DNA of 64,000 bases from Streptomyces sp. NBC_00554. GTDB lineage: Bacteria > Actinomycetota > Actinomycetes > Streptomycetales > Streptomycetaceae. The DNA is taken from contig NZ_CP107799.1 in assembly GCF_041431135.1 (NCBI RefSeq), forward strand, positions 4,836,001-4,900,000, in the 5' to 3' direction. The translations under genes were made by a program, and so were the position numbers. Of this stretch, positions 1 through 64,000 are shown in pieces. The notes beneath the pieces are model-generated. The model ran no database searches. It was not told the DNA's origin and saw only the letters and a list, made by a program, of their open reading frames with translations. The stretch's first letter is position 1. Each line of letters starts with the position of its first letter.

Positions 1-545
1 GCCGCCTTGGCCTCGGTCCACTTGCGCAGATCGCCGTAGAGCCCTCGGCGGGCGTCGGCCTGGCAGCCGTCGGCGCTGGTGAAGATCTGGCCGCGGCCGG
101 GCGCCGGGACGACGATCGCGTCGCGGTCGGTGCCGTTCAGGGCGCGGTCGAACTCGGCCTGGCGGCGCGGCGGGAGGGAGGCGATGTAGCGCGCCTGGGG
201 ACTTTTCCCGGCCGCGGCCTTCCCGCCCCGGTTGCCGGACCGGGCCGCCTCGGCCAGACCGTAGCCGTGCGCGCGGGCCCAGGCGACGTCGTCCAGGCCG
301 AAGCGGCGGGTGGGTACCTCGCCGCGCGGCCCGTCCGGGTCGAGCCCGTACTCGAACCCCTTGTCCCGCATACAGCCGGCGATCAGCCGCTCCTCGGCCC
401 CGCCGAGGGTCTTGCGCTCCGCGTCGGTCAGTCCGGTACGCAGCCGGCCGCCGGTGTCCTCGGCCGGCCGGTCGGCGGCGGAGCAGGCCGTGACGAGCAG
501 CAGGCCCGTGACGGCGAGCGTCCGGAGCAGATCCTTGCCGCTCAT
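1..545 (-). CDS. Putative secreted lipoprotein (3' end outside window)
   Basis: The gene starts at the ATG complementary to 543-545, preceded by a GAGGAG ribosome site, and runs off the left edge, so only about 181 N-terminal codons are visible. The product begins with a short charged end, a hydrophobic stretch and a lipobox (LLVTAC) with the acceptor cysteine near residue 21, so it is probably anchored to the outer face of the membrane. The mature part is hydrophilic with two further cysteines (IAGCMRDKG, DGCQAD), a pattern common in small Streptomyces lipoproteins of unknown function. Its promoter region, shared with the divergent serine hydrolase gene, carries an ACTTCCGGAT box pointing toward it. 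No enzymatic motif is seen. Confidence 0.8.
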   Translation of the reverse strand, partial: MSGKDLLRTLAVTGLLLVTACSAADRPAEDTGGRLRTGLTDAERKTLGGAEERLIAGCMRDKGFEYGLDPDGPRGEVPTRRFGLDDVAWARAHGYGLAEAARSGNRGGKAAAGKSPQARYIASLPPRRQAEFDRALNGTDRDAIVVPAPGRGQIFTSADGCQADARRGLYGDLRKWTEAKA

Positions 546-710
546 CGGAACTCCTCGTGTCGTTTCGTCGTTTCGTCGATTCGCGTCGTGGACGGTGATC
601 CGCCGCCGGGGAGACGGTCCCCGGTCCGGACCGAACTCGTGGCACCCGACCGATGCTGTGCGGGGCGGCCGGACGCTGCGGAACGTATCCGGGGCGAGGT
701 CCCGTGCGTC

Positions 711-726
711 ATCCGGAAGTTCACGG
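711..726 (-). promoter_or_regulatory. ACTTCCGGAT box facing the lipoprotein gene
   Basis: Read on the minus strand the sequence is CCGTGAACTTCCGGAT, about 166 bp upstream of the lipoprotein ATG. The same box lies upstream of the serine hydrolase and M23 peptidase genes. No CCTAG follows at the expected spacing here, unlike at the other two copies. It could be a regulator site or a -35-like promoter element; the sequence alone cannot decide. Confidence 0.45.
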
Positions 727-788
727 AATGACGCCCCGCATGCAGGTGGGGTAGGGCCGGGGCAACCCACCGGCATGCGGCGCGGACC

Positions 789-804
789 CCGTCAACTTCC
801 GGAT
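789..804 (+). promoter_or_regulatory. ACTTCCGGAT box facing the serine hydrolase gene
   Basis: The sequence CCGTCAACTTCCGGAT lies about 142 bp upstream of the GTG start at 946. A CCTAG motif follows after a 20-bp spacer, a layout like a two-part promoter. The M23 peptidase gene has the same pair with a 21-bp spacer. Confidence 0.5.
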
Positions 805-945
805 ACCGCAGGGCCGGTGAGCGACCTAGCGTGCTCCCGCCGCCACCGGTCGGAGCCGAGGAGCGCCGGCGCGAGGCTGCTGCCCGGCCCGTACCGGTGC
901 CCGTACCACGCACCGCGGCGGCCCGACCGAAAAGGGGAACCCACT

Positions 946-2169
946 GTGAACAGTCCGACCACCCGCCACGGCAGTTCGGCCGTCGAGCGACCGCCTAACC
1001 GGCGCGGGACACGCCTGCGGCGACTCGGTGCGTACGCCGCCGTCCTCGCCCTGGCCGCAACAGTGCTGGGCCTGACCGGGACGCCACGGGCCACCGCCGC
1101 ACCGGCCCGTGCCACGCAGGCCGAGATACCGGCGGGCGTGACCGCCGGCGTGGCGGTCTTCGACCGTACGACCGGGACCTTCACCGAGCGGATCAACGAG
1201 ACCCTGAAGTTCCGCTCGGCCTCGGTGGTGAAACTGCTAATCGCCCTCGACTACCTGCGCACCCACGACCCCCGCACCCTGTCCGCCGCCGACCGCACCC
1301 GGCTCGACTCGATGCTGCGCAGCAGCGACGACACCGCGGCCAGTTACTACTGGGACCTCGGCGGGCGGACGGCGATCATCGACCGGACGGTGGCGCAGCT
1401 CGGCCTGACCGACACCGCCAACCCGCCCGCCGGGTACGAGGAAACCTGGGGGTACGTGGCCCTGTCGGCCGCCGACACGGTACGGATCTACCGGTACATC
1501 CTGGACACCGCCTCGGCGCCGGTGCGCGACTACGTGATGGGCAACCTGCGGCAGTCGACGCGCTGCGGCACCGACGGGTTCGACCAGCACTTCGGCATCG
1601 CGGGCTCCTTCGAGCGGCCGTGGGCGGTCAAGCAGGGCTGGTCCGGCTTCGGCAGCTCCGGCGGTTGCACCCCCAAGCCCCCGACGACCGCCTTCGCCGC
1701 AGCGGGGGTCCAGGGGTCCGCTCAGCGGGCCGCGGCCGCCGTCGACCTGACGCGGGAGGCGCTGCACACCACCGGCACGGTCGGGGCCGGCGACCGCACC
1801 ATCGTGGCCGTGTTCACCCTGCACCCCGACGGCACCCCGTACGGCACGGCCTACACGGACCTGGGCCGGCTCACCCGCTCCCTCGACGTGCCGGGCGCCG
1901 TCCGCCCGTCGGGAACCTGGTTCGGCACCTGGAGTTCGGGCGTGAACGTACGCCCGCGGCCCACCACCGTCGACTCCGCGCCGCTGACGACGCTGCCGGC
2001 CGGCGTGGAAGTCCTGGTGAGCTGCCAGAAGTTGGGCCAGGAAGTCACCATTCCGCCATACACGAACACGTGGTGGGCCTATCTCCCCCAGTACGGCGGC
2101 TACGTGACCAACATCTACATCACCTCGCCGGGGAACCAGCTCCCCGGAGTGCCCGTCTGTTCCTCGTAA
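946..2169 (+). CDS. Secreted class A beta-lactamase-like serine hydrolase with C-terminal SH3-like domain
   Basis: The GTG start at 946 follows AAAGGGGA; the frame is open further upstream but with no better site. The 407-residue product has an Arg-rich N-terminus, a hydrophobic signal segment (about 28-52) and a penicillin-recognising fold. S93-V-V-K96 is the SxxK nucleophile motif, S127-D-D is a variant of the SDN motif, and K229-Q-G stands where KTG is expected. Residues from about 322 to the end look like a bacterial SH3 domain, probably for wall binding. Family knowledge suggests a DD-peptidase- or beta-lactamase-related hydrolase; the altered SDN and KTG motifs argue against assuming real beta-lactamase activity. 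A strong terminator follows the gene. Confidence 0.85.
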   Translation: MNSPTTRHGSSAVERPPNRRGTRLRRLGAYAAVLALAATVLGLTGTPRATAAPARATQAEIPAGVTAGVAVFDRTTGTFTERINETLKFRSASVVKLLIALDYLRTHDPRTLSAADRTRLDSMLRSSDDTAASYYWDLGGRTAIIDRTVAQLGLTDTANPPAGYEETWGYVALSAADTVRIYRYILDTASAPVRDYVMGNLRQSTRCGTDGFDQHFGIAGSFERPWAVKQGWSGFGSSGGCTPKPPTTAFAAAGVQGSAQRAAAAVDLTREALHTTGTVGAGDRTIVAVFTLHPDGTPYGTAYTDLGRLTRSLDVPGAVRPSGTWFGTWSSGVNVRPRPTTVDSAPLTTLPAGVEVLVSCQKLGQEVTIPPYTNTWWAYLPQYGGYVTNIYITSPGNQLPGVPVCSS

Positions 2170-2186
2170 GAAGCGCTGGACGAGTG

Positions 2187-2230
2187 GCGGAGGGCCCCAC
2201 GTGGAACGGAATCCACGGGGGCCCTCCGCC
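2187..2230 (+). terminator. Long GC-rich hairpin after the serine hydrolase gene
   Basis: The arms GGCGGAGGGCCCC(A)CGTGG and CCACGGGGGCCCTCCGCC pair almost perfectly around a short AACGGAAT loop, 18 bp after the stop codon. There is no U-tract, as is usual for Streptomyces terminators. Confidence 0.8.
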
Positions 2231-2384
2231 TCCTTCCCCGTGCGCCGACCGGGCGGACGGCCGCCCCCGGCCTCCGGCGGAATCCAGCCAACGCACGCGC
2301 AGCGAAGCCCGTACGGGGTACCCCCGGGGGCTACGATGCCCGGCGGCCTGACCAGCCGAAAAGCGGGGGAAGGAAAATCTGCCG

Positions 2385-3185
2385 ATGAGCGGCATACTGA
2401 TCCATTTGCCGTCAGCGCACCGAACGGAGCCGACGACGACCCGGCGCCTGGGACCGGGGGAGACCGCGCGCTTCGGCCGGGGCACGAAGGCGCATCCGGT
2501 CGAACTGCTGCTGCCCGACCCGGCCGTCTCCCGGCTCGCCGGGGAGATCCGGGTGACGGAGGACCACTGGCAGCTCACCAACTTCTCCACCACCCACAGC
2601 TACCTGGTCGAGAACCCCGAAGGGGCCGGGGAGTACCTGCGGGTCCCGCCGCGCCGGTCGGGGGCGCCGATCCCCTTCGAGTTCGCCCGGGTCGTGCTGC
2701 CCACCCGGGGCTCCACGGTGAGCTTCCAGGTGTTCGCGCCCGACCACGTCTACCTCGACGCGGACGATCCCGGCGGCGCCTGGGGCACCCGTACCCTCAA
2801 CGCCTACTCCCTGGACGAGACCGCCACGTACTTCCTCGTCCTGGTGGCGCTCTGCGAACCGCGGCTGCGCGACGAGTCGGCCGTCTCCGTGCCGAGCACC
2901 CCGCAGGTCGTGGAACGCATCCGCGCCCACCCGGCGCTGTCGCGGCTGACCGCGCGGGCGGTCAGCGCCCACATCGACTACCTGGCCGAGCAGAAGCTAC
3001 GGGTGCGCGGGCCGCAGGACGTCGACGCCTCGGGCAGCGGTACGCGGCGTACCGGCAAGCGCGAGGCCGTCGTCGGCGTCGCACTGCGCTTCGGCCTGGT
3101 CCGCGAGGAGCACCTGGCACTGCTGCCGTCCCGCGCCCCGGGCCTCCCGCTCCCGGCACCGGCACCGTCCGGGGGTAACCGGTGA
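2385..3185 (+). CDS. FHA-domain protein, partner of the adjacent kinase
   Basis: The ATG at 2385 follows a GGAAGGAAAA ribosome site. The 266-residue cytoplasmic protein carries an N-terminal forkhead-associated domain (about 20-105) with the hallmark FGRGT loop and a VSRLAGEI strand where FHA proteins have SRxHxxI. FHA domains bind phosphothreonine peptides. The C-terminal half (about 135-250) looks like a winged-helix module (LTARAVSAHIDYL, VALRFGLVREEH). The stop overlaps the GTG of the Ser/Thr kinase by 4 bp, so the two are translationally coupled. The protein is therefore likely a substrate or adaptor of that kinase. The FHA call is firm; the DNA-binding suggestion is weak. Confidence 0.85.
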   Translation: MSGILIHLPSAHRTEPTTTRRLGPGETARFGRGTKAHPVELLLPDPAVSRLAGEIRVTEDHWQLTNFSTTHSYLVENPEGAGEYLRVPPRRSGAPIPFEFARVVLPTRGSTVSFQVFAPDHVYLDADDPGGAWGTRTLNAYSLDETATYFLVLVALCEPRLRDESAVSVPSTPQVVERIRAHPALSRLTARAVSAHIDYLAEQKLRVRGPQDVDASGSGTRRTGKREAVVGVALRFGLVREEHLALLPSRAPGLPLPAPAPSGGNR

Positions 3186-4885
3186 GCGGTACGGGCGAGA
3201 CGTACGACGAGACGGTCGACGGGGGGACGGGCGAACCGGGTCGCGGCGGGACCGGGGAGACGGGCCCTGGTGGGACCGACGAACCGAGACCCGGCGGGAC
3301 CGGCGAGACGGACCACGACCGGACCGGCGAACCGCATCCCGACGAGACCGGCGAGACAGGCACCGGCGGCACCGGCGGCACCGGCGGCACCGGCGAATCG
3401 AGTCACGGCCGCACCGACGAGACGAACCAGGGCCGGACCGACGGGTCGGACCACAACGACTCCGCCAAGACCGCCGGCCGGATACCCCGAGGCTTCCGCG
3501 TAGGCCGCTGGGAGGTCACCGAGCCGATAGCCGACGGTGGTTGGGGGCAGGTCTACGAGGGCCGCGAGGCGTCGGAGGACGCGGCGGCCCCGGCAGAGGC
3601 GGAGGCCGCGGAGGGCGGCGCCGAAGCACCGCACCGGGTCGCGCTGAAGTTCCTGCCGACCTCGGGGCTGGCTCCCCGGCAGGCCGCGCGGCTGGCGGAG
3701 ACGGCGCGGCGCGAGATCGAGTTCGGCAGCCGGGCACACCATCCCCGGCTGATGCGGCTGTTGGACTCCGTGGTGCTCGGCGACAGCGAGGTGCCCGGAC
3801 TGGACGGCGCCGTCGTACTGGTCATGGAGCGGGCCGAGAGCAGCCTCCAAGACCTGCTGGACGCCGCGGACGGCAACCCCCTGCCGGAAGCGGACCGGCT
3901 GGTGACCGAGATCTGCGAGGGGCTGGCCCACCTGCACCGGCTCGGCTGGGTGCACGGCGACCTGAAGCCGGACAACGTGCTGATCATGGCGGACGGTTCG
4001 GTACGGCTCTCCGACTTCGGTCTCACCGTCGAGCTGGAGGGGACGCGCGGCACCCACGGCTACATCCCGCCCCTCGGATCGCCCGACTACCTGCCGCCCG
4101 AGCGCTGGAGGGCCCCGCTGGACGAACGCGGGGTGCAGGTGCGGCCCACCGCCGACGTGTGGGCCCTGGGCGTGATGATCCATCAGGTGTTCAGCGGGGG
4201 TGCCTCGCCCTTCCCCGGGGCCACCTTCACCTCCCGCGCCTCGGCGGTCCAGGAGTACGCCGAGGGCAGGGCGCCGCTCAGGCTGCACGTCGTGGTGCCG
4301 GAGTTCTGGCGCACCCTGGCCGCCGACTGCCTCCTGCCCGCCCACGTCGAGCGTGCGGCGCACACGGCGGACAGCCTGCTGGAACGCATCCGGGCCGCCG
4401 GGCAGGGGGACGACAGCCCGGCCGCCCGGCCGCGGAGTCGTAAGCGGGCCGTGGCCCTGGCCGCCGGTGCGGCGCTGGCCCTGCTCGGCGCGGGCGGCGG
4501 CGCCTGGTGGCAGTGGGGAGGCTCCGACGGCGCCTCCGGGCGGGCGCCGGAGGCGCGGCTGAGCGTGTACAACGCCGACGACAAGTGCCGCGCCAGCACC
4601 GACCGGCACCCGCTGTGCAGCCTCGGCCTGGCCATCGACCCCACCATGGCGTACGTCCTGGACAACGTTGTGCAGACCCGGGTGTGGCACGGCGATGTCC
4701 TCGCCGTCGAGTGCGGTCTGGAGCGGGGCATCCCCATCACCGACGAGGCGGGCGTCCGGTCGTCGCGGTGGTACCGGGTGCGGCTGCCCACGGCGGAGAA
4801 GGGTGCGGAGACCGTGCGGACCACCGCCTGGCTGCCCGAGGTGCGGACCAGGAGCAAGCCCTCCGTCCCGGCCTGCACCGGCTGA
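3182..4885 (+). CDS. Transmembrane Ser/Thr protein kinase with Gly-Thr-Glu-rich N-terminal tail
   Basis: GTG start inside the GTGA overlap with the FHA gene; 567 residues. The first ~95 residues are low-complexity TGE/GTGG/TDE repeats, an unusual acidic and Thr-rich N-terminal extension that could itself be phosphorylated. The kinase domain (about 105-395) has the Gly-rich loop IADGGWGQVYEG, the VALKF lysine, the catalytic loop HGDLKPDN (Gly for Arg in HRD) and SDFG. A single membrane segment (about 420-443, AVALAAGAALALLGAGGG) leads to a ~120-residue outer domain with paired cysteines (DKC, PLC, VEC, PAC). The outer part probably senses an envelope signal and the FHA protein reads the output. 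The HGD motif suggests an RD-independent activation mode. Confidence 0.92.
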   Translation: MSGTGETYDETVDGGTGEPGRGGTGETGPGGTDEPRPGGTGETDHDRTGEPHPDETGETGTGGTGGTGGTGESSHGRTDETNQGRTDGSDHNDSAKTAGRIPRGFRVGRWEVTEPIADGGWGQVYEGREASEDAAAPAEAEAAEGGAEAPHRVALKFLPTSGLAPRQAARLAETARREIEFGSRAHHPRLMRLLDSVVLGDSEVPGLDGAVVLVMERAESSLQDLLDAADGNPLPEADRLVTEICEGLAHLHRLGWVHGDLKPDNVLIMADGSVRLSDFGLTVELEGTRGTHGYIPPLGSPDYLPPERWRAPLDERGVQVRPTADVWALGVMIHQVFSGGASPFPGATFTSRASAVQEYAEGRAPLRLHVVVPEFWRTLAADCLLPAHVERAAHTADSLLERIRAAGQGDDSPAARPRSRKRAVALAAGAALALLGAGGGAWWQWGGSDGASGRAPEARLSVYNADDKCRASTDRHPLCSLGLAIDPTMAYVLDNVVQTRVWHGDVLAVECGLERGIPITDEAGVRSSRWYRVRLPTAEKGAETVRTTAWLPEVRTRSKPSVPACTG

Positions 4886-4916
4886 CGTCCTGGCCTGCGC
4901 CGGCTGAGCCGCGGGT

Positions 4917-4949
4917 CGCGGCGGCCCGGCCCCCGGGTGGGCCGCCGCG
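4917..4949. terminator. Hairpin between convergent kinase and M23 genes
   Basis: Eleven-base arms CGCGGCGGCCC and GGGCCGCCGCG flank an 11-nt loop in the 72-bp gap between two convergent genes. It can serve both directions. Confidence 0.7.
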
Positions 4950-4957
4950 GCCGGTGG

Positions 4958-5226
4958 TCAGGGGCAGCGTGTGGTGACGCCGCCGGTCTCGTCGCCCTTG
5001 AGGTAGATACCGCTGACGTAGCCGACGCCGCCCGCATTCAGCGGCAGACGGACCCACTTGTCGTTGGTGACACCCTCGGCGGTCACGCTCTGACCGACCA
5101 CCCAGCACTCCGCCGGGTAGGACTCACCCGGGTACACCTTGCTCTTGGCCTCACACGAAGTCGACGCACACGAACGGACATTGGCCTCCGCCCACGCCGT
5201 CACCGTCGCCGAACCACCACCACCGC
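4958..5226 (-). repeat. Left arm of a perfect 269-bp inverted repeat (SH3 module)
   Basis: Read on the minus strand this segment equals 7002-7270 on the plus strand at every base. It covers the poly-Gly linker, the whole SH3 module and the stop codon of the M23 peptidase gene. Identity ends at the stop codon on one side and within the Gly-rich linker on the other. Confidence 0.97.
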
Positions 5227-5755
5227 CACCGCCGGGCGTGCACGGCAGCCCGACTCCGCGGTCGCTCAGGTACGGCACCGGGTCGATGCCGCGGATCGAG
5301 GTGGAGGTGCCGACCCGCACCCGCAGATGCAGGTGGACGCCGGTGGAGTCGCCCTCGGAGCCCATCAGGGCGATGCGCTGACCGGCCGACACCTGCTGGC
5401 CGACGGAGACGTCCCGCTGGTACATGTGGCCGTACTCGGTCACGGTGCCGTCGGAGTGCAGGATGCGGATCCACTGGCCGTAGCCCTGGGCAGGGCCTGA
5501 GGCGATGACTTCGCCGGCGCCGACCGCGTATATAGGGGTGCCGAGCGAGTTCGCGATGTCGACACCGTCGTGGGCGCTGCTGTAGCCCTGGGTGACCACG
5601 CCGGCGGCCGGGCAGGAGCCGGCGAAGGCGGTGGCGGCGGCGGAGCCGTTCGTCGCCGCGTGGCCGGGGGCGGCCGCCACGAGGGGCAGCAGCAGGGCCG
5701 CCGCCGCGGCCAGCAGGCCGGCCCGCAGGTTCATCCCGTTCAGACCAAGACGCAC
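4958..5755 (-). CDS. Secreted M23 family metallopeptidase with C-terminal SH3 domain
   Basis: The GTG at 5755 is chosen because GGGAGGA sits 6 nt upstream; an ATG at 5719 is the alternative. The 265-residue product has a signal peptide ending at GHA-AT (about residue 34) and an M23/lysostaphin-like domain (about 45-165) with the zinc motifs HDGVD (H-x3-D) and HLH. A Gly linker follows, then an SH3 module with four to five cysteines (RSCASTSC, AECW, TRCP). Family knowledge: M23 enzymes cut peptidoglycan crossbridges. The SH3 module is base-identical to that of the divergent gene at 5990. The upstream region carries an ACTTCCGGAT box and a CCTAG motif 21 bp further on. Confidence 0.93.
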   Translation of the reverse strand: MRLGLNGMNLRAGLLAAAAALLLPLVAAAPGHAATNGSAAATAFAGSCPAAGVVTQGYSSAHDGVDIANSLGTPIYAVGAGEVIASGPAQGYGQWIRILHSDGTVTEYGHMYQRDVSVGQQVSAGQRIALMGSEGDSTGVHLHLRVRVGTSTSIRGIDPVPYLSDRGVGLPCTPGGGGGGGSATVTAWAEANVRSCASTSCEAKSKVYPGESYPAECWVVGQSVTAEGVTNDKWVRLPLNAGGVGYVSGIYLKGDETGGVTTRCP

Positions 5756-5876
5756 TTGGGTTCCTCCCATGAGGTAGCGGCTTCTGACGAGCCGTGGGGT
5801 GCGGTGGTCCGGCCCCGCCCGCTGGGGGACGGCAGGCCGGAGCACGGACCCTAGGCGCGCGGCGGCCCCCCGGGGC

Positions 5877-5892
5877 ATCCGGAAGTTTGCGG
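5877..5892 (-). promoter_or_regulatory. ACTTCCGGAT box facing the M23 peptidase gene
   Basis: The minus strand reads CCGCAAACTTCCGGAT, then 21 bp, then CCTAG, about 122 bp before the M23 start codon. This matches the arrangement in front of the serine hydrolase gene at 946, so the two wall-hydrolase genes probably share a promoter type or regulator. Confidence 0.5.
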
Positions 5893-5931
5893 AGAGACGG
5901 CGCCCGGTGGGGGCGGTAGTCCTGGACCGTC

Positions 5932-5979
5932 GTCCGCATCCACCAAGTCGTCCACATCCACCAAGTCCGCATCCACCAA
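5932..5979 (+). repeat. Three short direct repeats in the leader of the SH3/RlpA-like gene
   Basis: Units of 15, 18 and 15 bp (consensus GTCCGCATCCACCAA) run in tandem and end about 10 bp before the GTG at 5990, just upstream of the GGGGGAA ribosome site. They lie in the untranslated leader. Confidence 0.75.
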
Positions 5980-5989
5980 GGGGGAACCC

Positions 5990-7270
5990 GTGCGTGTCGT
6001 ATCCGTGCGTGCCAAGTGGCGTACGCCGCTGTGGGCAACGCAGGTCCTGTGTCTGCTGCTCGTCCTGACGGGCCTGACGGTGCCGTCCGCCGCCGCGCAG
6101 GATCAGAAACGTCAGGACAGCTGGCGCATCGACCTGTCGGGACCGGAGGCCGAGCGGGGCAACGTCGCCTCCCGTCCGGACGGGATCACCGTCGAGAACA
6201 GCAGAGCCCGGACACCGTCTGTACGGGGCGCCTCCCACGCCGTGTACACCTCGCCCGGCAGAAGCCTCGGCCGCCAGCTCACGGCGTTCACCGTGCTGAC
6301 CGAGGCGGAGCTCCCCACCGGCACGAAGGTGCAGACCGAGATCCGGGGCAGCAACCACCCGGGCACCTGGACGCAGTGGCGGACCATAGACGGCGCCGGC
6401 GCGGTCCGGCTGCCGCAGGCGGTCTCCCTCCTCCAGGTCCGGCTCACCCTGCTCGGCGTCCCCGGCGGTGCTTCACCCACCGTCCACGCCGTCACCGTCG
6501 CGGCCGCGGCCGAGCAGCCCGCGCCGCAGCAGACCCCGGAGAACGGCTTGTCGGCGGCCGCGTCCGGTCCCACCTACCGGCTGTTCGCCACCCGGGAGGG
6601 CCTCACCGGGCAGACCACCGCCAACGGCCATGTCATCCAGCCCCGCGACCACTTCGTGGCCCTGCCCTCGCGACGGATGCTGGCGGTCAACGGCGGACAC
6701 GAGTACCAGGTGCGGCTGTGCTACCAGGGGCGTTGCGAGACCGCGCCCGTGTGGGACGTAGGCCCGTGGAACACCCGCGACGACTACTGGAACCCGCCCG
6801 CGCAGCGGGAGATGTGGCGCGATCTGCCGCAGGGCACCCCCGAGGCTCAGGCGGCGTACCAAAACGGCTACAACGGCGGGCTCGACGAGTTCGGCCGACG
6901 AGCGGCGAATCCGGCCGGCATCGACGTCGCGGACGGCACCTTCTGGGACGGCCTCGGTATGACCGACAACGGCTGGGTGGACGTCACCTTCATGCCGGAC
7001 AGCGGTGGTGGTGGTTCGGCGACGGTGACGGCGTGGGCGGAGGCCAATGTCCGTTCGTGTGCGTCGACTTCGTGTGAGGCCAAGAGCAAGGTGTACCCGG
7101 GTGAGTCCTACCCGGCGGAGTGCTGGGTGGTCGGTCAGAGCGTGACCGCCGAGGGTGTCACCAACGACAAGTGGGTCCGTCTGCCGCTGAATGCGGGCGG
7201 CGTCGGCTACGTCAGCGGTATCTACCTCAAGGGCGACGAGACCGGCGGCGTCACCACACGCTGCCCCTGA
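5990..7270 (+). CDS. Secreted RlpA/double-psi-barrel-like protein with C-terminal SH3 domain
   Basis: GTG start at 5990 after GGGGGAA; 426 residues. A signal peptide ends near AAA-QD (about residue 36). Residues 37-180 form a beta-rich domain I do not recognise. Residues about 190-335 contain VWDVGPWNTRDD, GIDVADGTFWD and a closing DVTFMP strand, reminiscent of RlpA/expansin double-psi barrels; those proteins act on or bind glycan strands. A GGGG linker leads to an SH3 module (about 345-426) that is base-identical to that of the neighbouring M23 peptidase. It is divergent from the M23 gene with a 234-bp promoter region between them. The SH3 call is firm; the RlpA-like call is moderate. Confidence 0.8.
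   Translation: MRVVSVRAKWRTPLWATQVLCLLLVLTGLTVPSAAAQDQKRQDSWRIDLSGPEAERGNVASRPDGITVENSRARTPSVRGASHAVYTSPGRSLGRQLTAFTVLTEAELPTGTKVQTEIRGSNHPGTWTQWRTIDGAGAVRLPQAVSLLQVRLTLLGVPGGASPTVHAVTVAAAAEQPAPQQTPENGLSAAASGPTYRLFATREGLTGQTTANGHVIQPRDHFVALPSRRMLAVNGGHEYQVRLCYQGRCETAPVWDVGPWNTRDDYWNPPAQREMWRDLPQGTPEAQAAYQNGYNGGLDEFGRRAANPAGIDVADGTFWDGLGMTDNGWVDVTFMPDSGGGGSATVTAWAEANVRSCASTSCEAKSKVYPGESYPAECWVVGQSVTAEGVTNDKWVRLPLNAGGVGYVSGIYLKGDETGGVTTRCP
7002..7270 (+). repeat. Right arm of the perfect 269-bp inverted repeat
   Basis: This is the inverted partner of 4958-5226, with no mismatch found on a base-by-base reading. The two arms face each other across 1.8 kb holding the divergent promoters and both catalytic regions. 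Confidence 0.97.
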
Positions 7271-7297
7271 CACCGCCCCGCGGCAAGGGACCGGGAA

Positions 7298-7340
7298 TCC
7301 GGTTGGTGGGCCGGCGCCTTCCGTCGGCCCACCAACCGGA
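7298..7340. terminator. Hairpin between convergent SH3 and FAH genes
   Basis: Sixteen-base perfect arms (TCCGGTTGGTGGGCCG and its complement) surround an 11-nt loop in the gap between two convergent genes, suited to stop transcription from both sides. Confidence 0.85.
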
Positions 7341-7345
7341 CACGT

Positions 7346-8290
7346 TCAGTGTCTGTGACGGGCGCGGGGTACGGGTACGGGCGGCATCCCTTCGACCACG
7401 GTGTTGCTGATGCTTCCGATGCCCTGGACGGTCATGGTGACCGTGTCTCCGGGAGCGAGCGGTGGCGGTTCCGGGACCAGGTGGCGGCCCCAGAGTTCGG
7501 CCAGACAGCCGCCGTTGCCGCAGGTGCCGGAGCCCAGGACGTCGCCGGGGCGGACCCAGGTGCCGCGGGAGGCGTAGGCCGTCATCTCCTCGAAGGTCCA
7601 TGCCATGTCGGCGAGGCTGTCCTGGCCGACGGTCTCGCCGTTGACCTCGACGGTGAGGTGGAGGTCGAGGAAGCCGTCGGCCGTGCGGTGGGGTTCGAGT
7701 TCGTCGGCGGTGACCAGCCAGGGGCCGAGGGTGGTGGCGGAGTCCTTGCCCTTGGCCGGGCCCAGTCCGACTCTCATCTCGCGGCCCTGCAGGTCGCGGG
7801 CGGACCAGTCGTTGAGGATCGTGTAGCCGATGATGTGCTCGCGGGCCTGCGCCGGACTGAGGTTGCGGCCCGACTTGCCGATGACCGCAGCTACTTCCAG
7901 TTCGAAGTCGAAGCGCTCGCAACCGGGTGGGACGGGCACGTCGTCGTGGGCGCCGATCATCGCGTAGGGGTTGCTGAAGTAGAACGTGGGCGCCTGGTAC
8001 CACTCTTCGGGGACGGTGTCGCCGTGTCCGAGCGCCATGCCCTCCACATGACGCTCGAAGGTCAAGAAGTCCCGCACCGTGGGCGGCTGCAGAGGCGGCA
8101 GCAGTCGTACGTCGGCCAGGGGCAGGGGCGATGTCCCGGCCAGGGCGTCCGCAGCTGCCGTGCGCAACATGTCCTCTCCCGCCTTGATGAACTCCTGTAG
8201 TTCCGCAGGGACTTCGAAGGGGTGGACCTTGTCGTCCACCACGACTCCCGACTGCCGTCGGCCGCCGTACAGGAAGGTCGCGAACCTCAT
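7346..8290 (-). CDS. Fumarylacetoacetate hydrolase (FAH) family protein
   Basis: The ATG at 8290 overlaps the MFS stop (ATGA). The 314-residue product begins MRFATFLYGG and has the FAH fold signature: DFELEVAAVIG supplies the acidic metal ligands, followed by NDWSARDLQ, GKDSATTLGPWLVT and SGTCGNGG. FAH proteins are Mg-dependent enzymes that cleave or tautomerise acylpyruvates and hydrate dienoates in aromatic catabolism. It is the last gene of an MBL hydrolase-MFS-FAH operon controlled by a divergent TetR regulator, so it probably degrades a compound the operon imports, exports or hydrolyses. The substrate cannot be read from sequence. Confidence 0.9.
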   Translation of the reverse strand: MRFATFLYGGRRQSGVVVDDKVHPFEVPAELQEFIKAGEDMLRTAAADALAGTSPLPLADVRLLPPLQPPTVRDFLTFERHVEGMALGHGDTVPEEWYQAPTFYFSNPYAMIGAHDDVPVPPGCERFDFELEVAAVIGKSGRNLSPAQAREHIIGYTILNDWSARDLQGREMRVGLGPAKGKDSATTLGPWLVTADELEPHRTADGFLDLHLTVEVNGETVGQDSLADMAWTFEEMTAYASRGTWVRPGDVLGSGTCGNGGCLAELWGRHLVPEPPPLAPGDTVTMTVQGIGSISNTVVEGMPPVPVPRARHRH

Positions 8291-9873
8291 GACCGGCTCC
8301 CTTCCAGCTGGGCGGCGGCGCGCGGCCTCACGCCCAGGAATACGGCGGCGATGACGGCGGCGGTCGCGCAGGCGCCGGCGGTGAGCAGGAGGACATCGGC
8401 GTATCCGTCCGCCAGGGCCCGTTCGGTGAGCGGGGCGAGCTTGGCGCTGAGGGGGCCCAGGTCGGCGGTGTGCAGCGCGAGCGGGCCGCCTCCCTCGAGA
8501 ACGGCCGTGGCCGTGCCGTGTTCGGCGGGGGTGAGGGCCGCCGCACCGAGGCTGCCGGTCAGCTGGTCGGTGGCCACGGCGAGGGCGACCGCGCCGACGA
8601 CCGCGGGGCCGAGGGTCTGGCCGAGGTCGCGAACCAGGCTGGTCGTCGCGGCGGCCATGCCGGTGAGATGGGGAGCCACGACGTTGACGGCGGCGGCGGT
8701 GATGGCGGCGACGACCAGTCCGAAGCCGACGCCGTTGAGAACAAGTGGCCCCAGCAGGGCGGGAATTCCGGTCTCGTGCACCGGCACGGCACGCAGCCAC
8801 AGCTGGGCGACGGCCAGCGAGACGAAGCCGGTGACCAGCATCGGACCCGGCCCCACCCGCTGGAGCAGGCGGACAAGGAGCGGCCAGATGAGCGGGGTGA
8901 CGGCCTGGATGATCAGGAACGGCACCGCGGCCCGCAGCGGGCTCTGGTGCTGGATGACACCGAGCCGGATGCTCAGGTCGTACGCGCCGCCCAGGAAGCC
9001 GAACATGCCGATCACCGCCATGGCGGCCGAGGCCGAGAACGCCCGATTGCGGAACAGCTCCAGGCGCAGCATCGGAGACTTGCTGCGCGACTCGGCCGCG
9101 ATGAACGCCCCCAGCATCACCGCGGCGAGGACGAAGGAGCCGACGACCGTCACCGACCCCCAGCCGTCGGTGGGGCCCTGGATGATGCCGTAGAGCAGGG
9201 CCAGCAGGGCGAGGGCGATGGTGATCTGCCCCGGCCAGTCCAGCGAGCGGCCTTCGGGTGCGCTCGATTCGGTGGTCAGCCGCCAGGCCGCGACCGCGGT
9301 GGCGAGCGCCAGGATGCCGGTGGCCGCGAACGCCCAGTGGAACGAGGTGTGTTCGACGACCGCCCCGGACAGCAGCGGGGCTATGAGGGCGCCCAGGGAC
9401 AGCGCGGTTGTCCAGGAGGCCAGGCCCCGGGCGCGGGCCGCCGGTGTCGGGGTCCCGGCGATGATCACGGCGAGGGAGGCTGGGAAGAGGGCCGCGGCAC
9501 CGATGCCGGACAGCGCCTGGCCGGTGATCAGCTGCGCCGCCGAGTCGGCGGTGGCGGAGACCAGATAGCCGACCGCCGCCAGCAGGGCGCCGCCCACCAG
9601 GAGTTTCTTGCGGCCGTACAGGTCCCCGACGACACCGAAGGTCAGCGCCAGGACCGCGGCGGGCACGAGGAACGCGTCGCTGATCCAGGTGAGTTCGGCG
9701 CCGGAGGTCCCCAGGGAGCGCTGGATGACACCGTTGATCGCGGCGGGCAGGACGAGGCCGATCTGGGCGAGGCAGACGGCCAGGCATCCGGCGATGAGGG
9801 TGCCCGGACGCAGGACGGCCGGCGCGCTGGAAGGGGCGGCGGCGGGTGGGTCGTAGGCGGGGCTGGAGACCAT
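8287..9873 (-). CDS. MFS transporter, DHA2-like (about 14 membrane segments)
   Basis: The ATG at 9873 is preferred over one at 9900 because AAGGAGGAGAC directly precedes it. The 528-residue protein has an MFS signature loop GDLYGRKKLL between segments 2 and 3, a second-helix ISDAFLVPAA motif of the EmrB/QacA type, and roughly 14 hydrophobic segments. Such proteins are proton-coupled exporters or importers in the plasma membrane. It sits between the MBL hydrolase and FAH genes, with 4 bp overlap to the latter and 56 bp to the former. It probably moves the operon's substrate or a toxic product. Confidence 0.93.
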   Translation of the reverse strand: MVSSPAYDPPAAAPSSAPAVLRPGTLIAGCLAVCLAQIGLVLPAAINGVIQRSLGTSGAELTWISDAFLVPAAVLALTFGVVGDLYGRKKLLVGGALLAAVGYLVSATADSAAQLITGQALSGIGAAALFPASLAVIIAGTPTPAARARGLASWTTALSLGALIAPLLSGAVVEHTSFHWAFAATGILALATAVAAWRLTTESSAPEGRSLDWPGQITIALALLALLYGIIQGPTDGWGSVTVVGSFVLAAVMLGAFIAAESRSKSPMLRLELFRNRAFSASAAMAVIGMFGFLGGAYDLSIRLGVIQHQSPLRAAVPFLIIQAVTPLIWPLLVRLLQRVGPGPMLVTGFVSLAVAQLWLRAVPVHETGIPALLGPLVLNGVGFGLVVAAITAAAVNVVAPHLTGMAAATTSLVRDLGQTLGPAVVGAVALAVATDQLTGSLGAAALTPAEHGTATAVLEGGGPLALHTADLGPLSAKLAPLTERALADGYADVLLLTAGACATAAVIAAVFLGVRPRAAAQLEGSRS

Positions 9874-9929
9874 GTCTCCTCCTTGCTGGGTGCGGGTCAT
9901 GGCCGAGGGGAAGCGGCCACGGAGGCGGC

Positions 9930-10865
9930 TCAGGGGTGGGCGAGGCAGGCCATGCGGCCGAAGAGCTGGGGGCCGTCGAGCGGGGGCAGGCCGGGGTCGA
10001 GTTCGCGGTAGACCGTGTAGACGTTGACCGCGAGGCGTTCGCTTTCATCGAGGCCGGCGAAGGGGCCGAGGCGGATGTCCCGTGCCGCGTCCGCGGCCGG
10101 CATTCCGGCGGTGAAGCGGGCGGTGGCCTCTTCATGGACGTACGAGAGGTAGTCGCGGACGGTCCGGACGGCCGCCTTGGTGGTGACCGGGCCGTGTCCG
10201 GGCACGACGGTGTCCACGTCGAGGCCCAGCAGCAGGTCGCAGGCGGCGAGCCCGCCCGCGAACGGGCCGTGCCATACGAGGGGGGTGGCGCCGACGAAGA
10301 CGATGTCACCGGTGTAGACGGTCCGCGCGCTCGGGACATGGACGATCGTGTCTCCGGCGCTGTGTGCGGCTCCCACGTCGATCAGCCGGACCTCCGTCCC
10401 GCCGATGTCCAGGACCGTCTCGCCTTCGAACACCCGGTTCGGAAGGACGGGTCGGACATCGCGGTAGTCGAAGCGGGCGAAGATCCGGCGGGCGAAGCGT
10501 CCGGCGTCGCTGTCCTCGGCCAGCAGCGCCCGCACCTCGGCCGGGCCCGCCTGCCGCATGTCGGTCAGCGATCCGCGGGCCGCGATGATCTCGGCGTGGG
10601 CCACGAGCTGGTTGCCGAACCAGTGATCGCCGTTGCCGTGGGTGTTGACCACGGTCGAGATGGGCGCGGTGTCGGTCAGCGGCGCAAGGCCGGCCAGCAT
10701 GGCCCCGGTCAGGTGCAGGTCGAAGAGGGTGTCGACGAGCAGGGACTCGCCGCGGCCGGTGACCAATCCGGCGTTGCTCATTCCCCAGCCGCCGGCGCTC
10801 GGGATCCACGCATGACAGCCACGGCCGAGATCGACCGGGCGGAGGGGAGAAACCAGGGAAGCCAC
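9930..10865 (-). CDS. MBL-fold metallo-hydrolase with HxNxDH active-site variant
   Basis: The GTG at 10865 follows GGAGG by 4 nt; an in-frame ATG at 10925 lies inside the operator palindrome and is unlikely. The 311-residue cytoplasmic protein shows the metallo-beta-lactamase layout: NAGLVTGRGESLLVDT, THGNGDHWFGN, DVGAAHSAGD, YTGDIVFV and VVPGHGPV. The metal motif is HGNGDH, with Asn where HxHxDH enzymes have the second His. Relatives with this variant exist among MBL-fold hydrolases. It heads the operon with the MFS and FAH genes. It probably hydrolyses a lactone, thioester or ester precursor of the FAH substrate (inference). Confidence 0.9.
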   Translation of the reverse strand: MASLVSPLRPVDLGRGCHAWIPSAGGWGMSNAGLVTGRGESLLVDTLFDLHLTGAMLAGLAPLTDTAPISTVVNTHGNGDHWFGNQLVAHAEIIAARGSLTDMRQAGPAEVRALLAEDSDAGRFARRIFARFDYRDVRPVLPNRVFEGETVLDIGGTEVRLIDVGAAHSAGDTIVHVPSARTVYTGDIVFVGATPLVWHGPFAGGLAACDLLLGLDVDTVVPGHGPVTTKAAVRTVRDYLSYVHEEATARFTAGMPAADAARDIRLGPFAGLDESERLAVNVYTVYRELDPGLPPLDGPQLFGRMACLAHP

Positions 10866-10881
10866 GCTGCCTCCAGTGCAA

Positions 10882-10921
10882 GACTTGAGTCCATTGATGG
10901 ACTCAAGTCCACCAATGGACT
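10882..10921. promoter_or_regulatory. TetR-type operator: 28-bp palindrome plus a second 16-bp half-copy
   Basis: Positions 10882-10909 form a palindrome with 13-bp perfect arms (GACTTGAGTCCAT / ATGGACTCAAGTC) around TG. An overlapping imperfect palindrome AGTCCACCAATGGACT spans 10906-10921. It lies between the MBL start and the TetR start, so TetR can control both directions. Confidence 0.85.
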
Positions 10922-10985
10922 GCAATGTAAATAGGAGGGGTCGGGCGGGTCAAGACCCGTGCACGCCCGTGCTGTACTGGGGGCC

Positions 10986-11642
10986 ATGCAGATCCCGGAG
11001 GCAGGAGCCACAGCCGCAGCGGACACCCGGCCCACCGGACGCCGCGAGCGCAAGCGCCGGCAGGTGCGCGATCAGCTCTACGCCGCCGCGCTGGACCTGT
11101 TCGTCACCCAGGGCTACGAGACGACGACCATGGAGCAGATCGCGGAGGCCGCCGACGTGGCCCGGGCCACCGTCTTCAACCACTTCTCCCAGAAGGTCGG
11201 CTTCCTGGAGGAGTGGGGCGCCCGGCGGCGGGCGCGGGTCGCGGAGATCCTCGGCTCGTCGCAGCTGGAGGACCTGTCGACGGGCGACCAACTGCGCCGC
11301 TACCTACGGGAGATGGCCGAGCTCAATATCGCCTCCCGGCCGGAGACCACCGTCCTGATGGACGCCGGCGCCCGGGTCGGCAGCCTCCTGCACGACCGGT
11401 CCCTGGAGATCGAACTGGCGAAGATCGCCGAGCGGGGACGGCAGCGCGGCGAGCTCCGGACAGGCGTCGACGCCGACCAGGTCGGCGCCATGCTGGCCGC
11501 CAGCTACTTCTCCACGGTCCTGCGCTGGATCCGGGTGGAACCCGCCCCCTTCGACCTGCGCGACCGGCTCGACGGGGCCCTCGACGTCATCCTGCTCGGC
11601 ATTCTCGACCGGGAAGGGGAGGGCGTACCTTCCGGCCGCTGA
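10986..11642 (+). CDS. TetR family transcriptional regulator
   Basis: ATG at 10986 with GGGGG just upstream; a GTG at 10959 is an alternative start. The 218-residue protein has a basic N-terminus (GRRERKRRQVRDQLY), the TetR helix-turn-helix (TTMEQIAEAADVARATVFNHFSQK, about residues 37-60) and a helical ligand-binding C-terminal domain. It is divergent from the MBL-MFS-FAH operon with a long palindrome between, the usual layout for a local repressor that responds to the operon's substrate. Confidence 0.92.
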   Translation: MQIPEAGATAAADTRPTGRRERKRRQVRDQLYAAALDLFVTQGYETTTMEQIAEAADVARATVFNHFSQKVGFLEEWGARRRARVAEILGSSQLEDLSTGDQLRRYLREMAELNIASRPETTVLMDAGARVGSLLHDRSLEIELAKIAERGRQRGELRTGVDADQVGAMLAASYFSTVLRWIRVEPAPFDLRDRLDGALDVILLGILDREGEGVPSGR

Positions 11643-11763
11643 ACCGGGCCGGCAGATGGAGCGCGGGATGCGACCTCGGTCGTAGTCCGCCCTCTATCTC
11701 CGGATACAGACCGTCGGTGCGGAGATCAGGTTCTGAGCCGATGTGCCGGGGTGGCCGGTCTTC

Positions 11764-11782
11764 GAGGATTGAAGAAATCCTC
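11764..11782 (+). promoter_or_regulatory. Small hairpin (GAGGATT-gaaga-AATCCTC)
   Basis: Seven-base perfect arms with a 5-nt loop lie between the TetR stop and the amidase start, ending about 20 bp before that start. It may be a weak terminator or an operator. Confidence 0.4.
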
Positions 11783-11802
11783 CGCCACCTCAGGAGTCTG
11801 TG

Positions 11803-12720
11803 ATGAGCACCAAGACAGGGCCCCAGCGATACCCCGCCGCAAGCCGGTCGAACTGGTACCAGGACGATTTCGGCGGCGACGCCATGCAGGTCAATGTCGT
11901 CGTCCTGCACACCACGGAGGGTTCCAGCCTGCCCGGATACGGCGGCGGTTCCTCCGCACCGAACCTGACGGCGGTCCCCGACCTCGCCGCCAAGAAGCTG
12001 AAGTGGTACCAGCACTTCGACATAGAGACCTCCTCCAGAGCGCTGGTCAATCTGCGGGGCGGCGTCGAGACCAACACCATGAACGTGTGCCAGGTCGAGC
12101 TGGTCGGCACCTGCGACCCGGCGACGCACGCGAAGTGGAAGGCCGCGGGCCGGGCGCACATCTACTGGCCGGACGCGCCCGACTGGGCACTGCAGGGCGT
12201 CGCCCGCTTCCTGGCCTGGATGCACGAGGAGCACGGCGTACCGCTGTCCGGCCCGAAGTCGTGGCCCGCGTACCCCACTTCGTACGCGAACCGCGCAGGC
12301 CAGCGGCTGAAGGCCGCGCAGTGGACGGACTTCAAGGGAGTGTGCGGGCACATGCACGTGCCCGAGAACGTCCATGGCGACCCCGGCGCGATCGACTTCG
12401 CCAGGCTCCTCAAGCACGCGAAGGCGGACCTGGATCTGGGCGACGACACCCCGGAGCCGACCACACCCGCCAAGCCGAAGGTCCCGGCGTTCCCGGGACG
12501 CAAGTACTTCGTGGCCGGGGCGTCGAACGCGTACGTCCTGCAGCTCGGCAAGCAGTTGGTGAAGCGCGGCTTCGGCGATCACTACAAGGTCGGCCCGAGC
12601 AGGACCTGGGGCGAGGCGGACCGGCTGAACGTACGGGACTTCCAGAAGTCACGGAAGGAACTGCGCGGCGACGCCGACGGCACCCCCGGACCGCTGACCT
12701 GGCGCCTACTGTTCTCCTGA
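11803..12720 (+). CDS. N-acetylmuramoyl-L-alanine amidase-like protein with peptidoglycan-binding C-terminus
   Basis: ATG at 11803 with AGGAG 8 nt upstream. The 305-residue product lacks a signal peptide. Residues about 25-205 resemble an amidase_2-type domain as in actinophage endolysins: VVVLHTTEG, then VCGHMHVPEN and HGDPGAIDF supply the His and Asp/Glu positions. After a TPEPTTPAKPK linker, the last ~75 residues (LQLGKQLVKRGF, DGTPGPLTWRLLF) look like a peptidoglycan-binding repeat. No holin or phage gene is nearby, so it is either a domesticated endolysin or a cytoplasmic-start enzyme of unclear export. It is convergent with the response regulator, 23 bp away. Confidence 0.75.
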   Translation: MSTKTGPQRYPAASRSNWYQDDFGGDAMQVNVVVLHTTEGSSLPGYGGGSSAPNLTAVPDLAAKKLKWYQHFDIETSSRALVNLRGGVETNTMNVCQVELVGTCDPATHAKWKAAGRAHIYWPDAPDWALQGVARFLAWMHEEHGVPLSGPKSWPAYPTSYANRAGQRLKAAQWTDFKGVCGHMHVPENVHGDPGAIDFARLLKHAKADLDLGDDTPEPTTPAKPKVPAFPGRKYFVAGASNAYVLQLGKQLVKRGFGDHYKVGPSRTWGEADRLNVRDFQKSRKELRGDADGTPGPLTWRLLFS

Positions 12721-12743
12721 CATCACGAGATACCGAGCCCAAG

Positions 12744-13403
12744 TCAACCGGCGGGCGCGCCCCTTGGGCGGACGAGGCCGCTCTCGTACGCCAGGATGGT
12801 CGCCTGCACCCGGTCCCGCAGCCCCAGCTTGGTGAGCAGGGCGTTGACGTGGGTTTTGACGGTTCCGGTGGTCACGCCCAGGGTGGCCGCGATCTCCGCG
12901 TTGGCGAGGCCCGAGGCGATGTGGAGCAGCACTTCCCGTTCGCGCGGGGTGAGTTGGCCGAGGGCGCCGGTTACGGCGGGCGGCGGGGGCGCGCCCTGGG
13001 CGAAGGTGTCGATCAGGCGGCGGGTGACGGCCGGGGCGAGGATGCCCTCGCCGGAGGCGACGACACGCAGCGCGGTCAGGAGCTCCTCGGGCTGGGCGTC
13101 CTTGAGCAGGAAGCCCGAGGCGCCGGCCCGCAGCGCCTCGTACACGTAGGCGTCGAGGTCGAAGGTGGTGAGCACCAGAACGCGGGGGCCCGTCTCCAGC
13201 GCGGTGATGAAACGGGTCGCGGTCAGGCCGTCCATGCCGGGCATCCGGATGTCCATCAGGACCAGGTCGGGCGCCTCGCGGGTGGCGAGCTGCACGGCAC
13301 TCGCACCGTCGCCGGCTTCGCCGACCACGGTCATGTCGGGTTCGGCGTCGACGATGGCGGCGAACCCTGCGCGGACCACCGCCTGGTCGTCGACGACCAT
13401 CAC
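12744..13403 (-). CDS. NarL/LuxR-type response regulator
   Basis: The GTG at 13403 overlaps the kinase stop by 4 bp (GTGA); an ATG at 13400 is equally possible. The product is about 219 residues. The receiver domain has the VVDDQ acidic pair, the phospho-acceptor in DLVLMDIRMP and LVLTTF plus LLKDAQPEELL (switch Thr and Lys). The C-terminal LuxR helix-turn-helix reads LTPREREVLLHIASGLANAEIAA... then GTVKTHVNALLTKLGLRDR. It is translationally coupled to the histidine kinase at 13400-15748. A close paralogous pair lies at 26610-29668. Confidence 0.93.
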   Translation of the reverse strand: MMVVDDQAVVRAGFAAIVDAEPDMTVVGEAGDGASAVQLATREAPDLVLMDIRMPGMDGLTATRFITALETGPRVLVLTTFDLDAYVYEALRAGASGFLLKDAQPEELLTALRVVASGEGILAPAVTRRLIDTFAQGAPPPPAVTGALGQLTPREREVLLHIASGLANAEIAATLGVTTGTVKTHVNALLTKLGLRDRVQATILAYESGLVRPRGAPAG

Positions 13404-15748
13404 GCGTGTGGCGACGGGGACACCTCCTGGGCCGGGGCGTCCGGACTCGGTCCGGTCCGCAGAGGCAGCAACGCCCTTACCGTACCTGTCGGTTCGAAGG
13501 TGACGCGGGCTTGCGCGGCGGTGGCCTGCACCCGTAGGCGTTCCGTCACCGGGCCGTTCACCGCCAGGCGTACGCCGGTGATCGTGAGGTGCAGCGCTCC
13601 CCGGCGCCGCCGCAGGCTCACCCGGGCGGGCCCCCGGTCCCCCGCGCCGAGCGCCGCTTCCACCATCCGGTACGCCGTCGCCATCACCAACTCCGGCAAC
13701 CCCGCGGCGGATTCGGGGATGCCGCGCACGGTCACCTTCCGGCCTGCGGGGCCCGCTGTCCGGCACAGTGCGTCGAGGTCGGCCACGGTGGGTTGCGGTG
13801 AGCGCGGATGTACGTCGTTCATCTCGTGGAGCAGTTCCCGCATGGCGGCGAGCGTCGCGCGGGCCTCGGCGGCCACCTCGTCCAGCCGTCCCTGGTGGGC
13901 GAGTTCGACGAGCGAGGAGGTGCGGTGGAGCACCGCGTCACGCAGCCGGGCCGCCAGCCGGTACCGCTCGGCACCCGCCGCGGAGTACGCCTCCCACAGG
14001 GAGTTGCTGAGGGCGAGATCGTCGCGGGCCACAGCGCGCAGCCGTCGACCGCGGACCAACAGCCCCGTTCCCCATGCCAGGGCGAACATCAGACACAGCA
14101 GCATGCCCAGCGGCACGATGATCAGCGCCACGGTGAGTATCGAAGGGCCCTCGTCGCCGACCAGCGCGCCGTCGGCGGCGGCCGTCACGGTCAGCACACC
14201 GGCGCTCGCACCCGCGGCCACGAGCGGCGAGGGCCAGGTGTACGCGGCGCCGCGACCGTAGGCTCCCAGGGCGTACACGGCCAGCATCTCGACCACCAGA
14301 CCGCCCGCCAGGAAGGGCGACACCCGTCCTGACAGCGGGGCCGACACACAGGCCACCGGCCACAGCCACGACGTGGCCAGCACCGCGGCAAGAACCGACC
14401 AGGGTGCGCGTCGCCGCCACAGCAGCGGCAGCGCGTGCAGAGCGAGCAGCGCGGACACCAGGCCGATGACCCAAGGACCGGTCGTGCCGTCGTGGGGTTT
14501 CCAGTCCTCCGCGTCCACCAGCAGGAAGACCAGGGGGAGCACGGTCGCGGTAAAGGCGAGCGCGGTGTCCGTCAGTCTCTGCTCGCGGAGGAAGTCGCGC
14601 CGTCGGGGACGTACGTCGGACTGTCGAGGCCCTGTGGTGTCGGGCAGTTGGGCGCGCACGCGCCAGCCCCCGTCGGGCCCGGGTCCCGCCGTCAGTTCCC
14701 CGCCGACGGCCGCCGCGCGCTCCCGCATGCCCGTGACGCCCCTGCCGGATCCCATTCCCCCGTAGTCGGCGGTGCCGCGTGCGGCGGCGTTGTCGACAGT
14801 CAGTTCCAGCGTCCCGCCCGCACGGCCTACGACGACCCGCACAGCAGCTCCGGGCGCGTGCCGCAGGGCGTTGGTGAGGGCCTCGCGCACGATGCCGTGG
14901 ACCGCTTCGGCGGCGGGTCCGGCGAGGTCGTCGGGTATCTCGGTGACGATCGGGCGGCCCAACCGGCCGAATCCGGAGACGAGTTCATGGATGCGTCCGG
15001 TCATCGGCCGGGCGTCGGCGTGGCCCGCGTCCCGCATCACCGCGACCAGCCGATGGATCGCCGCCAGGGTCTCGCGCCCCGTCCGCTCGGCGAACTCCAG
15101 TGCCTCGGCGACGAGTTCGGGCTTGCGGTCGCCGAGTCTGCGAGCCACGTCCACCGTTACCACGACCGAGGTCAGATGGTGTGCGCTGACGTCGTGCAAC
15201 TCGCGTGCGAGCCTGCCTCGTTCGGCTTCGCCGGCCTGCTGCCGACTCTCCTCCGCCCCGGCCAGCAGGCGGGCCGCCGCCAGCCTGCCGGCCAGCCACT
15301 GCCGCCGCGCCAGCCCGAGGCCCGCGCAGACGACGTACGTGGCTGCCACCAGCGCCAGTTGGGTGGCGAGCGCGGGGTGGAACCCGAGCCGTACGGCCGC
15401 CAGCAGCCAGGACGTGCCGACGGCCGCGGCGAAGGCACGCGAGGTGACCGCGACGGGACTTCGGACCGCGACGGAAAAGAGGGCGACCAACAGGCCGAGA
15501 TCCGCGTATGCGTCGTACGCCGTGGCCTGGCCCAGCGCCGACGCACCCAGGGTCCACGCCAGCGCCCGCACGGGCGCGCGCCGCCGCAGGCTCAGCGCTA
15601 CGGTCTCCACCGCGACGGCGACGAAAATGCCGACGACACCGACCGGACCCGGTGTCCCGGTCTCCACCAGACCGGCCCCGGGCCACAGCAACACCACCTG
15701 CACGGCGACGAGCAGCCCCGGAAGCGCCCAGTTTCGTGTCGTCTCCAT
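13400..15748 (-). CDS. Histidine kinase fused to a degenerate second kinase half
   Basis: ATG at 15748 chosen; a GTG at 15757 is the alternative, and neither has a clear ribosome site. About 782 residues. The N-terminal half has around five membrane segments (10-150), then a HisKA_3 H-box LARELHDVSAHHL (His about 185), N-box REALTNALRHA and G-box GSGRGVTGM. A second membrane block (about 395-540) follows, and then a region that mimics the same layout (RLAARLRDAVLH, later TAYRMVEAALGAG), but the phosphorylatable His is replaced by Arg and the N-box lacks Asn. The second half thus looks like a pseudokinase. It signals to the coupled LuxR-type regulator. The same double architecture recurs at 27290-29668. 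Confidence 0.9.
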   Translation of the reverse strand: METTRNWALPGLLVAVQVVLLWPGAGLVETGTPGPVGVVGIFVAVAVETVALSLRRRAPVRALAWTLGASALGQATAYDAYADLGLLVALFSVAVRSPVAVTSRAFAAAVGTSWLLAAVRLGFHPALATQLALVAATYVVCAGLGLARRQWLAGRLAAARLLAGAEESRQQAGEAERGRLARELHDVSAHHLTSVVVTVDVARRLGDRKPELVAEALEFAERTGRETLAAIHRLVAVMRDAGHADARPMTGRIHELVSGFGRLGRPIVTEIPDDLAGPAAEAVHGIVREALTNALRHAPGAAVRVVVGRAGGTLELTVDNAAARGTADYGGMGSGRGVTGMRERAAAVGGELTAGPGPDGGWRVRAQLPDTTGPRQSDVRPRRRDFLREQRLTDTALAFTATVLPLVFLLVDAEDWKPHDGTTGPWVIGLVSALLALHALPLLWRRRAPWSVLAAVLATSWLWPVACVSAPLSGRVSPFLAGGLVVEMLAVYALGAYGRGAAYTWPSPLVAAGASAGVLTVTAAADGALVGDEGPSILTVALIIVPLGMLLCLMFALAWGTGLLVRGRRLRAVARDDLALSNSLWEAYSAAGAERYRLAARLRDAVLHRTSSLVELAHQGRLDEVAAEARATLAAMRELLHEMNDVHPRSPQPTVADLDALCRTAGPAGRKVTVRGIPESAAGLPELVMATAYRMVEAALGAGDRGPARVSLRRRRGALHLTITGVRLAVNGPVTERLRVQATAAQARVTFEPTGTVRALLPLRTGPSPDAPAQEVSPSPHA

Positions 15749-15894
15749 GTCGGGCACGAGCGTAAGGCCCGCCGCACGGTCAGGACATCGGGCCTCCGGC
15801 GCTACGGGCGGAGGGCGTCTCTATCCTGCGGTAGAGGCTCCGGTCCTCCGCTGCGCCGACGACTCAACGGCCGCCCGGCGGAAGGTTGGTGGCC

Positions 15895-16200
15895 ATGGAC
15901 ATCACTTCGCTCACCGTCGTACTCAGCGTGATCGTGATCGCCGCAGCCGGCGTCCTCACCGCCTCCAACGAACCGCCCCTGTGGGTCTATGTGCTGACCT
16001 GTGCGGGCTCTTGGCCCCTGAGCAACGCCCTGTTCAACGCGCACGCCTACTCATCGGCCGTCGGGAACGGCGCCGTCGGCGAATGGGCCGTGCGGATCGC
16101 CATCGCCTCCAGCCTCACTGCCCTGCTGAGCTTCTTCGTCGGCAGGGAAAGCCGAGAGGGCGCCGACGACGAACACACCACCGATGCCCTCTCGGCCTGA
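15895..16200 (+). CDS. Small integral membrane protein, unknown function
   Basis: ATG at 15895 with GGAAGG about 9 nt upstream; a GTG at 15889 is an alternative. The 101-residue protein has two or three hydrophobic segments (SLTVVLSVIVIAAAGVL, LWVYVLTCAGSWPLSNALF, IASSLTALLSFFVG) and a short acidic C-terminus (GRESREGADDEH). I do not recognise a family. It is convergent with the Gly-Ser repeat protein gene, 6 bp away, and divergent from the histidine kinase gene. Confidence 0.7.
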   Translation: MDITSLTVVLSVIVIAAAGVLTASNEPPLWVYVLTCAGSWPLSNALFNAHAYSSAVGNGAVGEWAVRIAIASSLTALLSFFVGRESREGADDEHTTDALSA

Positions 16201-16206
16201 TCCACG

Positions 16207-16578
16207 TCATTCGGTGCCGGTCTCGGCCTTGTGCAGCATCTGGGCCAGCAGCAGGGCGCCTCCGGCCGCCGCCCCGACCGCTCCCGCGGCCATGAAACCG
16301 TGCGAGGAACGCCAGGACAGCACCGACCACCGCGACTGCGCGGAAAACACCGATCCCGTACTCAGCCAGGACCCGGTCGAGATCAGCGACAGGGCGGAAC
16401 CGATCGAGCCCACCGACAGGGCACTTCCGATCGAGCCGACCGACAGGGCCGAACCGACGGACCCCACGGACAGCACCGATCCCACTGAGCCGATCGACAA
16501 CACGGAGTCCTGGGACCACAACGACAGCACCGAACCAGAGGAGGCGCGACGGACCGACCGTACGGGCAGTTTTGTCAT
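16207..16578 (-). CDS. Gly-Ser-Val/Ile-Leu repeat protein with C-terminal membrane segment
   Basis: ATG at 16578 follows AGGATGG. In the 123-residue product, residues about 18-80 are a near-regular array with G-S or L-S at every third or fourth position (SVGSVLSVGS, IGSALSVGSIGSALS). The C-terminus has a hydrophobic Ala-rich segment (FMAAGAVGAAAGGALLLAQML) and a charged tail. The DNA mirrors this with about 30-bp imperfect tandem repeats at 16378-16500. I recall similar GS-rich hypothetical proteins in Streptomyces but no known function. The regular spacing suggests a beta-solenoid or a surface-anchored fibre (inference). Confidence 0.7.
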   Translation of the reverse strand: MTKLPVRSVRRASSGSVLSLWSQDSVLSIGSVGSVLSVGSVGSALSVGSIGSALSVGSIGSALSLISTGSWLSTGSVFSAQSRWSVLSWRSSHGFMAAGAVGAAAGGALLLAQMLHKAETGTE

Positions 16579-16610
16579 GAGGCCATCCTGCCGCTGCGCG
16601 CCGTGAATCG

Positions 16611-17303
16611 TCAGGTGAGCGTGCCGGCGAGCCACATGCGCCAGACATGCCGGGTGTTCGGGATCTCGGGACGGTCGAGGAGCCAGAGCACATAGCCCGC
16701 GTGAAGTTGCGCCGTGGGATTCTCCGAGCGATGAGCCCTGCGAAGCCTGTCGCGCAGCTCGTCTCCGTCCACGGCTCGGGCGACCCGGACGTACTCACGG
16801 TCCTTGCACCGGTGGGACCGCTGGACGACGAGGCCGACCAGGTCGATGAGTCTCGCCCTCACCTGGTGGTCGTGGTCGGCAGCGGCCAGTTGCCTTATCA
16901 GGGATTGCTTCGTGCCCCATGCCTTGGCGTGCTGTGTCCACTCCCGGGGGTACCGGACCTCCCACTCCAGGTACAGCAGGGCGAAGGGCAGCCCCGGCCA
17001 CGTGGTGATCTCCTGGGAGTACGGCTTGCTCCACAGTGCCTCAGGCAGGCTACGGCTCGCCGCCTCGTCGTAGGCCTTGTCCGCGGCCGCCCAGTCCCGC
17101 GCCTTGAGTCGCAAACAGGGTGTCGGGTGCCAGGCTTGTTGGACCCGGAGAACAGCAGCCTCGACCTCGCTGCGGGCACTGGCCAGTCGGACGAGGGCAG
17201 CGGCACGTTCGGCGGGGTCCGGGGCTGTCAGGCCGTAGGCCCACGCCAAGCGCTCGCTCCACCCCTGGTCGTCGTCGGTACCCGGGCCCGCCACCTCTGT
17301 CAT
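16611..17303 (-). CDS. Hypothetical cytoplasmic protein
   Basis: ATG at 17303 chosen (an in-frame ATG at 17315 exists); the ribosome site is weak. The 230-residue protein is helical and soluble, rich in Trp (LYLEWEVRYPREW, QQAWHPT, HVWRMWLAGTL) and without signal peptide or membrane segments. Helical pairs such as PAERAAALVRLASARSEVEAAVLR and RARLIDLVGLVVQR suggest a HEAT-like array, but I do not recognise a family. It lies upstream of, and on the same strand as, the Gly-Ser repeat gene, 32 bp away, so they may share a transcript. Confidence 0.65.
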   Translation of the reverse strand: MTEVAGPGTDDDQGWSERLAWAYGLTAPDPAERAAALVRLASARSEVEAAVLRVQQAWHPTPCLRLKARDWAAADKAYDEAASRSLPEALWSKPYSQEITTWPGLPFALLYLEWEVRYPREWTQHAKAWGTKQSLIRQLAAADHDHQVRARLIDLVGLVVQRSHRCKDREYVRVARAVDGDELRDRLRRAHRSENPTAQLHAGYVLWLLDRPEIPNTRHVWRMWLAGTLT

Positions 17304-17414
17304 GGGGCAGATCATCGCCTGTCCGGTACGCCTACGCGATCCAAATACGTATGGCCGCGTACGGCAGCGGAAGCGGGCGCCTTTGCGTGGAGGGCGCCCG
17401 TTCCGGTGTGCGGG

Positions 17415-18608
17415 TCAGGCCGGTGCACCGGCCGCCGAGCCCGCCCGGGCGAGCTCCCGGACAACCGGGCGGCGCCGGGTCGGGATGACCTTCGGGTTGG
17501 CGACGCCCCAGGCCGCGCCCTTGCAGATCAGTTCCTTGTAGACGGCGGCGACCCGTCCTGTCAGGGTCGCGCGGACGGCGCGGTCGTCGGCGGTGACGTA
17601 CTGGATCAGGCCTTCCTTGCGGCCCAGCGAGATGCACTGGTTGTAGTAGCGGATCGGCACGTTCGGGAGCTTGCCGCCGGTCAGGCGCACCGTGATGGCG
17701 TCGGCGGCCTGCCACGCGGTGGGGACGCCCGAGGCGCACGACATGCGCAGCGGCTTGTCGCCGGGGCCCATCACCATGGCCGCGTCGCCGATGGCGTACA
17801 CATCCGGGTGCGAGACCGAGCGCATGGTCCGGTCGACCACGATCTGGCCGGTGCCGGTGACCTCCAGGGTGGTGGCCTTCGCGATCGGGTGGACGGCGAA
17901 GCCGGTGGTCCACAGGGTGACCGCGGCCGGGATGGACGTGCCGTCGACGGTGGCGATCCGGTCGGCCTGTACGGCGGCGACGGCGGCGTGCTCGTGCACG
18001 GTGATGCCGAGCTTGTCGAAGACCTTGCGCAGGTGCCGGCTGCCCTTGGGCGAGAGCCAGTCCCCGAGACCGCCGCGGGCGGCGAGGACGACGTCGAGGT
18101 CCGGGCGGGCCTCGGCGATCTCGGTCGCGGCCTCCACCCCGGTGAGGCCGCCGCCGACGACGGCCACGGTCTCTCCGGCGTCCAGGCCGGCCAGCCGCTC
18201 GCGCAGCCGGAGCGCTCCGGGGCGGCTCGCGATCTGGTGGGCGTGCTCGGTGGTGCCGGGGACGCCCTGGTCGTTCCAGCCGCTGCCGAGGGCGTACACG
18301 AGGCTGTCGTACTCCAGCTCCTCCGCGCCGTTCGCGTCGAGGACGGCGACGGTCTTGCGGTCGACGTCGACGCCGGTGACCTTCGCGAGCCTCAGTTCGA
18401 CGCCGGTGCCCGCGAACATCTCGCTGAAGGGCCGCGGCTTGAGATGCCGGCCGACCGCCAGCTGGTGCATCCGCACGCGCTCGACGAAATCGGGCTCGGC
18501 GTTGACGAGAGTGATGGCGACGTCTTCGCGGCGCAGCCGCTTGGCAAGGCGTCCGGCGGCGATGGCTCCGGTGTATCCGGCCCCGAGGACGATGATGCGG
18601 TGCTGCAT
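17415..18608 (-). CDS. NDH-2-like FAD/NAD(P)-dependent oxidoreductase
   Basis: ATG at 18608 after GACAGGAGCAGGGAC. The 397-residue protein has two dinucleotide folds: FAD site IIVLGAGYTGAIAAGRLA at the N-terminus and NAD(P) site VAVVGGGLTGVEAATEIAE near residue 150, plus the second FAD motif HPDVYAIGDAAM. This is the layout of type II NADH dehydrogenases and related membrane-associated flavoproteins. It lies directly downstream of an ECF41-type sigma factor gene. In actinobacteria, ECF41 sigma genes are commonly paired with oxidoreductase, epimerase or decarboxylase genes they control. A TGTGA-N6-TCACA palindrome lies in the gap between them. Confidence 0.92.
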   Translation of the reverse strand: MQHRIIVLGAGYTGAIAAGRLAKRLRREDVAITLVNAEPDFVERVRMHQLAVGRHLKPRPFSEMFAGTGVELRLAKVTGVDVDRKTVAVLDANGAEELEYDSLVYALGSGWNDQGVPGTTEHAHQIASRPGALRLRERLAGLDAGETVAVVGGGLTGVEAATEIAEARPDLDVVLAARGGLGDWLSPKGSRHLRKVFDKLGITVHEHAAVAAVQADRIATVDGTSIPAAVTLWTTGFAVHPIAKATTLEVTGTGQIVVDRTMRSVSHPDVYAIGDAAMVMGPGDKPLRMSCASGVPTAWQAADAITVRLTGGKLPNVPIRYYNQCISLGRKEGLIQYVTADDRAVRATLTGRVAAVYKELICKGAAWGVANPKVIPTRRRPVVRELARAGSAAGAPA

Positions 18609-18677
18609 GTCCCTGCTCCTGTCTCAAGCGGATTCGCCTCTTGAACCGGGCAGCCCGCCGTTTCCTGACAGCAGCGC

Positions 18678-18697
18678 GATGTGAAGCACCTCACATC
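18678..18697. promoter_or_regulatory. CRP/FNR-like palindrome GATGTGA-N6-TCACATC
   Basis: Seven-base perfect arms separated by 6 bp contain TGTGA-N6-TCACA, the enterobacterial CRP consensus core. It lies 70 bp upstream of the oxidoreductase start and 35 bp after the sigma gene stop. It may be an operator for a Crp-like regulator, or a short hairpin. Confidence 0.5.
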
Positions 18698-18731
18698 GGA
18701 GAACATCGGTGTACATCGGGGTGCACCGGGC

Positions 18732-19676
18732 TCAGAAGGCGTGGAGCAGGGGTTCCCCGTGGTCGGCGGCCGCCCAGCGCCGGGTCGCGCGTTCGAGCTT
18801 GTCGGGGTTGACCTGGTTGCGGAAAGCAGCGATGCCCTCGGCGGTGACCTCCAGGCACATGACGCCGATGACCCGGTCGCCGAGAACCGCCACGAGGGCG
18901 GGGGCGCCGTTGGCGGTCGTGGTGTAGACCCCGGGCGAGCCGCCGACCAGGGCGCGCTTGCTCTGGCCGGGTTTGAACAGGCCCCGCATGAACTTCGCGA
19001 CCGCGAGAGCACCCTCGAAGGCCTTGGCGCGGGCCGGGATCTTCCCGCCGCCGTCGCCGATCGCGATGGCGTCTTCGGTGAGCAGCCGCACGAGCGGCTC
19101 GGTCCGGCCGCTGGTGGCGGCCGCGAGGAACTCCTCGACGACCCGCAGGGCGGCGGCTTCGTCGATCTCGGCGCGGGCCCTGCCGTCCGCGACGTGCCTC
19201 TTCGCACGGTGGAAGATCTGCTGGCTGGCCGCCTCGGTGGTGTCGAGGATCTCGGCGATCTCCCGGTGCGAGTAGCCGAAGGCCTCCCGCAGCACGTACA
19301 CCGCCCGCTCATTGGGGGAGAGGCGCTCCAGCAGGGCGAGAACCGCGTACGAGACCGATTCGCGCTGCTCGGCGGTGTCGGCAGGGCCGAGCATCGAGTC
19401 CCCGTCGAGCAGCGGCTCCGGCAGCCAATGGCCCACATAGGTCTCGCGCCGTACGCGGGCCGAAGTGAGCTGGTTGAGGCACAGGTTGGTGAGGACCTTC
19501 GTCAACCAGGCCTCGGGGACCTCGATGCGGTCGACATCGGTGGCCTGCCAGCGCAGGAACGTCTCCTGCACGGCGTCCTCGGCCTCGCTCGCCGAGCCGA
19601 GGAGGCGGTAGGCGATGGCCTCCATGCGGGGTCTGGAGGCCTCGAACCGGTCCACATCGTTCATGGTCAGGGCCAT
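18732..19676 (-). CDS. sigJ: ECF41-type RNA polymerase sigma factor with SnoaL-like C-terminal domain
   Basis: ATG at 19676 follows AGGAT; 314 residues. Sigma-2 (about 5-75) has RMEAIAYRLLGSASEAEDAVQETFLRW, and sigma-4 (about 125-175) has LSPNERAVYVLREAFGYSHREIAEIL. The C-terminal ~125 residues form a SnoaL/NTF2-like domain including the conserved NQVNPDKL segment. ECF41 factors have no separate anti-sigma; this C-terminal domain regulates them in cis. The oxidoreductase gene downstream on the same strand is the likely target. The gene is SigJ-like by architecture. Confidence 0.93.
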   Translation of the reverse strand: MALTMNDVDRFEASRPRMEAIAYRLLGSASEAEDAVQETFLRWQATDVDRIEVPEAWLTKVLTNLCLNQLTSARVRRETYVGHWLPEPLLDGDSMLGPADTAEQRESVSYAVLALLERLSPNERAVYVLREAFGYSHREIAEILDTTEAASQQIFHRAKRHVADGRARAEIDEAAALRVVEEFLAAATSGRTEPLVRLLTEDAIAIGDGGGKIPARAKAFEGALAVAKFMRGLFKPGQSKRALVGGSPGVYTTTANGAPALVAVLGDRVIGVMCLEVTAEGIAAFRNQVNPDKLERATRRWAAADHGEPLLHAF

Positions 19677-19752
19677 GAACCGGATCCTAACTCTCGCGGC
19701 GCGAGGGCCACGGCATTGGCCGCCGTGCACGGCGGCCGAGATGCTGCGACGG

Positions 19753-20817
19753 TCAGGACACCGTCTGCTGCTGGAACAGGTCGAGGGAGATGTGCGGGGA
19801 CAGCGCGCGGAGGAAGGCGGGTGCGTCGAAGATCTCGCCGGCGGAGGCGACTCCGACCGTCCTGGTCTGCCCCGTCAGGATGCGGTGGACCGCTTCCACC
19901 ACGAGCGGCGCGGTGACCGCGTAGATGTCCTGGCCCCTGGCCACGGCGCGCCGTTCGGTGCCGCCGGAGCGTACGACGACGTCGACGAGGAAGGTCTGCT
20001 CGGACCGCCCGTGCTCGTCGACCGCGGCCGGCGACGGTGTGTCAGGGGCCGACAGGTCCCTGGCCGCCTCGGTCGTCATGTAGGTGCGCACCTCGGGGAT
20101 GGACAGGTGGCTGGGGATGGTGACGACGTCGGCCATCGTGAACTCCCCGAGGACGGACCTGGTGCCCAGCGGGTCGGGGAAGGGCCAGTCCAGGGTGGGC
20201 AGGGCGTCGTCGTGGTGCTCAAGGCGCCCGTTCGTGTAGCGCAGGCGCCGGCCGCCTCGCCGGGCCCCGGAGACCTCGCCCGCGGCGCGCGTGCCGGCGG
20301 TGGGGTGCCAACTGTTCAGCCCGTACGCGATGTGGGCCTCGTCGGCCTCCGTCCAGTCGCCCATCGCCGCGGTGGCCAGCAGGTCACCGAGGCCGCCGTA
20401 GAAGGCCATCGCGGGGACGATCACCGTTCCCGCGGCGCGGGCGCGGTCCGTGAAGTGCGCGAACGTGTCGATGTTGGCCTCGAGCTCGGCCGCCACGTCC
20501 ACATACGGGATTCCGGCACGCAGTGCCGCCTCGATCAAGGGGGCGGCGGTCGTGGCGAAGGGCCCGGCCGTGTTGATCACGGCCGCGGCTCCGGCCAGTG
20601 CGCGATCGAGCGAGGCCGGATCGTCGACGGACGCCGGCCGGGCGTCAAGTCCGGGACGGGACGCCTGCATTGCCCGCAGCTTGTCGGCGTCGCGGCCGGT
20701 GAGAACCGGGACGAACCCGCGATCCAGCAGCTGTGCCACCACGAAGCGCCCGGTGTGCCCGTACGCGCCGAACACCGCCACCGTCTGTCCGGACTGTTCC
20801 GGCTGTCCCGATCCCAT
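19753..20817 (-). CDS. Saccharopine-dehydrogenase-like NAD(P) enzyme (trans-acting enoyl reductase type)
   Basis: ATG at 20817 follows GGGGGAGAACTC. The 354-residue protein opens with a Rossmann motif VAVFGAYGHTGRFVVAQLL and continues GRDADKLR, INTAGPFATTAAPLIEAAL and GIPYVDVAAE, the pattern of saccharopine-dehydrogenase-like reductases found across actinobacteria. Its substrate is unknown. It is divergent from a GlxA-like AraC regulator, and the shared 137-bp promoter region carries three 18-bp tandem repeats right at its start, pointing to local control by that regulator. Confidence 0.85.
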   Translation of the reverse strand: MGSGQPEQSGQTVAVFGAYGHTGRFVVAQLLDRGFVPVLTGRDADKLRAMQASRPGLDARPASVDDPASLDRALAGAAAVINTAGPFATTAAPLIEAALRAGIPYVDVAAELEANIDTFAHFTDRARAAGTVIVPAMAFYGGLGDLLATAAMGDWTEADEAHIAYGLNSWHPTAGTRAAGEVSGARRGGRRLRYTNGRLEHHDDALPTLDWPFPDPLGTRSVLGEFTMADVVTIPSHLSIPEVRTYMTTEAARDLSAPDTPSPAAVDEHGRSEQTFLVDVVVRSGGTERRAVARGQDIYAVTAPLVVEAVHRILTGQTRTVGVASAGEIFDAPAFLRALSPHISLDLFQQQTVS

Positions 20818-20829
20818 GAGTTCTCCCCC

Positions 20830-20883
20830 GTAGTCGACTGATCCGCCGTACCCGACCGATCCGCCGTACTCGATTGATCCGTT
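20830..20883. repeat. Three 18-bp tandem repeats in the promoter region
   Basis: The units at 20830-20847, 20848-20865 and 20866-20883 share the consensus GTA-YCGA-YTGATCCGCC. They lie between the divergent dehydrogenase and AraC-type genes and end 13 bp before the dehydrogenase start codon, so they are candidate regulator-binding iterons. Confidence 0.75.
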
Positions 20884-20941
20884 ACGGACATCCTGGCGAA
20901 TGCCGGTGTCCCGCCGCGAGTGTCCGGAACGCCATGCCCCG

Positions 20942-20957
20942 TACAATTACGGACATG
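20942..20957 (+). promoter_or_regulatory. Candidate -10 element and leaderless start of the AraC-type gene
   Basis: TACAAT (20942-20947) ends 7 nt before the ATG at 20955, a spacing that puts transcription start at or next to the A of ATG. No good -35 is seen. The 10-mer TTACGGACAT occurs here (20947-20956) and again at 20882-20891. Confidence 0.45.
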
Positions 20958-21944
20958 GGATCTGTCGCGCTGGCCGTCACCGACGGGATGCTTCACTTCG
21001 AACTGTCCGTGGCGTACGAGGTGTTCGGCCCCGCCCCGGCCGCCGTGACCGTCCCCTGGTACGACCTCGCCGTCTGCGGACCGGACGCCGTGCGGGTCGG
21101 CCGTTTCCGGCTGGAGCCCGACCACGGACTCGACCGGCTCCGGTACGCCGACACCGTGATCGTCCCCGGCTGGGCGGACGTCGACGTGGACCCGCCCGCC
21201 GATCTGGTCGACGCGGTGCGTGCGGCCCACGAGGCGGGTGCGCGGGTGGCGTCCCTGTGCACGGGCGCGTTCGTGCTGGCCGCCGCCGGCCTGCTGGACG
21301 GCAGGCGCGCGACCACGCACTGGGCGCACACCGAGATCCTGGCCGCCCGTTACCCCGGGGTGGCGGTCGACCCGGACGTCCTCTACGTGGACAACGGCAG
21401 CGTGCTCACCTCCGCAGGCAAGGCCGCCGCGCTGGACCTGTGCCTCCACCTCGTACGCCTCGACCACGGCTCGGCGGTCGCCAACACCGTCGCCCGCCGC
21501 CTGGTCGTGCCGCCGCACCGGGCAGGCGGCCAGGCCCAGTTCGTCGCCACCCCGATGCCCAGCCGGGACGACCACCCGCTCGCCGCGCTGTTCCCCTGGG
21601 TGATCGAACGCCTCGACCAGCCCCTCACCGTGGAGGACCTGGCCCGCCGGGCGCGGATGAGCTCACGCAATCTGGGCCGCCACTTCAGGGCGGTGACCGG
21701 CACCACCCCGCTGCAGTGGCTGCTGACCCAACGGATCCGCCGCGCCCAGGAGTTGCTGGAAACCACGGACGACGTCGTCGACACCATCGCGGCAGCCACC
21801 GGCATGGGAACCTCCACGACGCTGCGCCGCCATTTCAACCGCACGGTCGGCGTACCCCCGGACACCTACCGCCGGACTTTTCGCTCACGCTATGAACCAA
21901 CTGTGCCGTCTGTTCCTCCAGTTGCCCTGGATCATGTGCAGTAG
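20955..21944 (+). CDS. GlxA-like transcriptional regulator (DJ-1/PfpI domain plus AraC helix-turn-helix)
   Basis: ATG at 20955 preferred because the family begins with a VALAV strand; an ATG at 20934 is in frame. The 329-residue protein has a DJ-1/PfpI domain (VTDGMLHFELSVAYEVFG, nucleophile-elbow-like SLCTGAFVLAAAGLL with Cys about residue 103) and a C-terminal AraC pair of helix-turn-helix motifs (VEDLARRARMSSRNLGRHF; VDTIAAATGMGTSTTLRRHF). Proteins of this type usually regulate nearby enzymes. It is divergent from the saccharopine-dehydrogenase-like gene and probably controls it. It may be translated from a leaderless transcript. Confidence 0.9.
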   Translation: MGSVALAVTDGMLHFELSVAYEVFGPAPAAVTVPWYDLAVCGPDAVRVGRFRLEPDHGLDRLRYADTVIVPGWADVDVDPPADLVDAVRAAHEAGARVASLCTGAFVLAAAGLLDGRRATTHWAHTEILAARYPGVAVDPDVLYVDNGSVLTSAGKAAALDLCLHLVRLDHGSAVANTVARRLVVPPHRAGGQAQFVATPMPSRDDHPLAALFPWVIERLDQPLTVEDLARRARMSSRNLGRHFRAVTGTTPLQWLLTQRIRRAQELLETTDDVVDTIAAATGMGTSTTLRRHFNRTVGVPPDTYRRTFRSRYEPTVPSVPPVALDHVQ

Positions 21945-22015
21945 CGAAGATCTTGTAGGGTGATCGTTCCGCTCCTCACAGGAGCAGGAACCAACACCAA
22001 ACAACGAGGGAACAC

Positions 22016-22594
22016 ATGAAGCTGAATCTGCGCCGAATACCGTCTGCACGGCGCTCGTCCGCGGGCAGGAAGGCCATGTCGGTCGCGCTGGTCGGCGTCA
22101 CCGTCGCGGGCGTTTCGGTACTGGCCGTCTCCCCGGCGTCGGCCCTGAGCTGGAAGTGCAAGAGCAGCTCCAAGACCATCGACGACGCGGGGTACTCCGG
22201 TCCCTGGGGCGACAACTGGGACTTCACAGTCACGAACTGCGTGGCCCGGTCCGGCAGTTACGTCTACGCCAAGGCCACGGTGAAGTGGGACGCTCCTCCG
22301 TGGTACTCCGGATCCACCGACAACCTGGCTGAAGTCTTCGACAGCGCCGGATTCCGGCTCTATCTCAAGCACGCCGACGCCGGCGCGGACACCGTCCTGC
22401 TCAAGAAGGACTTCGACATCCAGGGCAAGCTGGCCGCCATGAACGGCGCGGGCAACGGTTCGTGGACCTCGTCCACGATCAAGAAGAAGGTCGGGAGCAA
22501 GACCGCGTACGCCGACGGCGCTCTGCGGCTCAACTGGGACGAGGACGGCACGGGCGTCCGCACCTACGACTTCACGGCCACCAGCTCGAAGTGA
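22016..22594 (+). CDS. Small secreted protein, unknown function
   Basis: ATG at 22016 after GAGGGAACAC. The 192-residue product has a long Arg-rich signal peptide (KLNLRRIPSARRSSAGRK, then a hydrophobic core, cleavage near SALS about residue 44). The mature part is a beta-rich, charged protein with two cysteines (WKCKS and TNCVA) likely to form a disulfide, ending in TYDFTATSSK. I do not recognise a family. A strong intrinsic terminator follows about 130 bp downstream. No operon partner is evident. Confidence 0.8.
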   Translation: MKLNLRRIPSARRSSAGRKAMSVALVGVTVAGVSVLAVSPASALSWKCKSSSKTIDDAGYSGPWGDNWDFTVTNCVARSGSYVYAKATVKWDAPPWYSGSTDNLAEVFDSAGFRLYLKHADAGADTVLLKKDFDIQGKLAAMNGAGNGSWTSSTIKKKVGSKTAYADGALRLNWDEDGTGVRTYDFTATSSK

Positions 22595-22725
22595 CGCCTG
22601 AGGTCCGGCACTGACGCGGAGCCTTCCCCGGACATCTGAAGCACACTCGCGATCCGCGATCCGCCGGGTGTGACGTCCGGCCGGGACTGTGCGCTGGATG
22701 AGTGCCGCCTGTCGATCAAGACAGT

Positions 22726-22767
22726 GGCAGTACGAGCAGAGCACCCAACCGCTCTGCTCGTACTGCC
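22726..22767 (+). terminator. Intrinsic terminator with 16-bp perfect stem and T-run
   Basis: GGCAGTACGAGCAGAG pairs perfectly with CTCTGCTCGTACTGCC across a 10-nt loop and is followed by TTTT. It lies only 48 bp upstream of the next gene's GTG start, so it either ends the secreted-protein transcript or acts as an attenuator in the leader of the beta-propeller gene. Confidence 0.85.
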
Positions 22768-22815
22768 TTTTGCGGCTCACCCGCAGACGTCCCACTGAAG
22801 GAAGCGGCCGAACAC

Positions 22816-24210
22816 GTGCGCATAAGACAGTTCGCAGAAAGAGCAGCACTCTCCGCTGCCCTGAGCCTCTCGCTCCTCGGCCTCGGAACGACCACGGGCT
22901 TCGGGACGACCCCGGCAGCCGCGGACACCGGCACCGCACTGCCGATCAGTTCGTATCGCGACATGGCTGTCGACGCAGCCCATCAACAGGTCTTCCTCAG
23001 CGACCCGTTCGGTGACAACGTCCTGGTGACGGACTACAGCGGCCAGGTCGTGAAGCTGATCAGCGGTGAGGACGGCGCCTGGGGGTTCGCGCTCTCCAGC
23101 GACTCCAGCACGCTGTACGTGGCACTGCGCGACGCCGGCGCGATCGCCGCGATCGACACCGCGACCCTGCAGGAGACCGCCCGGTACGACACCGGAACCG
23201 GCGCGGGCGCCTACGCCGGCCCGACCTCCCTCGCGTCAGCCGGTGGAAAGCTCTGGTTCGGCTACAGCACCGACATCTGGCACGGTGCCCTCGGCTCCCT
23301 GGACCTGAGCGGCCCGCAGCCGGTCGTCACCCTGGGCCAGGGCCCCGACCTGTTCCGCGGCTCGCCCCACCTGGCCGCCACGCCGGAGCATCCCTACACC
23401 CTCGTCGCCGCCGAGTCCGACGGCAACAACGCCGCCCTGGCCGTGTACGACGTGAGTACGGGCCAGGCCAACACTCAGGCGATGCGCGTCGCTCCGGGTC
23501 CTGACGGGTGTGCGAGCCTCCAGGACCTCGCGCTGACGCCGGACGCCGCGCGGGTCGTCGTGGCCTGCGCCTCGCCCTACTACCACCAGGCGTTCCGCAC
23601 CACCGACCTGGCGGACGACGGCCGGTACACCACCAGCCACTACCCCGACGCGGTGGCCATCGCCCCCGACGGCACGATCGCCGCGGGCGTCGACGGCGCC
23701 TCCGAGCCCGACGTCCACCTGTTCGCACCGGGCGACTCCACGGCGTACAAGACCTGGGACTTCCCGGCGCCGTCCCCCTACGCCACCACCACCCTCCAGC
23801 CCGGTGGGCTGGCCTGGACTCCGGACGCCGGCCGGATCTTCGCGGTCACCAAGGACAGCGGCTCCTCGTCCCTGACGCTGCAGGTCCTGAACCACCCGCA
23901 GGTCGCCACCACCGTCACCGTGCAGGCGCCCGCCTCGTCCCCCCGGAACCAGAACCTCACCCTCACCGGAAAGCTCGAAGCACCCGTGGGGTTCGGCACC
24001 ACAAGCACCGTCGACATCTGGCGGCTCGACGACCCCCTGGCAGGTGAGGGCACGCTGATCGGGTCCGCGCCCGTCGCCGCCGACGGAACGTTCAGTTACA
24101 CCGACCGTCCCAGGGCCAAGGGCAATGTCCAGTACACCGTCCAGTACTACGGCGACGCGCGGCACGCCTACGCCTACGGCTCGGTCACGGTCGACATCAC
24201 CTCCGACTGA
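22816..24210 (+). CDS. Secreted YncE-like beta-propeller protein with Ig-like C-terminal domain
   Basis: GTG at 22816 with GAAGGAAG upstream. The 464-residue product has a signal peptide ending near AAADT (about 38). Residues 45-355 contain repeated blades (HQQVFLSDPFGDNVLVTDYSG, SSDSSTLYVALRDAGAIAAIDT, AVAIAPDGTIAAG) typical of WD40/YncE-like propellers. The last ~95 residues form an Ig-like strand-rich domain (TTVTVQAPASS..., DGTFSYTDRP, VQYTVQYYGDARHAY). A longer paralogue lies at 37767. Both probably work outside the cell in binding or adhesion. A terminator follows directly. Confidence 0.85.
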   Translation: MRIRQFAERAALSAALSLSLLGLGTTTGFGTTPAAADTGTALPISSYRDMAVDAAHQQVFLSDPFGDNVLVTDYSGQVVKLISGEDGAWGFALSSDSSTLYVALRDAGAIAAIDTATLQETARYDTGTGAGAYAGPTSLASAGGKLWFGYSTDIWHGALGSLDLSGPQPVVTLGQGPDLFRGSPHLAATPEHPYTLVAAESDGNNAALAVYDVSTGQANTQAMRVAPGPDGCASLQDLALTPDAARVVVACASPYYHQAFRTTDLADDGRYTTSHYPDAVAIAPDGTIAAGVDGASEPDVHLFAPGDSTAYKTWDFPAPSPYATTTLQPGGLAWTPDAGRIFAVTKDSGSSSLTLQVLNHPQVATTVTVQAPASSPRNQNLTLTGKLEAPVGFGTTSTVDIWRLDDPLAGEGTLIGSAPVAADGTFSYTDRPRAKGNVQYTVQYYGDARHAYAYGSVTVDITSD

Positions 24211-24241
24211 GTCCCTTCCGGGCCGCGAGCAGTGTGAAAAG

Positions 24242-24271
24242 GCGCCCGGCCGGGGTTTCCCGGCCGGGCGC
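24242..24271 (+). terminator. Hairpin after the beta-propeller gene
   Basis: Thirteen-base perfect arms (GCGCCCGGCCGGG / CCCGGCCGGGCGC) with a 4-nt loop, followed by TTT, 31 bp after the stop codon. Confidence 0.9.
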
Positions 24272-24397
24272 TTTGCGTGGGAGCATCTCGCCTGCTGCCG
24301 CTTCGGATGACACATCAGGCGTCGGGTGTGACGTTGTGACGCAGGTCACGGGAATTCGGTGTGGGGTGCCGGACAGCTCATTGAGGTGAGCACTCAT

Positions 24398-25096
24398 ATG
24401 CGTACCCGGGTACGGGCCGGGGATTCGAGCGCGTTCGCGGAGCTTTTCGACAGCTACGCCCGCGCCGTCTACAACCATGCCTTCCGGCTGACCGCCGACT
24501 GGTCGACGGCCGAGGACGTGATGGCCGCGACCTTCATGGAGGCGTGGCGGCTGCGCGACAGGGTCGACCCCGAAGGCGGCTCCCTGCGGCCCTGGCTGCT
24601 GGGGATCGCCACCAACACCGCGCGCAACCAGCACCGGAGCAACCGCCGCTACCGCGCCGCCGCCAACGCCGCCGCCGCGGCCGAGATGTCGATGCCCGAC
24701 CACGCCGACGAGGTGGCCGGCCGGGTCGACGACCGCCGGCGTCTCGCCACCGCCCTCACCGCCCTCGCCAAGCTGCGCAGACCGGAACGCGAGGTCATCG
24801 CGCTCTGCCTGGGCGAGGGCCTGGACTACGAGGCCGCGGCGGAAGCCCTCGGCATCCCGGTCGGCACGGTCGCCTCCCGGCTGTCCCGGGCCCGCAGGAA
24901 ACTGCGTGCGCTGGCCGAGGCCGAACTGGCCCGCCCGCCGGCCCAGTCGCTCCGTCCGGCCACCGAACTGTCGCGCCCCGCAACGGAAGCAGCGCGCAAG
25001 AAAGTTCGCGAGAAACGGGAAGTCGGACTCCCCGCCCGACAGATAAGAGGCGATCACGCAAACGCGATCCGGCCCGCACAGGAAGGAAACCGATGA
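24398..25096 (+). CDS. ECF-type RNA polymerase sigma factor
   Basis: ATG at 24398, with GAGGTGAG 7 nt upstream; a GTG at 24386 is in frame but lies in that ribosome site. The 232-residue protein has sigma-2 (SAFAELFDSYARAVYNHAFRLTADWSTAEDVMAATFMEAW) and sigma-4 (LRRPEREVIALCLGEGLDYEAAAEALGIPVGTVASRLSRARRK at about 130-170). The C-terminal ~60 residues are Ala/Pro/Arg-rich. The stop overlaps the next gene's ATG (ATGA), a CU044_5270 family membrane protein that probably acts as its regulator. Upstream, TGTGACG is directly repeated and GTGAC-GCAG-GTCAC is palindromic (24328-24349). Confidence 0.92.
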   Translation: MRTRVRAGDSSAFAELFDSYARAVYNHAFRLTADWSTAEDVMAATFMEAWRLRDRVDPEGGSLRPWLLGIATNTARNQHRSNRRYRAAANAAAAAEMSMPDHADEVAGRVDDRRRLATALTALAKLRRPEREVIALCLGEGLDYEAAAEALGIPVGTVASRLSRARRKLRALAEAELARPPAQSLRPATELSRPATEAARKKVREKREVGLPARQIRGDHANAIRPAQEGNR

Positions 25097-26190
25097 ACGC
25101 GAACACGTCCCGGCAGAGCCCGGCAGAGTGGGACGAGAGCGATGAGCTCCTGTCCCGGACAGCGCGAGACCTGCCTACGGGCCGTCACCAGTTCCACAAG
25201 GAGCGTCTGATGGCCCAGATCCACGACACGCAGCAGCAGGACTCCCGTACCGCGACCCCTGCCAAGGCACGACGGTTCCAGCTGCCGCGTCCGGCGTTCG
25301 CACTGCCCGCGATGGTCGCGGCCGCCGCGGGGGCGGTCGTCCTGGCCTCCGTGCTGGGCCCCAACGGCGGCGGGGTCAGGGACGGCGGCGTCGCCACCGG
25401 ACCGGCCCTGACCACGGAGATCGGAACCGCGAGCACCAGCGGCCTGCCCCAGCTGCTCGACCAGATCTCGCTCGCGGCGGCCGACACCTCCCACCCGGAC
25501 GTCAAGCCCGGCCAGTACGTCTACATCGAGTCCAAGACGGCCGACACCTTCATCAAGACCGTCAACGACAAGTCCTCCCTGGCCAGCCATGAACTGCACA
25601 AGCGTCAGATCTGGGAGTCCGCGGACGGCGTCGAGGGCTGGCTGATCGACCCCGCGGTCAACGACGGCCCCGAGGGCGAGACCCTGACCCTGCCCGACGA
25701 GCAGGGCAACACCCCGACGGCGCATCTCGGCGCTCCGTCGTACGACTACCTCACCAAGCTGCCCACCGACCCCGACGCACTCCTCGCCAAGATCTACAAG
25801 GAGACCAAGGGCCAGGGAAACACCCCTGACCAGCAGGCCTTCAGCACCATCGGTGACCTGCTCGGCGAGAGTTACCCGCCTGCGGAGCTCTACTCGGCCC
25901 TGTTCGAGGCCGCCGCGAAGATCCCGGGCGTCGTCGTCGTCGACGACGCGGTGGACGCGGCAGGGCGGCACGGGGTGGCGGTGGCCCGGCTCGACGAGAC
26001 CAGCGGCCAGCGCGAGGAATGGATCTTCGACAAGAAGAGCCATGTCTTCCTCGGCGACCGCACCGTCCAGGTGCGCAAGAACGGCGGCACGGACGGACTG
26101 ATCACACCCGGCACGGTGGTCTACACCAGCGCCATCATGAACCGGGCCATCGTCGACGACATGAAGCAGACCCCGTCGCAGACCGGCTGA
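25093..26190 (+). CDS. CU044_5270 family membrane protein, probable sigma-factor partner
   Basis: ATG at 25093 after GGAAGGAAACCG, overlapping the sigma factor stop by 4 bp. The 365-residue product has a ~65-residue cytoplasmic N-terminus (DELLSRTARDLPTGRHQFHKERLMAQI), one membrane segment (ALPAMVAAAAGAVVLASVLG, about 75-95), and a large outer domain with KPGQYVYIESKTADTF and DAAGRHGVAVARLDE. The family is typically encoded next to ECF sigma genes and has an anti-sigma-like topology. I infer that it holds or tunes the partner sigma factor in response to an envelope signal. A perfect bidirectional terminator follows. Confidence 0.88.
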   Translation: MNANTSRQSPAEWDESDELLSRTARDLPTGRHQFHKERLMAQIHDTQQQDSRTATPAKARRFQLPRPAFALPAMVAAAAGAVVLASVLGPNGGGVRDGGVATGPALTTEIGTASTSGLPQLLDQISLAAADTSHPDVKPGQYVYIESKTADTFIKTVNDKSSLASHELHKRQIWESADGVEGWLIDPAVNDGPEGETLTLPDEQGNTPTAHLGAPSYDYLTKLPTDPDALLAKIYKETKGQGNTPDQQAFSTIGDLLGESYPPAELYSALFEAAAKIPGVVVVDDAVDAAGRHGVAVARLDETSGQREEWIFDKKSHVFLGDRTVQVRKNGGTDGLITPGTVVYTSAIMNRAIVDDMKQTPSQTG

Positions 26191-26222
26191 CACGCCCGTA
26201 CCCCCACCAGCCGGGTGACGAA

Positions 26223-26261
26223 GAAACCCCCCAGGTCAGGGTCCCTGACCTGGGGGGTTTC
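26223..26261. terminator. Perfect 39-bp bidirectional terminator
   Basis: Nineteen-base perfect arms (GAAACCCCCCAGGTCAGGG and complement) around a single T, with A-rich and T-rich ends giving a U-tract on each side. Its right end overlaps the stop codon of the minus-strand gene at 26261. Confidence 0.95.
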
Positions 26262-26578
26262 TAGTCCTGGCTGTTGCCTCGGCGCAGTGCGCGGGCGCAC
26301 CAGCCGATGACCGTGGCGTTGACCAGCGCGCCGACAACGACGGCGAGGAGGCCCATGGCGGCGCCGTCCGGCAGCACGAACAGTACGAAGCTGCCGGGGG
26401 CGGTGGCGAGGAGTGGGACGACTCCGGCCATGGACTCGTCCGAGCTGTCGCGGGCGTTCACCACGAGCACCCACACGAGCAGGGCGGCGCAGGCCGCGAG
26501 GTAGATGAGGGCGGCGACCTCGCCGAGCGCGTGGCGCAGTCGGCGCGGGAGGGTTCGGCCGGAATCGGTACCGGTCAC
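26261..26578 (-). CDS. SCO4225-like small membrane protein
   Basis: GTG at 26578 with GAGGAG 8 nt upstream. The 105-residue protein has three hydrophobic segments (LIYLAACAALLVWVLVV, VVPLLATAPGSFVLFVLP, MGLLAVVVGALVNATVIGW) and basic ends. The length and pattern match the SCO4225 family of Streptomyces membrane proteins; function is unknown. Its stop codon lies inside the bidirectional terminator. It is on the same strand as the two-component genes upstream, 31 bp from the response regulator stop, and may be the last gene of that operon. Confidence 0.75.
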   Translation of the reverse strand: MTGTDSGRTLPRRLRHALGEVAALIYLAACAALLVWVLVVNARDSSDESMAGVVPLLATAPGSFVLFVLPDGAAMGLLAVVVGALVNATVIGWCARALRRGNSQD

Positions 26579-26609
26579 GGGGTGGGCTCCTCGAAGGTGA
26601 GTGGAGACG

Positions 26610-27293
26610 TCAGAGGTGGGTGCCGGGCGGGTTCGGGCGGGCCAGACCGAGGTCGTACGCGAGGATCGTCGCCTGTACGCGGTCGCGCAGGCCCAACTTG
26701 CGCAGCAGCGCGTTCACATGGGACTTCACGGTGCCGACGGTGATGCCGAGTTCCCCGGCGATCTCCGTGTTGTTGAGGCCGGACGCGACCAGGGAGAGGA
26801 CGTTGCGCTGGCTGCCGGTCAGGGTGTCCAGCTCGCGGGGGCCGCTCCCGGCCCGGGTCCCGGTGGCCGCCCGGGACGCGTAGTGGCCGATGAGGCGGCG
26901 GGTCGCGGACGGGGCGAGCACACTCTCTCCGGTGGCCACCACCCGGATGCCGTGCAGCAGTTCGGAGGCGTGCACGTCCTTGAGCAGGAAGCCGGAGGCC
27001 CCGGCGCGCAGCGCGTCGAAGACGTACGCGTCGAGGTCGAAGGTGGTCAGGACCAGGACCCGGGGCGCGTTCTCCCGGCCCGTGATGATGCGGGTGGCGG
27101 CGATGCCGTCGAGTTCGGGCATCCGTACGTCCATGACGATCACGTCGGGGGCCAGCTCCGCGGCGAGACGTACCGCGGCCACTCCGTCGGCGGCCTCACC
27201 GACGACCGTCATGTCCTCCTCGGCGTCGATCACCGCGGCGAACCCCGCCCGTACGATGCCCTGGTCGTCGACGACCAGCACCTTGAGGCTCAT
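26610..27293 (-). CDS. NarL/LuxR-type response regulator (paralogue of 12744-13403)
   Basis: ATG at 27293 overlaps the kinase stop (ATGA). The 227-residue protein has a receiver domain (VLVVDDQ, DVIVMDVRMP, LVLTTFD, FLLKDVHASELL) and a LuxR helix-turn-helix (LTGSQRNVLSLVASGLNNTEIAGELGITVGTVKSHVNALL). It is clearly homologous to the regulator at 12744. It is coupled to the histidine kinase 27290-29668 and possibly followed in the same transcript by the SCO4225-like membrane gene. Confidence 0.93.
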   Translation of the reverse strand: MSLKVLVVDDQGIVRAGFAAVIDAEEDMTVVGEAADGVAAVRLAAELAPDVIVMDVRMPELDGIAATRIITGRENAPRVLVLTTFDLDAYVFDALRAGASGFLLKDVHASELLHGIRVVATGESVLAPSATRRLIGHYASRAATGTRAGSGPRELDTLTGSQRNVLSLVASGLNNTEIAGELGITVGTVKSHVNALLRKLGLRDRVQATILAYDLGLARPNPPGTHL

Positions 27294-29668
27294 CGTGCGC
27301 TCTCCTCGCTCTCCGGCGCTGCCGCGAGAGGCAGCCGGAGGCAGACCGTACCCGGCCGATCATTGGTCAGGGTGCCGCCGAGAGCCGCGACCCGGGCCGC
27401 AAGACGCTCCCGTACGGCGGGACGGGCGGCCCCCGGAACCCCGGTGGCCGTGAGCGTCAACGTACCGTCGTGCACGTCGAGTTCGAGTACCGCAGGCTCC
27501 TCGCCACCGGCCGCGAGCACCGTCTCGGCGGCGTGATAGGCGGCCAGGTCCACGGCGGTGGGCAGGTGTTCAGGTACGCGGTCGGTCAGCCGTATCTCCA
27601 CCTCGCGGCCGGTGGCCCGGGACTGGTGGGCGAGCAGGTCGAGGGCCTGGAGGGTGGGCTGCGGGCGCAGTTCGGGCCCCGTCTCGCCCTCACCCTCGCG
27701 GACCGCGTCGAGGAGGGCGCGCATCGCGGCCAGGGCCTCGCGGGCGCGTTCGGCGGTCGCGTCGAGCCTGCCCGCCTCCGCCTGCGCGACCATGTCGGCG
27801 GTGCGGGCCAGCACGGTGGTCTCGAGGCCCGCGGCGATCCGGCGCCGCTCGGCCCACGCGTCGCGGACGGCTTCCCCGGTCCAGGTGGCGAGCTGTTCCT
27901 CCCGCACACCCCGGGCGGCCAGGTCGCGCCGTCCGCGCAGGATGCCGCCCCACCAGGCCGCCCCGACCGCCAGGGACGCCCCGGCCGTGGCCGACGCGGC
28001 GACCGCCCAGGCGGGGACCGTCGTGCCGCGGTCGAGAACGGCGACGGTCAGGGCGGCCGTGTGCACGACCACGGCAGCGATTCGCTCCGCGCGGAGAGCA
28101 GTCGTAACACTGCGGGTCCGTGGGGGCTGGTCGCGCCCCGCGGCGGAGCCGCATATCGATACAGGCCCGCGCCCCTTTCGGGGCGCTGCCATACGCGCCG
28201 CCTCCGCCGCGAGGGCCGCACAGGTGGCGATCATGCTCAGCGCCGGTGGCAGAACGACCGGCCCGCTGTAGTCACCCACCGCCATCGCCACCGGCCACAA
28301 CAGGGCCAGGCCCAACAGGACGCCGTAAGCCGGGCGGGGTGCCCTGCGCAGCCACAGCAGCGCGACCGCCTGTGCCGCCGCCAGCAGGGCGAACAGCACG
28401 CCCGCCGACACATGCGAACTGCTCGACGCCGTCTCCGTCCGGATCACCAGCACCGGGAGCAGCGGCTGCAGGACCAGACCGACGGCGGCCGTCAGCTGGG
28501 CCACGCGGTAGCTCCGCGGGACGGACCGCTCCGCCGGGGCGGCGGTCCGGCCGGGCAGGACCGCGCGCACCTCCCAGCCGCCGTCCGCCGTCGGACCGCT
28601 GTGCAGGGTGCCGCCCGCCTCCCGTGCCCGGGACCGCAGGAAGCCCTGACCGCGTCCCCCGCCCAGGCCGGCGCCGTGCGCCGTCGAACCCTCCGGCGGT
28701 GCCGCGCTGGTGACGACGACGTCCGTGCGGGTGTCGCCGTACCGGCACCGCACCGTCGTCTGCGCACCGGGGGCGTGCCGGGCCACGTTGGTCAGCGCCT
28801 CGCGCACGATGCCGTACGCCGCGTCCGCGAGGGCGCCGTCCGGCAGGGGGTCGATCTCGCAGTCCACCTGCTGATCGAGGCGACGGAACCCCGCGACCAG
28901 GTCGAGGAGCCGGTCCTCCGGCGAGGGCAGGTCCTCCCGCGAGGGTGCCGGGGCCCGTACGGCGCCGAGTGCGCGGGTCACCTCGCGGCCGGTCCCGACC
29001 GCGAACTCCAGCGCCTCGGCGGCCAGTTCGGGTCGGCGGTCGCGCAGTCCCAGTGCCGCGCCCGCCGTGACGACCACGGCCGTCAGATGGTGGGCGCTGA
29101 CGTCGTGCAACTCCCTTTCCATACGGCGCCGTTCGACCGCCGGGAGCCGGTGGCGCTCGGTCTCGGCCCGCTTCAGGAGGAGTTCGGCCGTCTGTCGCGC
29201 GCGACGGGTCCGCCGTACGAGCAGGCCGGCGCCGCACGCGGCGGCGTACAGCAGAGCGGTCAGGACGAGGTCGAGTCCGTTCCGGTCGCTGAGGCCGTGC
29301 AGGCTGAGGCCCTGCAGAAGCTGCCAGGCGACGAGCGCAACCACGCACAACACAGCGGTGAAGGTGTCGCGTTCGGTCGCCACCGTGAACAGGGCCAGCG
29401 CGACACCCGCGGTGCCGAGTACCGCCATCGCCCCGGTGGGCAGCGGCCCGGCGCCGACCGCACATGCGGCCGCGACGAGGACGAGCGTGGTCACCGGGCG
29501 GGCACGGCGCAGCGCGAGCGCGGCCGTCACCGGTCCGGCGACCAGGGCCGCCACGAGCAGGGCGGACGCGGAGGGGACGGACCCGCGCAGCAGCGCCGCC
29601 CCGGGCCACACCAGGGCCTGGGCGCAGATCAGCAGGACCGGGAGCAGCCGGTCGTCGGTTCGATTCAT
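27290..29668 (-). CDS. Histidine kinase-pseudokinase fusion carrying an in-frame dispersed repeat
   Basis: ATG at 29668; 792 residues. The first half has about five membrane segments, the H-box MERELHDVSAHHL (His about 187), N-box REALTNVARHAPG and a Gly-rich loop GLGGGRGQG. The second half has new membrane segments (about 400-540), and then a degenerate kinase core where the H-box is RRIAAGLETTVLART (no His) and no N-box Asn is visible. Between second-half membrane segments, residues about 493-521 (RKGRGPVSICGSAAG, RDQPPRTRSV) are the translation of a dispersed Streptomyces repeat, absent from the paralogue at 13400. It is coupled to the response regulator. Confidence 0.9.
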   Translation of the reverse strand: MNRTDDRLLPVLLICAQALVWPGAALLRGSVPSASALLVAALVAGPVTAALALRRARPVTTLVLVAAACAVGAGPLPTGAMAVLGTAGVALALFTVATERDTFTAVLCVVALVAWQLLQGLSLHGLSDRNGLDLVLTALLYAAACGAGLLVRRTRRARQTAELLLKRAETERHRLPAVERRRMERELHDVSAHHLTAVVVTAGAALGLRDRRPELAAEALEFAVGTGREVTRALGAVRAPAPSREDLPSPEDRLLDLVAGFRRLDQQVDCEIDPLPDGALADAAYGIVREALTNVARHAPGAQTTVRCRYGDTRTDVVVTSAAPPEGSTAHGAGLGGGRGQGFLRSRAREAGGTLHSGPTADGGWEVRAVLPGRTAAPAERSVPRSYRVAQLTAAVGLVLQPLLPVLVIRTETASSSSHVSAGVLFALLAAAQAVALLWLRRAPRPAYGVLLGLALLWPVAMAVGDYSGPVVLPPALSMIATCAALAAEAARMAAPRKGRGPVSICGSAAGRDQPPRTRSVTTALRAERIAAVVVHTAALTVAVLDRGTTVPAWAVAASATAGASLAVGAAWWGGILRGRRDLAARGVREEQLATWTGEAVRDAWAERRRIAAGLETTVLARTADMVAQAEAGRLDATAERAREALAAMRALLDAVREGEGETGPELRPQPTLQALDLLAHQSRATGREVEIRLTDRVPEHLPTAVDLAAYHAAETVLAAGGEEPAVLELDVHDGTLTLTATGVPGAARPAVRERLAARVAALGGTLTNDRPGTVCLRLPLAAAPESEESAR
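28106..28190. repeat. Dispersed Streptomyces repeat inserted in a histidine kinase gene
   Basis: The stretch contains GGGGGCTGGTCGCGCCCCG, GCGGCGGAGCCGCATATCG and CGCGCCCCTTTCGGGGCG, the parts of a short repeat I recall as abundant in Streptomyces intergenic regions. Here it lies inside coding sequence and keeps the frame open. The ends are approximate. Confidence 0.65.
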
Positions 29669-29998
29669 GACGGAACCAGGCTATGGGCGCGGGTGCGCGG
29701 GTGGTGTCCGGCTGAAGGCGGATTCCGTTCTCTTACCTGGGTTATAGATGCGGCGGCGCCCGGTCGGAGGACGGTTCGGCAGCGTTCTCCACCCCTGGTT
29801 CAACGCGGTAATCGTCCCGCAGCCCGAGGACGGTGCAATGCCCCGCGCCCTAGTCTCGAACACATCGAGAAAGCGACCGAGAAAGTGATCGACCACCGGC
29901 TCCACCAGCGGTTTCTTGCAGGCTTTTCCGGTATCGCTTTCCCGTTCCATTCCGCAGGTGCACCGCACCTGCTCCCAACGAATTCAGGGGGATCTCCC
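29669..29998. other. Intergenic region, 330 bp
   Basis: No gene is seen. Weak plus-strand -10 candidates are TATAGA near 29743 and TAGTCT near 29851, both with poor -35 partners. They could serve the DUF5707 gene. The histidine kinase promoter must lie at the left end. Confidence 0.5.
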
Positions 29999-30466
29999 AT
30001 GTCCAAGCCCATGTCCAAGCGCATTGTCGTGTCGTCGCTCGTCGGCATTGCCGTCATCGGCGGAATAACCGCCGGCGGCCTCGCCATTGCCTCGGCCTCT
30101 GCCGCCACGAAGCCCACCTTGGAGAACAGCTCGGCCCGCTACGTCGCTCCGTCCGGCAGCAAGGCGGGCTCGCTCACCTTCACCACGGACGTGAGTGACG
30201 ACTCGGGCATCAAGGGTCTCAAGGTCATCCCGTGGCCCGCGGGTTCGGCGCTCGGCCTGACCGAGGCGGACCTTCAGCACGGGGAAAGCGCCAAGTGCAA
30301 GAGCACCTCGGACGAGACGTCCCGCTGCACCTACACGCTGAAGGTCACGGAGAAGGAGGCGGCCGAGCTGGACCAGGGCACCTGGTACATCTCGGCGCTC
30401 GCGACGGCCAAGGACGGCGACACGAAGTTCGATTCCATGACCGCCCGCTTCAACGTCACCCGCTGA
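29999..30466 (+). CDS. DUF5707-like secreted protein
   Basis: ATG at 29999 after AGGGGGATCTCCC. The 155-residue product has a signal peptide (KPMSKRIVVSSLVGIAVIGG, cleavage near ASA-AT about residue 36). The mature domain has YVAPSGSKAGSLTFTTDVSDD, SGIKGLKVIPWPAGS and two cysteines (SAKCKS, SRCTY), matching the DUF5707 pattern of short secreted Streptomyces proteins. Function is unknown. Its 3' end overlaps the convergent HxlR gene by 11 bp. Confidence 0.82.
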   Translation: MSKPMSKRIVVSSLVGIAVIGGITAGGLAIASASAATKPTLENSSARYVAPSGSKAGSLTFTTDVSDDSGIKGLKVIPWPAGSALGLTEADLQHGESAKCKSTSDETSRCTYTLKVTEKEAAELDQGTWYISALATAKDGDTKFDSMTARFNVTR

Positions 30467-30974
30467 CCCGCCCGCCTCGGCCGGGCCCGGCGTAGCGGTC
30501 GCGCATCGCCGGGCTCGCGGCCGGGCCGGCCGTGAAGACGTACGCGTCGCTGTCGTCGAGGCGGCGGCCGGTGCCGGCATCGACGACCGTGGGCTCGACC
30601 TCTTCGCCGGTGTTCGCGTCGACGAGGATCATGCTGCGTTCCTCCGGCGCGAGGCGGGAGTTGCCCCAGGCGGCGAGGGCCACGATGACCGGGCGCAGGG
30701 AGCGACCCAGGTCGGTCAGCACGTACTCGTGGCGGACGGGGTTCGCCTGGTACGGCCGGCGCTCCAGCAGGCCGTCCGTCACGAGGGTCTTCAGGCGGGT
30801 GGTGAGCATGCTGGAGGAGATGCCCAGGCTCTCCTGGAACTGGTCGAAGCGGGTGTAGCCGTCGAAGGCGTCGTGGAGGATCAGCAGCGTCCACCACTCA
30901 CCGACGTGCTGCACGGTGGTGGACAGCGGGCATTCCCGGTCCTCCAGCCTGATGCGACTCGCCACCGTGACCAT
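30456..30974 (-). CDS. HxlR family winged-helix regulator
   Basis: ATG at 30974 chosen; a GTG at 30965 has a better-spaced GGGAG. The 172-residue protein has the HxlR signature: CPLSTTVQHVGEWWTLLILHDAF, FDQFQESLGISSSMLTTRLKTL, GLLERRPYQ and HEYVLTDLGRSLRPVI. The C-terminal ~60 residues include an unusual DANTGEEVEPTVVDAGTGRRL stretch that might bind a ligand. It is divergent from the SnoaL-like gene, and the 68-bp gap holds a perfect inverted repeat, the expected operator. Confidence 0.93.
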   Translation of the reverse strand: MVTVASRIRLEDRECPLSTTVQHVGEWWTLLILHDAFDGYTRFDQFQESLGISSSMLTTRLKTLVTDGLLERRPYQANPVRHEYVLTDLGRSLRPVIVALAAWGNSRLAPEERSMILVDANTGEEVEPTVVDAGTGRRLDDSDAYVFTAGPAASPAMRDRYAGPGRGGRVSG

Positions 30975-30980
30975 CTCCCA

Positions 30981-31025
30981 GTTACTGCTAAAGTCGAAGT
31001 TAGTAGCTTCTATTTTAGCAGTAAC
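30981..31025. promoter_or_regulatory. HxlR-type operator: 12-bp arms spaced by 21 bp with nested palindrome
   Basis: GTTACTGCTAAA (30981-30992) and its exact complement (31014-31025) flank an inner GAAG-TTAGTAG-CTTC. The region is markedly AT-rich for this genome and lies between the divergent HxlR and SnoaL-like starts. Confidence 0.88.
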
Positions 31026-31042
31026 CGAGGGAGGAGACCGTC

Positions 31043-31414
31043 ATGAACCAGGACCAGGACCAGGACCAGCCCCTGACCATCACCCCGGACGCGCTGCCCG
31101 AGGTGATCACCCGCTATCTGAAGGCGCACCGCGCCCACGACACCGCCACCGCTGTCACCTCGTTCACCGATGACGCCACGGTGATCGACGACGGCCGTAC
31201 GTACCAGGGCGTCGCGGCGATCGAGGAGTGGCTGAACCGCTCCGCGACCGAGTTCACGTACACCATCGAACTCACCGGGGCCCAGCGGACCGACGAGACC
31301 CACTATGTCGCCGTGCACCACCTCGAAGGCGACTTCCCCGGCGGCACCGTCGACCTGCGCTACCGGTTCACCCTGCACGGCGATGCCATCGGACGCCTGG
31401 TCATCGGGCCGTGA
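31043..31414 (+). CDS. SnoaL-like/NTF2-fold protein
   Basis: ATG at 31043 after GAGGGAGGAGACCGTC. The 123-residue protein begins with an NQDQDQDQ run and has the NTF2-fold pattern (VITRYLKAHRAHDTATAVTSFTDDATVIDDGRTYQGVAAIEEW, ending DLRYRFTLHGDAIGRLVI). Such proteins are small cytoplasmic isomerases, hydrolases or ligand binders, and the reaction cannot be told from sequence. It is divergent from the HxlR gene with a strong operator between, so its expression is probably de-repressed by a small molecule or redox signal. It overlaps the convergent kinase by 14 bp. Confidence 0.88.
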   Translation: MNQDQDQDQPLTITPDALPEVITRYLKAHRAHDTATAVTSFTDDATVIDDGRTYQGVAAIEEWLNRSATEFTYTIELTGAQRTDETHYVAVHHLEGDFPGGTVDLRYRFTLHGDAIGRLVIGP

Positions 31415-33308
31415 GCCCCGGCAGTTGCTTCGCGATGTTCCGCTTGACGGTGGCCGCGAACTCCGTGGCGGTGTCGCACAGTTGCTTCGTCGGCTGCGGG
31501 GCGTACACGGTCAGTTGGAACAGCTCGATGGTGTGGTCGCCGACGGAGTTCGTGTAGGTCCGGTGCGGCGTCCGTACGGTGCAGCTGTCGTCCTCGGCCT
31601 CGTCCGCGATGGCATAGCCGGTCGTCCCGGAGACGTCCACCCGCTCGCCGTCGTCCGCCAGCTCGTTGTCGCGGCTGAACTGGATCTCCACCTCGCGTTC
31701 GCCGTCGTCGCTCGACCAGTCGCAGTTCCAGGAGCCGAAGCCGCGGTCCTGGTTTCCCTCCTCGACGCCGGGAAGTCGCTCGAGCACGGTGGCGTCGAGC
31801 AGCTTGCAGGCGTCGACCCGGGCCAGGGAGTTCGCGGCCGGCGCCGACGAACGCCGGGGTACCGGGCCGTCGTCCAGCACGCCGACCACGTGATCGGTTG
31901 CGGCGTCGGCGAGTTCGCACGGGTCGGGCGACTGTTCGGCGAGCTGCTTCCCGATGATCCGGATCTGCTTGCGGTCGGCGGTCATGACGGCCCGCCGGCA
32001 GGCATTCCCCTCGCGCCGGAGTGTCACGACAGTGATGTTGCCGACCAGCCGGGTGGACAGGTCGCCGTCGAACGTGTCCTGGTCCGCGTCGAGGTTGACC
32101 TGGACGTCGGCGTTGTCGTCACCGCTGCTGTTGTGCACCAGGACGTCACATCTGTCGATCTCCCCGTAGTCCGGGTCCAGTTCGGTGTCGCCGAAGCGGC
32201 TCAGCGAGGCGGCGTCGAGCAGTTTGCAGGGGTCGGCCGTACGGTCGTCCCCCATGGCGCCGGCCTTCGCCGTGGCCGGGGGTTTCGCGTCGGCCACGGT
32301 GTCTCCCTCACCCTCGCCTTTCGAGGCCCACGGCCCGTAGAGGACGAGACCGGCCGTGAGCGCACCCGCCAGTGCCAGCGCCACCGCCGTGATCGTCAGG
32401 GGGCGGCGGCGACGGCGTACGGCACGCGGCAGTTGGAGCGTGAAGGCGGATAGGTCCAGCGTGCGGCTTTCGTGCAGCTGCTCCTGAAGGTGCGGGGGCG
32501 GCGGGGCGGCGCGCGTCAGCAGCTTCCGTGCCCTGGCGGCGTCGGGCCGGCGCCGGGGTTCCACCTCTAGCAACGCGGTGAGCGGCTCGGTGAGCGGGCC
32601 AGCCTGGTGCGCGGGCTCGATGTGCCCCTCGACGGCCCGGGCCAGATACGTCATGAGGTGCTCGGCCTCCCCGTACGGAGACCGGCCCTCGACCGCCGCG
32701 AACAGGGAGGCGCCAAGCGAGAACACGTCGGCCTTCTCGCCCGCGGGCTGCCCCTTGGCCACCTCGGGGGCCAGATACCGGGGCTTGCCGCGCACACTGC
32801 CCGTCGCGGTCTGCGTGGCGTCGCTCCACAGGGCCCGGGAGATCCCGAAGTCGGTCAGTCTCGCGACGCCTTCTTCGGTGACGAGGATGTTCTCCGGCGT
32901 CACATCGCCGTGCACCACGCCCTCGCCGTGGGACTTCGCCAAGGCGTCCGCGATCTGGCAGCCGATCGACCCGGCCTCCTCGGGTGCGATCGGGCCGCGC
33001 TCGTTGAGGATCTGCGCGAGGCTGTGCGAGGGCACGTACTCCATCACGATCCAGCATGTGGCGCCCTCGTCGACGAAGTCGAAGACGCCCACGATGTTCG
33101 GGTGGTGCAGCCGCCCGGCGTTGCGCGCCTCGCCCATCAGCCGCTGTGCGGCCCGGTCGTCGTCCAGGCGCGCGCACTTGACCGCGACCCGCCGCTCGAG
33201 CCGCTCGTCCCAGGCCCGCCAGACGACACCCATCCCGCCTCTGCCGATGGGCTCCTGCAAGAGATACCGGCCCGCGATCCTGTCTCCGGCCTCCGGCGTA
33301 ACCAGCAC
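31401..33308 (-). CDS. Transmembrane Ser/Thr kinase with two cysteine-containing outer modules
   Basis: GTG at 33308 follows GAGGAG by 7 nt; 635 residues. The kinase domain (about 10-275) shows IGRGGMGVVWRAWD, VAVKCARL, the catalytic loop HGDVTPEN (Gly for Arg in HRD) and TDFGISRAL. One membrane segment (about 304-327, ITAVALALAGALTAGLVLYG) leads to two outer repeats that each start DPCKLLDAASL or DACKLLDATVL and contain a later Cys (DRCDV, WNCDW), reminiscent of DUF3558-like lipoprotein domains. This is a receptor-type kinase whose duplicated outer part probably binds an envelope ligand. It is divergent from the lysyl-oxidase-like gene. Confidence 0.92.
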   Translation of the reverse strand: MLVTPEAGDRIAGRYLLQEPIGRGGMGVVWRAWDERLERRVAVKCARLDDDRAAQRLMGEARNAGRLHHPNIVGVFDFVDEGATCWIVMEYVPSHSLAQILNERGPIAPEEAGSIGCQIADALAKSHGEGVVHGDVTPENILVTEEGVARLTDFGISRALWSDATQTATGSVRGKPRYLAPEVAKGQPAGEKADVFSLGASLFAAVEGRSPYGEAEHLMTYLARAVEGHIEPAHQAGPLTEPLTALLEVEPRRRPDAARARKLLTRAAPPPPHLQEQLHESRTLDLSAFTLQLPRAVRRRRRPLTITAVALALAGALTAGLVLYGPWASKGEGEGDTVADAKPPATAKAGAMGDDRTADPCKLLDAASLSRFGDTELDPDYGEIDRCDVLVHNSSGDDNADVQVNLDADQDTFDGDLSTRLVGNITVVTLRREGNACRRAVMTADRKQIRIIGKQLAEQSPDPCELADAATDHVVGVLDDGPVPRRSSAPAANSLARVDACKLLDATVLERLPGVEEGNQDRGFGSWNCDWSSDDGEREVEIQFSRDNELADDGERVDVSGTTGYAIADEAEDDSCTVRTPHRTYTNSVGDHTIELFQLTVYAPQPTKQLCDTATEFAATVKRNIAKQLPGLTAR

Positions 33309-33683
33309 CCCGCCACTCCTCGCCCACTCGCACGTGGTCCTGCCACACGGTGACGGAGTGTACTCAGCGGGCACTCAACAGTGATCCGCTTCACAGGACT
33401 TGGGGCGGACCCGCCCAGAACCCCCACAGCGCACCGGGATCACGGTCTCCGCACACACAACGACCCAATGGATCACGCCACTTGGGGGTCCCTTGTTCGG
33501 GTGACGAGTCACGTAATCGGGCCAAGTTCCCTCCCACCAGGCAACCCGGACACAGGCTTCACTCGTCTCACAGATTGCTCACAGTTTCGGCCCTCGGGCG
33601 CGTGGGGTGCGCACATACCGTCGGCCGGCCGTGGGCTGTCCAGTCCGATGCCGTTGACCACGGCACTCGCAGACGAGGAACCG
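33309..33683. other. Divergent intergenic region, 375 bp
   Basis: No gene is seen. A minus-strand -10-like TACACT lies at 33357-33362 upstream of the kinase. A small palindrome GTGAC-GA-GTCAC lies at 33501-33512. A frame is open across the region into the lysyl-oxidase-like gene but has no ribosome site and no secretion signal. Confidence 0.5.
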
Positions 33684-35384
33684 ATGACCAGTCAGCAACA
33701 CAGAAATCGCTTAAAGCGTTCGGCGCTCGCCACAGGAGCCGCACTCACCGTCGTTGTCGCCGGAGCCGGGGCCGCCCCCGGGGCAGGGCAGGCCGCGGAC
33801 AGCACGGCAGCCAAGCCGAAGCTCAAACTGATCGCCGCGTCGAACTCCGTGACGCTCGACCGCTGGGAGGGGGAGCCGGGCGTCTATCTGGACCTCGGTA
33901 CGTACGTCACGGTGGACGACGTGCCCCTCGAGTTCAAGGTGACCCGGAAGTCGTACAAGGACCCTGTCGTCGCCCAGCAGATCATCCGCAACGGAAGCAG
34001 TACGCAGACCAAGACACTGCCCGCCGGCCTGGTGAAGGACTTCTCCGGCCTGCCCGGCTTCCTCGATGTGTCGATCAAGAACGCGGCCGGCGAGGAGGTG
34101 TCGACGAGCAAGGGCACCTTCTGCCCGAACAACGCCTCCGGCCGGATCCGTCCGGACGCACCGGCGACCTCGAAGTACCCGGAGAGCTGCCCCACCAACC
34201 CGTTCACGCTGGGCTCGGTGTGGGGCGTCGAGAAGGGCTGGGCGTCCAACTCCAGCACGGTCGACTACGACACACCCGTGGACCTGCCCGCGGGCGAGTA
34301 CACCGCCAAGGTCGCGGTCGCGAAGAAGTACCGCGACCTGTTCGGCATTCCCGACGACCAGCCGACCATCAAGGTGACGGTACGTCAGGTCGGTGGCGGA
34401 GGTGGGGAAGGAGCGGCCCCGTCCACCCTGTCCTCCGCACAGCACAGCGGCGGGCACGACGCGCACTCCGCCCACAACACCTCCGCGCTCGGCTCGGCCG
34501 CGGGTCACCACTACGGCCCCCGCGGCGCCGACGCACCCACCCCGTCCGCCCTGTCGCACGCCCTCGAAGACCGCGGCCTGGCACACCACTTGGGGGACGG
34601 GACCGGGCACACCGACGGCTCGCGCATCGCACCCGGGCTGAAGGCGAGCACCGCGCGGCCCACCGGACGGGCGGGCGTCCCTGCCAACGTGCCCAAGCCG
34701 GACCTGCGTTCGCTGCCCGCCTGGGACATCGCCATCACCGACGGCGAGGACGGGGACGTTCCCGGCAAGGACTATCTCGCCTTCAGCGCCAACGTCTGGA
34801 ACGCCGGTCCCGCCCCGCTCGTCGTGGACGGCTTCCGCAGTCCCGGCAAGGACCTGATGGACTCCTACCAGTACTTCTACGACGCCGCCGGCAAGCAGGT
34901 CGGCTACACGCCCAGCGGCACCATGGAGTGGGACCCGCGGGAGGGCCACGAGCACTGGCACTTCACGGACTTCGCGAGCTACCGGCTGCTGAGCGAGGAC
35001 CAGACCAAGGAAGTGCGCAGCGGCAAGGAGGCGTTCTGCCTGGCCAACACCGACGCGGTCGACTACACGGTGAAGAACGCCAACTGGCACCCGTACAACA
35101 CCGATCTGTCGACCGCCTGCGGTCAGCAGAACTCGATCTCCGTCCGCGAGGTCCTCGACGTCGGCTCCGGTGACACGTACACCCAGTACCGTCCCGGCCA
35201 GTCCTTCGACGTCACCGGCCTGGCGAACGGCACGTACTACATCCAGGTGATCGCCAACCCCGAGAAGCGGCTCCAGGAGACCAGCACCAGCAACAACGTC
35301 TCGCTGCGCAAGGTCATCCTCGGCGGTGAGCCGGGCGCGCGCACGGTGACCGTTCCGCCGTACGACCTGATCAACACCCCGTAG
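33684..35384 (+). CDS. Secreted lysyl-oxidase-like protein
   Basis: ATG at 33684 after GAGGAACCG. The 566-residue product has a signal peptide (RNRLKRSALATGAALTVVVAG, cleavage near GQA-AD about 37). The C-terminal half (about 335-560) carries the copper-talon motif GHEHWHFTDFASYRLL of the lysyl oxidase family, then CLANTDAVDYT and an Asn/Thr-rich tail. A His-rich linker (about 250-300, HSGGHDAHSAHN, GHHYG) may carry or buffer copper. Known lysyl oxidases oxidise peptidyl lysine to aldehyde; actinobacterial members may crosslink surface proteins. The quinone-cofactor residues cannot be confirmed by eye. Confidence 0.85.
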   Translation: MTSQQHRNRLKRSALATGAALTVVVAGAGAAPGAGQAADSTAAKPKLKLIAASNSVTLDRWEGEPGVYLDLGTYVTVDDVPLEFKVTRKSYKDPVVAQQIIRNGSSTQTKTLPAGLVKDFSGLPGFLDVSIKNAAGEEVSTSKGTFCPNNASGRIRPDAPATSKYPESCPTNPFTLGSVWGVEKGWASNSSTVDYDTPVDLPAGEYTAKVAVAKKYRDLFGIPDDQPTIKVTVRQVGGGGGEGAAPSTLSSAQHSGGHDAHSAHNTSALGSAAGHHYGPRGADAPTPSALSHALEDRGLAHHLGDGTGHTDGSRIAPGLKASTARPTGRAGVPANVPKPDLRSLPAWDIAITDGEDGDVPGKDYLAFSANVWNAGPAPLVVDGFRSPGKDLMDSYQYFYDAAGKQVGYTPSGTMEWDPREGHEHWHFTDFASYRLLSEDQTKEVRSGKEAFCLANTDAVDYTVKNANWHPYNTDLSTACGQQNSISVREVLDVGSGDTYTQYRPGQSFDVTGLANGTYYIQVIANPEKRLQETSTSNNVSLRKVILGGEPGARTVTVPPYDLINTP

Positions 35385-35396
35385 GGAACGGCCGTA

Positions 35397-35437
35397 CCCC
35401 TGGGGCCCCGGCGTATCTGCGACGCGGGCTCCAGGGG
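35397..35437 (+). terminator. Hairpin after the lysyl-oxidase-like gene
   Basis: CCCCTGGGGCCC pairs with GGGCTCCAGGGG (one mismatch), with a further GCGT/ACGC pairing in the loop, 12 bp after the stop codon. Confidence 0.7.
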
Positions 35438-35509
35438 GCCGGCCCCCGGGCACAGCCTGCCCACCGGCGACTTCAGCCGGGCTTCAGGTTTCTCCTGGAG
35501 CTTGGCTGC

Positions 35510-36898
35510 ATGTATGGACACGGACACACCCCCCGCACTCCCGAGGCCGAGCGCAGCCGGCGCTGGTTCATGAACAAGGCGCTGCTGGCCGGCGGAGTCG
35601 CCGCCGTGGCGACCATGACCGGCTGCTCCTCGGGCTCCTCCGACACGGCGAGCTCCGCCTCGTCCTCCGGCGCCCCGGGCGGTGCCCCGAGCGGCATGCC
35701 TTCCGGCGGGCCCGGCGGAGGCGGTGGCGGCGGCATGGGCCCCGGCGCCGAGCAGGTCAAGTACGCGGATGTCGTGGGCGTCACCACCGACGGCAAGGTC
35801 GTCGAGGACCTGTACACGATCCACTCCACGGATGTCTCCACGGACTCGCTGGTCAAGGCCGCGCAGGCATTCCTGGACGGGCTCTCCTCGACGGAGCGCA
35901 AGTCCTGCGTGTTCGACATCGACGCCGACGAGTGGACGGCCTGGAGCAACGTCGACGGCTACGACCGCAAGGGCGTCCGCATGGGCGACATGACCGAGAA
36001 GAAGCAGAACTTCGGCTACGCGCTCCTCGGCGAGGCCCTCTCCGCCGACGGTCTCACCCAGACCCGCGGCATCATGAAGCTCAACGCGTTCCTGGGCGAC
36101 TCCAACGGCGGCAACCAGAAGACGCTCACCGAGGGCCACTACTTCTTCACCTTCATGGGCACCCCGTCCACCACGAAGCCGTGGGGGTTCCAGTACGAGG
36201 GTCACCACGTCGCCATCAACTACTTCGTGCTGGGCGACCAGGTCGTGATGACGCCGACCTTCATGGGCTCGGAGCCCACCACGGGCACGTACAAGGGCGA
36301 GAAGATCACCCTCTTCAAGCCGGAGACCACGGCCGGTCTGGCCATGATCCGCTCCCTCACCGCGGCGCAGCTGAAGAAGGCCGTCTCCTCGCAGTCGAAC
36401 GGCAACGAGGACATGAAGGCCGGTGCGGGCCAGGACAACCTGAAGCTCGCCTACGAGGGCCTGCAGTGCTCCGAGCTCACCTCCGCGCAGAAGCAGAAGC
36501 TGCTGGACCTGGCCGGGGTGTACATCGGCTACATGAGCGAGGGGCACGCCCAGGTCAAGCTGGCCGAGGTGGAGAAGCACCTGGACGACACGTACTTCTA
36601 CTGGATGGGCGAGACGGAGGACGACTCCGCCTTCTACTACCGGATCCACAGCCCGGTCGTCCTCATCGAGTACGACGCGCAGGCGCCCCTCTTCTACAAG
36701 GGCGACACCTCCACCGCGAGCGCCAGTGCCAGTGCCAGCGCGAGCGCCAGCTCCAACGGTGGCGGCCCGCCCGGCGGCGGTATGGGCATGGGTGGCGGAA
36801 CGCCGTCCCAGGAGCACATCCACACCATCATCCGCACGCCCAACGGCGGCGACTACGGCGTGGACCTGCTCAAGCTCCACCTGGAGAACGACCACTGA
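35510..36898 (+). CDS. DUF3500-like lipoprotein
   Basis: ATG at 35510 with CTGGAG about 9 nt upstream. The 462-residue product has a twin-Arg-like start (RSRRWFMNKALLAGG) and a lipobox (TMTGCSS, Cys about 39), then Ser/Gly-rich low complexity (about 40-80). The main domain has RKSCVFDIDADEWTAWSNVDGY, EGHYFFTFMGTPS, WGFQYEGHHVAINYFV and SPVVLIEYDAQAPLF, which I recognise as DUF3500. Some copies of this family follow multicopper or redox proteins, but no reaction is established. A second Ala-Ser repeat and a Gly-Met-rich stretch (GGGMGMGGG, about 425) could bind metal. It lies 125 bp downstream of the lysyl-oxidase-like gene on the same strand. Confidence 0.85.
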   Translation: MYGHGHTPRTPEAERSRRWFMNKALLAGGVAAVATMTGCSSGSSDTASSASSSGAPGGAPSGMPSGGPGGGGGGGMGPGAEQVKYADVVGVTTDGKVVEDLYTIHSTDVSTDSLVKAAQAFLDGLSSTERKSCVFDIDADEWTAWSNVDGYDRKGVRMGDMTEKKQNFGYALLGEALSADGLTQTRGIMKLNAFLGDSNGGNQKTLTEGHYFFTFMGTPSTTKPWGFQYEGHHVAINYFVLGDQVVMTPTFMGSEPTTGTYKGEKITLFKPETTAGLAMIRSLTAAQLKKAVSSQSNGNEDMKAGAGQDNLKLAYEGLQCSELTSAQKQKLLDLAGVYIGYMSEGHAQVKLAEVEKHLDDTYFYWMGETEDDSAFYYRIHSPVVLIEYDAQAPLFYKGDTSTASASASASASASSNGGGPPGGGMGMGGGTPSQEHIHTIIRTPNGGDYGVDLLKLHLENDH

Positions 36899-36917
36899 GG
36901 CAAGGGACGGGGGGAAC

Positions 36918-37418
36918 CTACTCCCCCGCCCACTTCCGCAGCAGCGCCTCGCGTTCCTCGCGGCGCGGGGTGCTGTCGTCGGGCTGCTCGCGGCGCCAGG
37001 CGAGGAGGTCGCCGACGGCCGCGCCCCCGTCGGCGAGGCGCTCCAGGAGCGTGCGGGAGAGTTCGCGCTCGGTCTGCGGATAGATGCCGCCGGCCACCGC
37101 CGGGAGGGCGCTCACGTCCACGGACTCGGCGACCGTTTCCAGGTGAACGGTGAAGGCGGGCGGGAGCTCGCCGTCGCCGGTCACCAGTACGACCAGCGAG
37201 TCGATGGCCATGGAGACGAGCCGCCGGCCCGCGGACCGTACGACCAGGTCGCGGACCTCGATCCGGCGTATCTGCTCCCAGCTCCAGGACGCGCCGTTGC
37301 CCATCCCCAGGGTCTCGACCCCGTCCTCCGTCAGCCGCACGCCGGATGCCGTCCCGATGGGCTCGGCCCCCAGGTACACGGCGTCCTCGGTGATCCAGAA
37401 CAGACCGACCATGGCCAT
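36918..37418 (-). CDS. Hypothetical cytoplasmic protein, PH-like
   Basis: ATG at 37418 follows GGAGGCATCCC; an upstream open frame lacks a ribosome site. The 166-residue protein has beta-rich N-terminal sequence (VGLFWITEDAVYLGAEPIG, VRLTEDGVETLG, WSWEQIRRIEVRDLVV) typical of small PH-like folds, and a helical charged C-terminus (LLERLADGGAAVGDLLAWR, REEREALLRKWAGE). No signal peptide or enzyme motif is seen. It is convergent with the DUF3500 gene, 19 bp away. Confidence 0.7.
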   Translation of the reverse strand: MAMVGLFWITEDAVYLGAEPIGTASGVRLTEDGVETLGMGNGASWSWEQIRRIEVRDLVVRSAGRRLVSMAIDSLVVLVTGDGELPPAFTVHLETVAESVDVSALPAVAGGIYPQTERELSRTLLERLADGGAAVGDLLAWRREQPDDSTPRREEREALLRKWAGE

Positions 37419-37766
37419 GGGATGCCTCCAGCTGCGGTTCCTTCGGGCGAACAGCCGTACGCCGCCCGTGTGTCGGCGTGTGAGACGGCTGGGACGGCCG
37501 CACGGTTTCGCCGCGTACGGAACGCGTCCGGAACGCATCCAGAACGCGCCGGGAACGCTTCGAGAATGCGCCGGGAACGCGCCGTACGTCCGCTTCCAGG
37601 ACGCCAACTGGCAGGAAACTCCCTCCACTTCTGTCACAGGCATGCCATACGCTCTCCACAGCAGCCGCGCCCCGCGCGTCACCGCACGTCAGCGGTCACG
37701 TCCGGGCGTTGCGCGGCGCTCTCAATCCCCGGCGACCACCGGGTTTCTTGTGGGGGGTACATCACT
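37419..37766. other. Divergent intergenic region, 348 bp
   Basis: No gene is seen. It contains six 11-bp tandem repeats at 37519-37584 and must hold the promoters of the flanking divergent genes. Confidence 0.6.
37519..37584. repeat. Six 11-bp tandem repeats (consensus RGAACGCNYCS)
   Basis: The units are GGAACGCGTCC, GGAACGCATCC, AGAACGCGCCG, GGAACGCTTCG, AGAATGCGCCG and GGAACGCGCCG, with no gaps. The 11-bp period puts each unit on the same face of the helix. The array lies about 100 bp from the PH-like gene start and 180 bp from the beta-propeller start. Confidence 0.85.
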
Positions 37767-39710
37767 GTGCGCAGGCGCAGCATCTCGACCGCGACAGCGC
37801 TCGCGGTTCTTTTCAGTTCGGCGGCGCTGAGCGTCGCCACGGCCGGGTCCGCGGCGGCGGCGCAGGAGGCTGTCGTCACCACGCCGGTCGGCATGGTCGC
37901 GGACGGCGCCCTCAAGCGCGTCTTCGTCGGCGACCAGGACAACGGGCGGATCCTGGCCGCCGATTACAGCGGCACCGTCGTGGGTGTGAACGTCGGCTTC
38001 GGCGACCTCAGCGACCTGGCGCTGTCCGACGACGGTGCCACCCTGTACGCAGCCCTGCCGAGCAGCCACGAGATCGTGGCCCTCGACCCGGCCACCCTTC
38101 AGGTCAGGTCGCGCCACGACATCGGCGCCGGCGCCACCCCACGCGAGGTCGCCTTCGCCGGCGGCCGGCTCTGGTTCTCCTACCGGACCACGGGCGAGGA
38201 CGGCTCCTTCCAAGGAAACCTGGGTTCCCTGAACCCGGCGGGCGGAACGGACGCGTTGCTCCTGGGCCAACTCCCGGACGGAGTCGCCCCGTACAGCGAC
38301 TCGGCGCTCCTGGACGCGGACCTGTCGGCCCCCGGGCTGCTGTCCTACACCGACAGCGGCGCCTGGGAAGGCGCGGCGAACGTGCTCGACGTGTCCGGCG
38401 CCGCACCCCAGGTGGTCGCCAAGAGCAGCGCCAACCGCTATTTCGGCGACGTCGACCTCGTGCCCGGCGCCCAGGTGCTGGTCAACGGCAACCAGCGGTT
38501 CTCCTACCCGAGCGGGACCCTCACCGAGTCCGGGTCCTACCCGGAGGTGACGGGGTACGCCGACGTCTCCCAGAGCGGCCTGGTCGCCCGCGTCTACGAC
38601 CGGCGTGTGTCCGTCTACAAGCCCGGCTCCGACCAGCTGGTCCGCACCTTCGACGCCGCGGCCTACGGCAGGGATCTGCTGGCCTGGGCCCCCGACTCCT
38701 CGCGGCTCTTCGCCATGGTGAGGGACACGAACTCCCGGTACACCCTCAAGGCGCTCACCGACCCGGCGATGAGCGTCCCCACCCTCACGGTGAACGCCCC
38801 CGCGACCGCCACCCGCGCCAAGAAGCTCACCGCCACCGGCAAGCTCTCGGCGACCGTGCCGCTGCCGACGGGCGCCAAGCTGGCCGTCACCCGCACCGAC
38901 CTGGACAGCCCGAACGGCAAGGCGCTGCCCGCCGTCACGGTGAAGGCGGACGGCACGTACAGCTTCACCGACACCCCGCCGGCCGGCGGCACGGTCACGT
39001 ACAAGGTCGCCTACGCGGGCGACGCCGAGCACATCGCGGCCACGGCGTCCGACAAGGTCACCGTCTCCCGTGCGAAGCCGACGCTGACCCTGAACAAGAA
39101 CGGCAAGGTCTACAACTACGGCACCGACGTCGCCTTCACCGCGCACCTCGGCTCCACGTACAAGAACCGCTCGGTCGAGATCTGGGCGAACCCGTTCGGC
39201 AGCGACAAGCCCAACAAGCTGGTGAAGACCGGGAAGGTCAACTCCAGTGGCAACATCGGCGTCTGGGTCGACATGACGCGGGACACGGAGATCACCGCGG
39301 TCTTCAAGGGTGACGCCCGTTACGCGCCCAGGACGGTGAAGGTGACGGCCTTCGCCCGGGTCAAGATCTCCACCGCCGTCTCCAAGCACTACAAGACGGC
39401 CAAGATCGGCTCGCAGTCGTACTACTGGTTCCACAAGAACACCGACCCGCTGCTCACCACGACCATGACGTACTACCCGGGCCGTATGCAGCGCTTCGAC
39501 CTCCAGGTCTACTACCAGGGCACCTGGTACTCGGGCGACTCGCAGTACTTCGCACTCGCCACGAACGGCAAGTCGGCGGTCAGCCTCGGCGCGCCCGGCG
39601 AGTCCGGCATCCGGGCGCGGATGCGGTCGACGTACGTCAACAGCTCGTCCGGCGACACGGTGAACTCGACGACGTACGGCCCGTGGAAGTACCTGTACTT
39701 CTCCAACTAG
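37767..39710 (+). CDS. Large secreted beta-propeller protein with Ig-like repeats
   Basis: GTG at 37767 after a G-run. The 647-residue product has a signal peptide (RRRSISTATALAVLFSSAAL, cleavage near AAA-QE about 35). Residues 40-335 form a YncE-like propeller (VADGALKRVFVGDQDNGRIL, LALSDDGATLYAALPSS, DLLAWAPDSSRLFAMV). Two Ig-like domains follow (about 340-440 and 445-535; SVPTLTVNAPATATRAKKL, KPTLTLNKNGKVYNYG), then a ~110-residue Tyr-rich C-terminal domain (YYWFHKNTDPLL, YYQGTWYSGDSQYF). It is a longer paralogue of the gene at 22816. Probable role is extracellular binding or matrix attachment (inference). Confidence 0.87.
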   Translation: MRRRSISTATALAVLFSSAALSVATAGSAAAAQEAVVTTPVGMVADGALKRVFVGDQDNGRILAADYSGTVVGVNVGFGDLSDLALSDDGATLYAALPSSHEIVALDPATLQVRSRHDIGAGATPREVAFAGGRLWFSYRTTGEDGSFQGNLGSLNPAGGTDALLLGQLPDGVAPYSDSALLDADLSAPGLLSYTDSGAWEGAANVLDVSGAAPQVVAKSSANRYFGDVDLVPGAQVLVNGNQRFSYPSGTLTESGSYPEVTGYADVSQSGLVARVYDRRVSVYKPGSDQLVRTFDAAAYGRDLLAWAPDSSRLFAMVRDTNSRYTLKALTDPAMSVPTLTVNAPATATRAKKLTATGKLSATVPLPTGAKLAVTRTDLDSPNGKALPAVTVKADGTYSFTDTPPAGGTVTYKVAYAGDAEHIAATASDKVTVSRAKPTLTLNKNGKVYNYGTDVAFTAHLGSTYKNRSVEIWANPFGSDKPNKLVKTGKVNSSGNIGVWVDMTRDTEITAVFKGDARYAPRTVKVTAFARVKISTAVSKHYKTAKIGSQSYYWFHKNTDPLLTTTMTYYPGRMQRFDLQVYYQGTWYSGDSQYFALATNGKSAVSLGAPGESGIRARMRSTYVNSSSGDTVNSTTYGPWKYLYFSN

Positions 39711-39747
39711 TCGAGGATCAGCAGGAGTTGAAGCGGCCCGGTTCCGG

Positions 39748-40773
39748 TCACGTACGCGTGGCGGGGGCCGGGCCGACCAGTTCCGACAGCACGTCCTCCA
39801 TCGTGACGAACCCGAGCACCGCGCCCTTCTCACCGGTGACCGCGGCCAAATGGCTGCCCATGGCGCGCAGGGCGGTGAGGGTGTCGTCGAGCGGGGTGTC
39901 GATGCGGACCCGGGTGACGGGGTGCAGGGCGCTGCGCGGGAAGGGGCGGTCGCGGTCGGCGACGCCCAGGGTGTCCTTGATGTGCAGGTAGCCGAGCAGG
40001 GTGCCGTCCTCGCCGGTGACCGGGAAGCGGGAGAAGCCCGCCTCGGCGGCCGCCCGTTCGAGGCGCGCCGGGGTCACGGCGTGGTCCACGGTGCGCATCT
40101 TCGGCACCGGGACGAGGATCTCGCCGACCGGGCGGGTGCCCAGTTCCAGCGCGTCGCGCAGCCGCTCGCCGTCGGCTGGCGTGAGCAGTCCGGCCGCGCT
40201 GGAGTCCACGACCATGCGGGCGAGCTGGTCGTCGGTGAAGACCGACTCCACCTCGTCCTTCGGCTCCACGCGCATCAGCCTCAGCAGCACGTTGGCGAAG
40301 GCGTTGATGCCGAAGACCACCGGCTTCAGGGCCCGGGTGAGGGCGACCAGCGGCGGACCGAGGAACAGTGCCGTCGTCACGGGGGCGGCGAGTGCGATGT
40401 TCTTCGGGATCATCTCGCCGATCAGCATGTGCAGATACGTCGCCACGGTCAGCGCGATGACGAAGGCGATCGGGTGCACCAGGCCCTGCGGGATGTGCGC
40501 CGTCTCGAAGGCGGGCTCCAGCAGATGCGCGATCGCGGGCTCGGCGACCGCGCCGAGCACCAGCGAGGAGACGGTGATGCCGAGCTGGGCGGTGGCCATC
40601 ATCGCGGAGATGTGCCGCAGCCCCCACAGCGTCATCCGGGCACGCTTGTCGCCCTCCTGGGCGCGGGGTTCGATCTGACTGCGGCGTACGGAGATCAGGG
40701 CGAACTCCGCGCCGACGAAGAACGCGTTGGTCAGCAGGGTCAGGGCGCCGATGGCGAGCTGGACGACGGTCAT
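39748..40773 (-). CDS. CNNM/CorC family membrane protein (DUF21 plus CBS pair)
   Basis: ATG at 40773 overlaps the upstream gene's stop (ATGA). The 341-residue protein has a DUF21 transmembrane domain (about 1-190: LLTNAFFVGAEFALISVRRSQIE, LHMLIGEMIPKNIALA) and a CBS-domain pair (about 205-335: FTDDQLARM, VKMR-like VPKMRTVD, FSRFPVTGEDGTLLGYLHIKD, LGFVTMEDVLSELVG). It lacks the C-terminal CorC_HlyC domain. CNNM proteins act in magnesium or cation export. It is coupled to its longer paralogue upstream, and the two may form a heterodimer. Confidence 0.92.
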   Translation of the reverse strand: MTVVQLAIGALTLLTNAFFVGAEFALISVRRSQIEPRAQEGDKRARMTLWGLRHISAMMATAQLGITVSSLVLGAVAEPAIAHLLEPAFETAHIPQGLVHPIAFVIALTVATYLHMLIGEMIPKNIALAAPVTTALFLGPPLVALTRALKPVVFGINAFANVLLRLMRVEPKDEVESVFTDDQLARMVVDSSAAGLLTPADGERLRDALELGTRPVGEILVPVPKMRTVDHAVTPARLERAAAEAGFSRFPVTGEDGTLLGYLHIKDTLGVADRDRPFPRSALHPVTRVRIDTPLDDTLTALRAMGSHLAAVTGEKGAVLGFVTMEDVLSELVGPAPATRT

Positions 40774-42104
40774 CGGGCTTCCTCGGTGATCTGGTGCGGC
40801 ACGGTCACCGGTTCGGTGATGCGGACGCGGTCGGCGCGGTGGTGCTCGACGTCCAGCACGGTCAGCGCCCAGCCGCCGAGGTCGAGGGTGTCGCCCTCGA
40901 CGGGGATACGGGCGAGGCGCGTGGCGACGAGTCCGGCGACGGTCTCGTACGGCCCCTCGGGTGCGGTCAGTCCTATGCCGGTCAGCTCGTCGATCCGTAC
41001 GCCGCCGTCCGCCTCCCACACCGAACGGCCGTCGGCCGTGGCGGGCGCGGGCAGCAGGTCGGGGACCTCGACGGGGTCGTGCTCGTCGCGCACTTCGCCC
41101 ACGACCTCCTCGACGATGTCCTCCACCGTCGCCACGCCCGCCGTACCCCCGTACTCGTCGATGACGACGGCCATCGTGCGGCTCTCGCGCAGCCGCTCCA
41201 GGAGCCGGTCCGCGGGCAGGCTGTCGGGCACGAGCAGCGCGGCGGTGGCCAGCTCGGTGACCGGTGTGACGGCCCGCCTTGCGGGCTCCAGGGCCAGTAC
41301 GTCGCGGATGTGGACGGTGCCGACGACCTCGTCGAGGCTGTCGCGGTAGACCGGGAAGCGGGACAGGCCGGTGGCGTGGGTGAGGTTGGCGGCGTCGGCG
41401 GCCGTGGCGCGCGACTCGAGCGCGCGCACGTCCACCCGCGGGGTCATCACGTTCTCCGCCGTCAGCTCGCCCAAGTGCAGGGTGCGTACGAAGAGTTCGG
41501 CGGAGTCCGCCTCCAGCGCGCCCTCGGCGGCCGAGTGCTGGGCGAGCGCGACCAGTTCCTCGGGGCTGCGGGCGGAGGCCAGCTCCTCGGCGGGTTCCAT
41601 GCCGAAGCGGCGTACGACACGGTTCGCGGTGTTGTTGAGGTGGTGGATGAACGGCCCGAACGCGGCCGTGAACCCCCGCTGCGGGCCGGCCACCACCTTG
41701 GCGACCGCCAGCGGACGCGAGATGGCCCAGTTCTTCGGCACCAGCTCGCCCACCACCATCAGCACGACGGTGGAGACGACCACTCCCAGCACGGTCGCCA
41801 CGGAGGAGGCCGCGCCACCCAGGCCGACCGCCTCCAGCGGACCGCGCAACAGCGCGGCGAACGACGGCTCGGCGAGCATGCCGATCACCAACGAGGTGAC
41901 GGTGATGCCGAGTTGAGCGCCCGACAACTGCAGAGTCAGCCGCCGTACGGCCTTCAGCGCACCGTCCGCGCCCCGCTCCCCCGCCTCGGCGGCCCGCTCC
42001 AGATCACCCCGCTCGACGGTCGTCAAGGAGAACTCGGCCGCCACGAACACCGCACACGCGAGCGTGAGCAGCAGGGCCAGGAGCAACAGCAGAATCTCGG
42101 TCAC
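40770..42104 (-). CDS. CNNM/CorC family protein with full DUF21-CBS-CorC_HlyC architecture
   Basis: GTG at 42104; 444 residues. DUF21 domain (about 1-195: CAVFVAAEFSLTTVERGDLE, VVGELVPKNWAISRP), a CBS pair (about 215-340: VMTPRVDVRALE, LSRFPVYRDSLDEVVGTVHIRD, DEYGGTAGVATVEDIVEEVVGE) and a CorC_HlyC domain (about 355-440: WEADGGVRIDELTG, GGWALTVLDVEHHRADRVRI). The family transports or senses divalent cations at the plasma membrane. A -10-like TACACT lies only 7 nt before the GTG, so the transcript may be leaderless; no convincing -35 is seen. Confidence 0.93.
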   Translation of the reverse strand: MTEILLLLLALLLTLACAVFVAAEFSLTTVERGDLERAAEAGERGADGALKAVRRLTLQLSGAQLGITVTSLVIGMLAEPSFAALLRGPLEAVGLGGAASSVATVLGVVVSTVVLMVVGELVPKNWAISRPLAVAKVVAGPQRGFTAAFGPFIHHLNNTANRVVRRFGMEPAEELASARSPEELVALAQHSAAEGALEADSAELFVRTLHLGELTAENVMTPRVDVRALESRATAADAANLTHATGLSRFPVYRDSLDEVVGTVHIRDVLALEPARRAVTPVTELATAALLVPDSLPADRLLERLRESRTMAVVIDEYGGTAGVATVEDIVEEVVGEVRDEHDPVEVPDLLPAPATADGRSVWEADGGVRIDELTGIGLTAPEGPYETVAGLVATRLARIPVEGDTLDLGGWALTVLDVEHHRADRVRITEPVTVPHQITEEAR

Positions 42105-42425
42105 CCCACCCAGTGTAAAGGAATCGCAAAGTCACGGACCCGGCGGTACGGCCCGGGGCGCCCGCACCCGACGGGCACCCGAACGCTGCGCCCGAGGCAG
42201 GTCAATATCTGTGTCCGCGAAGTGAGAAATTGACGTGACGTGCGATGAGGGTTATTCGGCCGACAGGCGGAGCAGAGTTATTGAGAGCACATGGCCGATC
42301 GCAGCGTGCTACTGTCGATCTCAGTTGCAGTTGTGGTCCCCAGAAAAATCCTGCGGGGTAATCATCACAGCGACTCGGAGTGCACACAGTGTGAACTCCG
42401 ACGCACCCCCCGAAGGAGATTCAAC
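42105..42425. other. Cold-shock promoter and leader region, 321 bp
   Basis: No gene is seen. The right part is AT-richer than average and must include the csp promoter and leader. It holds an inverted repeat next to the csp ribosome site (42376-42400). Confidence 0.55.
42376..42400 (+). promoter_or_regulatory. Leader hairpin just upstream of the csp ribosome site
   Basis: CGGAGTGCACAC pairs with GTGTGAACTCCG (one mismatch) around a single A. It ends about 11 nt before GAAGGAG. A real loop would open the central pairs. It is a candidate cold-responsive leader structure. Confidence 0.55.
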
Positions 42426-42629
42426 ATGGCTGCCGGTACCGTTAAGTGGTTCAACGCGGAAAAGGGCTTCGGCTTCATCGAGCAGGACGGCGGCGGCGCT
42501 GACGTCTTCGCCCACTACTCGAACATTGCCGCCCAGGGCTTCCGCGAGCTCCAGGAGGGCCAGAAGGTGACCTTCGACATCGCGCAGGGCCAGAAGGGCC
42601 CGACGGCCGAGAACATCGTTCCCGCCTGA
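42426..42629 (+). CDS. Cold-shock protein (CspA family)
   Basis: ATG at 42426 after GAAGGAGATTCAAC. The 67-residue protein is a canonical single cold-shock domain: [30 protein letters not shown] carries RNP1 (KGFGFI) and RNP2 (VFAHY), and the C-terminus ends [10 protein letters not shown]. Such proteins bind single-stranded RNA and DNA and melt secondary structure. It precedes a DEAD-box helicase gene, another RNA-unwinding factor, and its leader has a hairpin beside the ribosome site. A strong terminator follows, so the helicase probably has its own promoter. Confidence 0.97.
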
Positions 42630-42647
42630 CGCTGACGCTTACTTCGC

Positions 42648-42683
42648 AGCTGGGGCCCGCACCTTGGGGTGCGGGCCCCAGCT
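42648..42683 (+). terminator. Terminator after the csp gene
   Basis: Sixteen-base perfect arms (AGCTGGGGCCCGCACC / GGTGCGGGCCCCAGCT) with a TTGG loop, 18 bp after the stop codon. Confidence 0.93.
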
Positions 42684-42875
42684 TGCTGCATTCCAGGACG
42701 CGGACGCGATGAATCACCAAAGCCGTCCGCATGGAATTCCCGAGATCACTGCCGGGATCGCGCCGATTTCCTCGGTGCCGCATCCCGCGAGTATTTACCG
42801 CCGACCGAATCCGACCGATTCGGTTCAGCATTTTCATCGGCCCGTTCTTGCGATTCTCTGCGCTGCTCATTTGCT

Positions 42876-42917
42876 GCGGGAATTCCTTGATACGCGCCAT
42901 ATCAAGGAAGGTTCCGC
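42876..42917 (+). promoter_or_regulatory. Hairpin enclosing the helicase ribosome-binding site
   Basis: GCGGGAATTCCTTGATA pairs with TATCAAGGAAGGTTCCGC across a 7-nt loop; the inner CCTTGATA/TATCAAGG stem is perfect and the outer part has small bulges. The right strand contains AAGGAAGG (42904-42911) and ends at the base before ATG. The Shine-Dalgarno is therefore sequestered when the stem forms. Confidence 0.75.
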
Positions 42918-44447
42918 ATGAACCGCGACCGCACACGCAGCCGCTCGAACGAGCGTTTCACCCGCACCCGCACCGGAGGTTCCGGCAGTTCCGGCGGCTC
43001 CGGCTCCGGCGGATACGGCTCCGGAGGCTCCGGCTCGAGCAGGGGCGGCCGCTCCGGCGCTCCGAGCCGCAGCTCGGGTTACGGACGCCGGCCGGCCGCG
43101 CCGCAGGGCGAGTTCGCCCTGCCGGAGACGATCACCCCGGCGCTTCCCGCCGTCGAGGCGTTCGCCGATCTCGAGATGCCGGCGGCGTTGCTGGCCGAGC
43201 TCGGCAGGCAGGGCGTGACCGAGCCGTTCCCGATCCAGGGGGCGACCCTGCCGAACTCCCTCGCGGGCCGTGACGTACTCGGCCGCGGCCGCACCGGTTC
43301 GGGCAAGACCCTCGCCTTCGGCCTCGCGCTCCTTGCCCGTACGGCCGGTCAGCGCGCCGAGCCGCGCCAGCCGCTGGCCCTCGTGCTCGTCCCCACCCGC
43401 GAGCTCGCCCAGCAGGTCACCGACGCGCTCACCCCGTACGCCCGCGCCGTGCGGCTGCGGCTGACTACCGTCGTCGGCGGAATGTCGATCGGCAGGCAGG
43501 CCGGTGCGCTGCGGGGCGGGGCCGAGGTCGTCGTCGCGACGCCGGGCCGGCTCAAGGACCTCATCGACCGTGGTGAGTGCCGGCTGAACCAGGTCGCCAT
43601 CACCGTCCTCGACGAGGCCGACCAGATGGCCGACATGGGCTTCATGCCCCAGGTCACCGCGCTGCTCGACCAGGTGCGCCCCGAGGGGCAGCGGATGCTC
43701 TTCTCCGCCACCCTGGACCGCAACGTCGACCTGCTGGTCCGGCGCTACCTGACCGACCCGGTGGTCCACTCCGTCGACCCGTCCAAGGGCGCGGTCACCA
43801 CGATGGAGCACCACGTCCTGCACGTGCACGGCGCGGACAAGAACCGGACGACCACCGAGATCGCGGCGCGCGAGGGCCGGGTCCTCATGTTCCTGGACAC
43901 CAAGCACGCGGTGGACCGGCTGACCGAGCACCTGCTGAGCAGCGGTGTCCGCGCCGCCGCCCTGCACGGCGGCAAGTCCCAGCCGCAGCGCACGCGGACC
44001 CTGGCCCAGTTCAAGACCGGACACGTCACGGTGCTGGTGGCCACCAACGTCGCCGCCCGAGGCATCCATGTCGACAACCTCGACCTGGTCGTCAACGTGG
44101 ATCCGCCCACCGACCCCAAGGACTACCTGCACCGCGGCGGACGTACGGCCCGCGCCGGCGAGTCGGGCAGCGTCGTCACCCTGGTGACGCCCAACCAGCG
44201 CCGCGAGATGACCCGGCTCATGGTCGCCGCCGGAATCACCCCGCAGAACACCCAAGTACGTTCGGGTGAGGCGGAGCTGAGCCGTATCACGGGCGCCCAG
44301 GCCCCCTCGGGCATCCCGGTCGTCATCAAGGCGCCGGTCGTGGAGCGGCCCCGGCGCTCCGCATCCTCGTCGTCCTCGTCGTCCTCGTCCCGCGGACGTC
44401 GCGGTCGCACCGGGCCCCGGCGGCCCGCCGTCAACCCGGCGGCATAG
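42918..44447 (+). CDS. DEAD-box RNA helicase
   Basis: ATG at 42918. The 509-residue protein has a Gly/Ser/Arg-rich N-terminal tail (about 1-62, GGSGSSGGSGSGGYGSGG), then both helicase domains: Q-motif PFPIQ, Walker A GRTGSGKT (about 124-131), PTRELAQ, TPGRL, Walker B VLDEADQM (about 231-234), SAT, ARGIH and motif VI HRGGRTARAG. The C-terminus is a Ser run followed by Arg-rich sequence, typical of RNA-binding tails. Family knowledge: such helicases remodel RNA duplexes in the cold. It follows a csp gene, and its ribosome site lies within a leader hairpin. Confidence 0.96.
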   Translation: MNRDRTRSRSNERFTRTRTGGSGSSGGSGSGGYGSGGSGSSRGGRSGAPSRSSGYGRRPAAPQGEFALPETITPALPAVEAFADLEMPAALLAELGRQGVTEPFPIQGATLPNSLAGRDVLGRGRTGSGKTLAFGLALLARTAGQRAEPRQPLALVLVPTRELAQQVTDALTPYARAVRLRLTTVVGGMSIGRQAGALRGGAEVVVATPGRLKDLIDRGECRLNQVAITVLDEADQMADMGFMPQVTALLDQVRPEGQRMLFSATLDRNVDLLVRRYLTDPVVHSVDPSKGAVTTMEHHVLHVHGADKNRTTTEIAAREGRVLMFLDTKHAVDRLTEHLLSSGVRAAALHGGKSQPQRTRTLAQFKTGHVTVLVATNVAARGIHVDNLDLVVNVDPPTDPKDYLHRGGRTARAGESGSVVTLVTPNQRREMTRLMVAAGITPQNTQVRSGEAELSRITGAQAPSGIPVVIKAPVVERPRRSASSSSSSSSSRGRRGRTGPRRPAVNPAA

Positions 44448-44518
44448 CAGCGCCGGTGAAATCCCGGTCAGCAGCAGCCCGTTGTCCCCTCCCCCTCCTC
44501 CCTCCCCTGTGAGGCATC

Positions 44519-44845
44519 ATGCGCTGTGTCATCGCCCGCTTCCCGTTCGACCTCACGAAGAGCGGGGTGCTGGACACGATGAAGGGTGTCAAGCCCGAGC
44601 CGATCACGGGTGAGTCCGTGATCATCGGCCGCTGCCACTACCCCGTCAAGCAAGTGGGCGAGGTCATCACCCGGCAGGACCGCCGCGACTTCACCGCCGG
44701 GGAGGTCACCCGGGCCATGGCCCGCCTCGGCTTCACCTGCCGCAACGACCATGCGCTCGCGCCGGCCGCACCGCCCGCGCCCGCCCTCACACCGCTCCAG
44801 AACGCGTCGGCGATGCTCGGCAGCTCCGCGCCCCTGGAAGTCTGA
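44519..44845 (+). CDS. SCO5918-like small protein
   Basis: ATG at 44519; the ribosome site GTGAGG is weak. The 108-residue protein begins MRCVIARFPFDLTKSGVL and has GESVIIGRCHYPVKQVGEVITRQDRRDFTAGEVTRAMARLGFTC, a pattern I recall as SCO5918 family, placed beside a DEAD-box helicase in Streptomyces. The C-terminus is Ala/Pro-rich. Function is unknown; the position after the helicase, 71 bp away, suggests a role in cold response or RNA metabolism. Two hairpins follow the stop codon. Confidence 0.85.
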   Translation: MRCVIARFPFDLTKSGVLDTMKGVKPEPITGESVIIGRCHYPVKQVGEVITRQDRRDFTAGEVTRAMARLGFTCRNDHALAPAAPPAPALTPLQNASAMLGSSAPLEV

Positions 44846-44851
44846 GGAAGA

Positions 44852-44867
44852 GCCGGCGAAAGCCGGC
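44852..44867 (+). other. Short hairpin GCCGGC-gaaa-GCCGGC
   Basis: A 6-bp perfect stem with a GAAA tetraloop lies 6 nt after the stop codon of the SCO5918-like gene. It may stabilise the transcript end. Confidence 0.5.
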
Positions 44868-44897
44868 ACACCAGTACGCCGCCCCACCAGTACAGCC

Positions 44898-44935
44898 ATG
44901 AGGGCCCTGCCGACGCGCGTCGGCAGGGCCCTCAT
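44898..44935 (+). terminator. Perfect 38-bp palindromic terminator
   Basis: ATGAGGGCCCTGCCGACGC is followed at once by its exact complement (19-bp arms, no spacer) and then CGCGTTTT. It closes the helicase-SCO5918 unit. Confidence 0.9.
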
Positions 44936-45111
44936 CGCGTTTTCGACGGGTACTCGCCGCCACGCCTCCCACTCCCTGGGACCGCAGAATATTTACGCCT
45001 CTAGGGCTCTGAAATCTATGCTCGCCAGAGTAGACATTGGTTGGTGTCGTGGCTAAGGTTTCTTTCATAGCCAAGTGATCGACTCAGTGGAAGGACGGAG
45101 GAGCAGACGCC

Positions 45112-45348
45112 ATCGGATCGCCCGGACCGAGCAGTTTGCGGCCCGGGTACCGCAAGACCCCGGAATGGAAGGTGGTCCCCGGTCAAGCATCCGCGATCCT
45201 CGCAGTCCCGTCCTTCTCACAGGCCGGGCAGCGGAAACAGAAGGTCGGCGCAGCAGTAGAGCCGGCCGATGGTGTTGAATTTCCTTCGGGGCCCTGGTGC
45301 CGTACGGCGCCAGGGCCCCTCGACGCGTTGCACATCGAGGTGAAATGA
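45112..45348 (+). CDS. Possible small gene with ATC start, coupled to the MerR-like gene
   Basis: GGAGGAG (45097-45103) stands 8 nt before an ATC from which 78 codons stay open. The stop TGA overlaps the MerR ATG as ATGA. The first canonical start in frame, a TTG at 45136, has no ribosome site. The predicted peptide (ending [13 protein letters not shown]) matches nothing I know and has mixed codon bias. ATC starts are rare in bacteria; the best-known case is infC. Either this is a coupling ORF or the GGAGGAG is chance. A ten-codon frame at 45049-45078 (GTG to TGA) lies just upstream. Confidence 0.3.
45288..45319 (+). promoter_or_regulatory. Hairpin in the leader of the MerR-like gene
   Basis: GGGGCCCTGGTGCC pairs with GGCGCCAGGGCCCC (one mismatch) with a GTAC loop, 25 bp before the ATG. 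It could be an attenuator or a terminator of an upstream leader RNA. Confidence 0.6.
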
Positions 45349-45683
45349 CAGCAGATACCCCGCTCAGTGGCCGTCTGGACGACGACGACTACCCCGCGTA
45401 CACGATGGGCCGGGCCGCCGAGATGCTCGGCGCCACGCCCGGCTTCCTCCGGGCCATCGGCGAAGCCAGGCTGATCACTCCGCTCCGCTCCGAGGGCGGG
45501 CACCGGCGGTACTCCCGCTACCAGCTGCGGATCGCCGCGCGCGCCCGCGAGCTGGTCGACAAGGGAACCCCCGTCGAGGCCGCCTGCCGCATCGTCATCC
45601 TCGAGGACCAGCTCGAGGAAGCACAGCGCATCAACGCCGAGTACCGCCGCGCCGCGAAGGAATCGTCCAACGGTTCCAGCTGA
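45345..45683 (+). CDS. MerR-like helix-turn-helix regulator, short form
   Basis: ATG at 45345 after GAGGTGAA. The 112-residue protein has a MerR-type winged helix ([43 protein letters not shown], about 20-65) and a short coiled-coil helix ([23 protein letters not shown]-like, about 85-105). There is no ligand-binding domain, as in BldC-like or phage-type regulators. It follows the cold-shock/helicase/SCO5918 group after a ~400-bp leader with a hairpin. Its target is unknown. Confidence 0.87.
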
Positions 45684-45749
45684 GCGCCGGATCGCGGACC
45701 CGCCGGCTCTGAGCGGTCCGCCTGGGCGACGACATCTCAGGGCTCCTGA

Positions 45750-46415
45750 TCAGCTGTCGAGGTCGTCCGCGTAGTGCCGGAACCCGTGCCGCTCCTTGTG
45801 GATGCCCCACAGGGTGTCCGCGAGCACCGCGGGGTCCTTCCTGTCGTGGCCCGAGATGATCGCGCCCGGGATGACGAGCTGCGCCACATGGATGCCGTCG
45901 CCTGCGAGCGTGTCGTGCAGCAGGTGGCCGTAGGCGCTCTCCGCCGCGAAGGCGATCGAGGTGCCTGCCCGGTCGGGGTGCGGGACCACGGCGGTGCCGC
46001 CGTTCACCAGGAGGATGGTGCCGCGGCGCAGCGACCGCATGGAGGGCAGCACCTGGCGGACGGCCGTGGCGGGTCCGTACAGGGAGAACTCGATCGGGCC
46101 CACGAGATCGGCGGGGGCCGTATCAAGGACCGGCCGCATGAAGTCCCGGTGCGGGATGGGGCTGTACTGCAGGATCTCGATCGGGCCCAGCGTCGCGGCC
46201 GCGGCGTCCAGGGCCGCTTCCAGGGCTTTCGGATCGCGTACGTCGGCGGCGAAACCGCGCGCCGTGATGCCGGCGCCGGTCAGGCCGGCGGCGAGGGCGT
46301 CGACGCGTTCACGGTCGCGCGAGACGAGGGCGACGTCGTGGCCCTCCCGTCCGAACCGCCGCGCCACGGCGGCTCCGAGACCGGGGCCCGCCCCGATGAT
46401 GGCGATGGTGGTCAT
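45750..46415 (-). CDS. SDR-fold protein lacking the YxxxK catalytic pair
   Basis: ATG at 46415 after GAAGGAAGTCC. The 221-residue protein has an NAD(P)-binding start (IAIIGAGPGLGAAVARRFGREGHDVALVSRD) and SDR strands (GFAADVRDPKALEAAL, GTILLVNGGTAVV). Where classical SDRs have Ser and Tyr-xxx-Lys, this one reads NGGTAVV and SAYGHLLHDTL: Tyr is present but Lys is replaced by Leu. It may be a binder or have an altered mechanism. It lies 56 bp downstream of a cupin gene on the same strand, a probable two-gene operon. Confidence 0.85.
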   Translation of the reverse strand: MTTIAIIGAGPGLGAAVARRFGREGHDVALVSRDRERVDALAAGLTGAGITARGFAADVRDPKALEAALDAAAATLGPIEILQYSPIPHRDFMRPVLDTAPADLVGPIEFSLYGPATAVRQVLPSMRSLRRGTILLVNGGTAVVPHPDRAGTSIAFAAESAYGHLLHDTLAGDGIHVAQLVIPGAIISGHDRKDPAVLADTLWGIHKERHGFRHYADDLDS

Positions 46416-46471
46416 GGACTTCCTTCGGTGGCCGGGGGCGTGACGTACTTGTTCGTTCCGGGTCCGGCCGC

Positions 46472-46885
46472 TCAGCGGGTACTGCTGCGCGGAGCGCTGT
46501 ACACCTCGTCGCTGACCTTCTCGAGCCACTCGGTCTCGGGGCTGCCGTCGCCGAGGCCCTCCCACATGGCGAGGTGCTCCATGAAGCGGTCCGGAGCGGC
46601 ACCGTGCCAGTGCTCCTCACCGGCCGGGGTGTGGATGGTGTCGCCGGGGTGGGCCTCGATGACCGTGCCGTCGCGGGTACCGATCAGCGCGGTCCCGGAG
46701 ACGATGTGCAGGGTCTGACCGAGGGCGTGCGAGTGCCAGTCGGTACGGGCGCAGGGCGAGAAGCGCACCATGTTGGCGCGCATCCGGGACGGTTCCTGGC
46801 CCGCGTAGATGACGTCGAACCAGACGTCTCCGGTGAACCAGTCGGCAGGGGCCTTGGTGGTGGACTGCGGCTTGAGGATTTCCAC
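46472..46885 (-). CDS. Cupin-domain protein
   Basis: GTG at 46885 with AGGAG 9 nt upstream. The 137-residue protein has a single cupin barrel: SPCARTDWHSHALGQTLHIVSG supplies the first metal motif (H-x-H) and GDTIHTPAGEEHWHG the second His. The C-terminus is EWLEKVSDEVYSAPR. This matches small carboxymuconolactone-associated cupins of unknown reaction. It is divergent from the TauD dioxygenase gene and precedes the SDR gene. Confidence 0.9.
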   Translation of the reverse strand: MEILKPQSTTKAPADWFTGDVWFDVIYAGQEPSRMRANMVRFSPCARTDWHSHALGQTLHIVSGTALIGTRDGTVIEAHPGDTIHTPAGEEHWHGAAPDRFMEHLAMWEGLGDGSPETEWLEKVSDEVYSAPRSSTR

Positions 46886-47050
46886 GGGGGCTCTCCTGAG
46901 TGGGGGTCGGGCCGAACCTTCCTCTCACCCTACGGCCGCCCCTTGGCCTGCGCTTCCTCGCTTCGTGGGCGTCACACGCCCTGTCCTGAAGGCCTGGCGG
47001 CGGTCCATGATTCTTTCGACGGGGTCGGACTCACGGTCAACGGAGCGCAG

Positions 47051-48025
47051 ATGACGACAGATGACGGAGTCGAAGGCGTCGATGGTGTCGAAGGCGTCGA
47101 GGTGAAGCCGGTCGCGGGGCTGATCGGCGCGGAGATCACCGGGGTGGACCTGGCGGCCGGGCCGCTGGACGACGCGGTGGTCGCGGTGGTCCGGGCGGCT
47201 GTGCTGCGCTGGAAGGTGGTGTTCTTCCGGGGGCAGCGGCTGGATCACGCGGGCCATGTCGCGTTCGCGCGGCGGTTCGGTGAGCCGGTGACGCTGGGGA
47301 AGCGCGGCAGCGCGTCTCCGGAGGGGTTCCCGCAGGTGGAGACGACGGCCGACCGGCTGGAGCTGGGCGGCCGGTACGGCATGGACCACGCCGAGTGGCT
47401 GGAGCGGCGCCGCCACACCCTGCTGAGGGGCTGGCACTGCGACCACGGCGCCAGGATCGACCCGCCGGCCGCGACCATCCTGCGCGCCGAGACCGTACCC
47501 CCGTACGGCGGCGACACCACGTGGTCCAACCTGGCGGCGGCGTACGCGGGACTGTCGGAGCCGGTGCGGCGGTTCGTCGACGGGCTGCGCGCCGAGCACC
47601 GGCTCGGGGTCGGGTACCAGCCGCGGCCGGGCGACGACGCGTACCTGCGGCATCTGCTGGACCGGCAGGTCGCCTGCAGCCACCCCCTGGTGCGGGTGCA
47701 CCCGGAGACCGGTGAGCGCGTGCTGTTCGTCAACGGCTACTACGTCGAGCAGATCCAGGACGTGTCCCGCGCGGAGAGCCGCCTGTTGCTGGAGATGCTG
47801 CTCGAGCAGGCGGTCCGGCCCGAGTACACCGTCCGGTTCCGGTGGGAGCCGGGCAGCGTGGCGTTCTGGGACAACCGCGCCACCATCCACCTGGCCCCGA
47901 ACGACCTGGCCCACCTGGACTTCCCGCGCGTCATGCACCGCGTCATGCTCACCGGTGACGTCCCGGTCGGCGTGGACGGCAAGCCCTCCGAACCGATCGT
48001 CGGCACGGAGCCGGGGCGCTGGTGA
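47051..48025 (+). CDS. TauD/TfdA-family Fe(II)/2-oxoglutarate dioxygenase
   Basis: ATG at 47051 after GGAGCGCAG. The 324-residue protein opens with an acidic Asp-Gly-Val repeat (DDGVEGVDGVEGVEV). The TauD signature follows: GAEITGVDLAAG, VVFFRGQ, the iron motif WHCDHG (H-x-D), GGDTTWSNLAAAY, the distal His in WDNRATIHLAPND and the 2-oxoglutarate Arg in HRVML. Such enzymes hydroxylate sulfonates or related small acids. The substrate is unknown. The GNAT gene follows on the same strand. Confidence 0.92.
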   Translation: MTTDDGVEGVDGVEGVEVKPVAGLIGAEITGVDLAAGPLDDAVVAVVRAAVLRWKVVFFRGQRLDHAGHVAFARRFGEPVTLGKRGSASPEGFPQVETTADRLELGGRYGMDHAEWLERRRHTLLRGWHCDHGARIDPPAATILRAETVPPYGGDTTWSNLAAAYAGLSEPVRRFVDGLRAEHRLGVGYQPRPGDDAYLRHLLDRQVACSHPLVRVHPETGERVLFVNGYYVEQIQDVSRAESRLLLEMLLEQAVRPEYTVRFRWEPGSVAFWDNRATIHLAPNDLAHLDFPRVMHRVMLTGDVPVGVDGKPSEPIVGTEPGRW

Positions 48026-48111
48026 CGAGTGACCGTCCCGCGGCCGGGGGAGATCCCTTTCACGGAGGCCCCGTTGGCGAAGGCCCGTATGACAGTGACA
48101 GAGAGGCCCGT

Positions 48112-48684
48112 ATGACCGAGGTGTACTTGCGCGGGCTGTCGCGGTGGCAGGCCGAGCAGCAGCGGGACGCCGTCGCGGACGTCCATGTCACGGCGTACGA
48201 CGGTGTGGCGGGTGCCGAGTACCGCGACCGCCAGGGCTTTCTGCGCCGGTTCGAACAGCATGTGCAGCAGCCCGGTTTCGACATGACGGTCGCCGACGGG
48301 GGAGGTCTTGTCGGCTGCGCCTACGGGTTCCGGCTCGCCCGTACCGGCGAGTGGTGGTCGGGATTCCGGGGCGACCTGCCGAAGGAGATCGAGGAACTCG
48401 CCGTCTCCGGGCGGACGTTCCGGCTGGCCGGCCTGATGGTGCTGCCGGCCCACCGCCGCCAGGGCATCGCGACACGGCTGAGCGAGCGGCTGCTGTTCCG
48501 TCTCGGTGCGGACCTCGTCGTCGCCGCCGTGGAGCGTCCCGAGGGCTACACCCGTGAGAACGCGGGGGCGAGCACCCTGCACGCCTGGGGCTGGTCGAAA
48601 CTCGGCGAACTCGGCCCCGGTGCCTCAACTCCCGGGCGGGAAACCGCTGCTCGGGATGTGTGGATCCGCAGACCGCTGCGGTGA
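48112..48684 (+). CDS. GNAT-like acetyltransferase
   Basis: ATG at 48112 with GAGAGG 5 nt upstream; a GTG at 48022 overlaps the dioxygenase stop and is also possible. The 190-residue protein shows the GNAT core FRLAGLMVLPAHRRQGIATRLSERLLF (acetyl-CoA loop RRQGIA), preceded by GLVGCAYGFRLA and followed by the C-terminal strand pair. The acceptor substrate is unknown. It is probably co-transcribed with the dioxygenase, 86 bp away, and is convergent with the DUF5994 gene. Confidence 0.85.
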   Translation: MTEVYLRGLSRWQAEQQRDAVADVHVTAYDGVAGAEYRDRQGFLRRFEQHVQQPGFDMTVADGGGLVGCAYGFRLARTGEWWSGFRGDLPKEIEELAVSGRTFRLAGLMVLPAHRRQGIATRLSERLLFRLGADLVVAAVERPEGYTRENAGASTLHAWGWSKLGELGPGASTPGRETAARDVWIRRPLR

Positions 48685-48721
48685 TCCGGGGGCAGGGCTT
48701 CAGTGCGGCGCGCGCGGAACT

Positions 48722-49141
48722 TCAGCGAGGCGAGCGGGCGCCGCCGGCCTCGGCAGCCGCCACGGCCGCCATCAGCGGCTCCGCGTCCGCCGCGACGAGC
48801 TCCGGCGGTACGACCAGCAGGTCACGGCGGCCCCTGCCCTGGCCGCTGAGCAGGCGCAGGACGTGGCGGCCGTGCGGCCCGGAGGTCCTGTGCAGCCGTA
48901 CGACATGGTTGGCGACGAGCATCCGCCCGGGCGAGGCGTGCCACATCTCCGAGTTCACGGACACGCCGGTGATCTGACCCCACGCACGGGGCAACTCGCC
49001 TATCAGCAGCGGGAGTTCGACCAGAAGGTCGCGCGAGCGGGGCCACCATGCCCCGTCGACGCGCCGGGGCAGGGTGCTGTGCGGCGGGAGGCTCAGGCGG
49101 GCGAGGGGCTGGGAGGGCAGCGGCTGGACGGCGGTGGCCAT
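48722..49141 (-). CDS. DUF5994-like protein
   Basis: ATG at 49141 after AGGAGCGCTTCC; the frame is open upstream but without a site. The 139-residue protein has the DUF5994 pattern: LARLSLPPHSTLPRRVDGAWWPRSRDLLVELPLLIGEL, ITGVSVNSEMWHASPGRMLV, and RRDLLVVPPELV. Function is unknown; such genes are common in Streptomyces near GAF-ANTAR and STAS genes, as here. Confidence 0.85.
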   Translation of the reverse strand: MATAVQPLPSQPLARLSLPPHSTLPRRVDGAWWPRSRDLLVELPLLIGELPRAWGQITGVSVNSEMWHASPGRMLVANHVVRLHRTSGPHGRHVLRLLSGQGRGRRDLLVVPPELVAADAEPLMAAVAAAEAGGARSPR

Positions 49142-49224
49142 GGAAGCGCTCCTGTCTGGGGGCACGACTTCGGCGTGCCGGTGGCTCGTGCGCGGCGGAC
49201 CGCGGCACGCGGGACGGAACAGGC

Positions 49225-49371
49225 TCACTGACAGAAGGCGTCGAACACCTCGAAGCCGTCAGGGACATCGAAGCCGTCGAACGCAGCAGAGGCGTTCAAC
49301 GCAACAGAGCCGTCGAACGCAACAGAGACATCGAGGACGAGGAGCCGGCGTAGGGACCGAACGGCGGTCAT
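49225..49371 (-). CDS. Possible small hexapeptide-repeat protein
   Basis: ATG at 49371 with no good ribosome site; a longer GTG start at 49473 is also open. The 48-residue form is a run of six-residue units (SVAFDG, SVALNA, SAAFDG, FDVPDG, FEVFDA) encoded by 18-bp tandem repeats. It may be a real small protein or a fortuitous frame through a DNA repeat. Confidence 0.25.
   Translation of the reverse strand: MTAVRSLRRLLVLDVSVAFDGSVALNASAAFDGFDVPDGFEVFDAFCQ
49276..49329. repeat. Three 18-bp tandem repeats
   Basis: The units at 49276-49293, 49294-49311 and 49312-49329 share the consensus GTCGAACGCARCAGAGNC. They lie about 135 bp upstream of the DUF5994 start on the minus strand. Confidence 0.8.
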
Positions 49372-49745
49372 AGGGCGGAACCTGCCACGGGCGACGATCG
49401 GCCCGGCGTCGTCCTGCGCCGAGAACGAGACCGGCTCGATCACCGGCGTACGACATGCCCTCGGTTCACCCACCGTACCCCGCCCATGGCCGAGGCGGAC
49501 TTCGGAGACCGGACGCCTTTCGCCCCCGAACCGCCGGTAACCGGACGGGAAGAGCCTCTCCGATCACCCGCCGATCACCCACTCGGCCAGATACCGAAGC
49601 GAGCAACTCCCCACACCCCCAGAGCAATACGCTGAGTGTGCGGCAGCCCCTGCCCCCGGCCCTCTCCGTGCAGTCCCGTTCCGCGCAACAGAGGCACTGC
49701 GCAAGGCGAAAGCCATCCGGCTGGCAGACAAAGGAGATGGGGCAC
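49372..49745. other. Intergenic region, 374 bp
   Basis: No convincing gene is seen apart from the upstream part of the possible 49473 frame. The right end carries the AAAGGAG ribosome site and must include the STAS promoter. Confidence 0.45.
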
Positions 49746-50165
49746 ATGAGCCCGCATCCCGATGCGCACGACCCGCGCCACCCCTACGACCATCACGACC
49801 CGCACGACGAGTGCCGTACGGTCCGCGCCGACGGCGAGCTGGATCTGACGACCGCGCCGGACTTCACCCGCGACCTCGAAGACGTCCGCCACGGCACCGG
49901 GCGGCTCTTCCTCGTCGTCGACCTGAGCCGCGTCACGTTCATGGACGGCAGCGTCCTGGACCCGCTGTGCGCGGCGTGGGACGACTGCCGGGAGCGGCGC
50001 GGGTGGGCGCGCGTCGTCTACACCCGGCCGGGCATAGGTCTGGTGCTCCGCGCTGCCTCCGTCGACGAGCGGTTCCCCCGGTACGCGACCGCCCACGACG
50101 CCCGGCGCGGAGTCGCCGCCGAACCCCTGAAGGAGTACAGCGCGGCGGGAGACCTGCCCGCGTAG
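49746..50165 (+). CDS. STAS-domain anti-sigma factor antagonist
   Basis: ATG at 49746 with AAAGGAG 9 nt upstream; an ATG at 49737 is in frame. The 139-residue protein has a His/Asp-rich N-terminus (DAHDPRHPYDHHDPHD) that may bind metal, then a STAS domain with DGELDLTTAPDF, LFLVVDLSRVTFMDGSVLDPL (the phospho-acceptor Ser in the MDGSVLD loop) and GLVLRAASVDERFPRY. STAS antagonists bind an anti-sigma kinase when unphosphorylated and free a sigma factor. It is followed by two GAF-ANTAR genes. Confidence 0.88.
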   Translation: MSPHPDAHDPRHPYDHHDPHDECRTVRADGELDLTTAPDFTRDLEDVRHGTGRLFLVVDLSRVTFMDGSVLDPLCAAWDDCRERRGWARVVYTRPGIGLVLRAASVDERFPRYATAHDARRGVAAEPLKEYSAAGDLPA

Positions 50166-50232
50166 GGTACGGAGGGCGAAGGCCGCTCGGCGCCTCTCTC
50201 GAGGAGCCCCGGCCGCTGCGGAACGGGATCCG

Positions 50233-50979
50233 GTGATCAGCGACGGCATGGCCGACGTTCTGCGGTCGTTGCGCCTCGGCGGGCGCGGGAATCCTGCCGA
50301 GGCGTGCGCGCGGGCGCTGCGCGCCGAAGGCGTCGCGCTGTCGCTCCTCGTGGGCGACGGCCGGACACCCGAGCCGCTCTGGTGCCACCCCGAGGTGAGC
50401 GCCCGTTTCGAGGAACTCCAGTTCACACTGGGCGAGGGGCCGGGCCCGGACGCGGTCCGCACCGGCACCCCCGTCACGGAGCCGGACCTGGACCGGGTAC
50501 GCCCCGACCGCTGGCCCGCGCTGCTTCCGTCGGCGCGGGAGCTGGGCGTACACGGTGTGAGCTGCTTCCCGCTGAGCATCGGGGCCATCCGGATCGGCGT
50601 ACTGACCATGCTGAGCGACGGGGACCGGCGGATCAGCGAGCAGCAGTGGACGGATGCCACGGCCCTGGCCGGCGCGCTGACCGGCGCGTTCCTCAACGGG
50701 GACCGTCGGGGGGACGGCGGATACGCACCGGGTCCCGGCACGTTCCTGGCGTGGCCGACGGGGCTCCACAGGGCGAAGGTGCACCAGGCCACGGGCATGA
50801 TCAGTGTCCAGGCCGGGGTGTCCATGGCGGACGCCATGCTGCGCCTGCGGGCCTTCGCCTACAGCAGTGAGCGTCCCCTCGGGGAGGTGGCCGACGACGT
50901 GGTCGCCCGCAGGCTCCGTTTCGACGACGATATGGACGACATGAGCGGGCCTTTTTCGCCCGACGGTGGAGAGGGATGA
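50233..50979 (+). CDS. GAF-ANTAR domain protein
   Basis: GTG at 50233. The 248-residue protein has a GAF domain (about 25-155: LSLLVGDGRTPE, TLGEGPGPDAVRTG, GVSCFPLSIGAIRIGVLTML) and a C-terminal ANTAR-like helical segment (KVHQATGMISVQAGVSMADAMLRLRAFAYSSERPL). ANTAR domains bind RNA hairpins and usually act in antitermination. The stop codon overlaps the next GAF-ANTAR gene. The pair probably responds to redox or a small ligand (inference). Confidence 0.88.
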   Translation: MISDGMADVLRSLRLGGRGNPAEACARALRAEGVALSLLVGDGRTPEPLWCHPEVSARFEELQFTLGEGPGPDAVRTGTPVTEPDLDRVRPDRWPALLPSARELGVHGVSCFPLSIGAIRIGVLTMLSDGDRRISEQQWTDATALAGALTGAFLNGDRRGDGGYAPGPGTFLAWPTGLHRAKVHQATGMISVQAGVSMADAMLRLRAFAYSSERPLGEVADDVVARRLRFDDDMDDMSGPFSPDGGEG

Positions 50980-50984
50980 TCGGA

Positions 50985-51728
50985 ATGGCCCGCGAACGAC
51001 GCCTGGTGGAGATCTTCGTGGAGGTGGCGGACTCCCTCGTCGAGGACTTCGACGTCCTCGATCTGCTGCAACGGCTGTCCACCCGCTGCGTGGAACTGCT
51101 GAAGGTGTCGGCGGCCGGGATCCTGCTCGTCGACGCACACGGCGAACTGCAGCTGATCGCCGCGTCGGACGAACACACGCGTCTGCTGGAGCTGTTCGCG
51201 CTCCAGCACGACCAGGGCCCGTGCGTCGAGTGCTACCGCACCGGTGCGGCCCGGACGAACATAGACCTGTCGCGCCCGGACGTGACGGCGGACTGGCCGC
51301 GCTTCGCCGCACGCGCGCGGGAGACGGGTTACGTGATGACCCACGCGATTCCGCTGCGCCTGCGCCACCGTGTCGTCGGCGCCCTCAACCTCTTCCAGAC
51401 CACGCCCCACCGCCTCGGCGACGACGACATCGCGCTCGCCCAGGCGCTGGCCGACGTGGCCACCATCGCGATCCTCCAGCAGCGCACGCTGGAGCAGTCG
51501 CACATCGAGAAGAGCCAGCTGGAGAACGCGCTGACCAGCCGCATCCTGGTCGAACAGGTCAAGGGCGTACTGGCGGAGCGCTGGAACACCTCGGTGGACG
51601 ACGCCTTCGCCGCGTTCCGCTCGTACGCGCGCGCACGACAGCTGCGGCTGTCGGACCTCGCCGCGCTGATCATCGCCGGCGACTTCGACACCGCGGACAT
51701 CCCGGCGCCGGCCGTCCCCGGCCAGTGA
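50985..51728 (+). CDS. GAF-ANTAR domain protein
   Basis: ATG at 50985 with GGAGAGGG 9 nt upstream; an ATG at 50976 overlaps the previous stop. The 247-residue protein starts ARERRLVEIFVEVADSLVEDFDVLDLLQ, with a GAF domain (about 15-150, including AGILLVDAHGELQL and DQGPCVECYRTG with two cysteines) and an ANTAR domain (RILVEQVKGVLAERWNTSVDDAFAAFRSYARARQLRL). The paired Cys in the GAF could be redox-active. It is the second ANTAR protein of a coupled pair, next to a STAS gene. Confidence 0.9.
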   Translation: MARERRLVEIFVEVADSLVEDFDVLDLLQRLSTRCVELLKVSAAGILLVDAHGELQLIAASDEHTRLLELFALQHDQGPCVECYRTGAARTNIDLSRPDVTADWPRFAARARETGYVMTHAIPLRLRHRVVGALNLFQTTPHRLGDDDIALAQALADVATIAILQQRTLEQSHIEKSQLENALTSRILVEQVKGVLAERWNTSVDDAFAAFRSYARARQLRLSDLAALIIAGDFDTADIPAPAVPGQ

Positions 51729-51743
51729 CGTCCGTCAGTCGAC

Positions 51744-52553
51744 TCAATTCACGAAGACCAGGCTCTCCGCCTCTTCGACGATCTCCTCGGGAGTCGGCGG
51801 AGTGAGCAGGGCGGCGACATAGCGATCCGCGTCCGGGTCGGCCGCCCGATGCGCGCGGGCGACGGCGTCCGAGACCTCGTAACGGGTGGTCCTGAGCCGG
51901 ACGTCGGGGCCGAGGAGCGCCCAGTGCGCGGTGCCCGGCTCGCCCGAGTGGTACGGCTGCCCGACGCTTCCCGGGTTGACGCTGCGCAGGCCGGCCACCG
52001 CGCGGTCGAACTGGAGGTGCGAGTGGCCGGTGACCAGGACGCGTGCGTCGATCGCCGCGGACAGCCGCGCGAACCGCTCGGACGGCGTTGCGGGCGTGAC
52101 CAGTTCGTGGTCGCTGCGCGGGGAGCCGTGGCAGAAGTGCACCGGGCCCAGTCCGTCGATCTCGACGACGACTCCGAAGGGCACGCGCGTGAGGAAGCCG
52201 AGGGCCTCGGGCGAGTGCCGGTCGGCGATCCACTGCTGGCGCGGGGTGTCGGCCAGGCGTACGCCGGTGCCGATCTCGGCGGCGTAGCGGTCGCAGTTGC
52301 CCCGCACGCACAGGGCCCGGTCGCCGAGCGCGGCGATCAGTTCGTACGTCTCCTGCGGCTGCGGTCCCCAGGTCAGATCACCGTTGAGTACGACGAAGTC
52401 GGCGGCGGCGACGTCCGGTTCGGCGAGCACCGCTTCAAAGGCGGGGACGTTGGCGTGGATGTCGGAGAGCACGGCGACCCGCGCGACCGGGCCGTACCGG
52501 CGCGGGGATCCTTCCCAGCCCGCCGGGCCGTGCAGGGTGACGTCGTCGTCCAT
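51744..52553 (-). CDS. Calcineurin-like metallophosphoesterase
   Basis: ATG at 52553; GGAAGGG lies about 10 nt upstream. The 269-residue protein has all metal-site blocks: VAVLSDIHAN (D-x-H), LNGDLTWGP (GD), RGNCDR (GNxD) and VTGHSHLQF (GHxH), in the order of the YfcE/MPP-like family. It likely hydrolyses a phosphodiester or phosphomonoester in the cytoplasm. It lies 28 bp downstream of a Ser/Thr kinase gene on the same strand and may form an operon with it. Confidence 0.92.
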   Translation of the reverse strand: MDDDVTLHGPAGWEGSPRRYGPVARVAVLSDIHANVPAFEAVLAEPDVAAADFVVLNGDLTWGPQPQETYELIAALGDRALCVRGNCDRYAAEIGTGVRLADTPRQQWIADRHSPEALGFLTRVPFGVVVEIDGLGPVHFCHGSPRSDHELVTPATPSERFARLSAAIDARVLVTGHSHLQFDRAVAGLRSVNPGSVGQPYHSGEPGTAHWALLGPDVRLRTTRYEVSDAVARAHRAADPDADRYVAALLTPPTPEEIVEEAESLVFVN

Positions 52554-52581
52554 CGGGACCGACCCTTCCGGCGGGAAACCC

Positions 52582-54138
52582 TCAACGGAGCGTGCGGAAG
52601 CCCGCCTTGACCTTGTCGAAGACAGGGCGGAAAGTGTCCCACTGCTTGTCGGGCGCCGACAGGTAGATGTCGTACTCCCGGCCGCCCTCCTGCCCGAAGC
52701 CGAAGTCGATGGCGCGGAACATCCGGACCCGTCCCTCGAAGGTGAACTCCCATACGACCGCGGGCAGTCCCTGGAACGTGGTGCGCTGCATACGCAGTTT
52801 CCGGTACGACGTGGGGTAGTTGACCTTGGTGTTCGCCTCGATGGTCAGGAAGTGCGACATGGGGCTCGCGCCCGCGGGTTCCACCATGCCGATCGTGAGG
52901 CCCGCCAGGCCCGACTTGTCGGCGTAGTCGACCTGTTCGCTCGTCGCGTTGCCGCGCTTCCAGCCGTCCGGGACGGGGAAGGCGACGCCCAGCGTCTTGT
53001 CCGTGACGAGGTGGAAACCCTTGGGGACGGGGGGAGGGGTGGACGCGGTCGTCGGCGCGGGGGTGGTCGCGGTGCCCTGGGCGGTGCCGCCCGCACCGCT
53101 GCCCTCGTCGCGCGACATGACGTGGATGCAACCGGCCACGACGGCGGCTGCCAGCGTCACGGCGGCCAGGCTCCAGGCGAACGCACGCCGCTTCTTCCTC
53201 GGCCGAGCCGACGCCGGAGCCGAAGCCGGGATCGGCGCCGGTGCGGGCTCCCGCCGAGTGAACGCGGTTGGTGGCTGCGCCGGGGCGTACGTCTGGGCCC
53301 GCGTCGGCGCCTCCCCGGCCCCGACAGGCGGCACCGCCCGCAGCGCCCGTTCCGTCTCCTCCGCCGACGGCCGCTCGTCCGGGTCCTTGGCCAGCAGCGC
53401 TTCGATGAGGGGTTCGAGAGGCCCGGCCTGCTTCATCGGTTCGAGCGGGTCGGCGACAACCGAGTACGCCGTCTCCACCGCGGTGTCCTTGCGGAACGGG
53501 GGCCGTCCCTCGACGGCCTGGTACAGGGTCGCTCCCAGCGCCCAGAGGTCGGCGGCGGGTCCGGGCCTGCGGCCCCGCATCCGCTCGGGCGCGATGTAGT
53601 CGATCGACCCGACGATCTCGCCGGTCTTCGTCAGCGTCGAGGTGCCGCTCGCCATGGCGATGCCGAAGTCGGTGAGGACGACCCGGCCCTCGGCGCCGAG
53701 GAGTACGTTGCCGGGCTTCACGTCGCGGTGCAGCACCCCGGCCGCGTGCGCGGCCCGCAGAGCGGCGACCATGCCGAGCCCGACCCGCGCTGCCTCACCG
53801 GGCGGGAGTGCACCGCCGCCCTTGAGCAGCGCACCGAGGGTGGTCGAGGGCACGTACTCCATGACGATGCAGGGCAGCCCCTCGTCGTCCACGACGTCAT
53901 GGACGACGACCACGTTGGGGTGGGCGATCCGGGCGGCGCTGCGCGCCTCGCGGCGGGTGCGTTCGTAGAGCGTGCCGAGCTCGTCGTCGGTGAGATGCCG
54001 CTGGACATGCAGCCGCTTCAGCGCGACATGCCGGCTGAGCACCTCGTCCTCGGCCCGCCACACGGTGCCCATGCCACCGCGCCCGATCTGCTCGGCCAAC
54101 CGGTACCGCCCGCCGATCAGCCGCCCCTCGTCCGACAC
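52582..54138 (-). CDS. Transmembrane Ser/Thr kinase with PsbP/LpqN-like outer domain
   Basis: GTG at 54138 with GAGGG 7 nt upstream; 518 residues. The kinase domain (about 10-270) has IGRGGMGTVWRAED, VALKRLH, a canonical HRDVKPGN and TDFGIAMAS, then the GSIDYIAPERM activation region. After an Ala/Pro-rich linker, a membrane segment (about 316-338, AWSLAAVTLAAAVVAGCIHV) leads to an outer domain with GVAFPVPDGWKR and VWEFTFEGRVRMFRAID, reminiscent of LpqN/PsbP-like sensor folds. A phosphoesterase gene follows directly. It is divergent from the DUF4231 gene. Confidence 0.93.
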   Translation of the reverse strand: MSDEGRLIGGRYRLAEQIGRGGMGTVWRAEDEVLSRHVALKRLHVQRHLTDDELGTLYERTRREARSAARIAHPNVVVVHDVVDDEGLPCIVMEYVPSTTLGALLKGGGALPPGEAARVGLGMVAALRAAHAAGVLHRDVKPGNVLLGAEGRVVLTDFGIAMASGTSTLTKTGEIVGSIDYIAPERMRGRRPGPAADLWALGATLYQAVEGRPPFRKDTAVETAYSVVADPLEPMKQAGPLEPLIEALLAKDPDERPSAEETERALRAVPPVGAGEAPTRAQTYAPAQPPTAFTRREPAPAPIPASAPASARPRKKRRAFAWSLAAVTLAAAVVAGCIHVMSRDEGSGAGGTAQGTATTPAPTTASTPPPVPKGFHLVTDKTLGVAFPVPDGWKRGNATSEQVDYADKSGLAGLTIGMVEPAGASPMSHFLTIEANTKVNYPTSYRKLRMQRTTFQGLPAVVWEFTFEGRVRMFRAIDFGFGQEGGREYDIYLSAPDKQWDTFRPVFDKVKAGFRTLR

Positions 54139-54281
54139 AACGCGCCCTCGCCGACTCTCTCCGCGCCACTTGCCCTGTGCTGTGCAGCTCCGTAGCTGTG
54201 TAGCTGTGTTCTTTATGTTCGATTCGCGTCGACACCATAACCGTCGCAGGTTGCGGGACCGTCTCCGCGCGCTGGCGGGGC

Positions 54282-54310
54282 TTGACTGTGCCCAAGGTCA
54301 CCGATGTACT
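54282..54310 (+). promoter_or_regulatory. HrdB-type promoter TTGACT-N17-TGTACT with leaderless start
   Basis: TTGACT (54282-54287) and TGTACT (54305-54310) are separated by exactly 17 bp. The ATG at 54318 lies 7 nt after the -10, so transcription would begin at the start codon. Confidence 0.8.
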
Positions 54311-54317
54311 CCCACGC

Positions 54318-54872
54318 ATGCCAGGGACGGATGACCAGCGCGACGACCAGTTACTCGAAGCCCACCCCGCCACCCCCGGGCCGGAGGCGGCCACCGCGCA
54401 GGGCTATGTGGACAGCAGGCTGGACCAGTACCGGGGCTGGTACGACAGGAAAGCCGTCAAGATGAAGGCCATGCACCTCAGGATGCGGACGCTGTCCGTC
54501 GTCGGGGGCGCGCTGGTGCCGGTCCTTGTCAACCTCGACCTGTCGTTCGCCAAGCTCGGCGCGACCGTGCTGAGCCTGGTCGTGGTCGGCTCGGTGTCCC
54601 TGGAGAGCGTCTACCGCTACCGCGAGCAGTGGAAGAACTACCGCTCGACCGAACAGCTCCTCGTGCACGAGCGCATCTACTTCGAGACCAAGATCGGCCC
54701 CTACACCGGCCTCTCGCAGAAGGAGGCGTTCCGGACGCTGGTCGCCCGCGTGGAGACGGCGATCGCCAACGAGAACTCCGCGACCCTCAACGTCATGACG
54801 CTGGGCGGACAGGTCACCTCCGACGTCCAGCTACCGCCCGCCGTTCCGGAGGCCCGGCGCGGGGTCCAGTAG
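54318..54872 (+). CDS. DUF4231-like membrane protein, probably leaderless
   Basis: ATG at 54318 chosen because an ideal promoter ends 7 nt upstream and no ribosome site is seen. The 184-residue protein has a cytoplasmic helix (GYVDSRLDQYRGWYDRKAVKMKAMHLRMR), two membrane segments (LSVVGGALVPVLVNL, LGATVLSLVVVGSVSL) and a charged helix (YRYREQWKNYRSTEQLLVHERIYFETK). This matches the DUF4231 pattern; some members are linked to anti-phage or cell-death systems. The function here is unknown. It is divergent from the kinase at 52582. Confidence 0.85.
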   Translation: MPGTDDQRDDQLLEAHPATPGPEAATAQGYVDSRLDQYRGWYDRKAVKMKAMHLRMRTLSVVGGALVPVLVNLDLSFAKLGATVLSLVVVGSVSLESVYRYREQWKNYRSTEQLLVHERIYFETKIGPYTGLSQKEAFRTLVARVETAIANENSATLNVMTLGGQVTSDVQLPPAVPEARRGVQ

Positions 54873-54911
54873 AGGTCAAAGGCCGGTGCGGCTCGACGTA
54901 TCGTGACGCGT

Positions 54912-55307
54912 ATGCAGTCCTACACAATCGGCCAGGCCGCCCGGCTGCTCGGCGTGAGCCCGGACACCGCCCGGCGGTGGGCGGACGCCGGGCGGGTGGC
55001 CACCCACCGGGACGACGGCGGGCGGCGGCTCATCGACGGCCGGGATCTGGCCGCGTTCTCCGTCGAGCTGGCGAAGACCGGAGGCGAGGAGGAGACCTCC
55101 TCCTACACCTCCGTCCGCAACGCCTTCGCCGGCATCGTCACCGCCGTCAAGCTCGGCGACGTAGCCGCCCAGGTGGAGATCCAGGCCGGTCCGCACCGAC
55201 TGGTCTCCCTCCTCACCCGCGAGGCGGTCGAGGAACTGGGCCTGGAGGTCGGCATGGAGGCCACGGCGAGGGTGAAGTCGACGAACGTGCACATCGACCG
55301 CACCTAG
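54912..55307 (+). CDS. Helix-turn-helix/TOBE molybdate-responsive regulator, ModE-like
   Basis: ATG at 54912 chosen; a GTG at 54903 is in frame. The 131-residue protein joins a MerR/excisionase-type helix-turn-helix (YTIGQAARLLGVSPDTARRWADAGRVATHRDDGGRRLIDGRDL) to a TOBE/molbindin domain (SVRNAFAGIVTAVKLGDVAAQVEIQ... LVSLLTREAVEELGLEVG). TOBE domains bind molybdate or tungstate. It likely represses or activates the modABC genes at 58391 and perhaps the nearby FDH or Moco genes. It is convergent with the FDH gene. Confidence 0.9.
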   Translation: MQSYTIGQAARLLGVSPDTARRWADAGRVATHRDDGGRRLIDGRDLAAFSVELAKTGGEEETSSYTSVRNAFAGIVTAVKLGDVAAQVEIQAGPHRLVSLLTREAVEELGLEVGMEATARVKSTNVHIDRT

Positions 55308-55319
55308 CTCGCGCCTGGA

Positions 55320-56480
55320 TCAGGTGGACGTCGAGTACGAGTGCGCCCCCGTCCCCGCAAGGGCGCCCCCGTCGACGATCAGGTACTCGTCGCGTATCGC
55401 GGTGCCGTCGAGCCACGACTCCAGGATCTCCCGGGTGCCGGCCGCGTAGCGGGCCTGCGCGGAGAGCGAGGAGCCGGAGATGTGCGGGGTCATCCCGTGG
55501 TGCGGCATGGTGCGCCACGGGTGGTCGGCCGGGGCGGGCTGCGGATACCAGACGTCACCCGCGTAACCGGCCAACTGCCCGCTCACCAACGCCCGTTCGA
55601 CCGCGTCCCGGTCCACGATCTTCGCCCGCGCCGTGTTGATCAGATACGCGCCGCGCTTCATCGCGCCGAGCAGCTCGTCCCCGAACAGGCCCTCCGTCTC
55701 CGGGTGCAGCGGCGCGTTGATGGTGACGACGTCGCAGTGCGGGGCCATGTCCTGGGAGCTCTCGTGCCAGGTCAGCCCCAGCTCCTCCTCGACCTCGCGC
55801 GGCAGCCGGTACCGGTCCGTGTAGTGCAGCTTCACGTCGAAGGGCGCGAGGCGGCGCAGCACCGCGAGCCCGATCCGCCCGGCGGCGACCGTGCCGACGT
55901 GCATGCCCTCCAGGTCGTACGAACGGGCCACGCAGTCCGCGATGTTCCAGCCGCCGTCCAGGACCACCTGGTGGGAGGGCAGGTAGTTCCGTACGAGCGA
56001 CAGCGTCATCATCACCACGTGCTCGGCGACGCTGATGCTGTTGCAGTACGTCACCTCGGCGACCGTCACGCCGTGCGCGATGGCCGCGTCGAGGTCGACG
56101 TGGTCGGAGCCGATGCCCGCCGTGACCGCCAGTTTCAGGTTCTTGGCGGCGGCGATGCGCTCGGGGGTCAGGTACGCCGGCCAGAACGGCTGCGAGATCA
56201 CGACGTCCGCGTCGGGCAGCTCACGGTCGAAGACCGAGCCATCGCCGTCCTTGTCCGAGGTGACGACCAGGGTGTGGCCGCGCTCCTCCAGGAAGCGGCG
56301 CAGGCCCAGTTCGCCGGTCACGCTGCCGAGCAGGTGGCCGGGGGTGAAGTCGGTCGACTTCGGGGTGGGTGTGGTCTGGCCGCCCGGGTAGTGGTCGATG
56401 ACGGGAAGGTCGTCCCGAGCGTACGTCGTGGGGTATCCGTCGGTCGGGTCGTCGTACAGCACGCAGAGCACCTTGGCCAT
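55320..56480 (-). CDS. fdh: NAD-dependent formate dehydrogenase (D-2-hydroxyacid dehydrogenase type)
   Basis: ATG at 56480 after GGAGAG. The 386-residue length matches the family. Key features: VLCVLYDDP start, QPFWPAY active-site loop, TAGIGSDHVDL, the NAD motif VGTVAAGRIGLAVLR, the catalytic Arg in NTARAKIVD, and the PHISGSS catalytic His. The enzyme oxidises formate to CO2 with NAD and needs no molybdenum, although it sits in a molybdate-themed neighbourhood. The LysR regulator gene upstream on the same strand is its likely activator. Confidence 0.95.
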   Translation of the reverse strand: MAKVLCVLYDDPTDGYPTTYARDDLPVIDHYPGGQTTPTPKSTDFTPGHLLGSVTGELGLRRFLEERGHTLVVTSDKDGDGSVFDRELPDADVVISQPFWPAYLTPERIAAAKNLKLAVTAGIGSDHVDLDAAIAHGVTVAEVTYCNSISVAEHVVMMTLSLVRNYLPSHQVVLDGGWNIADCVARSYDLEGMHVGTVAAGRIGLAVLRRLAPFDVKLHYTDRYRLPREVEEELGLTWHESSQDMAPHCDVVTINAPLHPETEGLFGDELLGAMKRGAYLINTARAKIVDRDAVERALVSGQLAGYAGDVWYPQPAPADHPWRTMPHHGMTPHISGSSLSAQARYAAGTREILESWLDGTAIRDEYLIVDGGALAGTGAHSYSTST

Positions 56481-56657
56481 GTCGCGGCTCTCCTCAACTC
56501 CGTTGTCGGAAGGTTCCCTTCACCATCCTCGGGGTCGATTCCGCAGGTCAAAGCGTTCCTTGCTATGCCGGGATAGACGGCGGCTATCTCACTCCCGACG
56601 CTCCGGCCGACGGCTGTCCCACACCTGCACGCCCGGTGCGTCCGGCCGACGGCCGCC

Positions 56658-57590
56658 TCATTCCCGTACATCCAGATAGGTGTGGAGCAGCGCGTCCAGC
56701 GCGTCCCGTACGCCCGCGCCCCGCGCCACCTTCAGCAGCGCCTCCGCGAGGACGGACTGCGGATCGCCCTCGGCCACCACGAGCCCCACCCGCGGCCCGT
56801 GCGCCGGACCCTTCAGCGGCACCACCCGCATCCCCTCCGGTACGCCGAACATGTGCAGCCACGCGTGCGAGATCACGCTCGACCAGCGGCCGCCCGGCAG
56901 ATGCGCGTACAGCCCGGCGACACTGTCCGACTCGATCGCGGGCTCGGCACTCGCACCGTCGGCGGCGAAGCACTCGTCGATGATCCGGCGGTTGCGCATC
57001 CGGGGGCTCAGCAGACACAGCGGCAGCGCCGCCGCGTCCGCCCAGCGCGCCGTCGACGCGGTGGCCAGCGGGCCGTCGTCCGGGGTGAGGAGCACGTACC
57101 GCTCCTCGTACAGCGGAAACCGTCGTACGTGACGGAGCTCGTCGTCGTCCAGATACGTCATCGCCGCGTCCAGCTCGAACTCGGCGAAACCGTGAGTGAT
57201 CTCCGCGGAGGACAGCGACTGCAGGCTGACCCGGGCCCGCGGGTGGCGCTCGCAGAACGGGTTGGTGAGGAGGGAGGCGGCGGGCAGCGCGGTGGGGACG
57301 ATGCCCAGGCGCAGGGTGCCGGTCAGGCCGCCGCGCAGCGCCGACAGCTCCTGGCGCAGGGCGTCCCGCTCGGCGAGGATGCGGTGCGCCCAGGCGAGCA
57401 CGACCTCACCCTCCGGGGTCAGCCCCTCGTACCGCCTGGCCCGCCGCACGATCGGCACGTCCAGCTCGTGCTCAAGACGCCGGATCGCGGCGGACAGCGA
57501 CGGCTGCGACACGAAACAGGCGGCCGCCGCCCGCGCGAAGTGCCGCTCACGGGCGAGCGCGACCAGGTACTCCAGCTGGCGCAACAGCAT
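56658..57590 (-). CDS. LysR-type transcriptional regulator
   Basis: ATG at 57590 after the near-perfect AGGAGGTGACGC. The 310-residue protein has the LysR N-terminus (RQLEYLVALARERHFARAAAACFVSQPSLSAAIRRLEHEL) and a periplasmic-binding-protein-like effector domain. It lies 177 bp upstream of the FDH gene on the same strand, an arrangement I recall for FDH regulators in Streptomyces. Its ligand is unknown; formate or a one-carbon intermediate is a guess. Confidence 0.93.
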   Translation of the reverse strand: MLLRQLEYLVALARERHFARAAAACFVSQPSLSAAIRRLEHELDVPIVRRARRYEGLTPEGEVVLAWAHRILAERDALRQELSALRGGLTGTLRLGIVPTALPAASLLTNPFCERHPRARVSLQSLSSAEITHGFAEFELDAAMTYLDDDELRHVRRFPLYEERYVLLTPDDGPLATASTARWADAAALPLCLLSPRMRNRRIIDECFAADGASAEPAIESDSVAGLYAHLPGGRWSSVISHAWLHMFGVPEGMRVVPLKGPAHGPRVGLVVAEGDPQSVLAEALLKVARGAGVRDALDALLHTYLDVRE

Positions 57591-57698
57591 GCGTCACCTC
57601 CTGTCGGCGAGGTCCGTTTCGGCGGGTTTCCGCCGGCCGGTCAGCGTCGCAGACGTCGGGCGCTCCTGTCACCGTAGACGCCCTGGGCGGCTCGCAGG

Positions 57699-58199
57699 TC
57701 AGGCACGGCCGAGGGCGTCGCCCGACAGCCAGGACGAATAGCCGCCGTCCACCCGTATCGCGTTGATGCCGCTGATGTGCCGGGCTCCGCAGCGGTCCTG
57801 GGGCAGGACGAGTTGGGGGCCCGCCAGGTCGAGTGGGGTTTCCTCGATGGAGACCGCGAGCAGGACCGGGGCGTGGGCGAAGTCGGGGTCGATCTCGGCC
57901 CAGGTCAGGAGGGCGTGGTGGCCGTCCGTTCCCGTCACGGCGATGAGGAAGCGCAGGCGGTCCTTGCGGCGGACGGGGTCGAACCCGGGTCCGGCGTCGG
58001 TGAGGACGTCGTGCAGCAGCGGGCCTCCGAAGCGGTGGTGCTGCACGCCGCTGGTGGCGCACTCGAAGCTGGCCCGCACCCGGTGCTGGGGCCAGGCCAT
58101 CAGGTCGGCCACCGTCAGCCGGGCCGGGCGGGCGACGTCGCCGGTCAGGGCGAGCTTCGCCGAAGCGTGAGCGGGGGTTTCCGTCAGGGGCCGGCTCAT
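57699..58199 (-). CDS. Small molybdopterin-binding (sulfite-oxidase-like) protein
   Basis: ATG at 58199 after GGGAGGTGGTGCCC. The 166-residue protein shows the oxidoreductase molybdopterin-binding domain in compact form: LTVADLMAWPQHRVRASFECATSGVQHH supplies the Mo-ligand Cys candidate, then GPLLHDVLTDAG and QLVLPQDRCGARHISGINAIRV. There is no signal peptide, unlike secreted members. It lies between the LysR gene and modABC, on the opposite strand from the latter. Substrate unknown. Confidence 0.85.
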   Translation of the reverse strand: MSRPLTETPAHASAKLALTGDVARPARLTVADLMAWPQHRVRASFECATSGVQHHRFGGPLLHDVLTDAGPGFDPVRRKDRLRFLIAVTGTDGHHALLTWAEIDPDFAHAPVLLAVSIEETPLDLAGPQLVLPQDRCGARHISGINAIRVDGGYSSWLSGDALGRA

Positions 58200-58390
58200 G
58201 GGCACCACCTCCCGGAAGACGGTACCCAGATCACGGTCCCGTACAAACGCACATGCGTGCACCCTGCGGCAATCACGCAGCTCATGCGATGTGACAGGAG
58301 ACTTACGCCTTGCATATGCGGCAGTATGATCGGCGCATGCCCGCCCGAGTAGCCAGCATGCTCATCTGAAGCGTCAGAGGGAGTAGCCCC

Positions 58391-59218
58391 GTGAAGACCC
58401 GTTACGCACGTCGGACCCGCCGGACCCTGCGAGTGGCCGGTGCCGGTGCCGCCGCGCTGCTGGCCCTGAGCGCCTGCTCCTCCTCCGACTCCGACGACTC
58501 CTCGGTGAAGTCCGACACCTCGTCCTCCGCCTCCCCGGAGCTCACCGGCACGGTGACCGTCTTCGCCGCCGCCTCGCTCAAGGAGAGCTTCACGACGCTG
58601 GGCAAGGAGTTCGAGGAGGCCCACCCCGGTACGAAGGTGACGTTCAGCTTCGGCGGCAGCGACACGCTCGCCGCGAGCATCACCGGGGGTGCCCCGGCCG
58701 ATGTGTTCGCCTCCGCGAGCCCCAAGACGATGGCGATCGTGACGGACGCGAAGGACGCGTCCGGCACCCCCGCCACCTTCGCGCGCAACCAGCTGGAGAT
58801 CGCGACCCTGCCCGGCAACCCCGACAAGATCGCCTCCCTGAAGGACCTCACCAAGTCCGGCCTCAAGGTCGTGCTCTGCGACAAGACCGTGCCGTGCGGC
58901 GCCGCCGCGCAGAAGGCACTGGACGCGAGCGGCCTCAAGCTCACCCCGGTCTCCTACGAGCAGGACGTCAAGAGCGCCCTGACGAAGGTGGAGCTGAAGG
59001 AGGCCGACGCCGCCGTCGTCTACAAGACCGATGTGAACGCAGCGGGTGACAAGGTGGAGGGCGTGGACTTCCCCGAGTCGGCCGACGCCATCAACGACTA
59101 CCCGATCACCCTGCTCAAGGACGCGCCCAACGCCGCCGCGGCGAAGGCGTTCATCGCGCTGGTGCAGTCCGCCGAGGGCCAGCAGGTGCTGACGGCGGCG
59201 GGGTTCCTCAAGCCGTGA
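58391..59218 (+). CDS. modA: Molybdate ABC transporter, substrate-binding lipoprotein
   Basis: GTG at 58391 after AGAGGGAGTAGCCCC. The 275-residue product has a lipobox (ALSACSS, Cys about 28), a Ser/Asp-rich linker and the ModA fold: TVFAAASLKESF, FSFGGSDTLAASI, GAPADVFASAS, YEQDVKSALTKVELKEADAAVVYKTD. It captures molybdate outside the membrane. The stop overlaps the modB GTG. Upstream, a TATGAT -10 candidate lies at 58325-58330 and GCATATGC at 58312-58319 is palindromic; either may be the target of the TOBE regulator at 54912. Confidence 0.95.
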   Translation: MKTRYARRTRRTLRVAGAGAAALLALSACSSSDSDDSSVKSDTSSSASPELTGTVTVFAAASLKESFTTLGKEFEEAHPGTKVTFSFGGSDTLAASITGGAPADVFASASPKTMAIVTDAKDASGTPATFARNQLEIATLPGNPDKIASLKDLTKSGLKVVLCDKTVPCGAAAQKALDASGLKLTPVSYEQDVKSALTKVELKEADAAVVYKTDVNAAGDKVEGVDFPESADAINDYPITLLKDAPNAAAAKAFIALVQSAEGQQVLTAAGFLKP

Positions 59219-60108
59219 CCGACCTGGGCAAGGCCGACGCCGTGACCGACCGGCTGACCGGTGGGCCACGGCGTCGGCGTGTCCGGGGCGGGGTACCGGG
59301 TGTCCGGCGTGGAGTTCCGGGTCTCCGGCGTGGGGTGCCGCTCCCCCTCCTGCTGCCGGCCCTCGTCGGACTGGCCTTCCTGCTGCTCCCCCTGATCGCC
59401 CTCCTCGTACGGGCTCCCTGGCGGAGCCTCCCGGAGCAGCTGACCAGCCCCGAGGTCTGGCAGGCCCTGCAGTTGTCGCTGGTCACGGCGACGGCGGCCA
59501 CCGCGGTGAGCCTGGTCCTCGGGGTGCCCCTCGCATGGCTGCTGGCCCGCACCGACTTCCCGGGACGCGGCTTCGTACGAGCCCTGGTCACCCTGCCCCT
59601 CGTACTGCCCCCGGTGGTCGGCGGTGTCGCGCTGCTGCTGGCCCTCGGCCGCAACGGCGTCGTCGGGCAGTGGCTGGACTCGGCCTTCGGGATCACGCTG
59701 CCGTTCACCACGGCGGGCGTGGTGGTCGCGGAGACGTTCGTGGCGATGCCGTTCCTGGTCATCAGCGTGGAGGGCACGCTGCGCGCCGCCGATCCGCGCT
59801 ACGAGGAGGCCGCGACGACCCTCGGCGCCTCCCGCTTCACCGCGTTCCGCCGGGTCACCCTGCCGTTGATCGCGCCCGGTATCGCGGCGGGTTCCGTGCT
59901 GGCCTGGGCGCGCGCGCTCGGCGAGTTCGGCGCGACGATCACCTTCGCGGGCAACTTCCCCGGCCGTACTCAGACCATGCCGCTGGCCGTGTACCTCGCG
60001 CTCCAGAGCGACCCGGCCGCCGCGATCGCGCTGAGCCTGGTGCTGCTGGCCGTGTCCATCGCGGTGCTTGCGGGGCTGCGGGACCGCTGGATGACGGGGG
60101 TGTCATGA
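59215..60108 (+). CDS. modB: Molybdate ABC transporter permease
   Basis: GTG at 59215 overlapping modA by 4 bp; 297 residues. The N-terminal tail is an unusual repeat (RGGVPGVRRGVPGLRRGVP). Five to six membrane segments follow, with the ABC permease EAA loop (YEEAATTLGASRFTAFRRVTLPLIAPGIAAG). The start could be further in, at the LPLLLPALVG membrane segment, if the repeat is not translated. The ATGA overlap couples it to modC. Confidence 0.94.
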   Translation: MTDLGKADAVTDRLTGGPRRRRVRGGVPGVRRGVPGLRRGVPLPLLLPALVGLAFLLLPLIALLVRAPWRSLPEQLTSPEVWQALQLSLVTATAATAVSLVLGVPLAWLLARTDFPGRGFVRALVTLPLVLPPVVGGVALLLALGRNGVVGQWLDSAFGITLPFTTAGVVVAETFVAMPFLVISVEGTLRAADPRYEEAATTLGASRFTAFRRVTLPLIAPGIAAGSVLAWARALGEFGATITFAGNFPGRTQTMPLAVYLALQSDPAAAIALSLVLLAVSIAVLAGLRDRWMTGVS

Positions 60109-61259
60109 CCGACGTACCCCTGGTGTCGGCGTCCGAGCCGCCCGAGGCGTCGAAGCCGTCCGAGCCGTCCGAGCCGTCCGAGCCGTCCGACAAGGGTCTC
60201 GACACCCGCCTCGTCGTCGACCGCGGCTCCTTCCACCTCGACGTCACGCTCACCGCCGCCCCCGGCGACGTCGTCGCGCTCCTCGGCCCGAACGGCGCCG
60301 GGAAGACCAGCGCGCTGCGCGCCCTCGCCGGGCTGACCCCGCTCTCCGCCGGCGGGCATCTGCGCCTGGACGGCGCCGACTTGGACCGTACGCCGCCCGA
60401 GTCCCGCCCGGTCGGCGTGGTCTTCCAGGACTACCTGCTCTTCCCGCACCTCACCGCGCTCGACAACGTCGCCTTCGGGCCGCGCTGCCAGGGCGTACCC
60501 AAGGCGGAAGCCCGCGCCCAGGCCGCCGCATGGCTGGACCGCATGGGCCTGGCCGACCACGCGGGCGCCAAGCCCCGCCGCCTGTCCGGCGGTCAGGCCC
60601 AGCGCGTCGCCGTCGCCCGCGCGCTGGCCACCCACCCCCGGCTGCTCCTGCTCGACGAACCGCTCGCCGCCCTCGACGCCCGCACCCGCCTCGACGTACG
60701 GGCCCAACTCCGGCGCCATCTGGCCGACTTCGAGGCCGTGGCCGTACTGGTGACGCACGACCCGCTGGACGCGATGGTGCTGGCGGACCGGCTGGTCGTC
60801 GTCGAGGACGGCCGGGTCGTCCAGGACGGAACCCCGTCGGACATCGCCCGCCACCCGCGTACCGACTACATCGCGCAGCTGGTCGGCCTCAACCTCTACA
60901 AGGGCCGGGCGGAAGGCCACACGGTCCACCTCGAAGGCGTCGAAGACCTCGAAGCGAGCCCGGCGACCACGACGATCACGACCACCGAGAACCTCACCGG
61001 CCCCGTCTTCGTGGCCTTCCCGCCGAGCGCCGTCACCCTCTACCGGGACCGCCCCACCGGCTCCAGCGCCCGCAACCTCTGGCAGTGCGAGGTCGGCGGC
61101 CTGGAAACCCACGGCGACCAGATCCGCGCCGACCTCACCGGCGAACTCCCCCTGGCCGCCGACCTCACCACCGTCGCCGCCGCCGAACTCGACCTGCACC
61201 AGGGCGCGCCGGTCTGGGCGACGGTGAAGGCGGCACAGACGCACGCGTATCCGGCGTGA
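60105..61259 (+). CDS. modC: Molybdate ABC transporter ATPase with C-terminal TOBE domain
   Basis: ATG at 60105 overlapping modB by 4 bp; 384 residues. The N-terminus holds a SEP repeat (EPSEPSEPSEPS) encoded by 9-bp tandem repeats and absent from usual ModC. Then come Walker A LGPNGAGKT, Q-loop FQDYLLF, signature LSGGQAQRVAVARAL, Walker B LLLLDEPLAALD and H-loop VTHDP. The last ~120 residues form a TOBE/MOP domain (TTTENLTGPVFVAFPPSAVTL, LTTVAAAELDLHQGAPVWATVKAAQTHAY). It drives molybdate import with ModAB. Confidence 0.95.
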   Translation: MTDVPLVSASEPPEASKPSEPSEPSEPSDKGLDTRLVVDRGSFHLDVTLTAAPGDVVALLGPNGAGKTSALRALAGLTPLSAGGHLRLDGADLDRTPPESRPVGVVFQDYLLFPHLTALDNVAFGPRCQGVPKAEARAQAAAWLDRMGLADHAGAKPRRLSGGQAQRVAVARALATHPRLLLLDEPLAALDARTRLDVRAQLRRHLADFEAVAVLVTHDPLDAMVLADRLVVVEDGRVVQDGTPSDIARHPRTDYIAQLVGLNLYKGRAEGHTVHLEGVEDLEASPATTTITTTENLTGPVFVAFPPSAVTLYRDRPTGSSARNLWQCEVGGLETHGDQIRADLTGELPLAADLTTVAAAELDLHQGAPVWATVKAAQTHAYPA

Positions 61260-61316
61260 CCCGAACACGCCCGCCGTACATTGATCCGCTTCCGCTCGGC
61301 GTGGTAGACGCATGCA

Positions 61317-61781
61317 ATGACCTCACCTGAACCCCGTTCCAAGACACCGGCGTTGGCCGAAGCCCTCGGTATGCAGCCGCACCCGGAAGGCGGCTGGTTC
61401 ATCGAGACATGGAAGGCGACACACACCTTCCGCCCGGACGGCTACCCCGGCCCCCGCGCCGCCGCGACCGCGATCTACTTCCTCCTCGCCCCCGGAGACA
61501 CCTCCGCCTGGCACAAGGTCCGCTCCGACGAACTGTGGCTGTGGCACCGCGGCGGCCCCCTGGAACTCCTCCTCGGAGGCGACGCCGACACCCCCGACCC
61601 GAACCCGACGGTCGTCCGCGTCGGCCCCGGCATCGAAACCGGCGAACACCCCCAGGCCCTCGTACCCGGCGGCATCTGGCAGTCCGCCCGCCCGGCCACA
61701 GACCAGGAGGTCCTGGTCAGCTGTATCGTGGCCCCCGGCTTCGACTACGAGGACTTCCACCTCATCGACTCGGGGGCCTGA
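61317..61781 (+). CDS. DUF985/cupin_5-like protein
   Basis: ATG at 61317 with a weak ribosome site. The 154-residue protein has the cupin_5 pattern: ALGMQPHPEGGWFIETWKA, ATAIYFLLAPGDTSAWHKVRSDELWLWHRGGPLELLL and the closing VLVSCIVAPGFDYEDFHLID. The family has a double-stranded beta-helix fold; reaction unknown. It lies 57 bp after modC on the same strand, but no functional link is obvious. Its 3' end overlaps the SARP gene by 37 bp. Confidence 0.9.
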   Translation: MTSPEPRSKTPALAEALGMQPHPEGGWFIETWKATHTFRPDGYPGPRAAATAIYFLLAPGDTSAWHKVRSDELWLWHRGGPLELLLGGDADTPDPNPTVVRVGPGIETGEHPQALVPGGIWQSARPATDQEVLVSCIVAPGFDYEDFHLIDSGA

Positions 61782-63982
61782 GTCCTCGGGGCAGCCGCCG
61801 CCCCCAGAGACCCCAGGCGCGTCGCGATCTCCGCGAGCCACTGCTTCACCGGGCCGAGGCTGATCAACCCGCTGCCCGCGCCCGCGAGTTCGTCGGCGGC
61901 CGGGAGGAGGCGGGCATAGGTCCGCTTCAGTACGAGAGGGTCGCCGAGTCGGAGCGCGGCAGCAGCCTCCAGGCAGGAAAGGGCCTCGTACAGCAGGTCC
62001 CGGGGTGGTTCCGGCAGAGCGCGCAGTGCCGTGCCCGCCTCGGTGCGGCGGCCGGTCTCCAGGAGGGCGAGCGGCTCGGCCCAGGGGCGGTACGGGCCCC
62101 AGTCCGCGCGCAGGTCCACCCCCGTCGCCGGCGCCCGGTGCGCCAAGCGCAGGCACAGCGACGCGAGGGGGAGGAGTCCGCGCTCCAGTCCCGGCATGCC
62201 GGCGCCGTCCAGCCTTGCGGCGGCGGCCCGATAGGCGGCCTCGGCTTCCGCCCGCCGTTGCCCGGACGCGGCCGTCCGCAGAGCCCCGTACCACTCGGTG
62301 AACACACCTACCAGCGGCAGTTCGTGACGCTCCGCCAGCCGGTCTGCGGCGGCGGCGTGTTCGTCCGCCGTCGCGAAGTCGGCGAGGGCGCTGCGGGCCT
62401 GGAGGCGGATGAGGTGGCCCAGGACTTCGAAGGTGGTCAGACCGTGACGGGCGGAGAGGGTGACCAGTTCCGCGCCGATCTCGTCACGGCGCGGGGCGAG
62501 TCCCGCGCGGTCGAAGGACTGCATGAACGTGCCGTTGAGGGCGAACGCCAGCAGCGCCGGGTCGTCGAGGCGGCGAGCGGTCTCCTCCGCCTCGCGGGCG
62601 GCCTCCGGTCCGCGAGAGGAACGGGTGCCGCGCATCTCCAGCGCGATCGTGGCCAGCAGGCGGCAGCGCGCCGCGTCGTACGCCGGGGCCTGCGGAAGGG
62701 CCGCGAGGGTGCGCTCGGCGGCCGCGACGAGCCGCTCGGCCAGGTCCGGATCGTCGACGCGCGTCCAGATCGCGGGGACGTCGAACGCGCCGATCACGCG
62801 GGCGGTCAGTTCCGCGTCGCCGGACTCCTCCGCCGCGTCGACGGCCGCCATACGATGCTCCCGCGCCGCCTCCAACCCACCGCCCCCGGTCACCGCGAGG
62901 TTCCGCATCAGCCCGACGGCCGACTCAAGCCGGGCGCGTGACCCCGCTCCGGCGGCGCGGTCGTAGGCGGCGGTGGCCCGTGTCCAGATCTGCGCGGCGG
63001 CGTCGGGGGCGGGCGTGGGGGTCTTTTCGCCCCCTCCGCCCCTACCCGTCCCTTGCTTCCTGGGGGCTCCGCCCCCAGACCCCCGCATCGCGCTGACGCG
63101 CTCGTCCTCAAACGCCGGACGGGCTAGGGGTAGCCCCTCCGGCGTTTGAGGAGCGGGGGTTTGGGGGCGGAGCCCCCAAGTGACGGGAATGGGTAGGGGC
63201 GGAGGGGGCGAAAAGCCACCCACCTCCAACCCGGGAGCCTGCACCAGGATGTCCGCCTCCAGGCGCCGCAGAGCGGGGCCGGGGTCCAGCCCCAACTGGT
63301 CCGCCAGCGCAACCCGCGCCCGCCGCACCACCGCAAGCGCATCCGCCTGACGCCCCGCCCGATAGAGCGCCAGGGCAAGCAGACACCAGGCGTCCTCGCG
63401 CCAGGGATGCCCGGCGGCGTGCGCATCGAGGTCGGGCACCGCCTCGGCGGCACGACCGAGCGCGAGCTGGGCAGCGGCGCGACGCTCAACGGCCTGTAGC
63501 CGAAGCTCGGAAAGCCGGGACCGCTCCCCGCGAGCCCAGCCCTCGTGCGCGAACTCGGCGTACGCCGGCCCCCGCCACCACCCGAGCGCCTCCTCCAGCC
63601 CCCCGAGCGCCTCCTCGGCCGACAGCTCCACGGCACCCCCGACGACCGCCTCGAACCGCCACGCGTCCACCGCATCCGGCGAAACACGCAACGCGTACCC
63701 GGGCCCCTCGGTGACCAGCAACCGAGCCGGCGCACGCGGCGGCCGCTCCGGTTCCAGCGCCCGCCGAAGCGCACCGACGAAGGTCTGTACGGCACCCACC
63801 GCACCCGGGGGCGGCTCCTCCCACAGGTCTTCGACCAGCCGGGCGACGGACACGACCCGCCGCCGGGCCACGATCAGCCGGGCGAGCACGGCCCGGTGCC
63901 GCGGCCCCTTCAACGCGAGCGAGCCCCCGCCGCGCGCGGCCACGACTGCCCCGAGCACCCCGAAGTCGATCCGCTGCTCCAC
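61745..63982 (-). CDS. SARP/BTAD-type regulator with an in-frame palindromic repeat element
   Basis: GTG at 63982 near the window edge; 745 residues. The N-terminus has an OmpR-like winged helix (FGVLGAVVAARGGGSLALKGPRHRAVLARLIVARRRVVSVARLVEDLW) and a BTAD domain (EAVVGGAVELS... WCLLALALYRAGRQADALAVVRRARVALADQLGLDPGPALRRLE, about 95-250). Residues about 256-320 are translated from a 193-bp palindromic element (GLRPQTPAPQTPEGLPLAR). The rest (about 325-745) is TPR-like helical sequence. AfsR-type SARPs activate secondary metabolism. The window edge is close, but the start codon appears to be inside it. Confidence 0.87.
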   Translation of the reverse strand: MEQRIDFGVLGAVVAARGGGSLALKGPRHRAVLARLIVARRRVVSVARLVEDLWEEPPPGAVGAVQTFVGALRRALEPERPPRAPARLLVTEGPGYALRVSPDAVDAWRFEAVVGGAVELSAEEALGGLEEALGWWRGPAYAEFAHEGWARGERSRLSELRLQAVERRAAAQLALGRAAEAVPDLDAHAAGHPWREDAWCLLALALYRAGRQADALAVVRRARVALADQLGLDPGPALRRLEADILVQAPGLEVGGFSPPPPLPIPVTWGLRPQTPAPQTPEGLPLARPAFEDERVSAMRGSGGGAPRKQGTGRGGGGEKTPTPAPDAAAQIWTRATAAYDRAAGAGSRARLESAVGLMRNLAVTGGGGLEAAREHRMAAVDAAEESGDAELTARVIGAFDVPAIWTRVDDPDLAERLVAAAERTLAALPQAPAYDAARCRLLATIALEMRGTRSSRGPEAAREAEETARRLDDPALLAFALNGTFMQSFDRAGLAPRRDEIGAELVTLSARHGLTTFEVLGHLIRLQARSALADFATADEHAAAADRLAERHELPLVGVFTEWYGALRTAASGQRRAEAEAAYRAAAARLDGAGMPGLERGLLPLASLCLRLAHRAPATGVDLRADWGPYRPWAEPLALLETGRRTEAGTALRALPEPPRDLLYEALSCLEAAAALRLGDPLVLKRTYARLLPAADELAGAGSGLISLGPVKQWLAEIATRLGSLGAAAAPRTQAPESMRWKSS
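63023..63215. repeat. 193-bp nested palindromic element inside the SARP gene
   Basis: Outer arms of 25 bp (CTTTTCGCCCCCTCCGCCCCTACCC, split for reading at 63023-63047, and its exact complement at 63191-63215) enclose middle arms built on GGGGGCTCCGCCCCC and an inner perfect 15-bp pair TCCTCAAACGCCGGA / TCCGGCGTTTGAGGA (63105-63119, 63138-63152). I recall similar sequences as frequent Streptomyces repeats. The whole element is read through in frame. Confidence 0.85.
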
Positions 63983-64000
63983 GCCACCACCGTACGCGCG

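Follow-up and report, generated by a model that had tools for sequence, protein, structure and literature searches.

Gene conversion probably keeps a shared SH3-like module alike in two divergent wall-protein genes of Streptomyces

The window analysed here is a stretch of 64,000 nucleotides from Streptomyces sp. NBC_00554 (contig NZ_CP107799.1). Close to its left end, two genes for secreted-type proteins lie back to back, one for an M23 peptidase and the other for a partner protein that we continue to call RlpA-like, and the 3' ends of both carry the same SH3-like module as a pair of inverted arms (Table 1). The start codon of the M23 gene is our own choice, its open frame beginning at 6358. 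Similarly, the frame of the beta-lactamase-like protein opens at 310, and 910 is an arbitrary cut with no start codon.

Table 1. Genes and repeat arms at the locus, with positions in the window
Feature	Position	Strand	Basis
Beta-lactamase-like protein with diverged SH3-like tail	910..2169	+	PF13354
266-aa protein, conserved next to the kinase gene	2385..3185	+	Seen with the kinase in relatives
Ser/Thr protein kinase gene, convergent with the M23 gene (gap of ~70 bp)	3182..4885	+	PF00069, 103 bits
Left arm: end of the M23 gene (SH3-like module and stop codon) plus the next base	4957..5226	-	270/270 complementarity
M23 peptidase, Gly-rich linker, SH3_3 module (265 aa)	4958..5755	-	PF01551, PF08239
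Divergent intergenic region, presumed to contain both promoters; within the inter-arm core	5756..5989	.	Position only
"RlpA-like" secreted-type protein: conserved core of unproven fold and SH3-like module (426 aa)	5990..7270	+	
Right arm: end of the RlpA-like gene (SH3-like module and stop codon) plus the next base	7002..7271	+	Complementarity, profile and fold matches

The M23 protein belongs to its Pfam family by a wide margin (PF01551, 98.5 bits against a cut-off of 28.7), and lysostaphin and LytM are among the PDB matches of the domain. HxxxD and HxH motifs are present in the translation, and we presume that they carry their usual meaning in an M23 protein; the structure model was unusable (mean pLDDT 31). 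For the partner, the name given in the earlier note finds no backing in Pfam, as neither DPBB nor RlpA is among the families matched at E <= 1 by the 36 family members scanned. Its core could be modelled only with low confidence, so a remote relation to RlpA or DPBB may exist. It belongs to a conserved actinobacterial family: a search of genome contigs confirmed 141 relatives among 264 candidate stretches, of which the best 80 of the 141 were retained, and the family occurs in 42 of 392 Streptomyces genomes at E <= 1e-40. The 266-aa protein has no match in Pfam or NCBIfam. The tail of the beta-lactamase-like protein resembles the tails of RlpA-like genes in four distant Streptomyces loci (L043, L044, L046, L047), and tails may therefore have been swapped among three clustered genes.

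The earlier note had described a base-perfect inverted repeat of 269 bp, and this is borne out exactly: 4958-5226 and 7002-7270 are reverse-complementary with 0 differences in 269, and the arm alignment adds one further matching base. The exact run stops 1 base beyond the stop codon of each gene, and its inward limit is the Gly-rich linker. A repeat search (20-base seeds, at least 40 nt) returned the arms at 98% over 283 nt with 1775 nt between them, and the remaining repeats that it reported in the window are only 73-80% alike. The module itself measures only ~243 bp. A third full DNA copy is absent from the 10.08-Mb genome, which holds one weak 41-bp match, and a genome search with the protein module at E <= 0.001 gave no third copy; from these DNA and protein searches, no other genomic copy is known that could act as a donor for copying.

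Some other repeats can be recorded here. At 62999-63239, an inverted repeat with 54-nt arms (80% complementary, 133 nt apart) surrounds a GC-rich stretch with CCGGCGTTTGAGGA-type sequence in both orientations, which looks like a repeated intergenic element. Direct repeats at 13000-13299/26878-27177 and 15071-15224/28982-29135 have 73-76% identity and a spacing of ~13.9 kb; since the first copies lie within a response-regulator/histidine-kinase pair (12744-15757), a paralogous two-component pair is likely ~13.9 kb further on. Scanning the other loci for repeats of at least 76% over at least 120 bp found inverted repeats at the loci that carry this gene pair, plus a further inverted pair in L159 (79% over 764 bp). 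Several loci have direct repeats, and in L046 (258 bp at 79%) and in L054 and L073 (about 130 bp at 82%) the RlpA-like gene overlaps such a repeat at its end.

The module matches SH3_3 (PF08239) at 27.6 bits in the M23 protein, just over the cut-off of 27, and at 22.3 bits in the partner, under that cut-off. The C-terminus of the partner-family profile has SH3-like wall-binding domains as its best four PDB matches, including 8b2f (E 1.2e-4) and 8b2g, and the other five matches of the profile are unrelated proteins at E > 0.2. Foldseek placed 8b2f at rank 12 for the modelled module, with a TM-score of 0.80 by target length and E 0.01; this structure entry contains triglycine. By profile and, with a weaker score, by predicted fold, the shared module is thus an SH3-like wall-binding domain, which would bind peptidoglycan. 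The arms are one such module, C-terminal on two otherwise unrelated secreted-type proteins that are encoded back to back. Elsewhere in the window, the protein at 11800-12720 has a C-terminal peptidoglycan-binding domain (NF038080, "PG_bind_siph") and may be a phage-derived wall hydrolase.

The divergent pair with both modules is present in 11 Streptomyces genomes, nine of them from a set of 392 Streptomyces genomes and two from the contig search for the partner family. Group A has six members: the window; G267 (Streptomyces sp. NBC_00620, L033), of the same species as the window; G325 (S. apricus, L034); G264 (SID12488, L036); and G091 and DI166 (L035). Group B has five: TRM68416 (L037), G343, G189, G222, and G356 (S. 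carminius, L040). Among the 42 partner-positive genomes, the window and 17 others were read with their flanks; the remaining 24 are at 43-54% identity. A further genome search returned 10 matches, all in genomes already in the set, and another returned, the window apart, G039 (60%) and others at 41-51% identity. In the tree of the catalytic parts, one branch (100/100) divides A from B. The midpoint root, used for drawing, puts G356 beside group A; group B may therefore be a grade, with the older of the two arrangements.

Some care is needed with individual assemblies, as those of some relatives are in many contigs and their arms could be blurred. A suspected deletion in an arm of G356 proved to be a run of N; its partner module was left out of the module tree and the genome out of all site-pattern counts, and its pS line is meaningless. 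G039 and G188 have a partner with the module and no M23 match inside the fetched stretch. Their modules (L152, 8265-8501; L153, 8602-8844) have 78-82% protein identity to that of the window and their cores only 54%, so the module may travel between lineages separately from the core. The locus of G376 (L148, 7133-8746) has apparently decayed, with M23 fragments and an SH3 module still recognisable in another frame. We dropped it as a natural control for loss of the partner, since its RlpA-like frame ends before the module and its M23 gene is present only as fragments.

Within group-A genomes, the two module copies have a pS of 0 (the window), 0.017, 0.017, 0.068, 0.105, and 0.126, compared with 0.14-0.37 for orthologous modules across group-A species; the highest internal value, that of G264, is scarcely under the 0.14 that separates it from the partner module of G091. 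Within group B, pS is 0.20-0.29 in the four genomes with full arms. The comparison of synonymous divergence in relatives that the earlier note proposed thus gives 0-0.13 in group A and the higher range in these four group-B genomes, and the two ranges argue for conversion that is strong in A and partial in B.

Site patterns give the same question a finer grain. Two-state sites were scored in 10 genomes, giving 45 pairs that overlap and are not independent. A site was called concerted if the copies are alike within each genome and differ between genomes, and orthologous if they are alike by gene. Concerted sites prevail in 14 of the 15 group-A pairs (10-36, vs 0-1 orthologous) and in all 24 between-group pairs (34-53 vs 0-3); the fifteenth group-A pair, the window and G267, has none of either kind and one singleton. 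The six group-B pairs are mixed, with concerted/orthologous counts of 10/12, 20/13, 17/13, 14/13, 12/11, and 3/18. Crossed patterns number 0-1 per genome pair. On a module tree of 21 rows, built without the partner copy of G356, a single clade of M23 modules was rejected both for group A (AU p 4.06e-39) and for the whole set (p 3.85e-05), with one set of identical rows unconstrained in both tests; for group B such a clade was not rejected (p 0.20).

Silent and non-coding positions follow suit. Window/G325 has 35 concerted sites, 10 of them synonymous; G264/G091 has 10, of which 5 are synonymous; and G343/G222 has 12, none synonymous. Synonymous concerted sites occur in five of the six genome pairs examined. 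Identity of the arms continues past the stop codons for 30 bp in G325 and for 14 bp in G267, the latter at positions where the copies of the window differ. In G267, the M23-side bases past the stop equal those of the partner side in both G267 and the window, which points to conversion of the M23 gene with the partner as donor after the divergence of the two strains; the alternative is an earlier conversion followed by change in the lineage of the window. That silent and post-stop bases follow the concerted pattern argues for ongoing gene conversion, and the earlier suggestion that the copies are kept the same in this way is strongly supported by these sites in the relatives. GC-biased conversion was also considered and found no consistent sign: in four genomes (the window, G267, G264, and G091) the module has a lower GC3 than either catalytic part, and in the remaining six it is higher or the comparison is mixed.

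The concerted pattern comes in patches in most genomes. Of the nine genomes with any arm difference, six show clustering of the differences by a permutation test on the longest identical run (p < 0.05), namely G091, DI166, TRM68416, G343, G189, and G222, and such clustering was not found in G267, G325, or G264. In group B, the two classes of site are segregated along the module in three of four pairs tested (p 0.00035, 0.00005, and 0.0001) and not in G189/G222 (p 0.29). Summed over the six overlapping pairs, columns 51-137 of the codon alignment hold 49 concerted and 0 orthologous sites, and columns from 216 onward hold 0 concerted and 60 orthologous; in each of the six pairs, the last codons have 0 concerted and 9-13 orthologous sites. 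The codon bins were set after the arm differences had been seen, and the runs test of segregation is independent of them. A concerted middle and an orthologous end suggest that in group B the middle is copied while the tails retain the identity of their gene.

The orientation of the core bears on whether the arms also cross over, as the earlier note had considered. In all six group-A genomes the kinase and M23 genes are convergent, with about 55-127 bp between them (five gaps were taken from match coordinates, and the orientation in DI166 was read from the locus). In all five group-B genomes the order is kinase, a further M23-type gene, and the partner gene, with the kinase facing the RlpA-like side; the extra gene was identified in G343, and the matching gaps of the other four align with it. 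It was not found in any of the five group-A genomes (all but DI166) searched at E <= 1e-20, in a search run without a positive control. Orientation thus amounts to one change on the catalytic-part tree. Of five group-A right flanks set against one another, the window and G267 have the only two that match. The contigs of G266 and G183 end within an arm (L160, L161), and both were excluded from the orientation count. G091 is in one contig and the genome of the window in two, which suggests long reads.

An invertible switch, in which recombination between the arms flips the 1.8-kb core often enough to leave mixed orientations, can draw on the geometry, which permits a flip that leaves both proteins intact, and on the kinase facing opposite genes in the two groups. 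Orientation is nevertheless uniform within each group, with that single change between them, so inversion as a recurrent event receives no support, and the two orientations were not found among close relatives, each genome being represented by one assembly. The single change in orientation goes together with the gain or loss of the further M23 gene at the group-B junction, which argues against a simple turn of the DNA between the arms. Since the core includes both presumed promoters, turning it would have little effect, and no recombinase is among the 12 window proteins scanned with Pfam (310-15757; two without any family). We consider such a switch quite improbable; as read from the assembled sequences, inversion would be at most old and rare, and one ancient event is possible.

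The explanation that we hold to be very probable is an old pair of modules whose copies overwrite each other by intrachromosomal gene conversion without lasting crossover. Both copies would be old, as their presence in 11 genomes suggests, and would have been overwritten by one another again and again; with tails repeatedly copied over each other, the pair would change together. Non-crossover conversion agrees with the patchy pattern, with its limits where homology is lost, and with the orientation having been retained, and RecA-type strand exchange between the inverted arms would do the copying. The main mechanistic rival, and a rival for that step only, is template switching at replication forks or another RecA-independent route. 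Inverted arms 1.8 kb apart and short tracts would suit it, as would the edge of the G267 tract, which falls within a GCCGCGG stretch common to both sides; the present data fit both routes equally, and in our estimate this one is rather unlikely. Taken alone, the complete identity of the arms in the window looks like a recent duplication of the module onto the second gene, made separately in each lineage with no conversion at all. This is highly improbable given the two-module architecture in 11 genomes, the gene-specific tails of group B, and the graded arm divergence of group A, and it would need independent gains at the same two sites in five group-A species. Many of the between-species protein changes are common to both copies, as parallel evolution under protein-level selection alone, with no copying of DNA, could produce; we give next to no credence to this reading in view of the synonymous concerted sites in window/G325 and G264/G091 and the 3' untranslated bases shared in G267 and G325.

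If gene conversion does maintain the modules, it is worthwhile asking which part of the module is kept alike. Columns 48-137 carry the most between-species protein change, with pN/pS of 0.161/0.296 (M23) and 0.176/0.259 (partner) in group A; the group-B values are 0.115/0.105 and 0.113/0.140. Columns 138-215 have a pN of 0.025-0.038 and a pS of 0.20-0.38, and the group-A tail comes near to columns 48-137 in pN (0.155 and 0.137). Raised pN in columns 48-137 could also come from relaxed constraint. Between the copies of one genome, the same stretch has pN/pS of 0.011/0.026 in group B, far under the other regions there, and of 0.039/0.103 in group A, the highest pN of the four regions; in G091, seven of the eight arm differences fall inside it. 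In group A the stretch is therefore kept no better than the rest.

By analogy with SH3b domains in general, columns 48-137 would hold the ligand-contacting loops. The shared module would keep both proteins aimed at one ligand. We can therefore offer, tentatively and as less likely than its opposite, the idea that a fast-changing stretch of the module is copied between the two wall proteins so that both follow the same changing wall structure, either the organism's own wall variant or that of a competitor, while their catalytic halves evolve separately. The within-genome contrasts favour this in group B and are neutral or against it in group A. The inverted placement may itself be kept because a crossover there cannot delete a gene, unlike one between direct repeats.

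Related cases exist, one of them far from bacteria. Conversion of the ligand-binding half occurs in paired receptors of the mammalian CEA family, and Boot et al. 1996 is the primary paper on the slpA/slpB segment inversion. In Salmonella tufA/tufB, near-identical segments of one chromosome are kept alike by non-reciprocal copying that is bounded by homology (PMC5485169); those are whole genes of one function, whereas here a C-terminal module of unrelated proteins is concerned, inverted and 1.8 kb apart. For PE_PGRS17 and PE_PGRS18 of tubercle bacilli, also adjacent actinobacterial paralogues, conversion was reported from strain comparison (PMC1762029); they are called a tandem duplicate within one family, whereas here one domain is shared and conversion extends across species. 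In Lactobacillus acidophilus, inversion of a segment that carries two surface-protein genes, slpA and slpB, swaps the active and the silent gene (PMC6176008), whereas here the presumed promoters lie within the core and recurrent flipping was not seen. Invertible hsdS loci of type I restriction systems likewise have inverted repeats in closely placed paired genes, and recombination alters their specificity (PMC7394358, PMC6620402), whereas here it would restore the same two proteins. Coevolution of receptor pairs is described for the activating and inhibitory CEA-family receptors (PMC2832619), which are mammalian receptors and not bacterial wall proteins. Among the matches listed in a search of open-access titles and the starts of abstracts, with subscription journals mostly outside it, conversion of a wall-binding module between divergent wall-protein genes is undescribed.

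The process is thus a known one, gene conversion, and its target is unusual. Selection may keep the modules alike, or nearness alone may do so. Conversion here acts on one targeting domain in two otherwise unrelated secreted proteins and couples the evolution of that domain between them, protein changes included. The locus offers a Streptomyces setting for measuring conversion between inverted arms and, if the ligand of the module changes too, it would be a natural test of whether conversion co-adapts the specificity of two proteins at once.
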